From NCBI GenBank assembly GCA_037447655.1, contig JBBHKE010001791.1, positions 62,001 through 126,000 on the forward strand: a DNA stretch of 64,000 nt, in the 5' to 3' direction. Positions 1 through 64,000 of the stretch are shown piece after piece. Each line of letters begins with the position of its first letter. Positions within the stretch are counted from its first letter, which is position 1. The position numbers and the translations under genes are program-made. Under the pieces are notes generated by a model that did not search any database, was not told the DNA's origin, and worked only from the letters and a program-made list of their open reading frames with translations. Source of the stretch: Zygnema cylindricum. Lineage: Eukaryota > Streptophyta > Zygnematophyceae > Zygnematales > Zygnemataceae.

Positions 1-1521
1 CGTGACTTGGTTTTTAAGTCGAGCGAGAGAAGGGAGACCGCCTTCGGGAGCTCCTCCTCCTAAACTGGAAACGGAGTTCATATAAGGAGGAGCCAAACCA
101 GACATTTGACTCACACTATTTGGGGAGAGACCAGAGAGAGGACTCTTGAGGTCCTCCAAGGCTAAGGAGCCTCCATGACCGTGATCTAAGGGAGCGAGAG
201 AGGAAACATTTGAGTGGAGAGGGAGGAGAGATCCTCCGGTTTGACGGTTTGGGTCCTCCATGGATGACAAACCGCCGGAGTTTCTAAACATTTGACCGTT
301 AAGATGAACCAATCGGGCGAGAATATCTTGTTCGGATACAAGCTCCTCTCTAGTGTTATGTACTTCTTGAGGTAAACCTCGAAAAGATCGCTGTACTTCT
401 ACACCTCCTCCGTACTGTCTTCCTCCTCCTCCTCCTCCTCCCTCTCTTCCATGGTGCTCCATGCCAACCAATGAGTTAGATTTATGAATGCCTCCTCTAT
501 TTCCTATCCTCAGTATTTCCGATTCTCCTCCTAAAAGACTACCACCGAGGGAATTGGAATTATGACCACCCGAGGGCCCATTTTCCTGCAAAACTAATCC
601 TCCTCCTCCTCCACCACCACCTCCTCCTCCTACCACTCCTACCACTCCTCCCACTCCCCCTCCCGCTCCTCCTCCTCCTCCCCCCGTTCCATAAACCATC
701 ACATCCAGTTCCGTATTTAGAGAACTAGACGGTCTCGGATTCATGGAACTGTTTTCTTTACATAGATTGTGTAAATTCCCCATAGAACCGACCGTTAAAC
801 TAGACGATCCGCTCCTTTCCAACTGCCCAAAAACATTCATATCGTACGGCCGCCGGTTCATAAAAGCATACTCGTCTCCTTCCTCCTCTCCCTCCTCATC
901 CTCTCCCTCCTCTCCATCTTCACCGTCCTCTTCCCCTCCAATCTCCCCTCCTCCTCTGCCTCCTCCTCCTCCTCCTCCACCTTCGTTTCCTCCCCCGCCT
1001 CCTCCTCCTCCTCCCAGTCCTCTCCTCCTCTCTCCTCCCTCCACCCCCAACCTCGTCGGTGTATTCGTAGGCCAGGGCTGCAGGGGGGGGTCTGTCTCCT
1101 GGCTTCCCTGATTGGCCGTTGCAATGGACAGCGCCCAGCGGCACATGGGTAGGTCGGTGGCTCCTCCTATACTGCCAGCTGGCAAGTCGTTTGTTGTCTT
1201 CTGCCCTCCAGAATGCTCCGCGATTGCACTCGCCACTGTCGCCGTCCCGACTCCGAAAGCCGCCGCGGCCTTGATGTCCGACTCCTATACCCCCATTAGA
1301 CCCGGAAGAACAACACCACAACCTTTGAGACTTACCTTCCCTCCCTCTCTCCCTCCCTCCCTCTACTCCCCACTTCCTCAAAAGCCTCCTCTCCCACCCA
1401 AAAAGAAAAACACCCAAAATCCATCAACTCACAACCCTTGAGTCTCCTTACCTTCCTCCACACTCCCTCCCCCCCTCCCCCTACTCCCCACTTCCCCCAA
1501 AGGCGCCCCCCCCCTCCCCCC

Positions 1522-1562
<41 letters not shown>

Positions 1563-1950
1563 TCACCTGCGGATCCCTCAAAATCTTCTCCAGCAGCTCC
1601 GTGTACTCCTTCTTGAGCGTGACGTTCCAGTGGTTCTTGACCGCCGAGTCCGTCCGCCCCGGCAGCTGCCGCGCTATGAGGCTCCAGCGCGGGCCGTGCT
1701 TGGCGTAGCCCAGCACTATGACCCGGTTCTCGCGCGAGGCGAAGGCCTCCTTGCTCACCTGGGGGTCGAGGTGGTTCACCCAGCGCAGCCGGCAGGACTT
1801 GGCCGTGCGCCCCTGGAGGCCCTCCTGGGAGGCCAGACGCGCCCAGTTGCGGGCGCCCATGCGCGCGACCAGGCGCCGGAGGGTCAGGTCCTCGCGGCGG
1901 GACCAGGGGCCTTTCACGGACCCCGCCACGGGCATGGCGCCGCGTGGCAA
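1..1950 (-). CDS. R2R3-MYB transcription factor, 3' end outside window
   Basis: Nuclear DNA-binding transcription factor. Exon 1 is 1567-1950 and exon 2 runs from 1284 past the window edge. The intron 1285-1566 has donor CAG|GTGAGA and acceptor TATAG|G in phase 0. Exon 1 encodes repeat R2 (about residues 12-63, Trp16, Trp36, Trp57) and R3 (64-114, Phe70 in place of the first Trp, Trp89, Trp108). Blocks such as KSCRLRW and GRTDSAVKNHWN are typical of plant R2R3 proteins, closest in my judgement to the MYB44/73/77 type (subgroup 22). R3 reads SREN where an acidic EED-like patch is usual. Exon 2 is open over about 1280 bases and encodes a Gly-, Ser- and Asn-rich tail with polyglycine runs and an acidic Glu/Asp/Gly stretch. 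Start: Met at 1950 or the second Met at 1935; both precede R2. Family is certain, target genes unknown. Confidence 0.88.
1285..1566 (-). other. MYB intron with long G/C homopolymer
   Basis: Intron 1 of the MYB gene. On the plus strand it contains an uninterrupted run of 38 C (1523-1560) that ends six bases from the splice donor, preceded by further C-rich sequence. In the transcript this is a G tract directly after the 5' splice site. The assembly length of such a run may be unreliable. Confidence 0.75.
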
Positions 1951-2029
1951 AAGGTCGGGTCGGGAGGGGTTAAGAGCGGGGGATCGGCATGGTTGGCGAG
2001 GACGTGGCGCTCTCGCGCGGTACGGCCGT

Positions 2030-2245
2030 CACGGGTAGTCACAGGTAGTGACAGGTGGTCACGGGTAGTGACAGGTAGTGACGGGTAGTGACGCCCGGTC
2101 ACGGCTTAACGCAGAGGAGCAGTCGTGGTCAAGTCGCTGCAGGTTCTGTCACGTCACGTCACGGTTAGGTATGTGACGTCAGAGTGCGTCAGACTGTGGA
2201 AGGAAGGCGGTCAGCATGACGTCATGTGACGTGACGGGCGGTGGG
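2030..2245. promoter_or_regulatory. Upstream region of MYB gene with TGACG/TGACGTCA cluster
   Basis: Just upstream of the MYB start. 2030-2100 is a run of about seven 10-base units of the form TCACGGGTAG / TGACAGGTAG. 2150-2240 contains repeated ACGTCACGTCACG-type sequence, two perfect TGACGTCA palindromes (2174-2181 and 2217-2224) and further TGACG half-sites (2226-2235). TGACG elements are the known binding sites of plant TGA-type bZIP factors. A regulatory role is inferred from clustering and position. Confidence 0.5.
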
Positions 2246-2800
2246 GTGGGAGGTGAGGACAATTGGTGGGTGGGGGAGGTGGAAGGAGGAGGGCTATCAC
2301 CTGGGGAGGGAGAGGTGGAGGGAGAGGTGGAGGGAGAGGTGGGGTGGTGGGAGGGAAGGGAAAGAGGGAGGAGAGAGGAGGGCCTTCATGCAGAGGGAGA
2401 GGAGGGAAGGTTCTGAGGAGTGGAATGTGGAGGGAGGGAGAGATTTGAGAGGTCAGTGCGCAGGGAGTAGGAGAGACGGGGGAGAAACAGGTGAGAGGAG
2501 GGAAGGACGACGGGAAATATGGGAAATGAAGAAATGGAAGGAAAAAAAGGGGCAGAAAGGAAAGAAAAAGTAACCCAACCGAAAGGAAAGAGAGTAGGAG
2601 AAAAACAGATGACAAAAATGTGGGAAGAAGAAAAAGAAGTGAGGAGAAGCGACCCAAAAAAAGGACAAAAACAAAAAAAAATAAAAAATGCTGAGACACA
2701 AAGAGACAAAGAAAGAGAGAGAAGCAGCGAGAGAGTCACCAAGATGCGACAAAAGGAGCGCGGGAAAGGAGCGAAAATCGACTAAAGCTGGATTTTCAGG
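2245..2800. repeat. Purine-rich low-complexity tract with 12-bp tandem repeat
   Basis: The plus strand is almost entirely purine. About four copies of a GGGAGAGGTGGA unit lie near 2303-2350, followed by GA- and AAG-rich sequence. Open frames on the minus strand here are Leu/Phe/Ser-rich by-products of the composition. It lies upstream of the MYB gene and may be part of its promoter or 5' leader. Confidence 0.6.
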
Positions 2801-5184
2801 AGGGTTGCGTAAGACACAGGCCGCTGAGACCGAGGCTAGATATGGACAAACGTGTACGGCCCCTCGCGTCGGTGCGATCTTCGCTCGGTCGCTTGGTATC
2901 GTGGCGGCGGGTTGCCCGGTGGCGAGGGCTGACGAGCGACAGTGGCTGCGGCGCGTAGGCCTGGGCCGCGCGCGACGCACGTGTCGGTGGCGGGCTAGGC
3001 GGGAGGCGAGGACGCGGAACCGGACGAAAGAGTTGTAGGGGGAAGGGTTCCGCGAATAGCGTGGGCCAATGAGAGGGTGACAGGCATTTTTGACAGAGCG
3101 GCAGAAGAGCCAGGCGGGGAAAGGACGACGAACATTTTGGGACGTAGTGGGAGCTATGATTTTCTGTGTCAATAGTTTTGTCGCATTAGCTTGACGCAAA
3201 ACCCGTAAGTCCGGGTGACGGTACAGTCGACGTACGAAACCGTTTGATTTTTCAAATGACCGTACATAACCGGACAGCACCGTAAGGTCCATTTGTGTCA
3301 ATTTGGTGAAGGCGTATCTGGGGAAGGGCTTTCTTTGTAAAGAAATATGGTGTCGGTTAGTTTCTAGCCTTGCAGGTTAGGGTTGGACCGGCTCGGAAGC
3401 AGAGCCAAAACGTGGACCAGTCGCAGTGGCAGATTCGCGCATCGTTAGGGTTGCAGCGTGCGAAAGTTTCGCATAGAGAGGGCTACTCGCACCGTAGGCC
3501 TGATTGAAACGTACGAAGGCGTACTTTTGTGAAGTCGTATAAGACAATGTAACTAACGTGTGGACATTCAAACTTCAAAGTCCCCTATTTTCATTAAAAA
3601 AAGGGTGAAAAATACAAATGTGTAATAAAAGCCGGCAAAGACGGGAATGGTTTGTCGTTTTATTTTGGAAATACCGTAACGACACAGTATTTGGACCGCA
3701 TTTGGCGGTTCGAAATGTTTTTTCTCCTGCCCGGTTCATTTTACGTAACGAACAAAGCCAAAAACATTTTTTTGTCATTTGGGCAGTACTACAGTAAAAG
3801 TACAATTGTAGTAGAAAAGTATTACGTGAATTACGAAGAAAGTACATTAAGTACACAATATACGACTAAAACATAGATTAATGCTTACACTAAAATGAGT
3901 ACAAAGGAGGGAAAAAAGTGAGCCTGAATTAAATACAGAGTACAGTCCCTTTCAGTACTATTTTGTACTTGAGCATGCAATGAAATGTGAAGGAAATCCT
4001 TTGTTTCTCCTGAACCAACCTTACTTACGGCTGACGCTATATGTTTTTGCCCATTTGAACCCCTTGTTTGGATTTTTTCGATAAACTGATTTTTTACCAA
4101 AATATTTACTGTAATTTTCGAGAAAAAATAATTAGGGTGGCGTTCCATCAGACAAAAAGTGAGGTTGTTTACAGAAATCCGGACCTATCCGTACTACGCC
4201 GTACCTCTTATTGTGTTTATATACGCGAACAACATTACAGAGAATCTTGCCAATATTCGCCAAAGGTCTGGGAGGTATCAATGACCGTTGGATGCTTTTT
4301 CGCGAAGCATTCGCTTCGAAAGTTTATGTAAATGGTGATGTACCTCGATGAGGTACATCACCATTTACAACAAAAATTGAGCGGCGACACGCTGGATAAT
4401 GAATGTACGTGTCAGGACGGCAACCAACGGAAATCAAAAAAATTCGCACATGATATAAGCATTCAAAAATTCAATGGAAATCACGAAAGTAATCTCGCTA
4501 TTTTTGTCGCGCTATTTCGTTACCGGCCATTCGTCACACTATTTGTGGAAGCGCTCATTCGTCACGCAAAAAAGCAAAAACCCTAAAAAAATGAGCTGGC
4601 ATCTGACAAGCGTTTGCAAAGATTACAAAATTTGTGTGGTATGATGCCCTGGTCCGCACGTACATAGTATGCAAATGACGATTTCGAGTTGAAGTTGGTC
4701 CGTGTAAAAAATATTTGACGATTATCAATATACGATCTTATCTTGCGTGGTACCACTCATTTCTGAGCACGTGGATTTATAGACTCAACGCGATAGAACA
4801 TCGTTCAAAGTGTAGTATTCTGAAATGTTGTTCGTACGACTACAAAATTTCATGATGGAAGGCTACCCTTAGAATCAAAATATTATGTTGCTACGGTGGC
4901 ATATACCCGTTCCAAAATAATGTAGATTTCCTTAATAGTTAATAACGTTATACTTCAGTACTGTACTGAACCTTGCAATTTTTCGCACGCGCGAGCGCGC
5001 TGATTGGGACCACGCCTTGTATTCTCCGCGTGACCGTATGTTTAGGGTTATTTTATTTCTGTCTTTTTTTTTATTATTATACAAAAACACATAACAAACC
5101 TTATGACCCTATTGCGATACCCGATTACGGCGTGTGGGACTATCTCTTCCCGGTGTGGACATAGTGACACACGATTTTCTTAAC
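2801..5184. other. Intergenic, no gene recognised
   Basis: 2800-3060 is GC- and CpG-rich. From 3150 on the sequence is A/T-rich with many CGTAC/GTACG words. The open frames are short, overlap on both strands and resemble no family I know. The one clear structure is the hairpin at 4328-4368. Confidence 0.5.
4328..4368. repeat. Perfect 19-bp inverted repeat (hairpin)
   Basis: Arms 4328-4346 and 4350-4368 are exact reverse complements separated by GAT. The left arm begins GTAAATGGTGATG. It does not share the TACACCG termini of the nearby elements. It may be the core of a small fold-back element or a structured transcript. Confidence 0.8.
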
Positions 5185-6060
5185 TACACCGCCAATCGCT
5201 ATTAGCGTAGTGTGCGCTAATTATATTCCGCTTTTTATTTTATTCTCAAATAGCGTAGCTTATTCTATTTTTTTCTTTACGCCATTTAGGGTTATTTTAC
5301 AAGTACTGTGCAAAACGAAAGTACGATGTTGTTTAAATAGTGTGATTTACGGTCAGTGTCAGACCGTACAAACTCGTACCTTTCTAAGTGAGAAATTACA
5401 ATTCATTATGTTTAGTAACCGTGGACGCATGAGAATATGCGCTATAAAAAGAAGATGAAATCGGGCTGTCAAATATCACGTTCGCACATATTCGTCCAAC
5501 AACCAAGTTTCGACTGTGTGAACGTACGATTTGTCCGATTTTCTACAAGTACCTATACTAGTGTAAGCATGATAGCGACCGACATTTATTTTTTTCAAAG
5601 ACCCAAATTATAATTGTTAAACAACTATAATGTATCATAGTTCAAAAGTAAGCGTTTTTATGGTAGGCCTTTGGTAGGTGCACAAAGCTTGGCACAAAAC
5701 TCGCGCAACGTAGGCATATTGTATGTGTGTGTGCTGTGCACACCCCTATACGAGCGTACGAATCTGACGTATGCTCATAGTACAGCGCACGCCGCTGAAC
5801 GAAATTTTTTAGCGAACTGACACGACGTAGGATGACATTGCACGGGAAAAAAAACCGGGAAAAAAAAAACCTGCGGACGAATCTCACAATAGTCCAAAAT
5901 TTACGTACAATAGGCATATTGTATGGGTGTACTGTCACCTACTTTTGAACTATGGAATGTATGTTTTTTTCAAAATTTTCAAATTCTTAATTAGCGTAAA
6001 CCACGGTAATTATTCATATATGCTAAAGAAACTTCTACGCTAATAGCGATTGGCGGTGTA
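5185..6060. mobile_element. TACACCG-family miniature inverted-repeat element, copy 1
   Basis: Terminal inverted repeats 5185-5210 and 6035-6060 match perfectly over 26 bp, beginning TACACCGCCAATCG. Counting the outer TA as target duplication gives CACCG...CGGTG flanked by TA, which would fit a Tc1/mariner- or Stowaway-like mechanism; this is inferred from several copies. It has no coding capacity. A second element (5636-5954) is inserted in it. Confidence 0.75.
5636..5954. mobile_element. 319-bp nested terminal-inverted-repeat element
   Basis: Termini CATAGTTCAAAAGTA (5636-5650) and its exact reverse complement (5940-5954). Flanks are TAATGTAT on the left and GAATGTAT on the right, a 7-of-8 match consistent with a slightly decayed 8-bp target duplication. 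No transposase is encoded. It sits inside copy 1 of the TACACCG family and is therefore younger. Confidence 0.6.
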
Positions 6061-6091
6061 CTGGCCCTCGTAAGGAACCTAGGCTTTAATG

Positions 6092-6293
6092 TACAGCTTG
6101 AATCGTTATTAGCCTTATGTACGCTATATCAGCACCCCAAAATTTTGACATTGATACCTTAAATATAATAAACTACACTATTTAAGGACGTGGACCATAA
6201 TCTGCCACGATCCTGGCAATAAATTAGAATGAATGACGCTAATTTATTCTTTGCACTAATAATTTCTATACGCTAATAACGATTCACGGTGTA
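6092..6293. mobile_element. TACACCG-family miniature element, copy 2 (short)
   Basis: The right end 6269-6293 ends in CGATTCACGGTGTA. The left end 6092-6117 is decayed but keeps GAATCGTTATTAG. About 200 bp, lying 31 bp after copy 1, and non-coding. Confidence 0.55.
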
Positions 6294-7196
6294 CTATACC
6301 GTACATGTCCTTTTTTATGTGAAATAATCCCAAAAATCCCCATAGCGGCCAGAATGAATCCAAGCTAGGCGAAAGTTTTATCACAAAAAATAAGTGAACG
6401 ACAACGCAGAAGTAAAAACTTTGTAGCTTCGCGGTGGACGAGTTTGAATTTGAAAAATTTTGCGCCGCGATAATGTTGCCGCGCCCTTCAGGGCTTTAGG
6501 TTTTCTCCAAAAAAACAAATAATAAATAAGACAAAATAGAAAAAAAAAAATCAGGATTTTAAGGGTGAGAACATGTTATCTCTTTCACAAACCTTTTTGA
6601 AACGGTAAAAGATGTGCGTGACGCTACAGGCTTATGTGCCGTCGATTTCGGTGTCAGCGTCAGCTCTCATCGTCTGGTTCCGTACGCAGAGGCTTTTAAA
6701 TGTAAACGCTGATTTTTTTGGCGCGAAGTGGTTCTATTTTTGTCATTTTGCAACAAGTCCCTTCTGGCATTTGACACACTCTGAACGTACATTTTGTCTT
6801 ATTTGGTACGGATGCTGATCTAAACGTCAGTGCTCGAAGTGTGAGACCGAATCTTTTGTAACTAGGATATGTTTGCCCTTTCTGACATTCGTACATATTT
6901 TGTACTTTCGAATCGGTTTTATTGTTCGTTACAAGCCACGGGATTACACCAGTCGTACGGCCGCACTTTTCCGAAGAAGCTCGAGAGTTCTAACTGCAAA
7001 GGTGGAAAGCATCCGCGCAAATTCTACCGTTCGCGGACATTATGTGCGTTGCGAAGGTGGCTCTCGCCTGGAGCTTTCGGGATTCGAAGGGCCAGTACCA
7101 CAGTACTGTACTGTAGTGGCATCACAGCCCGATATATCGTTTGACCGATGCCGTTTTGCGACGCGGCTCTCCCACTCGTTAAATGTGGCAATTCGC
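6294..7196. other. Intergenic, no gene recognised
   Basis: A/T-rich with scattered CGTAC words. Frames at 6612-6896 and 6869-7217 overlap on both strands or in several frames and have no recognisable domains. I see no promoter or RNA gene. Confidence 0.45.
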
Positions 7197-8224
7197 TACA
7201 CCGCTAATCGTTATTAGTGTTCAAAAAAAAAAAGCGTAAACGCTAATTAACTGATAATAACGCTAATTTGTGATTCTGTGTCATTAAAAAAAAAGCATTA
7301 ACAATAATTTGGCACAACGCCAATTTGTGTGTCTTATTCGCATGTATGCCACCTGTCATCAAAACTATATCAAGTGCAGGTGTACTACCCCTGACAGCAT
7401 TCACCGAGATAGGTATTGTGTTTGTCGTAGTGTTGTGTATCGGCAGGGTTTTGCAGATAATCAATATGTACTTTTTTTTGGCTTGTCGATAATCGATATA
7501 TTGGCACGATTATCGATACCGGTGTTATCGCAGATAAAAAACCGATAACAACGGTACAGACTACTATCGGTGGTCATTGTACGGTTTGTACCGTATAATT
7601 GTGCGGTTAATAACGTCCTATTGAACCGTCGTTATTACGTTACACACATTACCAAACAAATTGTTACACGTGGCATACCACGCTATATACAGTAAAAATA
7701 TAATACAGTATATTAAAAAGCACTATACTTTTTCCACTTATCATCGATAACGAATTTGTTGATCTCAACGCGATTATATTGGGACCCCTGACCGTTCGAT
7801 AACCGATATCTATCGGTATCGGTGTTATCGCGATAGATTTCTTGGCGATACACAACACTACTCGTGGGGTTTCGAAATCCTACGAAACATGTAAATTAGA
7901 GTAAAATTTACGCAATTGTATGCTTAATAATTTTTAATGTTCCGCGCTTTCCAGCGGCTAACTGGTACTGAAGTTTAATCTACATGCGAAAATCACTTAC
8001 TGTTGTAGAAATGAGATGGCACGTGGACACGATGTACGTAAACGAGCTTCTCGTCCATCACACTAATTTTGACGAACGTAATATAAAAAGGTTAACACTA
8101 AATAAATACTTTCCATATTAACATTAATTTTGTTTTAATGTTTATAACACTAATTTACGATTTTGGGCTAAAAAAAGCCGCAACAAAATTAGTGCTATTA
8201 ACGCTAACAACAATTAGCGGTGTA
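7197..8224. mobile_element. TACACCG-family miniature element, copy 3, with nested insertion
   Basis: The left terminus 7197-7221 (TACACCGCTAATCGTT...) and right terminus 8200-8224 are inverted repeats with about three mismatches in 25. Flanking TA on both sides. The 433-bp hAT-like element at 7428-7860 accounts for much of its length. Confidence 0.65.
7428..7860. mobile_element. hAT-like non-autonomous element
   Basis: Begins TAGTGTTGTGTATCG (7428-7442) and ends with its exact reverse complement (7846-7860). The TAGTG start fits the YARNG rule of hAT termini. Both subterminal regions are full of TATCGATA/CGATA palindromes, as expected of transposase-binding subterminal repeats. I found no clean 8-bp target duplication. 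No coding sequence. Confidence 0.6.
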
Positions 8225-9635
8225 CTGTACTTTACAGCATTGTCGATCAGATGTAGCGTTATTATGTCACCCCACAAAATCCAGTATCGCCATGATACGC
8301 CACACAGAGCATTAATAGAGGTATCGATGAACAATGTTACCTCGCACTTGCACTTACCTCAAACTGTACAGAATTTATCATGTTTATCAATAGTGCAATT
8401 AACATTATCGTTTTTATTTGCACTTACACCACCTTTCTTTTGTGCTCAATTTTTATTTTGGAGAACCCCAACCGAAACATAATCTTGCAATTCCAATCCA
8501 ACACTTGGGCTGAAATTCGACAAGTAAATGTAGAAAATGAGTTAAATGTCCAACCAAAACGTCAAAGATAATAGGTTGAGCTTCATGACCCTAAATGGAA
8601 TTTTTTCCCCATTCTGTATAAAGTAACTAGAAAAGCGCTTAATTAAAAACTTAATATTTGAAACCAAGGGGAATTTTGTAAACTCTTCTATTTAGGCAGG
8701 GGAGGAGGGAGACAACCAGTTCACCAGGTCATGCTAGCCAATAAAATTTGTTCAATTTACCCCCAATCGAAGATGATCTCAACTTTGTTACATGTTATCT
8801 GCAACTATGTGATGCTTAGAAGATAACTTAACATTTGGTCAATTATAGATACGACCAGTGTGCTACAAAAAACAGTAAAGGCCACTTTACAAATCCTCAC
8901 AGCGTAAGTTTGGCTAATTTGGTTAAGAAATTCTCTTTTATGATAGTACAAGGTTGGTTGTTTAGACCCAAAAATAGAGTTTAAAAGCCCATAATCATAC
9001 CAACAATGATCCAATTACGTTATTTTATATTTAAAATAATGACGTAACACACATGAAATTATCCTTAGATATTAAAAATAGTTAAAACAAACACTTATGC
9101 ATGTGTTAAAAAACAAACTTTTTAAATCGTAAATTTTCAAATTATGAAGTAACAATCATCGATTTTGGCTTGGAGATTCGAAAACTAGTTGGCTCGTATT
9201 TTGTGAGTTATAGATTTAATGTGTACAAATAGTTACAAACATTTATTTTCCAAATTTCTACGAATGTATAATAAGGTATCGCGTATTTAGAAAAACACGA
9301 AAAAAAAGAAATATCTAGGTTAGGTACGTATTAGCTCCCTATCGATTACGTTTAACTACGTTGTTTGCAAATAATTCCATAATTATACATTTACCATAAC
9401 TTGAATGTTTGTGCCACAATTTATTATGTCAGTTTTTAATGTGAGTTGTACACTTCTATTATTTTAGCGTAAGCAAACTTTTACTATTTATTGAAATGTT
9501 TCGCAAACAAAACGAGATTGGGTGTGTCATTTATTGCAACACTACGTTAAAGTATCCTTATTTTGGGTTAAAATATTTAGATTCGCGTGTCCAAAGTTAC
9601 TTTCACAACGTGAGTTTTACGAGAGAAATCATCAA
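8225..9635. other. Intergenic, A/T-rich, nothing recognised
   Basis: No open frame longer than about 70 codons that resembles a protein, no clear repeat structure and no RNA gene. Confidence 0.5.
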
Positions 9636-10335
9636 TGTAAATTTGTGACCTCCATTGGCCCACAGAATATCCAACTTATATGAAGCCTCTAGGATAGAAT
9701 TTGCCCTTTTGACTGTCAAACAAAATAAAAGCCATCGGTCATACAAGAGTATTGACCAACTTCACCCCTGTGAAGGCCCAACTCCCTTGAGTCAGACGCA
9801 AAAAAAATTTATGAATTTGCTCCCCTGAGCAGTAAGTTATAGTTGGCCAAAGATGGCCTATAAATTCAAAAGGTCTCTCCGCCGACGGTAGCTCACAAAC
9901 CGCCAAATGACCACTCCGGTGCATCGGCTCCACTATGAGTCGTTCGATCTGAAGTCGAAAATTACTTACGTCCGTTTAAATTCTATATTGTTTCGTGTTT
10001 GTTGGTTCGTAATATGTTAAATGGAGTATGTAAAGTAGTACGTATTTAAATAGAAATCACACCCAATGTACGTAACGCTTAATCAAGACCTAACGCATAA
10101 GACGAACGGCTACGCCGTACGGCAGTCATCTTTTAGGACCTAGGATCTAATTCTGGTCTAAGCGCCTAGCTTTTGCTAAGAGCTATGTCTCTTGCTCCCT
10201 TAGTCTGTCTTCCTAACTGCTTCACGCAACCATGGTTGTCTTTGAGTCCTCAGTGACTATGACAAGTGTGAGGACTTAAAAACCTTCATAGACAGATTGA
10301 CAAAAGACAGAAAAAGGAAAATACCTTTTACAACA
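9636..10335 (-). repeat. 3' LTR of copia B
   Basis: Starts TGTTGTAAAAGG at 10335 and ends at 9636, both reading on the minus strand. It contains the antisense tRNA-like module (plus strand 10086-10160) and the hairpins with AGGG/AAGG loops (about 9760-9835). It has lost sequence near 9880 relative to the LTRs at 12210-12898 and 20374-21366. Confidence 0.75.
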
Positions 10336-10378
10336 CTCCCCTACTTTTCTAATCTATTTTTTGCTTCAGTCCACACTT

Positions 10379-12177
10379 CTACCGGCAAAATACCAATTTG
10401 GGAGAAGGCAGAAGTTTGGTCATCATTGCTGCTACCACCTCCCTATCCGGTCTATATTCCAAACTTATGATTTTATTCTCAAATTTCTCGCTAACAAAGC
10501 TCAATCTGATATCCATGTGATTTGCTTTGAATTGATGCTTTGGAAATGCTACAACTGCAATTGCAGTTTGATTTTCAAAGAATATTTTTTGCACTCCATT
10601 CTTCATATAACCAAGTTCTTGAAGCAATGATTTCACCCAGATCAATTCTTTCCCGGCCAAACAAGAGGCCATATACTCAGCCTCCATGGTGGACTGAGCA
10701 ATCACCTTTGTTGCTTGCTGCTTTAACAACAAGCCCCATTTCCAACATACAACACATACCTAGATGTAGACCTCCTCATCGAAGAAACCCCATAATTGGC
10801 ATCACTCCAAGTGGTGATGTCAGTATTATCCCCCCGCAAATGCAATCACAAATCTCTTGTTCCTCTCAAGTACTACATGCCTCTCTTGGCCACTTCTCAA
10901 TCTTTCTTCCTAAGATCATTCAGACTCCTACTTAATATTCCTACAGCTGTTGCTATATCAAGACGGGTACAGTTCATAAAATAGATCAAACTACCAACAA
11001 CTTGTCTGCACGGAATATTCTACATGAACTCTCTTTCCTCCGGTCCCAACTCATCATCCATGACCATAACTCCCCCTCCTGAATTCCCATCATTTCCCTT
11101 CTTTAAATTTATTGGAGTTGTACAACTATTTGTTTTATCCATTTGAAATTTCTCAAACATGTTTTCGATTGCCTCTTTTTGAGTTAGCTTGATTATTTTC
11201 TTCTCTCTATCCGTCTCCATCTGAATTCCCAAAATATATTGCGCTTCCCCAAAATCCTTCATTTCAAATCTACCTTTTAGATCCTTTTTCAGTTCATTAA
11301 TTTTCTCCATTGATATACTTAAAACAAGCAAATCATCAACATAGATTGCAATAAAAATTATACGATCCTCATCCTCAAATAGATAGATAGAATGATTCGA
11401 GCTAATTTGGATATGTCCCAAATTCGTCAAAAACTCGTCCAATTTTTTGTTCTATTGGCGCGGAGCCTGCTTTAGTCCATAAAGGGAGTTTATCAATCTG
11501 CACACCTTGATTTCTTCCCCTTTCTCCACAAACCTTTCCGACTCTCGCATGAAGATCTCTTCTTCCAATTCCACCTGCAGGAAAGTTGTTTTGATGTCTA
11601 TCTGTTGCAATTCCATGTCTTTTGCCACCGCCAAACTAAGTAGAACTAGGATAGAGGGAAATTTAACAAGCGGAGCAAAGGTCTCCTTTTAATCGATCCC
11701 TTCTTTCTGTGTGAACCCTTTGGCCACTAATCTGGCCATGTACCGCTCGATAATGTTATATGGATTGAGTTTCACCTTAAATGCCCACTTGCATCCAATC
11801 GGTTTTATGTCCGGGCGTTAGTCCACCAATTCCCATGTGTTTGCTTCCATAATGGAAGCAATTTCATCATGAATAGCTGTCATCCATCTACTTCTTTCCG
11901 GACTATTAATTGCTGCCAAATAGTTTTTGGGTTCACTCAAATGTGACAGTTTAGTTACTTTATTATTCACTTGTCTTTCTTGAAGTCTCTTGCTGCTTCT
12001 CCTTCCTCCTTCAAAATATGATGCCAGAATAGAGGGTACTCTCGGATTTTTCCTAATGACTTCATCTTTTTTCGTATCCATGGAATCCATCTGCGATCGT
12101 TCATCCTCCATTTTTCGGTCTTTTTTTGTCCTCTTCCTCGGTTTGAACCGAAAATCGTGGCTCCAAATGGAAGTCAT
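10379..12177 (-). pseudogene. copia B pol remnant (RT and RNase H)
   Basis: Broken copia polyprotein. 11818-12177 corresponds to the region before reverse transcriptase (ending NTWELVD). 11452-11692 and 11020-11442 carry reverse transcriptase, with the YVDDLLVL catalytic box in the latter. 10379-10732 carries the end of RNase H, including STMEAEYMAS and a decayed HMDIRLSFV region. Stops and frame changes separate the pieces. In the RNase H part an expected DNQAA motif reads ENQTA, so a catalytic Asp is lost. Confidence 0.85.
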
Positions 12178-12209
12178 TATTGGTCAGATTTTTCCCTTCA
12201 TCTGCAAAG

Positions 12210-12898
12210 CTCGGTTGAACCAGAGAGAGGTGCCTCAAAAATGTGAAAGTCCTAAATCCCTCTTCGAACCCCCTACTACTGTACCTAACCAATCACAAGA
12301 CTGTAAAGTATAAGAAATAACAGATGCCGCTGTACTTTTTGTACGGCCATGGTACTGCATGGCTGTCTCGCTGACGCCTGTCAGATCTTGATCTATGGTC
12401 ACTCTTCCCGTTATGTCCGTCGTCCACTCATAGCTTGCCACATGTCATCCGCCGACGTTAGCTCGCAAACTGATATGATCAATCCGGTGCATCGGCTCCA
12501 CTGTGAGCCGTGCGATTTTAAGTCGACAAGTACTTAGGTTCGTTTAAATTCAATTTCGTTTTGTGTATGCTGTTTCGTAATCTGTTAAATGGAGTATGCA
12601 AATAGTACGTATTTGAATACAAATTACACCCAGTAAGTAACGCTTCATTAAGACCTAATGGATAAGAAGGACGGCTACGCCGTACGACGGTCATCTTTTA
12701 GGACCTAGGATAAAATCCTGGTCGGACCACCTAACTTTTGCTAAATGTTGTGCCTCTTGCTCCCTTAGACTGTCTTCTTGACAACTTGAGGCAGCCAGAG
12801 ATGTCTTTGAGTCTTCAGTGACTACGACAAGTGTGAGGACTTAATACCTTCATAGATAGACCGACAAAGGACAAAAAATAGAAATACCTTTTTCAACA
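12210..12898 (-). repeat. 5' LTR of copia B, U5 end missing
   Basis: Begins TGTTGAAAAAGG at 12898 (minus strand) and aligns with 9636-10335 and 20374-21366. The left boundary is approximate. The tRNA-like module at plus-strand 12654-12730 has a T-arm-like stem of five pairs (CTAGG 12705-12709 with CCTGG 12717-12721) enclosing a seven-base loop. Confidence 0.65.
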
Positions 12899-14640
12899 GT
12901 TAAGTGGCTTTTTTATAACCTAGAGTGAAAACATTTTTTTTTTTTTAATTTATGAACGTTACCATTAAACTCAGCAACAACAATAGCGTTGCCATAATGA
13001 GCAACCCGCTTCCTATACGAAACATATTTATGGCACGTAATCGTACTAGCGTAAACAAGTGTTTTTCAACGAACTTATAGCTCTAAGGAAGCCTTTAACG
13101 TACTTGTGTTCGCTTTCAATGCCTGAATTTATAACATTTCGACATAAAGTTATGAATTTGGTAGATATTCGCGAAAGAATCGCGCGGTTTGGAGTTGTAT
13201 CACAAAAGTTGAAGCGATTGGTGTATATAGATGACAAAGGGAGGTCAAACTAACAAGTGAGTGCTCATTATAGCGGGTTAAGGGTCAAATTAGTTGCGGA
13301 ATTTTAGGCGTACGTTTATAAAGTACTAAATGAATCAATATGTCGTTTGGTACGCACGATGGTTCGTTTCGTACAATTTTTAGTTCGAAACGTCACTTTC
13401 ACTTTAAGGCATTTCGTAGGCAGTTTCGCGCGTGAAAATTGTGGCGCGCATCCGTGTGAAGTCGCGTTTTGGTTGGCGCGCATTTTTGCACGTAAATGAT
13501 ACGTAGTGAAAGGTAATGTTCGATTGGTTAGAAATGCTACGTAGTTAATAAGAGATTTTGCACGTTTTTGCATTGGTCAGTCTGAGTCGAAGCTGATCAA
13601 TGATTGGCCAAAGTAAAAGCGTGTTCAACCAAGCGTTGACTCCGTTGACGCTTGGCTGGTCCACGGCGATGATGGATAAATGGTGAAGTCAAAATGAAAA
13701 GTAGGCATCTTTTCCTTTGGAAAAATTGGTGGAAATTCTTGACGAATCATGGTCCTGAGGGAATAATACCAAATTGGAGCAATGGCATTTTGCATTGAAA
13801 TCTCTTACTAACTAAATAGTGTTTTAGTAGTTAAGAGATAAAATTATTTAAGAGAGAAGGGCAGTGGAAAATACTTTAAAGGAAGGGTTGAGCCAAGAGG
13901 GCAAGAGAATAAGCTGAATGTCATGAGGACTGAAGCTTCTTCTAATTAAAAGTTGATCCTTATGTGAATGTTGTCCAATGGAAATGTGTGTATTTTAATG
14001 TATTGAATCGGTGGTTGAAATTGGATGTAGTAATGGGATTTTATGAGAGTTAGGAAATCCTATAACATAATCTCACATCGACCAACACTCACTTAGATCC
14101 GTTTTAGATAAGCATAACCATCCATTGTATTTGAGCGACACACCTATGATTTGAATTCGACCACCTAGCTATTGTACATACATAGGTGCCAAAGAAAGGC
14201 AAAGTTATTCACATAAACACAAACGCATATTACATTGTATTTAAAAAAAAGAATAACAAACTTTGCTATTGTTAGAATGGAGTTACACATGTTCTGTATA
14301 TTATTATATTCTTAAAGGGCACCCTATTCCTTGGTTGTGCGACCATTTTATTATAGCATCACGACAAAGCTGTATTACTTGCAGATATTGTTAAGTGTTC
14401 AATGCTTTTTTTGGCCTTTTTAAATTTGTAAATTAACTTTGTAATATGTTTGCGAAGCTTCTTGTGTTTGCATCTAGTAGAATAAACATAGGGTTGTTTG
14501 TTGGTGGGGTCAGTTGCTGCTAAAATGGTCAATCCCAAACCTCACTTTACAGATCCACGTAGCTATGTTTATAATTTGAAATGGTCAAACTATGTCGAGC
14601 GTGCCCTAGAATCCCAAGGGAAGGGCCCACGAACCGGAGT
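12899..14640. other. Intergenic, nothing recognised
   Basis: A/T-rich. Frames at 13046-13253 exist on both strands and have no domain. A weak fold-back occurs near 13799-13840 (ATCTCTTA...TAAGAGAT). No gene call can be supported. Confidence 0.45.
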
Positions 14641-14879
14641 GGTTAGCCTTGGAGTCCAGCAAAGAACCCACCAATGCAATGGCTTCCCATAATAATAATC
14701 ATGCCCACTGCTGCCCCCATCCCTCCCATAGACATGCATGCACAAATAGGAGAGGCAGAAGGACCGGGAATGGGAATGAGTGCATGGGAAGGCGAAAAGA
14801 TCTCCCCTCCCCCTTCCTTTCCCCATCGAGCCGGGGAAAGCGGGTTAGGTTTTTGGTTTATCGCGTGGGTGCCCCAACT
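14641..14879 (-). repeat. Gypsy 3'-terminal (LTR-like) segment Y, minus copy
   Basis: The reverse complement aligns along its length with 35792-36019, which directly follows the polypurine tract of the plus copy and is therefore the likely start of its 3' LTR. Shared blocks include GTGCATGCAT and ATGGGAAGC-like words. Confidence 0.6.
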
Positions 14880-15421
14880 TGTGCTTATTCACGGGAAGTC
14901 TATTGCATTTGTTCCCTCAAAACCCATTGTTTCGATACAAGGAAGTTGCAGTTTTACTTCGGGAAGTTCACGCCAAAGCAAAAGGAACTACAAGCAAATA
15001 CACATATGCACTACCACGTTGACATGTAGAAATAAATAGGAATGGCTGTTTCAGATTTAAAAATATCACCTTGACCACAGAAATAAAATATAAGATGGAA
15101 GATATAAAAGATGGTGAAGCAAGCTTAACATACCCCGGCAATTTACGATGACAATGGGAAAAAGGCGAAATCTCTCCTGATGGCTGTGTAAATAGGTATG
15201 GTACTCCTTCAACCCTCGGTGTCCGCAGCTCAGAACCGACTAGACCCTTCTCAGTTTCAAGCAGCGAAAAATCCAAAAATCACCCAAAGCGACAGCAGTG
15301 CCAACCGCCAACCCGAACTATGATTCCCAAAATGGACAAATCCAAAACAGAGATGGCAATAGAGTCAAACAACACAAAGATTCTCCAAAAGAAGGTTTGT
15401 TGGAATTTCTGAGGGTTTTCA
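14880..15421 (-). repeat. Gypsy terminal repeat X, copy at the integrase end
   Basis: Reads TGAAAACCCTCAG... from 15421 to ...AATAAGCACA at 14880 on the minus strand. It matches 24843-25394. It replaces the integrase C-terminus and polypurine tract that the plus copy still has, so it is either an LTR joined by deletion or a separate insertion. Confidence 0.6.
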
Positions 15422-16025
15422 AATTCCCCATGGCGAGAGGTATCTCTCGGTGGAAAATTTTGGCACGGTCAACGATCAGTTTTTCGACGGTTCCCTTGTC
15501 ATCCATTTCCGAGAGGACCACTGCTTGGGCCGAGGTAGCCCTAGGCAGAATGTGATGTCGTCCGAATAAAATGAAGTAAAGACTATAGGAGTCGAGAGAA
15601 GCCTGTCTGCTGAATATGTATCCCATGGCAATCCAAGGCACCCTTTTGTCCCACTCTCCCAAGTCCTCTTCAACTTCATATTTCCGTAGTGACCGCTTCA
15701 CTGTCTGTAGGCATCTTTCGGCCAAACCGTCGGCTTGAGGGTGGTCGCGACTGGTAAGTCGATGGTCGATGAGGCATTTCTCCAAAAGATTAGTAAACTC
15801 TCTGGCGAATTCCGATCCCTGGTTTGTCAAAACCTCTGCTGACGCTCCAAATTGTGACAGGACTCTCTGCAAGAAGGCGTCGACAATGGACTTGGACTCC
15901 TTTCGGGGCAGAACCACAATCTCTATCCATTTTGAGAAATGTTTAATCATGACCAGGACGAAACAATTCCCACGTCGGCTGGTTGGAAGAGGTCCCAAAA
16001 GATTGAAAGACCACTGATAAAACAT
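15421..16025 (-). pseudogene. Gypsy integrase core, minus copy
   Basis: The retroviral-type integrase core would insert the cDNA into host DNA. WSFNLLGPL at its start lies where WSLDLLGPL stands in the plus copy, so the first catalytic Asp reads Asn here. A second block reads TNQGSEF, where a catalytic Asp is expected at the second position. The Glu-containing block LAERCLQTVKRSL is intact. The C-terminal part, present in the plus copy to 35503, is cut off at 15421 by repeat X. Two catalytic Asp positions being altered argues that this copy is dead. Confidence 0.8.
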
Positions 16026-16080
16026 TCTCTGGATAGGAAGAGAATGAAGCTCAGTCCCGCCTTTTTTATCAAAAGATGCA

Positions 16081-17330
16081 TTAACTTGTTCGCAGGAAGA
16101 GCAAGTCTGTACAATTCGGTTGACTTAGGCCCGCAACCCGTGCCACCAATAAAGAACCTGTAGCTAGGGAAGTGGTCCACTTTTGTTCGAAGTGTCCGCA
16201 TTGCTTATGGAGATTGGTAATCAGAGTTTCTCGATCTGATCGAGGAGGAACTACTTTCCTCGTACCGTCTGACCATTTTCGGAGGAGAACGCCTCGGTCC
16301 CATTCATACGCCGCCATCCGGGTCTCAACTCGGGACAATTGAACTCCAGCCAAAGGGGGAAGAGGGGATCCCTGCTGGATAGATTGGAGAGCTTCGGAGT
16401 CATTCCAGATGTCTTTCCGTCTGACTCCTATGGGTGCATGCCCCTCAACATCTGCTGCAAAAGTTGACAATGCTCCCCCAAATGGAGGAAGCCAAATAAA
16501 GGCGGAGGATGCTCGAATGAGTCCCAAACTGATTTCCGGGTCTTCGTCATGTCGAGCTCGTGGAATCCAATGTAGAAGGATCAGGGTTTCGGCTAAGTCC
16601 GTCGGCATTCCCATGGATTTCCCTTGTCGGTGGACAATGTTGAAATCATATTCTTGCAGGATAAGCACCCATCTGGCAAGTTTGTCGGTCAACTTACTAT
16701 TTTCCATGATCCATTTCATGGGTTGGTGGTCGGTAATCAGTGTGAAATGGACCCCGTACAAATAAAGCCTGAAATACTGGATGGCCCATACAGCTGCCAG
16801 AAGCTCCCCTGATAACTGCTATAATTCCCCTCAACTCGGTTGTTGCTCCGGCTGGCGTAGGCCACCACATACTCGGCCCCGACGTCGTCAACTTGAGCCA
16901 AAACAACTCCCAATCCAAACCTGCTCCAATCAGTGTAAAGGAGGAAAGGCCTCTGGTGATCAAGCATCCGGAGCACTGGGTGCTGCTTCAAGGCATCCTT
17001 CAAGAACTGGAAAGAGATATGCTGTTCCTCGGCCCATTGCCATTCTTGATCTTTGCGCAAGAGCTTATTTAGGGGCTGCGCGTGACTACTGAGCTCGGGA
17101 ATAAACCTGCGATAGTAGTTAGCCAGGCCGAGAAAGGTGCGCAAGGTAGAAATGTCCAACGGGGGAGGAAGAGCGTCCAAGGCTACAACCTTAACCATAT
17201 GGGGACCCACTGTCCCGGGAGTCACCTCATGTCCGAGGTAAATAATTTTCTGCACCCTAAAAACACCCTTGCCCGGGTGACATTTCAAGCCCGCCGCTTG
17301 AAGAGTCCGGAGAACGATCTGGATATGCAC
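16081..17330 (-). pseudogene. Gypsy RT C-terminus, RNase H and integrase zinc region, minus copy
   Basis: 16737-17330 carries the RT thumb and connection (GLKCHPGKGVF, YLGHEVTPG, FLGLANYYRRFIPE) and then RNase H (FLLYTDWSRFGLGVVL). 16081-16761 continues with LITDHQPMKWIMENSKL and ARWVLILQEYDFNIVHRQGKS of RNase H and a damaged HHCC zinc-binding region of integrase. A frameshift near 16740-16800 separates the two frames. Confidence 0.85.
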
Positions 17331-17866
17331 TAGGTGTTCTTCAAAGGTCTTGGAGAATATTATGACATCGTCGATGTAGCACCAAGCACAATTGATTCCT
17401 CAGAGGGCTTCGTCCATGGCCCGTTGGAACTTGGCTGGTGCATTCTTCAGTCCCAAGGGCATGTAAATCCACTCATAAAGTGAAGATCCTGCCCAGAATG
17501 TCGTTCTCTTCGATGTTTTGGTTCCATGGCAATCTGGTGGAATTCATTCTTCATGTCAAGGGCGGAGAGGATAGTGGCCCCAGCAAGAGAGTCGAATATC
17601 TCTTCCGGGGTTGGCATTAGATACCGGTCAAGTATGGTGGCCGTGTTCAGCATGCGGTAATCCCCACACATTCGGAAATCCACAGTTTTCCCGGATGAGT
17701 CCTTCTTAGGAGGGAGAACTGTGGGGGAAGCAAACCCATGGAGTCCGGTGCTTTCCTGAACCAACCCGGCGTCCACCAAAGTTTGGACTTTTGCGGTAAT
17801 AAACTCTTTTTCCTTGAAGCTTAGGGAATACTGTTTCTGCCAGACAGTTGCGGTTTCGTCAATCAA
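17331..17866 (-). pseudogene. Gypsy reverse transcriptase N-terminal half, minus copy
   Basis: Fingers and palm of a Ty3/gypsy reverse transcriptase: VQTLVDAGLVQESTG, GFASPTVLPPKKD, FRMCGDYRMLN, MPTPEEIFDSLAGA, LDMKNEFHQI. The YIDD catalytic box follows at about 17370 in another frame. At the position of the plus-copy stop at 32855 this copy reads Trp. Confidence 0.85.
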
Positions 17867-18166
17867 GTCAATCCGAAAGGGGGTTCCTTTGTAAATTCCG
17901 ACATCTGTTTCTGACCATGAGAAAACTTGATTGTTTCACACCAAGAGTTCTGTTAGCTGCTCTTTTTGCTGAGGGTCCAACTGCTCCCCCAGAGTCCAGT
18001 CCATATTTCCCAGCTCAACCGCGGCACACGCTTACGGTGGTCTTCCCCAGAGGTTGATGTCAAATCCTAGCCCCACTTGTGGATCCGCCTCTACTCCTCC
18101 AGATAATACTTTACTACTGAAAACTTCCGCTAAGCAGTCCCCTTCTGAACTAGCGTTCCCCCCTAC

Positions 18167-18766
18167 TCAAGGAACTCTTGGGTGTAGATTTTTTCTCCTT
18201 TCTCTCCCCCCCTCAAGCTGCAAAGTTGCTTGCCTGGACAACAATGTAGGAGCTTGATGGTAGCTGCTGTGTGAATCTGGAGAATGGAGATTGGAATAGG
18301 CAAGAGAGTGTTTTGTAACCCATGTAATGGCATTTAAATCCATGCTCTGCTCTATTAAGCTCCACCTTTGTGTGTCTGAAATACCCGGTGCGGTCGTGGT
18401 TCCCAGATGGTATCCCATGGCTTCTTCTCGTTCCGAAATGGTCGGCGTTGTCCAAATCCCTGCTTTGCTGTCAAAAATCATCCCACTTGCTCCTTTCCGG
18501 TAGGCGTGACTGTGGGGAAAAGAGACCTACTAAGGGAGGGCTCGGCGTGGATATCCGGGTGTATTCCATCGGAAGAAAAGAGTACGATCCGGTTTCGTTA
18601 CAGGTGTTGCCATTCTCCCTTCCCCAAGTATCTCCTGCACGGAAATCTAAGGGTCGGGGGTCTGCTGTTCCAACAATTGCCAGAGAATTGGAAGCGGGAT
18701 CATATTGGTCCAATATGCCCGGAGTCTGTGTGCTCGGGATCCCATCTATGTGGCACACTTAAATAG
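18167..18766 (-). pseudogene. Methyltransferase C-terminal remnant, minus gypsy copy
   Basis: Corresponds to about 31925-32470 of the plus copy. The frame at 18167-18481 contains IWTTPTISEREEAMGYHLG and SMDLNAITWVTKHSLAYSNL, matching the motif IX/X end of the C5-methyltransferase domain. The preceding part (18471-18758) is frameshifted. The catalytic motifs are absent because the sequence between the start of protease and this point is replaced by the copia LTR at 18767-19280. It shows that the methyltransferase belongs to the gypsy family and is not private to one copy. Confidence 0.75.
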
Positions 18767-19280
18767 TGGAGGTCATTAAGTTTTAAAGTATTTTCTAGGT
18801 CTGAATAGAAATAAAGAAGCCGAGGCAGTCTACCTCTAAACTTCTCTCTCCAAACTCTCAAACTTGTCGCAGTCACTGAGAAATTGGAGAGGAAGCTAGA
18901 GCCATGGCTACCTAGGCTATCCTGAGGTTTACGGGAAATTTATATTAGTATAGGGATTAATTACTAAAAGGTATGTGCCGGCGAGTCTGTGAGAGAGATA
19001 AGACTTAGAAAAATTAGAAGATAGGACCCTCTCTCCCAGAGAGCTTCTGTACAAAAGGTCAACTTTGACCCTCTATAACTTACTGCTCAGGGGAGCAAAT
19101 TCAGAGATTCTTTTTGCTATCGACTCAGGGGAGTCTTGTCTTCATAGGGGTGAAGTTGGTCAGAGTTTTTGTCAGTCAGGGTGGCAGTTATTTTTGCCGA
19201 AATACAAAGGGGTCAGGGTTATCCTAGAGGCTTCTTGGAAGCTGTCCACTCTGAAGACTTATGGAGGTCTCAGAGTTTCA
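18767..19280 (+). repeat. copia LTR with internal deletion, inserted in gypsy (copia F)
   Basis: A plus-orientation copia LTR of the 55141-56189 type, ending CTCAGAGTTTCA at 19280. About half the LTR is missing at the junction near 18980, exactly the part that carries the tRNA-like module in the other LTRs. The hairpins with AGGG loops are kept. No internal copia sequence is attached, and flanking pentamers do not match. Confidence 0.75.
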
Positions 19281-19955
19281 CGCCGTGGGTGGTGTTACCC
19301 TGTCGACTTTGTCTTTTTCGGAATGGATCGCTTCACCAAGGGCCTGAATGAGGATTTTTTCTGGCAGATTATGGGAGGAGGCAAGGGTCTTGACATGGGT
19401 TAGGGCATACGGCATTAGGCGCCGGACTAGCATGACAGCCGGCTTGGAGGAATGGAGTGGAACTGTCGGGGATGACTTCTGCGGATCTGGTACCTGGTAC
19501 TGTTCGTTCCCCTCCTTGTCATCACTCTCAGAACCGGAATCGGGCACTGGTGGAGTTCGTGGTGCTTCCTCGTCCGGGCGTTCCGCCATGAATCGCTCAA
19601 ACTAATCTTGATCGCTCTTTTTATCCTCTTCCAATGATTTCTCCTCCCACTGTTGTTTCTTTTTTTGGTAATTTTCGAAACCCGGGGGCAGTTTAGATTT
19701 GGGAGGAGGAGGAGGATAAATGGGCTTGATTCCGAGGCCTATGTCACTTTTTAACAACACTGCCCAGGGCGTGAAAGATAAAGGCCTGGTGGTTTTCTGG
19801 TTGTGGTCTTTAAGGCTCATTTTTTGCCGGTCTCTCCTCTGATCCGAGGTTGAGGAGCGAAGTTGTCTACGACCATCTCCCACTCCCACATTCCACGCTT
19901 CGTGCCGGAAGCTGCCGGCATGGAGGGCATTTAGGGGTTCTAAATCCCAGCCCAT
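19281..19955 (-). pseudogene. Gypsy pre-protease region, minus copy
   Basis: Matches the N-terminal part of the plus-copy protease frame (30045 onward): SFTPWAVLLKSDIGLGIKP, PPVPDSGSESDD, VMLVRRLMPYALTHVKTLAS. A stop separates 19602-19955 from 19278-19589. The protease DTG active site itself is missing, since homology stops at the copia LTR boundary. Confidence 0.75.
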
Positions 19956-20373
19956 TAAATCATCGTCGTTAGCACCCGCTGTGCTTTGAAGTTAAAGCTC
20001 CGCTAGCTTTTGTAGTTACTCCTGTTTCTGACTTAAGAGTCGTTGTGCTGCTGTCAGGGGAGCAGGCCGGGAAGACGATCCCAAACGGAGTGCAACCAAT
20101 TTCGCACCCATAGCGGCCATCTACTGACTCTGCTGTTGGATTATGATCTCTGGTGTAAGTCTTGCTGGAGCAACAGATGCGCGTTCCGGAGTTTCTGGTG
20201 TAGACAGCCTTGGGCGCCCCCAAGGGTAAAGAAGTTGTAGGGGAAGAGGGTTAACGACAGTTTCTCCTCCCCCCGTGAACAAAGCGAATTCCATCATTTC
20301 TTATGGAATTCCGTTCCTCAGAAAAACATTGCCACTCCTTGTGCCCCATAAAACCACAAGCCTCACACTTGTG

Positions 20374-21366
20374 TGCAACTCTAAGACCTCCATAGGTACT
20401 CAGAGTAAGCAGCTTGCTAGAAGCCTCTAGGATAACCTCAGTTCTTTAAGCTTTGTCTCAATATTGCTAACACCCTGACTGAATACAGACTGACCAGACT
20501 GCACCCGTTGGAAGGGCTGACTCCCCTAAGTCTGCCACAAAAAGAATCCTTGAATTTGCTCCCTTGAGTAGTTAATTATCAATGTTCAAAGATGACCCTT
20601 TTATACAAAAAGCTCTCTAAGAGAGAGGCGGCTATCTCTAATTTTCTAAGTCCTAAACCCCTCACTAAGCCCTCTCCTAGTGATATACGGAACCAATCAA
20701 TTGAGTGTAGAGTACAGAAAGGTACTTGGTCCGAAGTACTTTCTGTACGGCCATTGTACGATATGGCTAGAAATACGACGCCTGCCATATCCGGGTTCCC
20801 CATAATATGTCCCGGAGATGCCGTCATCCAATGTCATGCTGCCACGTGTCACCCGTTGTGGTTATGACCGAAAATCGCCAAATCGACCATTCCGCGATGC
20901 CGGCTTCTTTCTCCGTCGTTAGATTAATGTCGACCTTAATTTATAGCCGTTAAAAATACAAGTAGTACATTTCCGGTGTAATTCTATTTTAGCTGTGTCT
21001 GTGTGATTGTGGTCCGTTTGTCAGTAAATCGAACTTCTGTTTTTCGTCATCTTTAAGTAGCTATCGTACCCTATATACTTCAGCACTGGTCTTAGACTAC
21101 AGGGTAAGACTAACGGCTACTTTGACGGATGGTAGGTACCAGGATGAAATCCTGGGTCTGTCAATCCTTTTGGTAAGTTTACCAAGGATCTGCCTTCTGA
21201 CTCTAGAAGGAGCATAGGCAGCCATGGCTCTAGCTTCCTCTCCAGCCTTCATTGACTACGACAAGTATGGGGGCTAGGGAGAGAGGCTAGAAGCAGGCTG
21301 CCTCTGCTTTTTCCTGCTCTTATTTAAATCTTTTAACTAACCTAGAAAATACCTTTTATTTCAACA
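20374..21366 (-). repeat. copia LTR inserted in gypsy (copia C)
   Basis: Starts TGTTGAAATAAAAGG at 21366 on the minus strand and ends at 20374; 993 bp. It contains an antisense tRNA-like module at plus-strand 21091-21162, with a T-arm-like hairpin CCAGG(7)CCTGG at 21139-21155, and hairpin-like AGGG elements near 20500-20580. It splits the gypsy gag zinc-knuckle region. Confidence 0.75.
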
Positions 21367-21480
21367 CTCATCGGATTCCTCCTCGAGTACCTGTGTGACA
21401 AGTGCCTTTTTCTTCCCTCGTGTTTGACCCCCGGTCTGCCCCTCCTTTATCCGAAGCTCGGTCAGTTTGGTGCATTCTGC
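21367..21480 (-). pseudogene. copia gag fragment attached to copia C
   Basis: Reading on the minus strand it matches the copia gag segment after the zinc knuckle (plus-strand 57103-57220 of the young element: TKLTELR, GQTGG, KKKALVTQVLE) but with frame damage. It directly abuts the LTR, so the whole pol region has been deleted. Confidence 0.65.
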
Positions 21481-24400
21481 CGCAGTTGAAACAGGGACAT
21501 TTTCGAAGTTTCACTCCGGGGAGTGAGGCGATAATTGTCCTTTATGACTGGTGTCTTCTCCCCCCTCCCTGCTCCTTTGAGCCATTCTTGCTGCTGCCTC
21601 TAGCCTCATTCTGAACGCTCTACTTCCCATTGATTCAGCTTGAGGGCTAGCTCCGGTTTGAGTTTCCTGCTGCAGCGTTTCCATCCATGTCCCGGTTGTT
21701 GACAATTTAGGCAATTGTACAGAATTACCCGATCGTCTGCCCCCATTGCAGGTTCAAACCCGCTGTCCGCAGCTTGCTTCCCTTTAAGCTTCCGCAAAGC
21801 TTGAAGTTCTGCTTGTTCTTCCCCACTCAAGGAAGTTTCCCTAGCGAATCTTGTAAAATTCGCTCAGCCCTTGCTGGTTACGACCTTCTCCCTTGCCTCA
21901 CTGTGAACAAAGTGGTCGTATAACTTCATTGCCACCAGTGAGATGTCCTTGGCAGAGGGATTTATGTCTTGGATTGCTTGTTCGGCAATCCAATTGTTCA
22001 AGGCAGTCTGCCTTGTCGGCCCGAAAATTTTAAGAATAGCTATAAAATACTTTGTGGCCATTGCAGGAAGGTCAATGGTTGACAGCTTAGTTTTCTGGCA
22101 AAGGCTTGAAAGACAGTTGAAGAGAGTCTAGGGAGTCTCGTTTTTCAAACATCGGAATTCCGTGAATTCCTTGATTAGTGATTCATTCCTCTCAGTGTAG
22201 AGGAGTCTCTCGATATTAAGGAGGGTAGTGCAAGGTTTGGGGTTGGCCACCATGCGAGTTGCTGCCCGGGCTTCCTGGATAGCGTGCAGCTGGTTAACAT
22301 AGGCATTTCCTTGTGCCTATAGTTTCATGTCCTGTGTAAATGTAGGAGTCACATGGGTCGCGCGGCCGCCGCCAAGTTAGCCCCAGCTTGCAAAACAGCG
22401 GCATCAAGGGTTGGATCCGAGATCTTGATGCTAGGAGACATCAAAAGAGGTTGACGCTCCTTGTAATCCACCAACGCCCCTCCCAACAGGTAGTTGACCA
22501 TCATGGGGAAGAGAGTGGTTTCGAAGTCATCGGAAATGGCTCCTCCCCTGTATTTATTGATTTCTGATTTGGTGAATGACAACAACTCGAAATCCGAGAA
22601 AGCGATCCGTGAGCTATCTCCCGTAAAGATCCGGATATCCCCCATCTCTTTTTCTTCCTCGGCAGAGTTCGTGAAATGAGAAGAGAAAGGCCCGGTGGGG
22701 CAGACAAACTGAGCGGGTGAAATGACTCTAGTATCCTCTTCCTCGGGATCGGAACCAAGTCCCTCTCTGCTAGACGGTGCGGCTCCTTGTGGCGTGGATC
22801 CCCCTTCCACTGAGGAAGTACCAGCGCCGAAAAGATGGTGGTCGGTAGGATGTCCCCCACTACTCCTCTATGTCGAGCGGAATATTGTGGATCCCGGAGA
22901 AGAGTTGCCACCGATAGAATGTGGAGACGCGGCTTGTTCATAGGATTTTGGTGGATTGTTGGTGGTAGAGACGGCGAATGAGATGGAGACGAAGACGGCC
23001 GAGCCCTTGCGGGAGAAGGAGTCTGTATCCTGTTTCGCCTCTTAGAGGTCTTAGGAGGTGAAGTGGCGGAGCTGGTAGGGGAGCGTCGGTGAAGCGGGGA
23101 ATAGGCGGGTACGTTGTATTTGTAGGGTAACACCGGCCGACCAGGCGACCCACGGACAGCTGCAGCAGGAGAAACGGATGGCGAATGAGAGGGATCTGGA
23201 CAGTCCTGAGGTTTTGTCGAGGGTTCCGAGGAGTGAGAGGAATAAGGTGGAAGTGTAGAAGAGGAGGGCTCCGGGGATTTTTTGAGAGAAGTGTGAGGAG
23301 GTGTAGGAGTCCTCAAAGGGATGTGAGTCCTCTGGTCGGTTCGTAACTCCACTAAAGCCTCCACAGCAGTAGACACCTCCACCGCGACAAAGGTAGTCTC
23401 TCCCTGAAGAGCCAAAGTGTTTCCAGAAGGTAGATCTGCACCCAAACCCTCCACATTACGTCCTGTGTTTTCCTCCCCTTTCCGCGGAAGGAGAGACTCT
23501 TGGCTTGGCTCCGAAAAAGGCATTTCAAGATGAGTGTTGGCTAGAGGGGAAGTTCGCGCTACTGGGGTAGGAGGAATCTTCCCGCTAAGAATCCCACTGG
23601 TCCGGCGCCGAGCTTCCCTAATGAGCATCAATTCTTGTTCCCATGCTTGTCGCCTCTCTTCCTCTAATGCCTCCCAATCTACCGTGACGAGTCTGGCCCC
23701 CGCCGTAGCCTGTCGTTGGGATTTCAAAACCTCCAAAGTTCCTTGCCTTTTTCCACTACTTTGGTAAGATCCGCTATCTCGATTCCCGGAATTTCAAGAT
23801 CATTAGGTTTGGTACGCCACCATCCTTCGGACAAATCTTCGGGTCCCATACCCGGAACCTCGAGATCGGTAGGTCTGGATCTCCAAAGCCCTTCGGCAGG
23901 GCGGACACGAGTTGTGGTGGGAGCAAGTCTCTCGGTGGAGGGTGGAATAGGAGTCGGGGACGTTTCCTCTTTGGGGAAAGGTGCAAATCTCCCCTTGCTG
24001 TCACGGTGGTCAAACTTTTTTCCCCTAACTGGATTTCGCGCGCCCCTTTTGATACCCCCTTCTACTCTACGAGGCCGAGAAGAGGTACCTTCCCGATGGG
24101 TTGGCTGGCTGCGGTGTCCTGAGAGGAAGATGGGGGAGGGCGAGAATAGGGAGTGAACTTAGATCGGTCTTGCACCGACTCTGAAGAGCTGCTCTTCGAA
24201 GAATTGCTCAAAATCTCCACCACCCCTCCAACGGGTCTAACCACTCTGACTCGATTTGTCCGCGCCACTCTCTGTACCAACTCCTTCTTCACCTTGAGCT
24301 CATGGAGGTCGTGAAGGGCAAGGAGTTCCTTACGCCCTGGTCGACGTGTGTCCGTCAAAACAGCGGGGTCAATCTGGATCTCGGCCCGGGGAATCTTGGA

Positions 24401-24720
24401 TCGGGTATGTAGCTTGACCTCGGGAAGGGGGCCTACATGGGGCTCCCTCTACGCTTGCCTCTTTGGCCGAGCCCCGGGATACTCCCTATTCCTCTCCTCA
24501 GCATGGACCCTGGCGGCTTCTGCCAAAGAGGGGTAATGTTCGCGAGTCTGACTGGGAGGTGGAGGAGGAGGAGAACCACCAGACAGTTCCTTGGCTGGCG
24601 ATCCAAAAACAGTCTCCATGGGCTTCGACTCCTCGGACCTCGAAGATTTCCCTTCCGGCATGTGCCTCTCCGGTCGATCTTGCCCTCCGGATCGTTATCC
24701 GGAGTCTCTCCTCCCCCCAT
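21481..24720 (-). pseudogene. Gypsy gag, minus copy
   Basis: Gag forms the retrotransposon particle. The N-terminus starts MGGGETPDNDPEGK (24720), then a Pro/Ser-rich arm (24062-24358 and 22501-23736), a capsid-like domain (22349-22810 and 21606-22061) and a first CCHC knuckle CLNCQQPGHGWKRC near 21710. A second knuckle, CEACGFMGHKEWQC, lies beyond the copia C insertion near 20330-20370. Several stops and frameshifts divide it. The sequence is parallel to 26138-29855 of the plus copy. Confidence 0.8.
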
Positions 24721-24842
24721 GATAACATAGGTGTAAGGGGAAAGAGTTGTGAATAGAACTAAAGCTCGCTTCCTAAGAGAGGGCTTCCAAAGTGAAAGCT
24801 CCTATCCCCTCTAATCCGAGAAGACAAGTGGCTCTTCACTAC

Positions 24843-24982
24843 TGTGCTTTGTCGACGGGAAGTCTAACGCATTTGTTCCCTCAAAACCCACTGTCCTGAT
24901 CTAGGGGGTTTTCAGCTTACTCCAGACAAGTAACTCCAAAGCAAAGAGAACTTCAGATGAAGATACAAATGCACTACCACGT

Positions 24983-25017
<35 letters not shown>

Positions 25018-25394
25018 TAAATATGATTGGCTTTCCAGATTTAACAATATCACCTTGCCCCAGAAAAGAGAATAAAAGATATAAAATGTGAAATGTAGCG
25101 AAACGAGCTCAACATACCCCAGCAATCAACGATGAAAATGAGGAAAAGGCGACTCCTCTCCCAAGAGTGTCGTCAAAAGGTATGGTACTCGAGCAACCTT
25201 CAGTGAACTGATCAGACTCTTCTCGGTTCCAAACAGCAAAAAGTCTAAAATCACCCAAAAAATTAGATATTGCCAACTACCCGCCCGGACTGTGATTTCC
25301 ACAAAAGACAGATCCAAAACCAAGATGGCAATAGAGTCGAATCAACACAAAGATTCTCCAAAAGAAGGTTTGTTGGAATTTCTAAGGGTTTTCA
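24843..25394 (-). repeat. Gypsy terminal repeat X, copy upstream of gag (candidate 5' LTR)
   Basis: Reads TGAAAACCCTTAG from 25394 to ...AAAGCACA at 24843 and matches 14880-15421. It contains an expanded TA microsatellite near 24985-25013. The following leader (TTGTCTTCTCGGATTAGAG...) is shared with the leader of the plus copy. Confidence 0.6.
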
Positions 25395-26137
25395 CAGGAG
25401 AGAGTATTGAAAAGCAACCTGTCTCCTTCGACCCCAAGTGCCTTATACATCAAAGTTTGTCATTTTGCAAGTCCGAAAGTCAAAGCTACGCTATTAACCA
25501 ATGAGCGGCAAGCAAGTGTAATGGAAGTGACACAAGGCAAATTGATTCGTACTACACTTGGGGCAAAAAGTTCTGCTCTAGACTGCGGCTAGATCCGCGG
25601 CCGGAAGTAATTATTTAGTCACCTATTATAAGACAAAATCCTGAAAATGACACTAACTTGTCAGACTTTGACCTAAGGTAATTAAGGGACCAAAAGTGAG
25701 CTGAGCCGGAGCTCAATTCCTACTAACGGCCAACAGCATAATCTAGATGGAAATCCGGAAAGTTACGTGGCAATCCACAATGTTCCCCCTACGGAGGCTG
25801 TTGGATATAGGTCTCAGGTAACGGAATTGCAATCTTTGAAACGGTAGAACTTGGTCATTTGGCCTCCGTTAGACGTGAAATAAAGTGCGTTCCGCTCAGT
25901 TTAGGAAATACAAGGATCTCGTCCGGCTTGGTGCACTCACTTCTCCGTACTCTGAAGACCGTAAAGGGTAAAAAGGGCCCGGAAATCCTTGTTGATATAA
26001 AGGTATGCTTGAAAAGCACATGAGCTTGACATGTCTTCTCGGATTAGAGAGGATAGGAGCTTTCACTTTGGAAGCCCTCTTTTTGGAAGTGAGTTTTAGT
26101 TTTATTCACCACTTTTTCCCCCTACACCTCTTTCATC
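25395..26137 (+). repeat. 5' flank / candidate 5' LTR and leader of plus gypsy copy
   Basis: The sequence up to about 26020 ends GAAAAGCACA, the same terminal word as repeat X, and then enters the leader shared with the minus copy (CATGTCTTCTCGGATTAGAG). It is otherwise unlike repeat X and unlike segment Y, so its identity as LTR is only likely. No gene. Confidence 0.45.
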
Positions 26138-27718
26138 ATGGGGGGAGGAGAGACTCAGGATAACAGATCCGGAGAGCAAGGTCGATCGGAGAGGCCCATG
26201 CCGGAAGGGAAATCTCTGAGGTTCGAGGAGTCGAAGCCCTTGGAGGTTGTTTTTGAATCTCCAGCCAAGGAAACGGCTGGTGCTTCTCCTCCTCCTCCAC
26301 CTCCCAGTCTGATTCCTGAACATTACCCTTATTTGGCAAAAGCCGCCAAGGTCCATGCTGAGGAAAGGAGGGAAACTAGGGCCAAAGCCCAGGAAAGGAA
26401 CAGGGTGTTTCCCAAGGCCCAACCAAAGAGGCAGGCGCAGAGGGAGTCCCATGTGGGCCCTCTTCCCGAGGTCGGGCTACATACCTGATCCAAGATTCCA
26501 CCGGCGGATATCCAGATTGATCCCGCTATTTTGACAAATCCACGTCAACCACGTCGTAAGGAACTCCTGACTCTTAACGACCTCCATGAGCTGAAGGTGT
26601 AGAACGATCTGGTACAAAGAGTGGCTCGGACCGATCGAGTCAGAGTGGTTAGACCCATGGGGGGGTTGGTGGAGATTTTGAGAAGTTCATCACGGAGCAT
26701 CTCTTCCCAGTCGGTGTATGACCGGTCCCAGAGAGCTCCCTATTCTGGCCCTCCCCCATCTTCCTCTCAGGACACCGCAGCCAGCAGACCCACCCGGGAA
26801 GGTACCTCTTCTCGGCCTCGTAGAGGAGAAGGGGGTAACGAGAGGGGCGCACGAGAGCTAGTGAGGGGAAAGAGGTTGGACAACCGTGATAGGAAAGGTA
26901 TATTTGCACCTTTCCCCAAGGTGGAGACTTCCCCGACTCGTATTCCACCCTCCACCGAGAGACCCGCTCCAAACACCACTCCTGTCCGCTCTACTGAAGG
27001 GCTCTAGAGATCTAGACCTACCGATCCCGAGGTTCCGAGTACAGGACCAGAAAATTTTTCCAAAGGATGGTGGGGGACCAAACCTAATGATCCCAAAATT
27101 CCCGGAATAGAGATAGCATTTTACCAAGTAGTGGAAAAAGCCAAGGAACTAGTGAAGGTTTTGAAATCCGTGGGACAGGCTACGGCAGGGTTCGGACCCG
27201 TCACGTTAGAATGGGAGGCCTTAGAGAAAGAGAGCCGAAAGGCATGGGAACAGGAATTGACGCTCATTAGGGAAGCTCGGCGTAGGACAAGTGGGATTCT
27301 TAGCGGGAAGATTTCTCCTACACCAAAGATACGGTCGCATTTAGAAGCCCCAGCAGCGGGGACTTCTCCTCTCGCTAGTACTCATCTTGAAATGCCTTCT
27401 TCGGAGCCCAGCCAAGAGCCTCTCTGTCCGCGGCAAGGGGAGGAAAACACAAGACCTAATGTGGAGGGTTTGGTTGCAGATCTACCTTCTAGAAACGCTT
27501 CATCTCTTCGGGTGGAGACTACCTTTGTCTCGATGGAGGTGTTACCTACTATGGAGGCATTAGTGGTGTTACGACCTGACGAGAGGATTCACATCCCCTT
27601 GAGGGCTCCGACACCCCCTCTCACTTCTCCCATGAAATCCCCAAAGCCCCTATCTTTTGCTCCTCCACCTTATTCCACTCACTGCTCGAAACACACCACA
27701 GAACCCCGCGACTGTTAG
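26138..27718 (+). pseudogene. Gypsy gag N-terminal arm, plus copy
   Basis: Starts MGGGETQDNRSGEQGR at 26138. One frame (26138, 26621, 27131) is interrupted by stops near 26486 and 26600 and again before 27131. It is rich in Pro, Ser, Arg and Glu, like the N-terminal extension of the minus copy. No enzymatic motif. Confidence 0.7.
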
Positions 27719-28271
27719 ATCCCACTCCTTCGCCATCCGTTTCTCCTGCTCCAGCTGTCCGTGGGTCACCTAGTCCGCTAGTGGTACCCTACAAATACGA
27801 CTTATGCGCCTATTCCCAGCCTCACCGACGCTCCCCTTCCTCCAGCTCTAGACCTTCATCTTTTAGACCTCTAAAAGACAAACCAGGAGACAGACACCTT
27901 TCCCCGCAAGGGCTGCGCCGTCTTCTTCTACATCCCATTCTTCGTCTCCGCCACCAACAATTCTCCAAAAGCCTGGGAACAAGCTGCTCCTCCATATCCT
28001 ATTGGTGGTAACCGTTCTCCAGGATCCATAATATTCTGCTAGATATAGAGGAGTAGTGGGGGACATCCTGCCTCCAACAATCATTCCTGGCGATGGAACT
28101 TCCTCATTCGGAGGGGGATCCACACCATAGGGGGTTGCACCTTCTAGCAGGGAAGGACTCCGTTTCGATCCTGAGGAAGAGGATACGAGAGTCATCTCGC
28201 GCGCTCTGTTTGTCAGCCCCACCGGGCCATCCTCTTCCCATTTCACCATCTTTGCAGAGGAAGAAAAGGAA

Positions 28272-29855
28272 ATGGGGGATATTCGGATCTTTACTAGAGA
28301 TAGCTCAAGGATTGCATTATCAGATTTTGAGTTGTTTTGGAAATCTTTCACCCAATTTGAAATAAACAAGTACCGGGGGGGAGCCATTCCGGATGACTTC
28401 GAAACCACCCTCTTCCCCATGATAGTCAACTACCTGTCTGGAGGGGCGTTGGCATATTACAAGGAGCGTCAACCTCTTTTGATGGCTCCTAGCATTAAAA
28501 TCTCGGATCCAGCCCTTGATGCCGCTGTTTTGCAAGCGAAGGCGGACTTGGCCGTTGCTGCGACGACCCCTATGACTGGTACCTTTACACAGGGCATGAA
28601 ACTACAGGCACAAGGAAGTGCCTATGTTAACCAGCTGCACGCGATCCAGGAAGCCCAGGCAGCAACTCGCATGGTGGCCAACCCAAACACTTGTACCACC
28701 CTGCTGAATATCTGGAGACTCCTCTACACAAAGAGGAACAAGTCTGCAATCAAGGAATTCACGGAATTTCGATGTTTCAAGAACGAGACTCCCCAGACCC
28801 TTTTTAACGAACTCTCCAATACTTTTCAAAAGACAAAGCTGTCCACGATTGATATTCCGGCAATGGCCACAAAATATTTCATCACCGTCGATAATTCCTT
28901 CGGGCCGACATGGCAGAATGCACTCAACAATTCGATTGCCACACAGTCAATTGAGGACATTAATCCCTCAGCCAAGGATATTTCTCTGGTGGCCATGAAG
29001 ATGTATGACCACTTCGTTCAAAGTGAGGCAAGGGAAAAGGCCGTGACCAGCAACGCCCGAGCAAATTTGGCAAGATTCGCTGGGGAGACCTCTTTGAATG
29101 AGGAGGAACAGGCTGAACTTCAAGCTCTTCCAAAGCTTAAGGGGAAGCAAGTGGCTTAATGATAGCGGGTCCGAGCCACCTATGGGAGCAGATGAGCGGG
29201 TATTTCTCTATAATTGCCTAAATTGTCAGCAACCAGGTCATGGGTGGAAGCATTGCACCAGAAAACTTAAACCGGAGCTAGCTTTGAAACTTAAAGAATG
29301 GGAGAAAGAACAAGCAGAAAGAACCTTGAAACAGCAAAAAAGGCTCAAGGGGGAAGGGGAGAGGACAAGACATGGGTAACGAAAGAAAATTACCATCTAA
29401 CTCCACGGAGCGAAACCACTAAGATGTCCCAATCTCAGTTGCAGCAAATCAAACTTCCAAAGTTTGATGACACCCAAATCTCCAACGAAATGCGGAGTAA
29501 ATATACTACTGAAAGCGCCAAGTGCAAAGCTTGTGGATTTATGGGGCATAAGGAAGGGCAATGTTTCCGGAAGAATGGAATACCGAAGGAAATGATGCAG
29601 TTTGCTTTGTTTACTGGGGAAGGGGAAATCTCCATTAACCCTCTACCCCTCCAACTCCTTTACCTGTGGGGGCGCCAACTTATGCTAACACCGAGAAGAC
29701 CTGAGCGAGTTCCGGTGGCTCCGACAAAGTTTACGCCGGAGATCATCATACAGCAACAAAGTCAGCAGTTGGCCGCGATGGTTGCACAGTTAGCTTCCCT
29801 CCGCTTGGGATCTTCTTGTTGGCCTGCACCTCTTACAGCAGCCCAACAACTCTAA
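28272..29855 (+). pseudogene. Gypsy gag capsid and zinc knuckles, plus copy
   Basis: 28272-29159 encodes a 295-residue capsid-like segment (LLNIWRLLYTKRNKSAIKEF, ETPQTLFNELSNTF). It is followed in shifted frames by two CCHC knuckles, CLNCQQPGHGWKHC (29214-29255) and CKACGFMGHKEGQC (about 29523-29564). Such knuckles bind the genomic RNA during packaging. The minus copy has both knuckles in the same order. At least two frame changes separate the parts. Confidence 0.8.
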
Positions 29856-30044
29856 AGAAAGAGACAGGAGTTGCTACCGAAGCTCGCGGAGCTTGAGTTT
29901 TAAGGCACAGAGGGTGCCAATGATGACGACTTATTGAGCTGGGATTTAGAACCTCCAAATTCCCACCATGCCCGAAGCTTCCCGTTCGGAGCTTAGAATG
30001 TTAAGGTAGGAGACAATCGTCGCCAACTCCGCAACTCCACCTCG

Positions 30045-31202
30045 GTGCAAAAACAGGACCATCAGAAAATGGGTCAGAGGGACCACAACTGTAAAGCCAC
30101 AGGGCCTTTGTCATTTACGCACCGAGCCCTGATGCTGAACCGCGACATCGGCTTAGGAATCAAGCCCACTCACCATCCATCTCCTTCTCCCAAACCTAAA
30201 TTGCCTCCCGATTTCGAAAATTACCAAAACGGGAAACAGCAGCGAGAGAAGGAGGTATTCGAACAAGAGAAAAAGGACAATCAGGACTGGTTTGAGAAAT
30301 ACATGGCCGAACACCGTGAGAATGAAACTCCCCAAACCCCTCCTATTCCAGATTCTGGCTCAGAGAGTGAGCAAGATGGACAAAATCCGGATCCGCAAGA
30401 ACCGAACTCCTACACCTCTTCACCAAAAGCAACACTTCCCTCCTCCAAGTCGGCTGTCATGCTCGTCCGGCACCTGATGCCCTATGCTCTCACACACGTA
30501 AAGACTCTAGCATCGTCCCATAACCTGCCCGAAGAAATCCTCATCGAGGCATTGGGAGAAGAAATCCACTCTGGAAAGGGGGGGGTAGACCAGACCACTC
30601 CTCCAACCGCTTTATTTTTATCAACCGATCCTAAAACCCCTATAGTGGATAGGGACTACAAAGCCTTATCAGTGGCTCACATACTGAAAGAACCAGAAAC
30701 TTCAAGTTCAACAGATACGGGGGATACCAGGACGTTGTGGTCGACCAGAGCTCTCCCCAACCTCATTACCACCTCCGCTTTGCAGAAAATGCCCGAAGAA
30801 CTTCGGCCCGAAATCTGCCCTAGTAGCATATGCTTAAGCACCGTAAGCAACGGCAGTCAAATAGTCCATGGAATAATCAAAGCCATGGATATCGAGTTTT
30901 CGGATGACAGAGGCCAACGCGTGAAAATTGAGCTTCCCTTTTTGGTGGTGGAAGGGACTCAATTCAAAATTTTGTTGGGGATGGCTACCTGGACACGTCT
31001 TAATATGAGTTTGAGCGTGTGGAAAGAACAGTGTACAATTTGGGACCCCAAAAATCCGAAAGGAACCAAAGTGGTGGTTTCGCTGGATTTATGGAACCGG
31101 GGAAAGACAAATGTCCCAGTATTTGGGTGCTACCTGGTGTACACAACATCCTCACCGACGGAACTGTTTGGCAGTTCCCCCGATATCGCTAAAGAAATCT
31201 AG
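30045..31202 (+). pseudogene. Gypsy aspartic protease region, plus copy
   Basis: A 385-codon frame. After a Pro-rich linker (KPTHHPSPSPKPKLPPDFEN) and the block VMLVRHLMPYALTHVKTLAS comes a retropepsin-like segment with Asp-Thr-Gly at residues 224-226 and the second half motif FLVVEGTQFKILLGM. The protease would cleave the polyprotein. A TAG at 31200 ends the frame. The same reading frame continues through a second stop (TGA 31374-31376) directly into the methyltransferase, so the two were probably one polyprotein. Confidence 0.75.
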
Positions 31203-31376
31203 CAATTCCAAATTTCCAAGCGGTGGGAAAAGGAATATAAAAATAGGTTATTACAGGTAGCGAAACTCCGGTGGGGAGTGGATAAGGCATTTTCAACCTT
31301 GGCGTTGAAGGAAGCAGTTTCTACCCCACAGTCGAGTGCTTCCAAACCAAAGACAAGTAATAACGAATTCAATTGA

Positions 31377-32420
31377 CATTTGGTGTCCTTAGCAGTTCCC
31401 GATGCCGGACTGCGTATTTTATCTCTATTTTCAGAAATTAGTTCTGATTTAGAAGCGGTATTGAAAACAAGATTTCTGGTGGAGTCATACACAGCCCTGG
31501 AAGTCTCTCCCGAGGTAAGGGCTGTGAGCGAACATCGCCTCCACCAACTTCATCACCTATATCCTCAACAGCTTCCAGTATCAGCCATCTCCAAAGCTCA
31601 CCGCAGTCTTCCACACAATGTAGAGAACATCATGGCTACCCACATGGCCAGTTTGGGAAGAGTGGATTTGGTGTTAGCAGGCTGGCCTTGTCAAGGATAC
31701 TCCCTAGCGAACAAGGAAAAAAACATCAAGACCGCAGAAGTGGAACCTTTTTCCGATTGATCGAATTAATCTCTTGGCTACAACAGCTCTAGGAAACACC
31801 GGTTGGGTACGTGCTGGAGAATGTCCACCTGGGAGATGATAGACAGAAACAGGTCGCAGACAGCTGGAATTACGTAACCCGGATTTTAGGGGCTCCCTTA
31901 GTTTTCGACGCAGCGCGGATGGGATCACGAGCACACAGAGTCAGAGCATATTAGACCAACATGATCATGCTCCCAGCCCTCCGACAACTGTTGGAAAAAG
32001 TAATTCCCAACCCGACAATTTCCGTTCAGCAAATACTTGGGGAAGGAAGAATAGCCACACCTGTGACTCGACCCGATCGCCCACACTCCTTTCGGTGCAA
32101 TAGACCGAGATTCCTACGAAAAGCCCTCTCGACCTTGGTTTCTTTCCCTCATTGTCACGCATATCAAAAAGGAGCAGCAGGAATGATTTTTGAAAGCAAA
32201 GCGGGAATCTGGACAACACCGACGATCGTCGAACGGGAAGAAGCAATGGGATTTCACAAAGGAACAACGACAGCACCAGGTATGTCAGACCTTCAGAGGA
32301 GCAGCCTTCTAGGGCAAAGTATGGATTTGAATTCGGTCACATGGGTTCTAAAGCATGCACTCGTTTATTCCAGTCTCACGTCCCCGGAATCCACGGCTAA
32401 ATACCTTCAAGCTCCCCAGT
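31377..32420 (+). pseudogene. C5-cytosine DNA methyltransferase domain inside gypsy pol
   Basis: Shows the motif order of a C5-DNA methyltransferase, which transfers a methyl group from S-adenosylmethionine to cytosine. Motif I region LRILSLFSEISSDLEAVL (31410-31463), with loop glycines replaced. Motif IV DLVLAGWPCQGYS, with the catalytic Cys codon at 31689-31691. Motif VI YVLENV (31808-31825) after GTFFRLIELISWLQQL. Motif VIII-like FDAARMGSRAHRVRAY (31898-31945). Motif IX/X region REEAMGFHKG...LLGQSMDLN (about 32240-32330). A frame change near 31720 and stops at 31792 and 31952 disable it. The family assignment rests on several motifs in order; the subfamily (DNMT1, DNMT3/DRM or other) is undecided. 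It lies between protease and RT in the same orientation. Confidence 0.82.
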
Positions 32421-33650
32421 TGTTAGCGATGGACGCAACTTTGCAGCTTGAGGGGGGGAGAGAGAGGAGAAGAAAAAGAGAGAGGAGAAGAAAAACCAAA
32501 ATTCACAGTTTACACCCGCAAGTTTTCCTAGTGGGGGGGGACAGCGGCTCAGATTGCGATAACTTAGCGGAAGTTATCAGCACCAGTGTCCTAGCCGGAG
32601 AGGTAGGGGCAGATCCACCGATAGGGTTGGAATTCGACATTAACCTCTGGGGTAGACCGCCGGAAGCTTGGGCTGCCGTTGAGCCGGGGAAAATGGATTG
32701 GACCCTGGGGGAGCAATTAGACCCTCAGCAGAAGGCGCAACTCTCAGAGCTGTTGGACGAAAACAAACAAGTGTTCTCATGGTCAAAAACACATGTTGGT
32801 ATCTACAAAGGAACACCTTTCCGAATCGGTTTGATCGACGAGACGGCTACTGTCTAGCAGAAGCAGTATCCTCTCAGTTTGAAGGAAAAGGAATTCATCA
32901 CGGCTAAAGTCCAGACCTTGGTGGAAGCCGGATTGGTTGAGGAAAGTACAGGACTTCATGGGTTCGCTTCCCCGACAGTCCTCCCTCCAAAAAACGACTT
33001 GTCCGAGAAAACTATATATTTCCGGATGTGTGGAGACTATCGCATGATGAACATGGCCACCATCTCTTATTGGTGTCCGATGCCGACTCCGGAAGAGATA
33101 TTCGACTCTCTTGCAGGCGCTACTATATATTCCACTCTGGACATGAAGAATGGTTTCCACCAGATTGTAATGGAACCAAAGCACCGGGAGAGAACTGCAT
33201 TTTGGGCTGGTTCCAGACTTTATGAATGGATTTACATGCCTTTCGGGCTTAAGAATGCACCAGCAAATTCCAACGGGCAATGGACGAAGCGCTCTGAGGG
33301 ATCGATTGCGCCCGGTGCTATATTGATGACGTTATTATATTCCCAAAGACTTTTGATGAACACTTGGAGCATATCCAAATTGTTCTCCGGGCACTCCAAG
33401 CAGCGGGCTTGAAATGTCACCCGGGCAAAGGCATTTTTGGGGTGCAGAAAATCATTTACCTCGGACAAGAGGTGACTCCTGAACTGTGGGTCCCCACATC
33501 GTCAAGGTGGCAGCTCTTGACGCTCTTCCCCCACCAAAGGACATCTCGGCCCTTCGCACTTTTCTGGATCTGGCCAATTACTATCGGCGGTTCATCCCAA
33601 AATTCAGTAGTCACGCCCAGCCCCTTAACTAGCTATTCCGGAAGGACCAA
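32421..33650 (+). pseudogene. Gypsy reverse transcriptase, plus copy
   Basis: The N-terminal extension contains QLSELLDENKQVFSW. After a TAG at 32855-32857 (Trp in the minus copy) the palm region follows from 32879: VQTLVEAGLVEESTGLHGF, FRMCGDYRMMN, MPTPEEIFDSLAGA, STLDMKNGFHQI, MPFGLKNAPA. The YIDD box is readable at about 33317-33330 but in a shifted frame. 33364 onward carries GLKCHPGKGIFGVQKIIYLG. A charged Arg-rich stretch near 32455-32500 links methyltransferase and RT. Confidence 0.85.
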
Positions 33651-34285
33651 GAGTGGTAGTGGGCCGAAGAACAGCAGATCTCCTTCCATTTCTTGAAGGA
33701 TGCTTTGAAGCAGCACCCGTGCTCCGGATGCCTGGTCACCAGAGACCTTTCCTCCTTTATACTGATTGGAGCAAGTTTGGATTAGGAGCGGTTTTGGCTT
33801 TAGTCGATGATGCCGGGCTGAATATGTGGTGGCCTACACTAGCCGGAGCAACAACATAGCACAAGGGAATTATAGGAGTTACCACGCAGAGTTACTCGCA
33901 GCGGTTTGGGCCATCCAGCATTTCCGTCCTTATTTGTACGGAGTCCATTTCACCCTGAATTACTAATTTCCAGCCCTTAAAATGGATCATCGAAAATAGT
34001 AAGTTGATCGGCAAACTCGCCAGATGGGTACTTATCCTGCAGGAATATGATTTCGACATTGTTCACATGGCAGGGGAGATCCACGGGAATACCGACAAAC
34101 TTAGCCGGAATCTTGATCCCTCCTTCATGGATTCACCGGGACTCGGCATGATGAGGACCCGGAGATCAGCGTGGGAATCATTCGAGCCTCCTCTGGTTTT
34201 ATTTGGCTTCCCCAAGCTGGGGGGAACTGTCAACTTTCTCTGCCGATCTGGAGGTGCAGGCTCCTATAGGAGCCAGACAGAATGA
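33651..34285 (+). pseudogene. Gypsy RNase H, plus copy
   Basis: RPFLLYTDWSKFGLGAVLAL (33653 frame) contains the first catalytic Asp of RNase H. 34004-34285 carries ARWVLILQEYDFDIVHMAG and DKLSRN, the end of the domain. Frames are broken between them, and the block matching LITDHQPMKWI of the minus copy is damaged (33950-33990). Confidence 0.8.
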
Positions 34286-35503
34286 CATCTGGAACGACTC
34301 CGACGTTCTTTAATCCATCCACCAGAGGTCACATCTTCCCCACTTGACTGGAGTTCCGTTATCTTGGGTGCAGACCCGGATGGTTTTTGTATGATTGGGA
34401 CAGAGGTGTTCTCCTTCAGAAATGGTCAGACGGCACAGGGAAAGTGGTTCCTCCCCCCTCTGACCGAGAAACTCTGATTTCCAATCTCCATCGGCAATAT
34501 GGACACTTCGGGCAAAAGCAGACCACTTCCCTAGTTACGGGCTCTTATTGGTGATAGGTTGCGGACCAAAGTCAACCGAATTGTGCAAACTTGCTCCTCA
34601 TGCGATCGAGTTAAGGCAGCTTTTGACAAGAAGGGCGAGAATGAGCTTCATTCACTTTCTATCTGAGGGATGTTTTATCGGTGGTCTTTGGATCTTTTGG
34701 GACCTCTTGTGACCAGCAGGCGGGGAAACCGCTTTGTGCTGGTCAGGATAGAACATTTTCCAAAATGGATTGAGTTGGTGGTTTTGCCTCGGAAGGAGTC
34801 TAAGGCAATTGCAGATGCCTTTTTGCAAAGAGTTATGTCCCAAATTGGAGCTCCTGCGGAAGTTCTAACCGTCGAAGGCTCCGAATTTGCCGGAGAATTT
34901 TCGAACCTCTTGGAAAAATGCTTCGTCGACCATCAGCTGACCAGTCGTGACCACCATCAAGCCGACTGTTTGGCTAAAAGGTGCGTACAGACAGTGAAGC
35001 GGTCACTACGAAAATATGTCGTGGAAGAAGATTTGGGAGAGTGGGACAAAAAAATGTCTTGGATTGCTATGGGTTACCGATTTAGCAGGTAGGCTTCTCT
35101 CCATTGCTATAGCCCTTATTTCATTTTCTTTGGACGACATCCCATCCTGCCCGGAGCTACATCGGCCCAAGCGGTGGTCCTACCGGAGATGGATGACAAG
35201 GGGACAGTCGAGAAACTAATCGCCGACAGAGCCAAGGTATTCCACCGAGAGATGCCTCTAGCCATAGGCAATTTGCAGGTGGCTCAACACCGAGATCAAT
35301 TGTGGTATTCTCACCGCCGGAGTGGGAATTATGTGCCCCGGCAGCGACGATTTATGCCGGGGGACTTTGTATATCGAATGCAACAAAAGAAAAACAAGCT
35401 GGATATTTCGGCCGGGAGAGTAATCTTGAAAGAGGTTGAGGTTTCCAACAAAGGGGTTCTTACCTTCGAGGGGAAAGATGGTCGACGAATTAAAGAAAAT
35501 TAG
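34286..35503 (+). pseudogene. Gypsy integrase, plus copy
   Basis: A damaged zinc-binding region (34470-34620) precedes the core WSLDLLGPL (34670 frame). The second catalytic block reads TVEGSEF and the third LAKRCVQTVKRSL, so the second Asp and the Glu are both replaced. 35174-35503 has the C-terminal domain (RRFMPGDFVYRMQQKKNKLD, GVLTFEGKDGRR), which is missing in the minus copy. No chromodomain was seen. Confidence 0.8.
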
Positions 35504-35777
35504 ATCAATGTGGCCCTCGCCATCTTTGGGGATTCGAAGACGAACCCACTTTCCACTTAACTTACTTTGCCTATCCCCCCTCTTGTTCACCAACTTGCAA
35601 CCAGTCCTCCCAGCTTCTCAACTTATTGGTCTGCAATCAGTGTGGTCGGTGTTGGCATTCAGCCTGTACCCCCTCCTCTTGGGAGCCACACCCTCTACCC
35701 TCCAACATCTGGTTCTGTGGGAACTGCGAATGGAGCGGGTGGTTGTTTTTTTTTATATATCTTAGTCACGATTGACT

Positions 35778-35791
35778 AAGAAGGGGGGAAA
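35778..35791 (+). other. Polypurine tract of plus gypsy copy
   Basis: AAGAAGGGGGGAAA lies after the end of the integrase frame and directly before segment Y. It is the expected primer site for plus-strand DNA synthesis. Confidence 0.65.
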
Positions 35792-36019
35792 TTGGGATAT
35801 CAACCCGATTACCAACACCCTAATCCTTTCCCCCGGCTAGGGAGGGGGGAGAAGGGAAAGGGGATTACTTTCGCTTTCCCCCTGCCCTCATCGCTATTCC
35901 ATGCCCACGCCTCCCTTCTATTGTGCATGCATATCTGTAAGAGGGATGCGGTAGCAGTTGGTATGATCATCATTTTGGGAAGCATTCGCATTTGGGGTTT
36001 ATTTGCATGACTCCAATAC
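35792..36019 (+). repeat. Start of 3' LTR (segment Y) of plus gypsy copy
   Basis: Begins TTGGGATATCAACCC after the polypurine tract and aligns with the reverse complement of 14641-14879. It is interrupted by the copia LTR at 36020. Confidence 0.6.
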
Positions 36020-37348
36020 TGTAGAAATTAATGGTTTTAAGTATTTTCTAGGTCTGAATAGAAAGAAAGAAGTCGAGGCAGTCTACCTCTAACTTCTCTC
36101 TCCAACTCTCAAACTTGTCGCAGTCACTGAGAAATTGGAGAGGAAGCTAGAGCCATGGCTACCTAGGCTATCCTGATGTTTCCGGGAAATTTATATTAGT
36201 TCGGGTTTATTTATTTAAAAGGTATGTGCCGGCGGCAGGAATTGATCCTTGTACCTACCGGCCGACAGACAGGAAATAGCCGGTAGCCTTAGCCGTTAAG
36301 TCTAGGAGTCATGATACGTAGTATGTAGTTTGATAGTTATTTAAATATGTATACGTACGATTATTCATTTAACTATAATAGATTACGGGATACATAGATC
36401 CGGTAATATATAAAGTACGGATTACGGTACGGACTTTAAATCAATACTGCACATTTGTTTCGTAAATGAAACAAATACCGCACATGTATTTATTACGGCT
36501 ACGATTAAATTAGATTCTAATCGGACGGCCGCAATTAGCGCCGAGATCGCGGAGGAAGTTTTCGGCGGTTTGTGGCCATCGCCACATGAGATGACGCGTG
36601 GCGAAATTTCGTTGGATCATGGAATCCGCGGAGATTATGGCATCGAATCCGGATATAACATGTGTCGACATTTAGGCCTTGTCGTACAATGTCCGTATCT
36701 AAAGTACACCGGCAGCTGTACTTTTGCCTACAGAACTCAATTGTGATTGGTTATGTACGTCAATAGATAGAGTGTGTGAGAGAGATAGGACTTAGAAAAA
36801 TTAGGAGATAGGACCCTCTCTCCCAGACAGCTTCTGTACAAAAGGTCAACTTTGACCCTCCATAACTTACTGCTCAGGAGAGCAAATTCAGAGATTCTTT
36901 TTGCTATCGACTCAGGGGAGTCTTGTCTTCACAGGGGTGAAGGTGGTCAGAGTTTTTGGCTGCCACGGTGGCAGTTATTTTTGCTTAAACACAAAAGGGT
37001 CAGGATTATCCTAGAGGCTTCTTGGAAGCTGTCCACTCTGAGGACTTATGGAGGTCTCAGAGTTTCAGGTTATGGGCCCACCCTCCAGGGTACCAATATT
37101 TAATGGAACAGGCTTCATAACTGGGGAAAGTATGATGATAGGAGCTCTATGCGAAAAAAGGTTTTGGGAGATAGTGAGTGGACGATTGGGGCGTCCATCA
37201 AGTCTTGGAATTCCTCCAGGGTTTAAAGGAAGCAGATTCACCAGGAAAGAGGATTCACCTTCAACGGAGGAAACAAAGGAAGGAGAGGTGGTGGACAAAG
37301 GAAAGGAGAAAGAGGCGATCACACTAATAGCAACTGGTTTAGCATTCA
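36020..37348 (+). mobile_element. Truncated copia element (copia E): 5' LTR, primer site, start of gag
   Basis: LTR 36020-37067 (TGTAGAAAT...GAGTTTCA), half-tRNA primer site GGTTATGGGCCCACC (37068-37082), then gag N-terminus (MGPPSRVPIFNG..., to 37348). It is closely related to the young element at 55141-61590 but more diverged. Gag stops abruptly where the reverse-oriented LTR of copia D begins. Confidence 0.85.
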
Positions 37349-38870
37349 TGTTAAATTCTGTGGTCTCCATTGACCCACAGAATGAGCAGCCTATGTAAAG
37401 CCTCTAGGATAACATTTGCCCCTTCTACTTTCCCGCTGAATAAGCGCCGCCCAGGCACACAAATATTCTGACCAATCTCACCCTTGTGAGGACATGACTC
37501 CCTTGAGTCAAACGCAAAAAGATACACTAAATTTGCTCCCATGAGCAGTAAGTTATGGCTGGTCAAAGATGACCTTTATAGTTACAAGCTCTCTTAGAGA
37601 GAGAGGTACCTAAGTATTACTAAGTCTCGGTCTGCCTACTCACGACTACCTAATACTAAACCCTAGTCCAATAGGAACACTATATAGTACAAGAATGTAC
37701 AATGGGCGATGTACTTATTGTACGACCATTGTACAGCAAGGTCTACAAGGTGACACCTGTCAAATCGGAAGCCATGGTTCCTCCTCCCATCTTCTTCGGT
37801 ATCAAATAATGTGGCGCCACGTGGCACCGCGTGATGATATCTCCGTATGCCGCCAAAAGCTCACTTCGCGTGGCGGCTATAATGCCGGCCGTCCGATCAA
37901 AATATATTTTACACGGTTCAGATTCGCGTACATGCAGGAATTGCTCCTTTTGGTTAGTCTGCTGTTAATTAGCTGTTGCGTTAATGTTTATGTATTTATG
38001 AAACCCGTCACGTGTATCGTTTCGTAACGCCTTAATGGTAAGGCGTTAGGCTATAGAGAATCTAGAGGTCGCAAGTTCAAATCTAGACTTAGGCATCATT
38101 TTAGTAAAATACCCTTTACTTCAAAAACTGCCACTTTCTAAATATGGCGGCAGCCATGGCGCGCCTTTGATCCTCACTCTCTTTCTTTAAACCAAAACTA
38201 AAATAGGGAAGTGAACTATTAATTACCTCTTTTCAACACTCCCCTTAATTCCTAGTCACTTTTCAATTTTAATCCACAGTTTTCTCTGCAATAAATCAAC
38301 TTAGGGGAAGGCAATGCTTTTGTCATAATGTCTGTAATCATTTCTCTATCAGTTTTATGAACCAGTTTAATGATTTTATTTTCAACCTTCTCTATGACAA
38401 AGCTTAGTCTAATATCCATATGTTTAGTTTTGAAGTGATGTTTCGGATTAGCTACAATAGAGATAGCAGCTTGATTATCACAGAAAACATTTTGAGTTCC
38501 AGACTTCATGAACCCAAGTTCTTCAAGAAGAGATTTAACCCACATTAATTCTTTGGTTGCAGCACAGAAAGCCATGTATTGAGCCTCCATAGTGGACTGA
38601 GCAACTACTTTTTGTTGCTTGCTACTCCAACAACATGCACCGGATCCAATTTGCAACACATATCCAGTCGTACACCTCCTTAAAGAAACATCTCCATAAC
38701 TGGCATCACTCCAAGTAGTGATGGTAGTGTGCTCCCCTCCCAAATGCAACTATAATTCCCTTGTCCCCACAAAATACCTCATCACCCTTTTGGCAGCCTC
38801 CCAGTCTCTCTTTCTTGGTTCATTTAGATTTCTACTAAAGACACCTACAGCTGCAGCTATATCCGGAAGT
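37349..38870 (-). mobile_element. Truncated copia element (copia D): RNase H and 3' LTR
   Basis: Minus strand. A fragment ending in DIAAAVGVFSRNLNEPRKRDW (near 38870) and RNase H (38252-38749: TTWSDASYGD, STMEAQYMAF, DNQAAISIVANPKHHFK) runs into a complete 3' LTR (38238 down to 37349, 890 bp). RNase H keeps its Asp, Glu and Asp positions over 165 codons, but the rest of pol, gag and the 5' LTR are gone. A distinct subfamily from copia A. Confidence 0.8.
38028..38090 (+). other. tRNA-like module in copia D LTR (antisense to the element)
   Basis: The clearest example of the module. A perfect D-arm-like hairpin CGCC(10)GGCG at 38028-38045, with TTAATGGTAA in the loop, resembles a Pol III A box. 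GTTCAAATC at 38075-38083 matches the B-box core GTTCRANTC. It lies 148-210 bases from the 5' end of the LTR, on the opposite strand to the retroelement. Confidence 0.6.
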
Positions 38871-38991
38871 GTGCTTTTACTTTGTGAGTGAATTCTTTGT
38901 GGCTTCGGAAGATTCTTGAGTGACCTGTGAGAGAGTTTTTGCTTTGTGAAGCTAGATTGTTGCAAGATGAGTGAGGCCCACAAAATTCAAC

Positions 38992-38993
<2 letters not shown>

Positions 38994-39038
<45 letters not shown>
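38994..39038. repeat. CT dinucleotide microsatellite
   Basis: (CT)n of about 45 bases followed by C-rich sequence, between copia D and the first recognised exon of the ubiquitin protease gene. Confidence 0.95.
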
Positions 39039-39040
<2 letters not shown>

Positions 39041-39355
39041 CCCCTCCCCCTCTCTTTCTCTTCTTATGAATTTCTCTCAATTTCTTTTTTGCTTTCTTTT
39101 CGTCTCTGGCAATGTTAAAGAACGTTTTTGATTGTCTATTGAACCACACCGTTCACCATTAGTGTCGTCGACAACATATGGAAACCGAGTCATTTGAAAG
39201 GTTTTAAGCAAAACCTTTTTATTACAAAGTAGGAGTAGATGTCTGGGAATTGCACTAACATGTGTGGTAATAATGCAGTTTAGAAAAACAAACCCAGATT
39301 TAACTGTTCTAAATTGCACCTTATGGCTTTTTCCATGTTGTATGGCATTCCACAG

Positions 39356-45670
<6,315 letters not shown>

Positions 45671-47300
45671 CCACTGGCCCACGCGCAATCAGAGCTGCAG
45701 CACTTGCTGGACGCGGGCGAGCTTTTGCTTCCCCGTTTTCCGGAGATGTGGCTGGCACGCATTTCGCTGTAGGTCTTCACAATGGCAGACGGAGCGTTTT
45801 TTTGTTCCTTTGCCTTGTTGGCGTTTCTTCTCTTCTTTTTTTTTTTTTTTTGGGTTGTTATCTTTGAGAGTAATTTGAGGAGATTGGGAACAGAACGTTT
45901 CTTTCTGCCTGTGGGTCCCTTTGTATGCCCTTTTTCATGTGGTATTTCAAAGTTTTGTGTTTGGATCCACCAATCAAATCTGTCTGCAGCAGGCAGGGCA
46001 GTTATGCTGATTTCAGCTTTTCTCCTTTTTCAACAATTGATTTGGAATTGCAAAATGTGTTGCGCGGAAAAATGAGGTATCGTATAAGTTTCAACAAGAG
46101 AAAGGTTTTTTAATTTGCGACTACTTTCTGCATTTGGTTGCTTCTTGGTGTGTGGTCTTCAATGTACCAAACCCAAATGAGAGGAGATGATGGGTCCAGG
46201 TGGCGTGTGGATAGAAGTTGCAGCTCTTTTTCTTACAAAGCATCGACTTTGAGCAGATTCAACTTGTGCTTCGGAAATCAGATTTGCATCTGTGTGAGTT
46301 TGTGCTGGCAAGATATCTACTTCTTGCAAGAAGTGTTTTACCTCTTGTCTGTGAAACAGAATGGAGTATCTTGGTGGCTGAATGAAATTTGTACACACTA
46401 TCTTTTAGGTGGGAAGACTCTTATTATAATTGTTCAAGTTTCAATGAGATTAGATGATTAGATGAGGATTGAAGAAGACCGCCAGGATCTTAGTTGACCT
46501 AACAATGTTTCGGAAAAACCGGTTTTTTATACATTATTGTGCTAATGGAAAAATAACTGAAATGTGCAACAATAGAAAACTTTGCAGCCTCACGATTATC
46601 TCTACTAATGTGAGTCATATTACGTTGCACTATACTAATTCGGTATTGTCCTTTACTTCAAACCAGAATTGATTCATAAGCATTGAAAGAAATTTTATCG
46701 GTTTGTTTTGAGTTTAATCCGGCAGCAGAATTTGAGTGAATTTTGTCAAATCATTACAGTGAACATTAAAATTTAGCTTTTTGTTTCTAGGTTTTTTAAC
46801 TGTTCGATTTTGAATGCTACAAGGTATGAGATATACAAAAATAAAGAATACAAGTAGAGTCATTTAACTTCTCCACAAAATTCTGTGTTTGTATTTAAAA
46901 TCGAATTTAAGAAGGATTCAAAATCCCTTCAAAAACTGGTCAGCTTTTTTACATTTTGTATGTCTCTTTTTTTGAACGTTTTTTTTTTCACCTTCGATTG
47001 GTGTCAAGAATTGACTTTGCAAAAACATCTCAACATTATCAAAAAACGATATACATAATTGAGGAAATTTAAAAGTTTCAGGGCATATTATAAGCATACA
47101 CTTCTACTGATTTTGTTAAGGTATACATTTATGTTAGTGACTAATAACATGCTTATGTTAACGGTCATACATATCGACATGATGTTAATTTGCACTCATC
47201 ATTAAAGATAGCAGTCTAAAAAAAAAAACAATAATTACAAAAATAAAACATATTGATCAGTAAATGGAATAAAGAATTACACCATCATTATTGTAAATAC
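45671..47300 (+). other. 3' flank of ubiquitin protease gene
   Basis: T-rich after the stop codon. An AATAAA hexamer occurs at 46840-46845, but whether it is the polyadenylation signal is unknown. Frames at 45782-46461 are overlapping and lack domains. No other gene is visible. Confidence 0.45.
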
Positions 47301-48250
47301 ACACAAGTTAAAAAAAAAGAAGAAAAAAAAAAAAATCATCTATTGTATGGCCACTACAGTGGGGTTCCCTGACAGGTCCACTATTTCAACTCTACACTCT
47401 ACTTTTTAATACCAGCTCCTTTCTTCCCCCAAATTAAATCAGAATCAAAAATCAAAATATTCTACAGAAGAAAAAATATACTGATAAAAATCAGCAAATA
47501 ACAAAATGTACAGACACCATAGATAAAAACTGTGCAGGGCCTGACGGTCACATTCACCGTCATCAATATTGTGATCCTTTTTTTTTGTTTCACCTTACCA
47601 TTATGTTAAGTTACTTTCATGAAGTTTACCTATAACAATGGGTTGCAACTAAAAGCTGAAAAAATGATTACCCGAAAAAACTCTTTCACACTCATGTAGC
47701 ACACACATTATCGCAAAATCACGGGATTTTTTTTGACATTCACCATATTTTTAGGGCCCCGATCGAAAAATAGGAAATAAGCTTTTGCTCAAACTGTACA
47801 TTATTATAACATTTTTATCTCATATTCCCCATTACTCCACACAGTCGTCAAGTTAATCCGCGTTCTCTACTGGATATCCCCATAAGAGAAATATGGTTGT
47901 GTGAAATAGGTATTTAGCGTGTGTTATTGTTTACTGTAGACTCATTACATTTAAAAATATTTACTGTGGACTAAATACATGGACATACCCTTCAAACATA
48001 CAGACTCTATTGGCATATCCCTTCCCATCAGTCCTATGACAAAAATATGAGTCTGAAAAGGATAGAAAAATAATTGGTGCGTCGTATCGAGTATAGTGTA
48101 CGGTCCAGTGCGCAACTTAGTTTAGGCCAAATATGTTTCCCTTTTCCCTTGTCTCCCTTAGTGGGACAGAGGGGGGGGGAGACGAGAGGGAGGAGAGGGA
48201 GAGGAGAAAGGGGAGAGAGAGTAGAGAGAGAGAGGGGGATGGAATGCACA
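47301..48250. other. Intergenic, A/T-rich, with a GA-rich patch
   Basis: No gene recognised. 48167-48238 is a purine tract (GAGAGGGAGGAGAG type), directly before the AT-rich minisatellite. Confidence 0.5.
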
Positions 48251-48289
48251 CACACACAATATATACAATACTAACACTACCCTAATGCA

Positions 48290-49600
<1,311 letters not shown>

Positions 49601-50799
49601 ATGAGTTCGATGATTAGTTATTACGAGCTGTGGAGATGGACAGAAAAATGTCAGAAGAGAGTGGTTAAGTTTTCGTCGTAACAGCTGTATTTTGAGTTTC
49701 TTTCAGGCTTTATTCTGATTAAACGTTTGAACCTTTAGGTTACATTTTCTTTTTAAGCATAGTTGCCAATAGCATGCATAGTTAAAAATTCTTAAAACTG
49801 AGAAGTTTCGACTAAACTGTACAACTTCAAACTGAAAACTGTTGAATTTCAATTAAAAGACGTCTAATTTCAATTAAGAAATATATGACGTCTAGTAATC
49901 CTTGGTTGCCATTTTGGTTTCCATGTGTTTGTTTCCGTCCAAATTTGCAGCACCTTTGCCTGTGGCTGAGAAAACATAAACAAATAAAAAAAAAAAACAA
50001 AATTCCGTGTTAGATTTATGTATAACTAGTGCAAAACTCAATGTAAAATTAAAAACAAGCATCAGTACAAGCATCACCTTGGCAGCTGTCTTAGAAAACC
50101 TAAAAATCCTGAAAATTTAACGAAAGGCCTTTGTATCAAATTCAAAGGACGGGTGGCAAGTTAAGACAGATTTGTCAGATTTTTGCACAAAAGACAAACT
50201 GACAGGTGTAGATATGATAAAAGAAAGCCATCGAAAGTTCGAAAGAAAGGGTTCGCACCTCATCTGTGGACTTTTTTCCCAGAACAAGCCTCAACCTGCC
50301 AGATAGGATCCTGTAGGGTTCCTCATTGCGCTGTCACAGTAAATATCAGCTCCCCAACAAAGGAAGTTAGATGCATGAAACTACTTTCAACTTCAAAACC
50401 ATTAACATACTATTTATTGCCTCCGGAAGCAAAAAAAAATGGCTAGATTTCAAGCAAGATAATAGACCTTGATGGGACTAAATTGCATTCTGATTTCAAA
50501 TTTCTAATTCTATATTATCCGAGATCTTTCGACTCTGTAATGTCAAGTTCCAAGAGCGCATGTCTGCCTCAAGTCAAATTTACTCACTGTCCCACTTGTT
50601 TTTAGCATTAAAAGGAACAATGCAAAACTACAATCTGGAAACATGCGTAATAAGGACTGACAGTATGCTCTACCTTCCACCTCCCAAGTCGTAACCTCAT
50701 AAGCTAGCAGCTGTGCTTATCAAAAATCTAAGTCATGTAAGTTCAGCCTCACCTGAACTTATAAATAATTTCCGCTACTTCTTGGATGATGGTCGGTAG
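49601..50799. other. Intergenic or 3' flank, no gene recognised
   Basis: Only short frames. A few pieces resemble exons by composition (for example near 49910-49960 on the minus strand), but none can be joined with confidence. Confidence 0.4.
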
Positions 50800-51964
50800 T
50801 CAAATGAATCCAAGAGCAACCACTGCAGCAACTGTGAGGATATTTATGGCGGCTACTAATAACCGTCTCTTTCTGGCAAATGCTGGAAAAGTCTGCTGGA
50901 CCGTGGCCACCATTGAGATTCCGACAGCAGACAGCACAAACGTGCCCATGAAAATCTGAAGTACACAGACAAGATAATTAAGGATTATTAGAGCAAAAAG
51001 TGTGAAGGGAGGAAGTGAAACAGCAAGTCTATTTGGTAGCTATACTGGTTTTTTTGTTTCAAAATTTCAATGAGTCAGCTGGCCAGGTTTGTCCATACAA
51101 AACTATACTTTCACCAGTCAATAGTCCCCAACAGACTCGCACGAATGCAACAACCATGAATGTAACAAGAGAAAATCCACGTTCAAGATCAAAACAAGAA
51201 CCTGAGAAACAAAAACCCATGGCGAACTTCTGAAAAAACATTGAGGCAACAAAAAGTTGCTACAGCAGATGCTTATAATTTATCTCTGAGTTTATTTACC
51301 TCGGCACAGGCTGCGAGAGTTGCAGTCATGCTATTTTTTTTTTCTTTCGCGGCTTATAAAGCAGCTGTTTTTGCTGTGGCATAGCTGCCCGAGTTGCCTG
51401 AATTCCGACAGATTTTGCCCTGCCCGGAGTCGCGTGATTGGACGCTTGCCCAATTCCAAAGCAGCAGGATGGCTCTGGGAAGCTTCCCGAGTGCGAAGAC
51501 CCGCAAGACGAACGTTTTTGGTCGCCGCGTTCTCTGCAAGAGCCTGTGCAAGGAAAGAAGGAAGAAGGAATCAGGGTTTAGAGATATGGATTGCAGGGAA
51601 GAACGGAAAAAGGGATGGAGGAAACAGCATAAAAGTGAAAATAACAAAGCAAGTAAGGATTGTTTGTTTTTGTAAGCGAAAATTTCAGGTGTCGCTCAAG
51701 TTCGCACCAAATGAACGCCTGCACAGTTTTTTTTCATTGAAAATTATTAAACACAACAAAAAACCTTCATATCCATTGCGTTTCCTTCCATCCACAATAA
51801 GCAAAAATCAACAAAAAACTGAATACAAAATCAAAACAAAAAACAAAAAGAAAAATCTTGTTACAAAAAAAAAAAAAAAAACGAAAGAAACATACTCGTC
51901 CTTTAGACATGGCACCAACGAGATGTTCGACTTCATCGGTTTCCCTCAGCATGACTGATTTCAT
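50800..51964 (-). CDS. Possible small multi-exon membrane protein gene
   Basis: Exon structure is tentative. The best supported exon is 50800-50955: the acceptor CTTCAG is followed by a 51-codon frame ending in TGA, with hydrophobic segments (GTFVLSAVGISMVATV and LLVAAINILTVAAVVALGFI) separated by a basic KRR turn, so two possible membrane helices. A possible first exon is at 51964 (MKSVMLRETDEVEHLVGAMS, donor GTATGT near 51893). A second begins at 51543 (acceptor TTGCACAG; ALAENAATKNVRLAGLRT). A further acceptor lies at 51230 (KFAMGFCF...). I do not recognise the protein, and the internal donors are uncertain. Confidence 0.3.
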
Positions 51965-52532
51965 CTACCTTTGACTAAGAGTGAGAATTCGAAAGAACGA
52001 CAGCGTACGAGTGAGAGACAAGTGAGAGACGGGAGGAGAGAGTGGGAGAGAGGGCATAAAGGTAATAGAGAGTCGAAGACCAAATCGATGAAATGAAACC
52101 ATACAGTCTCCAACATTATATACTTTTCTCAAAGTAAAAATTCTAACGGCTACGGCTCCGCGCTAACGCATCCTTCCGGGGAAAGTGGAACTACAAATTT
52201 ACCGTTGTCCATTCAATCGACGGATTTCCCGGGTTACCCGTTAGATGAGAATTCCACTTTGCCGCCGGAAATGGCGGTCACCAACGGCTTACTGGTCGAA
52301 AATCATTCATTTTAAATTTTTAACCGTCAGATGCGTATTTTGAGATGCGTCGGGTAGTCGAACATGAGGTACAAGCAAGAATAGAGGTACCAATCGTAAG
52401 GATTTTGACTTTTTTACGAAAATGAGTTATTTTGTTTAGTTTTGAACTTTTCGTAAAATTCGTGTGCTTTTTATGTACGAATAAAATGTACAGATAATGT
52501 ACGAATAATGCGAAATTGTACAATAAATGGAG
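51965..52532. other. Intergenic, possible promoter of the minus-strand gene
   Basis: Contains GA-rich sequence (51980-52060) and a GC-richer block (52140-52300) with ACGGCTACGG and CCGGGTTACCCG words. No gene. Confidence 0.35.
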
Positions 52533-52657
52533 TACACCGTGAATCGCAATTAAAGTTAAAAAATAATTAATGTAAATAGACAATTAGTGTTAATAGCTCT
52601 ATTTTGGGTTCAAACACCTCACGCCAACAAAAATTAGCGTTTATTGGTACTAATTTG

Positions 52658-53721
52658 TAGTGTTGGGTATCGAGGACCATTTGCCGATATTCGATATATA
52701 TCGAATTTCAGGTACCCGATAATCGATATATCGCTTCGATATATCGAATTTCAAATCATCGCGATATATCGCCGATATATCTTATCGCCAATATATCGAA
52801 GCTTCTCAAAAAAAAAAAAATCTTGCTAGTCAAATTCTCGGAAGAAGAGAAGGACAGCTGTCAAAGTGGTGGAGGATGTTTTTTTTTTTCACGGAAACTG
52901 CGAATCGGAAACTGTAAATGGATTAATTGAGAACCTAATTAATTGAGAATTGATTAGCTGCAGCTGCTAGAACTACGTGCCGCTGCTGCCAGAACTGGTG
53001 CTACTGCATATGCTAGTACTAGCTACTGCTGCTGCCAGTAGTACTAGCTGCATTACTAGCTACTGCTGCTGCTAGTAGTACTAGCTGTTGGCAGTGCTAC
53101 TGCAGCAGGAAGTACTAGCTACTGCTACTCCAATTAATAAAAATAAGAATAAGATTTTACAATTTGTACACTTTAAAAAATAATAAATAAAAATAATAAT
53201 TAAATCTCACATTTTGTACACTTCATAAAATATTGAATAAAAATAATAATAAGAATTCTCATTTTATACACTTCAAAAATTAATAAATAAAAGTAATAAT
53301 AAAAATTCATGTATGAAACGAACAATCTGCAATTTTTTTTTCATATCATACTTAAACTAAATTAGTGTGGGTTTCAAGTTTTCATATGTGAAGTTCTGTA
53401 CCGTAGTACGTACTAAATAAGTAACTATATGAATTAATATTACAGTATTAGTACTTTTTCGTCAGTTACATTTTGCGGCGTTACCTTTTAAGTCACGGAA
53501 CGAGAATCACGTCGTACGTCGCGTTTCAGAAAAATTGTCGTTATCGCTAAAACAACATATTAAATAAAAAATTTATTTTATAAAATACAATATATCGCGA
53601 TATATATCGCGATAGTTTATATTGGTCGCGGTACAATATATCGATGACTTTCCTCGATCGATATTCGATATATCGAATATCGAAATTATCGTGATATGAA
53701 ACTACCCGACACCCACCACTA
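52658..53721. mobile_element. hAT-like non-autonomous element with 8-bp target duplication
   Basis: Begins TAGTGTTGGGTATCG and ends CACCCACCACTA, inverted repeats with about three mismatches in 17. It is flanked by a perfect 8-bp direct repeat CTAATTTG (52650-52657 and 53722-53729), the size typical of hAT elements. Both subterminal regions (52680-52800 and 53585-53700) are dense in TATCGATATATCG-type palindromes. The centre is a CTG/CTA-rich tract and AATAA-rich sequence with no transposase. Confidence 0.8.
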
Positions 53722-54022
53722 CTAATTTGGATACACATATACACATCCCTATATTGTAGCCGGCTAGCCGCTATAGCCTATGTTCACATTATCGATGTTT
53801 GAACACGTGAGAACATGTTCTCGCTTTTTGCCCCCGTCCTTATGACTGGGAATCAAATCTGAGTGCACTTTTACGTGGCGACGCACTCAATTTCTCGTGA
53901 CGACGCCTTTATCCGACACTTATTTTGTACCTCTGTAAAAATTTATGAGCAGTTTTAGCAGGGGTTGACAACTTTCGTACACTACACTATTTAAAAACAA
54001 TCGAAATCAGAGTAATTAACGC

Positions 54023-54243
54023 TACACCGCGAATCGCTATTAGCGTCAATGTTTTTTTCGCCACTTAAAACATCTTTTCTTTGTACATATTTGTCGGATT
54101 GTGGATCTGACGATTGCGATCGAAAGGTAACATTCTCACCTTCCGGTTGGCGGTCTCATGTTGAAAATCCGACAAGTGTGTACGGAGAAAAGATGTTTTT
54201 AGTGGCGAAAAAAACATTGACGCCAATAGCGATTCGCGGTGTA
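54023..54243. mobile_element. TACACCG-family hairpin element, copy 5 (221 bp)
   Basis: Near-perfect fold-back. The outer 57 bp (beginning TACACCGCGAATCG) match the reverse complement of the other end with two mismatches, and similarity continues inward. A transcript would form one long hairpin. It lies inside copy 4. Confidence 0.8.
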
Positions 54244-54527
54244 GTACAGTACCTATGTTAACGCAGAAAGAAATAGAGTTATTAATTATATTTTAGGGTT
54301 GAGGCGCAAAACTTAGGGGTGCCTATTTAGCGTTATTAACGCTAATTGCGAATCACGGTGTAGAGAGATAGAGAGATATTTTAAGTGACGTCAAAATGTG
54401 TTTCGTTTCGTTTCGATTAATAAGGGTAATTTTCCATGTAACCGAAACTTAGACTTGTTACTTTGTTTTTTAGCGAAGATTTTACGAACTACTTTCAGAG
54501 CGTTATGATGTAACGTAATGAAAAAGT

Positions 54528-55102
54528 TACACCGTGAATCGCTATTAGCGTTATGAAATAATTAAGGTTAAAAAACAATTAGCATTATTAACGCTAATTT
54601 GGGATTTTCAATTTTTATAAAAAAAAATAGCTCTAATTTATCAATAACTCTAATTTGGGATTTTCCTTGTAATAATTGTAGTCGATTAAGATCTTTACAC
54701 GTATAAAATTCTGGAAATCGAACGTCGTTGCATGATTCTGACATCCGCACGTGTCGGCAATTTTCACGCAATTAAATGCTAACGCTACACCGTGAATCGT
54801 GTAGCGTCACACTTTTTTTGTCACACGTTTTTAGAGTGCACATTCACATGTGCGCGCGATTGTGTTAAGCTTTATTTTTGTGCTTTTTTACTTATTAAAG
54901 TACAAATTGGTACGGAGCTGAACGGGTACGTACGCCACACTATTTAAAACGGCCCCTATATTGAGTTGTTAACCTTAATAATTGTGGTACCTAAAATAAC
55001 GCTAAAAACTTTTTAAAATTATTACCTTTGTTTAAGAATTTGGGTCAAAATTTGGGGGGGGGCGAATTTGCGTTATGAACGCTAATAGCGATTTACGATG
55101 TA
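54528..55102. mobile_element. TACACCG-family miniature element, copy 6
   Basis: The left end TACACCGTGAATCGCTATTA (54528) pairs with the right end ATAGCGATTTACGATGTA (to 55102), with few mismatches. Inside, a further terminal-like sequence at 54782-54807 forms a 9-bp palindrome around CGTGAATC. Confidence 0.6.
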
Positions 55103-55349
55103 CTTTAAATTGTGACGGATGTAGACGCGAGTGTAATTTGTGTAGAAACTAATGGTTTTATTAGTATTTTCTAGGTCTGAAAAGAAATATAGAAGTCGAG
55201 GCAGTCTATCTCTAACTTCTCTCTCCAACTCTCAAACTTGTCGCAGTCACTGAGAAATTGGAGAGGAAGCTAGAGCCATGGCTACCTTGGCTATCCTGAG
55301 GTTTACGGGAATTTTATATTAGGGTTTATTTATTTAAGTAAAATGTATG

Positions 55350-55435
55350 TGCCGGCGGCAGGATTTGATCCTTGTACCTGCCGGCCGGCAGCCACGAAGT
55401 AGTCAGTAGCCTTAGCCGTTTAATCTAGCGGTAGT
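55350..55435 (-). other. tRNA-like module in copia A 5' LTR (antisense)
   Basis: On the minus strand TAGATTAAACGGCTAAGGC resembles an A box / D-arm and AAGGATCAAATCCT resembles the B box / T-arm. In copia E (36227-36308) the same place also has an eight-pair stem CTACCGGC/GCCGGTAG in the anticodon-arm position. The 3' LTR has the same module at 60751-60836. It is not a functional tRNA. Confidence 0.5.
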
Positions 55436-55992
55436 GTTACCTATCATATAGTTTGATAATTATTTACATATGTATACAAGCGATAAACCATTTAACTGAA
55501 ATGAATTACGGGATACATAGATCCAGTAATATATAATGTACGACTTACGGTACGGACAAAAATCAGTACCGCGCATTTGTTTCGTAAAAGAAACAAATAC
55601 CGCGCATGTATTTATTACAGCTACGATTAAAGCCGAATTTAATCGGACGGCCGAGATTAGCGCCGAGATCACGGAGGAAGATTTCGGCGGTTTGTGGCCA
55701 TCGCCACATCGGATGACGCGTGGCGAAATTCCGTTGGATTGTGGAATCTCCGGAGATTATGGCACCGAATCCGGATTTGACATGTGTCGACATTTTGGCC
55801 ATGTCGTACAATGTCCGTACATAAAGTACACCGGCAGCTGTACTTTTGCGTACGGAACTCAATTCTGATTGGTTCCGTACATCAGTAGATAGAGTCTGTG
55901 AGAGAGATAGGACTTGGAAAAATTAGAAGATAGGACCCCATCTCCCAGAGAGCTTCTGTACAAAAGGTCAACTTTGACCCTCCATAACTTAC

Positions 55993-56096
55993 TGCTCAGG
56001 GGAGCAAATTCAGAGATTCTTTTTGCTATCGACTCAGGGGAGTCTTGTCTTCACAGGGGTGAAGTTGGTCAGAGTTTTTGTCTGCCAGGGTGGCAG
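55993..56096 (+). promoter_or_regulatory. Series of four hairpins with AGGG/GGG loops in copia A LTR
   Basis: Hairpins TGCTC-AGGG-GAGCA (55993-56006), GACTC-AGGG-GAGTC (56031-56044), CTTCAC-AGGG-GTGAAG (56049-56064) and CTGCCA-GGG-TGGCAG (56082-56096). They lie in the LTR 3' part, so they would be in the leader of the genomic RNA if transcription starts upstream. The first three recur in the other copia LTRs with paired changes. A packaging, dimerisation or translation role is inferred. Confidence 0.6.
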
Positions 56097-56169
56097 TTAT
56101 TTTTGCTTAAACACAAAGGGGTCAAGATTATCCTAGAGGCTTCTTGGAAGCTGTCCACTCTGAGGACTT

Positions 56170-58005
56170 ATGGAGGTCTCAGAGTTTCAGGTTATGGGCC
56201 CACCCTCTAGGGTACCAATCTTTAATGGAAATGGCTTCATATACTGGGAAAGTATGATGATAGGAACTCAATGCGAAAAAAGGTTTTGGGGGATAGTGAG
56301 TGGACGATTGGGGCGTCCATCAAGTCTTGGAATTCCTCCAGGGTTTAAAGGAAGCAAGTTCACCAGGAAAGAGGATTCACCTTCAACGGAGGAAACAAAG
56401 GAAGGAGAGGTGGTGGACAAAGGAAAGGAGAAGGAGGCGACCACACCAATAGCAACTGGTTTAACATTCATGTCACCTATTCCGAGGAACGAGGAGAATG
56501 ATACTGAAACCTGGGACTTCAACAATATGGCGGCAAAACACTTCATCCTACGTCATCTCACTCAAGGACTTGCATGTCCTCATTTGCAGGTAGAGAGGGC
56601 ATCCGATCTTTGGAAGGCTCTCATAGAGATGTACCGAAGTGGTACGATTCAGCAACAACAGTTGGCTGATCAGAAAGTTAAGGAGTATGTATACAAAGGG
56701 GGAAATATGTTGGATTTTTGCAATGAGCTTGCTACACTCTTCATGGAGCTAGAGAGTGCGGGTAAAGTTTTTAGTGAAAAAGAAAAAGTTAACTGTTTAC
56801 TAATGAAGTTACCTGATGAGTTCGAGAACATAGTCAACCGTGTGCATGACTTGCCGGACTCAAGGTGGATATGGAACTCAGTGGTAGGGATGATTCTCGT
56901 TCGAGAGAATACGATTGAGATCCGAAGGGGAGGAAAGAGTGGCCAAGCCTTGGCAACAGCGACCGATTGGAGGAACAAGGATTCCCGGAAACCAGTCGGA
57001 AACTATGGGGGTAGGGAGCAGAAAAAACAGGTTGGCGAGTTCGAACCAAGGGCTCCCAAAGGTTTATGTCATTTTTGTAAGAAACCGGGGCACTATATGG
57101 CAGAGTGCACCAAGCTAACCGAGCTTCGGTTAAAGGAGGGGCAGACCGGTGGTACCCTGAGAGGAAAGAAAAAGGCCCTTGTCACACAGGTACTTGAGGC
57201 GGAATCCGAGGACGAGGACGATGAGCTCCTTTTGGATGAGGAGTTGGAGGCGAAAACTGAGGTTGAAATTCCACGAAGGCAGAAATGTGCTTACGGTGGA
57301 TTGAAAGGTGAAGCAGGCTGGATTATAGATTCAGGTGCCTCAATGCACATGTGTAAGGATAGACACCTGTTCACTAAGATAAGAAAGATTCCCACCGTAG
57401 AGATAGAGTACGGGGATGGGAGGATAGTTACCACTACTCTTGTAGGATCGGTAGATCTGAAAGTGTTAGTAGAAGGAAAGACATCCATATTAACATTCTC
57501 CGATGTATTGTTTATTCCGGAGCTGAACAAAAACCTTATCTCTACATCAGTATTAGATGATAAGGGTTTTTTCACTAGCACTAGGGAAGGAGTCTTTACT
57601 GCTAGTTTTGAGGAGGATGTCTATTTCATTGCTGAGAAAGGTAGCCATGGGATGTTTAGGCTGATCTTAAGTAATGAAACGAAGAAACTTTATTATGCTG
57701 GTGTTCATGATATTATGATGTGGCATAAGAGGCTTGGGCATGTGAATCTAGATAAGTTAAGAGAGATGAAAAAGATGGGAGTGGTGGAAGGGATTCAGTT
57801 CAGTGAGAGTGATGATATAAGTGATTGTAGTGGGTGTGCTCAAGGTAAAGCACACAGATTACCCTTTCCAAAAACAGCCACCTACAAGGGAGAAAAACTT
57901 CTAGATCTAGTACACACAGATATTTGGGGACCGGCTAGAGTGCCCTCACCGAGGGGGAAGAGATTTATGATGACTATAACTGATGATTGGTCTCGGTATT
58001 CCTGA
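56170..58005 (+). CDS. copia A gag, protease and N-terminal integrase
   Basis: 611 codons from the first ATG in the LTR; a second in-frame ATG at 56194 lies in the primer site and is a plausible start. Gag has a copia-type capsid segment (SDLWKALIEMYRSG; LLMKLPDEFENIVNRV) and a zinc knuckle CHFCKKPGHYMAEC at residues 300-313. The protease active site IIDSGAS has Asp387-Ser-Gly. Integrase begins with the HHCC zinc site (His519, His524, Cys553, Cys556) and the first catalytic Asp584 (HTDIWGP). The frame ends at TGA 58003-58005 inside the integrase core; the same frame resumes immediately after. Apart from that stop no defect is visible. Confidence 0.92.
   Translation: MEVSEFQVMGPPSRVPIFNGNGFIYWESMMIGTQCEKRFWGIVSGRLGRPSSLGIPPGFKGSKFTRKEDSPSTEETKEGEVVDKGKEKEATTPIATGLTFMSPIPRNEENDTETWDFNNMAAKHFILRHLTQGLACPHLQVERASDLWKALIEMYRSGTIQQQQLADQKVKEYVYKGGNMLDFCNELATLFMELESAGKVFSEKEKVNCLLMKLPDEFENIVNRVHDLPDSRWIWNSVVGMILVRENTIEIRRGGKSGQALATATDWRNKDSRKPVGNYGGREQKKQVGEFEPRAPKGLCHFCKKPGHYMAECTKLTELRLKEGQTGGTLRGKKKALVTQVLEAESEDEDDELLLDEELEAKTEVEIPRRQKCAYGGLKGEAGWIIDSGASMHMCKDRHLFTKIRKIPTVEIEYGDGRIVTTTLVGSVDLKVLVEGKTSILTFSDVLFIPELNKNLISTSVLDDKGFFTSTREGVFTASFEEDVYFIAEKGSHGMFRLILSNETKKLYYAGVHDIMMWHKRLGHVNLDKLREMKKMGVVEGIQFSESDDISDCSGCAQGKAHRLPFPKTATYKGEKLLDLVHTDIWGPARVPSPRGKRFMMTITDDWSRYS
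56190..56204 (+). other. Primer-binding site matching initiator tRNA-Met anticodon arm
   Basis: GGTTATGGGCCCACC directly follows the LTR. It is the exact complement of the anticodon stem-loop of plant initiator tRNA-Met (GGTGGGCCCATAACC, recalled from memory). Internal (half-tRNA) priming is known for Drosophila copia and Ty5. The ATG inside it is in frame with gag. Confidence 0.8.
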
Positions 58006-60528
58006 GTATATTTTTTGAAAAACAAGTCAGAGGCTGAGGACTGTTTTAGACAATATAAAGCATGGAGCGAAAAACTCCATGAAACTCCAATCAAGAGAGT
58101 AAGGAGTGACAATGGTGGAGAGTATACTTCTAACCAGTTTGAGGATTTTTTGAGGGAAGATGGGGTTCAACACCAAAAAACAGTGCCAGAAAATCCTGAA
58201 CAGAATGGGGTAGCTGAAAGGTTAAATAGAAGACTAAGTGATAGTGCTAGAAGTATGTTGTCGGATAAGAAGATAGGAAAAAGGTTTTGGGCAGAAGCAA
58301 TGAACTGTGCTAATTACCTCAAAAATAGAGTCCTTACTTCAGCTATAAAAGATCAAACACCTTATGAGAGATGGACAGGCCGGAAACCAGACTTATCTCA
58401 TTTAAAGGTTTTCGGCAGTCAAGTATTCAGTCTAGATACTGATCGGTCCAATTGGAAGCTAGATCCTAAAGGAAAACCGGGATACTTATTAGGATATGAT
58501 GAGGATGTTAAAGGATATAGAGTTTATGATCTAAAAAGAGAAGATATAATCTTAGTAAAGCATCTAGTAGTTATGGATGAAGGAAAGTCTGTGGATCCCT
58601 TCAAATATACAAAGTCAGTAAAAATCAGATTTGAGTCAGAAAATTCTGATGACTTTGAGCTTCCTAACTATCCAGGTTTTAGAGACGATGACATTCTTGG
58701 AGGAACAAATCAGACCGAAAAGGACTCGGCTGTGGAAACTCCAGTGACAACTCTACTCGAAGCGGAAGACGTGGTGGAAATTGATTCGGAATCAAGGGAT
58801 AGGGGAGAAGCCGAGTTTGTTCGAAAGAATCCACGAGAACCATCTATTCCGGCCTCAGATTTTGAGGGAGGGAGGAGAAGTAGCAAAAGACTGCAAGAAA
58901 AACAGGTTAATAACAAGGTAACTAAACTATCTCATCAAGATGAACCTCAAACTTATCGAGAGGCGATGACTTGTCCAGAAAGAAACCGGTGGAAGACAGC
59001 CATCAATGAGGAGATGGCTTCAATCATGGCAGCCGATACTTGGGAGCTGGTGGACTGTCCACCTAACCGAAAACCAATCAGTTGTAAGTGGGTTTTAAAA
59101 CTAAAACTGAACCCAGATAACACAATCGAGCGCTACAAGGCCAGATTAGTGGCAAAGGGATTTACACAAAAGGAAGGAATTGACTACGAGGAAACCTTTG
59201 CCCCGGTGGTCAGATTTCCCTCCGTCCGCATACTTCTCAGTTTAGCAGCGGCGGAAGACATGGAAGTGCACCAGATGGACATCAAAACAGCCTTTTTCCA
59301 TGGAGAATTAGAAGAGGAGATCTTCATGCGACAACCCGAAGGGTTTGTGGAAGAAGGAGAGGAGAGTAAGGTATGCCGGCTGATTAAATCTCTTTATGGT
59401 TTGAAACAGGCGCCTCGACAATGGAATAAGAAGCTTGATGAGTTTCTTACCGGTCTAGGATATATTCGGATCAGCTCATATCACTCAATCTATGTTTTCG
59501 AAGATGAGGAAGGTTTTATATTTATTGCAATTTATGTTGATGATTTGCTTGTTTTAAGTAAATCAATGGAAAAAATTAATAAACTGAAAACCGATCTTAA
59601 GGGGAGATTTGAAATGAAGGATAAAGGGGAAGCAAAATATATTTTGGGAATTCAAGTAGAGAGAGACCGAAAAAGAAAAATTATAAGATTGACTCAAAAG
59701 GAAGCAATAGGGAACATGCTTGACAAATTTCAAATGGATAAAGCTAATAGTTGTACAACTCCAATGGAATTGAAGAAGGGAAGTGAGGGGAGTGAGGAAG
59801 AAGGAGTCATAGTCTTAGACGAGGAATTATCTCCTGAAGAACAAAAGTTCATGCAGACTATTCCTTACAGGCAAGTAGTGGGAAGTCTAATCTATTTTAT
59901 GAATTGTACCCGGCCGGATTTAGCTGCAGCTGTAGGAGTGCTGAGTAGAAGTCTAAATGCTCCCACTAAGAAGGATTGGGAGGCAGCTAAGAGAGTCCTT
60001 AGATACTTGGTAGGAACTAGAGATCTATGGTTGCATTTGGGTGGGGAGAATACTGACATCACTACTTGGAGTGATGCCAGTTATGGTGATGCTCCAATGA
60101 GGAGATGTACTTCTGGATATGTATTATATGTGGGTGATGGGGCTTGCTGTTGGAGTAGCAAACAGCAAAAGGGTATTGCTCAGTCCACCATGGAGGCTGA
60201 GTATATGGCCTCTTGCTCTGCTGTAAAAGAATTGATGTGGGTCAAGTGTTTGCTTGGTGAGCTTGGTCACCTTAAGAGTGGTGTTCAGAAAATATTTTGT
60301 GATAATCAGGCAGCAATCGCTATTTCTGCCAATCCTAAACACCATTTTAAAGCCAAACACATGGACATCAGACTCAGCTTTGTTAGAGAGAAAGTAGAAA
60401 ACAAAATAATCAGTTTAGAGTACAGACCAGATAGTGAGATGGTAGCAGATATGATGACCAAACCTGTGCCTTCCCCTAAGCTAATTTTTTGCAGGGAGAA
60501 GTGTGGTCTGAAATTAAAGATTGACTAG
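58006..60528 (+). CDS. copia A integrase, reverse transcriptase and RNase H
   Basis: Continues the gag-pol frame after the stop at 58003-58005. Counting from codon 58015: integrase RSDNGGEY (Asp32) and NPEQNGVAERLNR (Glu68) give a D-35-E spacing. A linker with ICT-like and acidic segments precedes reverse transcriptase, with WVLKLKLNPDNTIERYKARL, MDIKTAFFHGEL and the YVDDLLVL box (Asp509-Asp510). RNase H has WSDASYGD (Asp687), STMEAEYMAS (Glu727) and DNQAAIA (Asp763). It ends TKPVPSPKLIFCREKCGL. All catalytic residues I looked for are present, unlike in the other copia copies here. Confidence 0.93.
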   Translation, partial: VYFLKNKSEAEDCFRQYKAWSEKLHETPIKRVRSDNGGEYTSNQFEDFLREDGVQHQKTVPENPEQNGVAERLNRRLSDSARSMLSDKKIGKRFWAEAMNCANYLKNRVLTSAIKDQTPYERWTGRKPDLSHLKVFGSQVFSLDTDRSNWKLDPKGKPGYLLGYDEDVKGYRVYDLKREDIILVKHLVVMDEGKSVDPFKYTKSVKIRFESENSDDFELPNYPGFRDDDILGGTNQTEKDSAVETPVTTLLEAEDVVEIDSESRDRGEAEFVRKNPREPSIPASDFEGGRRSSKRLQEKQVNNKVTKLSHQDEPQTYREAMTCPERNRWKTAINEEMASIMAADTWELVDCPPNRKPISCKWVLKLKLNPDNTIERYKARLVAKGFTQKEGIDYEETFAPVVRFPSVRILLSLAAAEDMEVHQMDIKTAFFHGELEEEIFMRQPEGFVEEGEESKVCRLIKSLYGLKQAPRQWNKKLDEFLTGLGYIRISSYHSIYVFEDEEGFIFIAIYVDDLLVLSKSMEKINKLKTDLKGRFEMKDKGEAKYILGIQVERDRKRKIIRLTQKEAIGNMLDKFQMDKANSCTTPMELKKGSEGSEEEGVIVLDEELSPEEQKFMQTIPYRQVVGSLIYFMNCTRPDLAAAVGVLSRSLNAPTKKDWEAAKRVLRYLVGTRDLWLHLGGENTDITTWSDASYGDAPMRRCTSGYVLYVGDGACCWSSKQQKGIAQSTMEAEYMASCSAVKELMWVKCLLGELGHLKSGVQKIFCDNQAAIAISANPKHHFKAKHMDIRLSFVREKVENKIISLEYRPDSEMVADMMTKPVPSPKLIFCREKCGLKLKID

Positions 60529-60541
60529 AAAATAAGGGGAG
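60528..60541 (+). other. Polypurine tract of copia A
   Basis: GAAAATAAGGGGAG-type purine run immediately before the 3' LTR at 60542; it primes plus-strand synthesis. Similar tracts abut the LTRs of copia B and D. Confidence 0.85.
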
Positions 60542-61590
60542 TGTAGAAACTAATGGTTTTATTAGTATTTTCTAGGTCTGAAAAGAAATATAGAAGTCGA
60601 GGCAGTCTATCTCTAACTTCTCTCTCCAACTCTCAAACTTGTCGCAGTCACTGAGAAATTGGAGAGGAAGCTAGAGCCATGGCTACCTTGGCTATCCTGA
60701 GGTTTACGAGAATTTTATATTAGGGTTTATTTATTTAAGTAAAATGTATGTGCCGGCGGCAAGATTTGATCCTTGTACCTGCTGGCCGGCAGCCACGAAG
60801 TAGCCGGTAGCCTTAGCCGTTTAATCTAGCGGTAGTGTTACCTATCATATAGTTTGATAATTATTTACATATGTATACAAGCGATAAACCATTTAACTGA
60901 AATGAATTACGGGATACATAGATCCAGTAATATATAATGTACGACTTACGGTACGGACAAAAATCAGTACCGCGCATTTGTTTCGTAAATGAAACAAATA
61001 CCGCGCATGTATTTATTACGGCTACGATTAAAGCCGAATTTAATCGGACGGCCGGGATTAGCGCCGAGATCGCGGAGGAAGATTTCGGCGGTTTGTGGCC
61101 ATCGCCACATCGGATGACGCGTGGCGAAATTCCGTTGGATTGTGGAATCTCCGGAGATTATGGCACCGAATCCGGATTTGACATGTGTCGACATTTTGGC
61201 CATGTCGTACAATGTCCGTACATAAAGTACACCGACAGCTGTACTTTTGCGTACGGAACTCAATTCTGATTGGTTCCGTACATCAGTAGATAGAGTCTGT
61301 GAGAGAGATAGGACTTAGAAAAATTAGAAGATAGGACCCCCTCTCCCAGAGAGCTTCTGTACAAAAGGTCAACTTTGACCCTCCATAACTTACTGCTCAG
61401 GGGAGCAAATTCAGAGATTCTTTTTGCTATCGACTCAGGGGAGTCTTATCTTCACAGGGGTGAAGTTGGTCAGAGTTTTTGTCTGCCAGGGTGGCAGTTA
61501 TTTTTGCTTAAACACAAAGGGGTCAGGATTATCCTAGAGGCTTCTTGGAAGCTGTCCACTCTGAGGACTTATGGAGGTCTCAGAGTTTCA
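60542..61590 (+). repeat. 3' LTR of copia A
   Basis: 1049 bp, same length as the 5' LTR, followed by target duplication ATTTG (61591-61595). Confidence 0.95.
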
Positions 61591-61595
61591 ATTTG

Positions 61596-63550
61596 TGACG
61601 GTTGTAAACGACTAAAAAACTTGGGATAATTGATGACGTTTACAAAATAGCGATGGTTGTAGGAATCTACTACATAGTGGTTTCTTTTAACATTGTAAAT
61701 GTTTAGGATTTGTGACATTTTTACGTCACGCTCACATATGATAGCGTCGACATCACTAATTCCACAACTTTCCACCATGGTTTTCCCATTTTGTTTTTTC
61801 GTACTTTTTCACTCTACTTGCCATCAAAATACGCCCAACGACAGTAAAAAGTAATCTTTTTCATAGATCTTTCATTTGATACCACTCTTGTCGTTTCTCA
61901 CTGCAAAAAAAATCAAGATAGACGCGGTAAAGGGAGAGGGAGGGAGACAAAGGCGCCTTCTCAGACTTCGCTTTTCACAGAATGGCGTCCGTCGGTCGAG
62001 ACCCCTCCACGGCCCTTATAAGGAAAAAAGTGCACGGAAAAAAGTGCCCACAGGCTGGAAACGTGTAGTGGATTTTTTTTTTTGTACTCCGCGCAATTTT
62101 TTTTTCAAAAACCTACGACGCGTGTGACATTGTCCGTCTATTCATTGACATCATGGAACTTTAGTTAAAATCGCGAGGTGATTTGAGTAGAAGTTTGAAG
62201 ATGAGTTGGAGGGACGCGAAATTGGGTCGAAACACGCTAGTGGACAACTGCATTACTTTTAAAGTGTAGAAATAACGCGAATTGTACTGTGGTAATTTCA
62301 ATTTTTTGGTTCGGTTGCGGATTTTATCATTGAAGGCTAAGTTTTGGAGGATAACGACAGAAAAAAACCCTAACTTTTTCACATGGGAAAGTGCCCTAAG
62401 TTGTAGTAGTAAGTTTTGATTAAAAATACTTTATTTTGTCTTTTAATATAAGAACTACGTCGATCAACGGGTTTTATAAAAAGCGTATGTTTCCATGCAC
62501 ATATTCGTTTTTTTTTTGCGTTCATACGTGCGTTTTATGCGTTTTGTACCTATATGCAAGCAAATAAAGGTACGACTATAAGGATTTTTTTAATTCGTTT
62601 TCTTCAAAAAGTTAGCGCCATACATTTGTAGTTATAACCGTACGAAGAGATAGCAAAAATGTAAATTACAATTTGCATCATCTTCAAACTTAAGACGTAA
62701 GACAAGTTGTCGTCTTTTGTATTTTCGGTCCACTATCACTTCATCTTCAAACTTATTCAACACACATGGGCGATGTGTTTTAAATAAAAGAAAACCGCTT
62801 TCGCAAAAAATAAAAACATATTCCCCCGTGTCAAAGGTTTTCATTTTTTTTTTACGATGATAAAAAGTAAACCGTTGTTTCTACTTGTCCGTTTACATAT
62901 TGTACAGATTTTTTTTTTGCTAGGGTCTCAAAGTCGTTATGCGAACTCACGAAAAGGTGAAAAATACGTGAAAGCGCCACCGCAGCTCATGCCTCTCTCA
63001 CATTGCTCACGTTGCCTCTCCTTCACTCCAAACTTCACTACTTCGTTTCAACAGTACAGGAAGGCACAATGCTTAGGGTGCCAACACGTGCGCGAAACAA
63101 GTCACGTTGGGAAGAATCCATCAAACGCGCCAAAAACAAAAAAAAAAAATTATTTATTTTGCATGGGCTTTAAGAATTCTATATCCATTCACGACAATAA
63201 CATTAATGAGGCAAAGGCAAAAGCATCTTGCTCAGCCATGGCTGGAAGGTTGGACGTCTACGATGTCACGCAAAGACATGTGATGTTTTTAAAAATAAGA
63301 TGTGTCTTGCGACCATAGTTGTTCAATTCGTGCGAATTTTCCATTTTTCCCGATTACTACGTATTATTCGTGAGTTTCGAAAATTTCGTTAAAAATTGCT
63401 TAGTACTTTCTGTGCGAAAAACTGAACATAAATTGAAAGAAAATTGTACGGAAAATTTTACAAAATTTTACAAAAAGAGACGTTGCACCATTTGCGCGCG
63501 GGAAGTTTAAATTTTTGTTCGACTGTCCTTTTCTACAAATAAGCCGCCAT
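61596..63550. other. Intergenic, nothing recognised
   Basis: A/T-rich with several A or T runs. Frames such as 61876-62127 and 62857-63318 lack known domains and are not supported by splice signals I can read. Confidence 0.45.
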
Positions 63551-63805
63551 TAAAAATCCTCTAGAAAGGAAGCCGCCATTACTGACGCCACAGAAGAGGC
63601 TATTGAAATTGCCATTGAAGCCGTTGTTGAAGCATTTACGAACCTCGACTCGTCAGAAGCAATCATGCCTGGAACTCGAGGAGTAGAGTGGGAGCACGTT
63701 AAAAAGGTGGTATGGCTCAAACAAAAAGGTGGCATTGGCCTGGATTTGAACCTGGCCCTACAAGTTGATGTTATAGCCCAACTAGCAGTCGTTTGTAACC
63801 AATAG
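63551..63805 (+). other. Open frame of about 84 codons without a start at its head
   Basis: Open between a TAA near 63553 and TAG near 63804. Its first half is acidic and helical-looking (TDATEEAIEIAIEAVVEAFT). It overlaps the tRNA-like sequence on the other strand. It might be an exon or a decayed element; function unknown. Confidence 0.2.
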
Positions 63806-63812
63806 ATGTAGA
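63728..63812 (-). other. tRNA-like sequence (tRNA pseudogene or SINE head)
   Basis: On the minus strand it contains GCTAGTTGGGCTATAAC (A-box-like) and CCAGGTTCAAATCCAGG, with a canonical B box GGTTCAAATCC in a seven-base T-loop. A six-pair stem CTATAA/TTGTAG encloses a seven-base loop in the anticodon position, and CTATTGG (63806-63812 side) can pair with CCAATGC as acceptor stem. A TTTTT run follows the 3' side. The D-arm is poor and base 33 is not T, so a working tRNA is unlikely. Confidence 0.45.
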
Positions 63813-64000
63813 AGAGCCGATACACACTCAAAGTGCGATAGTTTTATAAATACATACAATTGTTAAGCTCTCATTTAACGGAAAATGTACAAACTGCGGC
63901 ACATGAAAGATCAAATACGACAAATGTACGAAATAGCACGGATGCAAAATCGTACAACGCATGTTAACGAATTTTTCAATCATTAAATGCGAAACGCACG

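Follow-up and report, generated by a model that had tools for sequence, protein, structure and literature searches.

The window, a 64,000-nucleotide stretch of Zygnema cylindricum DNA (assembly GCA_037447655.1, contig JBBHKE010001791.1, positions 62,001 to 126,000), holds two decayed copies of a Ty3/gypsy retrotransposon, one on each strand. Copy A, on the plus strand, carries a C5-cytosine methyltransferase (MTase) domain with gag and protease on its 5′ side and reverse transcriptase (RT) on its 3′ side; its full order is leader, gag, protease-like stretch, MTase, RT, RNase H, integrase (IN), PHD finger, polypurine tract, and the start of repeat B. The features below were delimited by eye or with blastn, Pfam, and tblastn; the tblastn query for the MTase was the domain of P0002, a Pol protein with an intact frame taken from a JGI sequence.

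26029..36016, plus: copy A, decayed Ty3/gypsy element (blastn against copy B, Pfam, tblastn with P0002)
28131..29159, plus: copy A, open stretch at the gag position (open reading frame list; conserved with copy B, dN/dS 0.18)
~29215-29256 and ~29523-29564, plus: copy A, two CCHC-like motifs 3′ of the gag-position stretch (by eye)
29997..31202, plus: copy A, open stretch, protease-like (DTG..., LLG...; by eye)
31377..31760, plus: copy A, MTase N piece, motifs I to IV with the catalytic Cys (GWPCQGYS; 46% identical to P0002)
31712..32440, plus: copy A, MTase C piece, motifs VI, VIII, IX, and X, in another frame and with stops (42% identical to P0002)
32511..33696, plus: copy A, RT pieces (PF00078, E 1.8e-9 and 2.9e-6; 70% identical to P0002 over 173 columns)
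33692..34141, plus: copy A, RNase H region (PF17917, 6.9e-11; PF17919; tblastn with P0002)
34387..35551, plus: copy A, IN, H2C2 and rve core, both below threshold (tblastn with P0002, 63% over 331 aa, 34559-35551)
35593..35727, plus: copy A, PHD finger at the C terminus of Pol (PF00628, 24.5 bits against a cut-off of 24)
35778..35788, plus: copy A, polypurine tract AAGAAGGGGGG, adjoining repeat B (from the sequence)
35789..36016, plus: copy A, repeat B1 (71% identical to copy B 14880-14649)
14649..25394, minus: copy B, second decayed element with later insertions (blastn)
24843..25394, minus: copy B, repeat A1 (72.8% identical to 14880-15421)
14880..15421, minus: copy B, repeat A2 (sequence comparison with A1)
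14649..14880, minus: copy B, repeat B2 (71% identical to copy A 35789-36016)
18230..18772, minus: copy B, C-terminal half of the MTase (41% identical to P0002, E 2e-38; 71% identical to copy A over 161 columns)
18775..19280, plus: copia-LTR-like fragment, in place of copy B's missing protease and N-terminal MTase half (blastn)

The two copies are 72-81% alike across three long aligned blocks (blastn), and each retains only part of an A-coding-B-A-B repeat arrangement. A copia-LTR-like repeat starts at 36020, just after repeat B1 of copy A; in copy B, there is a further repeat-derived insertion at about 20374-21315, and the stretch before repeat A2 gave no match to the IN end, PHD finger, or B1 of copy A. 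Ordinary terminal LTRs were considered for copy B and rejected on comparison of its repeats (A1, A2, B2 layout). The leaders of the two copies (26029-26500 in A, 24360-24829 in B) differ at 56 of 441 aligned sites (12.7%), well below the pS of 0.52-0.63 at synonymous sites in pol, as if the leaders had been exchanged or were constrained.

Elsewhere in the window lies a young copia element (55140-61590) with LTRs at 55140-56189 and 60541-61590 that are 98.7% identical and open frames of 613 and 840 aa; LTR pieces related to it occur at 36020-37351 and 18775-19280. Host genes encode a two-repeat MYB domain (1429-2028, minus) and a ubiquitin-specific protease (exons within 39284-43948, plus), and an AT-rich array of diverged tandem units of about 50 bp with a long TA run spans 48250-49565.

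The MTase domain of copy A (31377-32440) is frame-broken: its first part lies at 31377-31760, and the rest, interrupted by stops, follows in another frame at 31712-32440. A first-pass annotation made from the letters alone had claimed methyltransferase motifs in canonical order, and the translations of the two frames contain all of them in that order: RILSLFSEISSD, GWPCQGYS, LENV, GSRAHRVRAY(stop)TN, and TTPTIVEREEAMGF, which we take to be motifs I, IV, VI, VIII, and IX, respectively. The Pfam profile PF00145 scored the N piece at 18.1 bits (E 0.002; cut-off 22) and a longer piece at 17.3 bits and did not match the C piece, so the profile check proposed in the annotation is no more than suggestive on the window itself; the close relative P0002 passes the cut-off (39.2 bits). 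As Pfam alone stays below its cut-off, the identity of the window's domain is settled by its homology to this intact relative (tblastn), which aligns to the N piece at 46% over 119 aa (E 2e-31, 31401-31757), to the C piece at 42% over 238 aa (E 3e-59, 31712-32425), and to copy B at 41% over 181 aa (E 2e-38, 18772-18230, minus). With NCBIfam and PHROGs, the N piece gave weak dcm and phage methylase matches; for the C piece, the single weak match was to a PHROG without assigned function. Searched against the protein database, the C piece returned nothing at E 0.001 among 578 candidates despite its 42% alignment to P0002, which we attribute to the short-word prefilter, and a scan of IMG/VR gave 7 distant matches (30-48% over parts of the domain). 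The annotation's reading of a Ty3/gypsy element with a C5 methyltransferase before RT is borne out by Pfam (RVT_1, RNase H, rve) and by homology to P0002. As for its proposed protease-MTase-RT order, the placement of MTase before RT holds in the window, and the protease, recognized there by eye and with no Pfam match, is profile-confirmed in the relative P0042 (protease-MTase-RT-RNase H-IN-PHD in one frame).

Despite its PCQ motif, the enzyme is best classed, on sequence profiles and a predicted structure, as DNMT3-type. DNMT3 structures are the best PDB matches of both window pieces, at weak E values (0.03 and 0.16). A profile built from 12 relatives matched DNMT3A first (3.6e-24), then 3C and 3B, with DRM at 6e-14 (aligned to profile positions 5-136 only), M.HhaI at 1e-9, and DNMT2 at 3e-8; the motif order is not rearranged, unlike that of DRM. 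The MTase domain of P0002 was modeled with a pLDDT of 81.1 and a pTM of 0.84, and the best 50 of 187 Foldseek matches to this model at E ≤ 0.001 are DNMT3 structures, with target-normalised TM-scores of 0.73-0.80 for DNMT3 chains of catalytic-domain length. Likeness to cellular DNMT3A/3B extends over fold, motif order, and the motif VIII pattern AHRxRxxW; the aligned cellular chains have PCN in motif IV, whereas the family here has PCQ or ECQ and sits within a Pol polyprotein. Across 39 database MTase rows, motif IV reads PCQ in 21, ECQ in 13, PCE in 3, PCV in 1, and a gap in 1. The catalytic Cys occupies all 39 rows without a gap at that position (the window plus 38 from the database), the motif VI Glu 40 of 40 rows, and the motif VIII Arg 41 of 41.

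The host genome was searched as a 352.8-Mb assembly of 2689 contigs. It gave nine matches to the RuBisCO small subunit, a family that also scored in a cyanobacterial control; together with the MYB and ubiquitin protease genes of the window, they point very probably to a green plant. PF00145 gave at least 123 scored matches (782 candidates), all over the cut-off, and the P0002 MTase at least 113 (1784 candidates) at 42-56% identity; these counts are lower bounds, with RT checked in part and identical rows on some contig pairs that may be haplotypes. The intact copies sought in the first-pass annotation exist, as 24 of the 113 matches are without stops and one locus has MTase through PHD finger in a single frame. 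Sixteen loci of 10 kb were drawn from the PF00145 matches, mainly for long frames; RT follows the MTase in 15 of them (L030, a 29-residue match only), and IN is found in 13. The single-frame locus, L018, encodes 2394 aa; its MTase, RT, RNase H, IN, and PHD finger all score over their cut-offs, and a CCHC motif falls below. In L021 and L022, one frame covers MTase-RT-RNase H-IN, and the PHD finger matches are sub-threshold. Tyrosine recombinase had no match in these three frames, in which rve and H2C2 integrase domains are present. Six distinct loci have PCQGYS and are 61-63% identical to the C piece of the window (subfamily 1), and six have ECQGMS, in which Glu replaces the proline before the catalytic Cys, at 33-39% (subfamily 2; L018, L019, L020, L024, L026, and L033); the motif IV pattern was not found in L011 or L028. 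The window's element thus belongs to a large family that still has intact, recently inserted members, those of the ECQ subfamily included.

Relatives among database proteins were collected by RT and by MTase. The RT search returned 32 proteins, 18 of them (P0002 to P0018 and P0021) in the clade of the window's element (support 100/99) in an RT tree that leaves out the long-branched P0020, P0031, and P0064. The other 14 lie outside the clade, 11 by this tree and P0020 and P0031 by an earlier tree only, with P0029 in neither. In eight clade members, the part before RT spans 300 residues or more, and six of the eight carry the MTase there (P0014 and P0015 being near-identical); P0010 and P0017 have no MTase upstream of RT despite that length, and the remaining 10 of the 18 are cut too near RT to show its presence or absence. 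Outside the clade, none of the 12 proteins (of 14) with 300 residues upstream has an MTase before RT. P0064, a long branch outside the clade in the earlier RT tree, may represent a separate capture of the MTase. Residues 170-486 of P0010, before its RT, match the MTase profile weakly (hhalign E 2e-4, probability 47%), lack the catalytic motif, and are possibly a degenerate MTase. Beyond the PHD finger, P0010, P0012, and P0017 have a further stretch with DPWSGNGTT, which resembles a class I methyltransferase motif; that of P0010 had no PDB match.

With the P0002 MTase as query, 35 proteins were retrieved, P0002 itself among them; 9 are named Marchantia polymorpha and indicate that at least one bryophyte has such elements; proteins named Closterium are also among the family. 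Both searches combined yielded 39 MTase-bearing proteins. The MTase precedes RT in 12, as in P0002 (MTase-RT-RNase H-IN, single frame), and P0058 reads MTase-RNase H-IN. In 8 others, the order is RT-RNase H-MTase, with IN next in 7 of the 8, and P0059 and P0062 show MTase-IN with RT not covered. The remaining 16 have only the MTase of the four domains, in their C-terminal part (among them P0047, with a short RT match); four of these were scanned, and weak, sub-threshold gag- or protease-like matches lie upstream in P0035, P0037, and P0061, with none in P0046. The RT tree unites the elements whose MTase follows RNase H in a single clade (8/8, 100/99), and the MTase tree does the same for these plus P0059 and P0062 (10/10, 100/100).

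Split repeats in the order A1-coding-B1-A2-B2, that is, A only on the 5′ side and B-A-B on the 3′ side, are present in 6 of 9 own-genome loci tested, and none of these six regular loci has its coding region framed by two complete LTRs. Identity within the A1/A2 and B1/B2 pairs is up to 100% (100% over 931 bp in L018; 80% for the A pair of L020), and such near-perfect identity means that some insertions are recent. The regular arrangement was not found in L019 (no A1 within the 10-kb stretch), L021 (no repeats), or L022 (C1374), which has the repeat order B..B-A rather than B-A-B. All six regular loci start with TGTCATGC and end with GACA, giving TG..CA ends of the form TGTC...GACA, and are flanked by 4-bp target duplications that are exact in four and match at three of four bases in two. 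The B1/A2 junction GACA-GC-TGTC is a perfect palindrome in 7 of the 16 loci (the six regular ones and L019), and the 17-mer across it, CACGACAGCTGTCATGC, occurs 148 times in the genome, the backward control 0 times. A G-rich tract directly precedes B1 in L018, L020, L023, L024, L027, and L033, at the same place as in copy A; by eye, a tRNA-type primer site was not seen after A1 in the six regular loci.

This end anatomy suggests integration from a circle. Plus-strand priming at B1 would give DNA of the form B-A-coding-B-A, the ends of which differ from those of integrated elements. If this DNA then circularised, joining A to B, and the integrase opened the circle at the internal B|A junction, where GACA-GC-TGTC contains both element ends, the product would be exactly A-coding-B-A-B with a 4-bp duplication; a circular intermediate seems the likeliest path to that arrangement. 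More tentatively, the family may be a Ty3/gypsy lineage whose DDE integrase acts on a circle opened at the palindrome GACAGCTGTC and whose Pol-borne DNMT3 methylates that circle, which would need to survive in the nucleus and could thereby pass as host DNA; we regard this combined scheme as possible but somewhat doubtful.

Selection was measured between copies and across loci. Over the MTase half shared by copies A and B, dN/dS is 0.15 (1.41 and 1.29 when the same stretch is read in the two other frames), and third codon positions account for 80 of 144 differences; the third-position excess and the low ratio mean that the MTase was selected as a protein before the copies decayed. The other domains of the two copies give 0.09 (RT), 0.12 (IN), and 0.18 (gag). 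Among MTases of 14 own-genome loci, the median dN/dS is 0.23 (0.10-0.37) over the 18 usable pairs of 91, with 69 saturated and 4 near-identical pairs set aside, and for RT it is 0.08 (0.04-0.29) over 5 usable pairs of 66 (58 saturated); by these medians, the MTase evolves faster than RT. The two window copies and their subfamily have CpG observed/expected ratios of 0.62-0.67; the second MTase subfamily has 0.89-0.92. CpG depletion was considered as a mark of self-methylation and rejected as uninformative: the copia element, which has no MTase, shows 0.66 and the ubiquitin protease gene 0.52, and since depletion is comparable without an MTase, there is no MTase-specific deamination mark.

The stretch 31377-32440 is the decayed DNMT3-type Pol domain of an old Ty3/gypsy copy; its presence, domain order, enzyme class, conserved catalytic residues, and selection as a protein are shown by the results above, as are the recent insertions and split ends of the family. 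We think it probable that the enzyme methylates newly made element DNA, with integration from a circle and guidance by the PHD finger. The MTase is made as part of Pol (protease-MTase-RT-RNase H-IN-PHD) and would be carried by it to the new double-stranded DNA, which it would methylate de novo before or during integration, and the PHD finger would direct insertion toward a histone mark. The likeliest role of the MTase would be to methylate the cDNA of its own element. Weighing against this reading are the lack of an MTase-specific CpG mark, the Glu in place of the motif IV proline in 13 of 39 database rows and the recently inserted subfamily, the faster evolution of the MTase than of RT, the three loci without regular split repeats, the tRNA-type primer site not seen after A1, and the negative yeast result for KnitGypsy-Dnmt3 (PMC5890265). 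Alternatively, the chief targets of the enzyme might be host chromatin or rival elements, reached in trans, as when it conditions the insertion site together with the PHD finger. That finger lies in the same Pol, and a high copy number could supply enzyme to the host nucleus; however, fusion to Pol places the enzyme beside reverse-transcribed DNA, and Klebsormidium nitens, described as having fewer such elements, has a land-plant-like methylome (PMC5890265), and we hold a mainly trans role to be unlikely.

Equally improbable, in our estimate, is that the domain was kept for a non-catalytic role (binding nucleic acid or SAM, or folding of Pol), with catalysis no longer present, or no longer needed, in the ECQ subfamily if not more widely. 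Motif IV is ECQ in 13 and PCE in 3 of the 39 database rows and ECQ in six own-genome loci, the pre-RT region of P0010 is weakly MTase-like without the catalytic motif, and P0017 has no MTase; yet the Cys, Glu, and Arg of motifs IV, VI, and VIII are present in every row counted, and the MTase is under purifying selection both between copies A and B and among own-genome pairs. From the sub-threshold Pfam score of the window alone, one might have suspected motifs arisen by chance, or a host methyltransferase gene that was captured once or inserted as a nested piece. This reading, to which we give almost no weight, is refuted by copy B, P0002, P0042, and own-genome loci, all of which have the domain in the corresponding position, as the first-pass annotation expected of other family members.

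The 2018 report by de Mendoza and colleagues that the first-pass annotation named exists and describes the same kind of element, so the principle was indeed known: KnitGypsy-Dnmt3 of K. nitens has a gypsy Pol with Dnmt3 in its frame and, according to the Fig. 4 legend, DIRS-like repeats (PMC5890265). Its catalytic residues are described as conserved and the domain as under purifying selection, and the enzyme produced no methylation in yeast, a result its authors call inconclusive (PMC5890265). Set beside that published description, which matches it in the Ty3/gypsy Pol, in-frame Dnmt3-type domain, conserved catalytic residues, purifying selection, and A-coding-B-A-B repeats, the window's element is of the same kind, and the kind itself is not new. 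The host differs (K. nitens there, Z. cylindricum here), and the words PHD, protease, and split repeats are absent from the main text of that report (PMC5890265). K. nitens does not occur among the named database matches of this analysis. SymbioDIRS-Dnmt3 and SymbioLINE-Dnmt of Symbiodinium likewise have a DNMT inside a retrotransposon coding region, SymbioDIRS also occurs in two domain orders, and SymbioDIRS DNMTs are described as methylating CG de novo in yeast (PMC5890265); unlike the Ty3/gypsy family here, which has a DDE integrase, they are LINEs or use a tyrosine recombinase. DIRS elements share the A-coding-B-A-B arrangement (PMC5890265) but use a tyrosine recombinase, unlike the rve/H2C2 integrase, TG..CA ends, and 4-bp target duplications of the family here. 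Some DNMT3s are more generally described as embedded in LTR and DIRS retrotransposons (PMC12344493).

Among the literature matches listed, taken as titles and the starts of abstracts in a coverage outside which most subscription journals lie, there was no report of Marchantia, Closterium, the present host, or any further plant besides that of the 2018 report as hosts of such elements. In the searchable literature, we likewise found no report of an MTase between RNase H and IN as a clade of its own, of a recently inserted subfamily with ECQ as its catalytic motif, or of an end anatomy suggesting integration from a circle. The wider spread, the second MTase position, the ECQ variant, and the end anatomy go beyond the published accounts found.

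Retrotransposons bearing the type of enzyme that is used to silence them are a standing puzzle, and the Ty3/gypsy case was known from one alga in the 2018 report (PMC5890265). The kind is now seen at high copy number in Zygnema; it also occurs in database proteins that bear the names Marchantia polymorpha and Closterium and in many others without a species name. From the end anatomy comes a specific hypothesis, open to testing, for the insertion of elements that combine split repeats and a DDE integrase, and, because the domain occurs in several hosts and at two positions, selection for it looks general, which can itself be tested.
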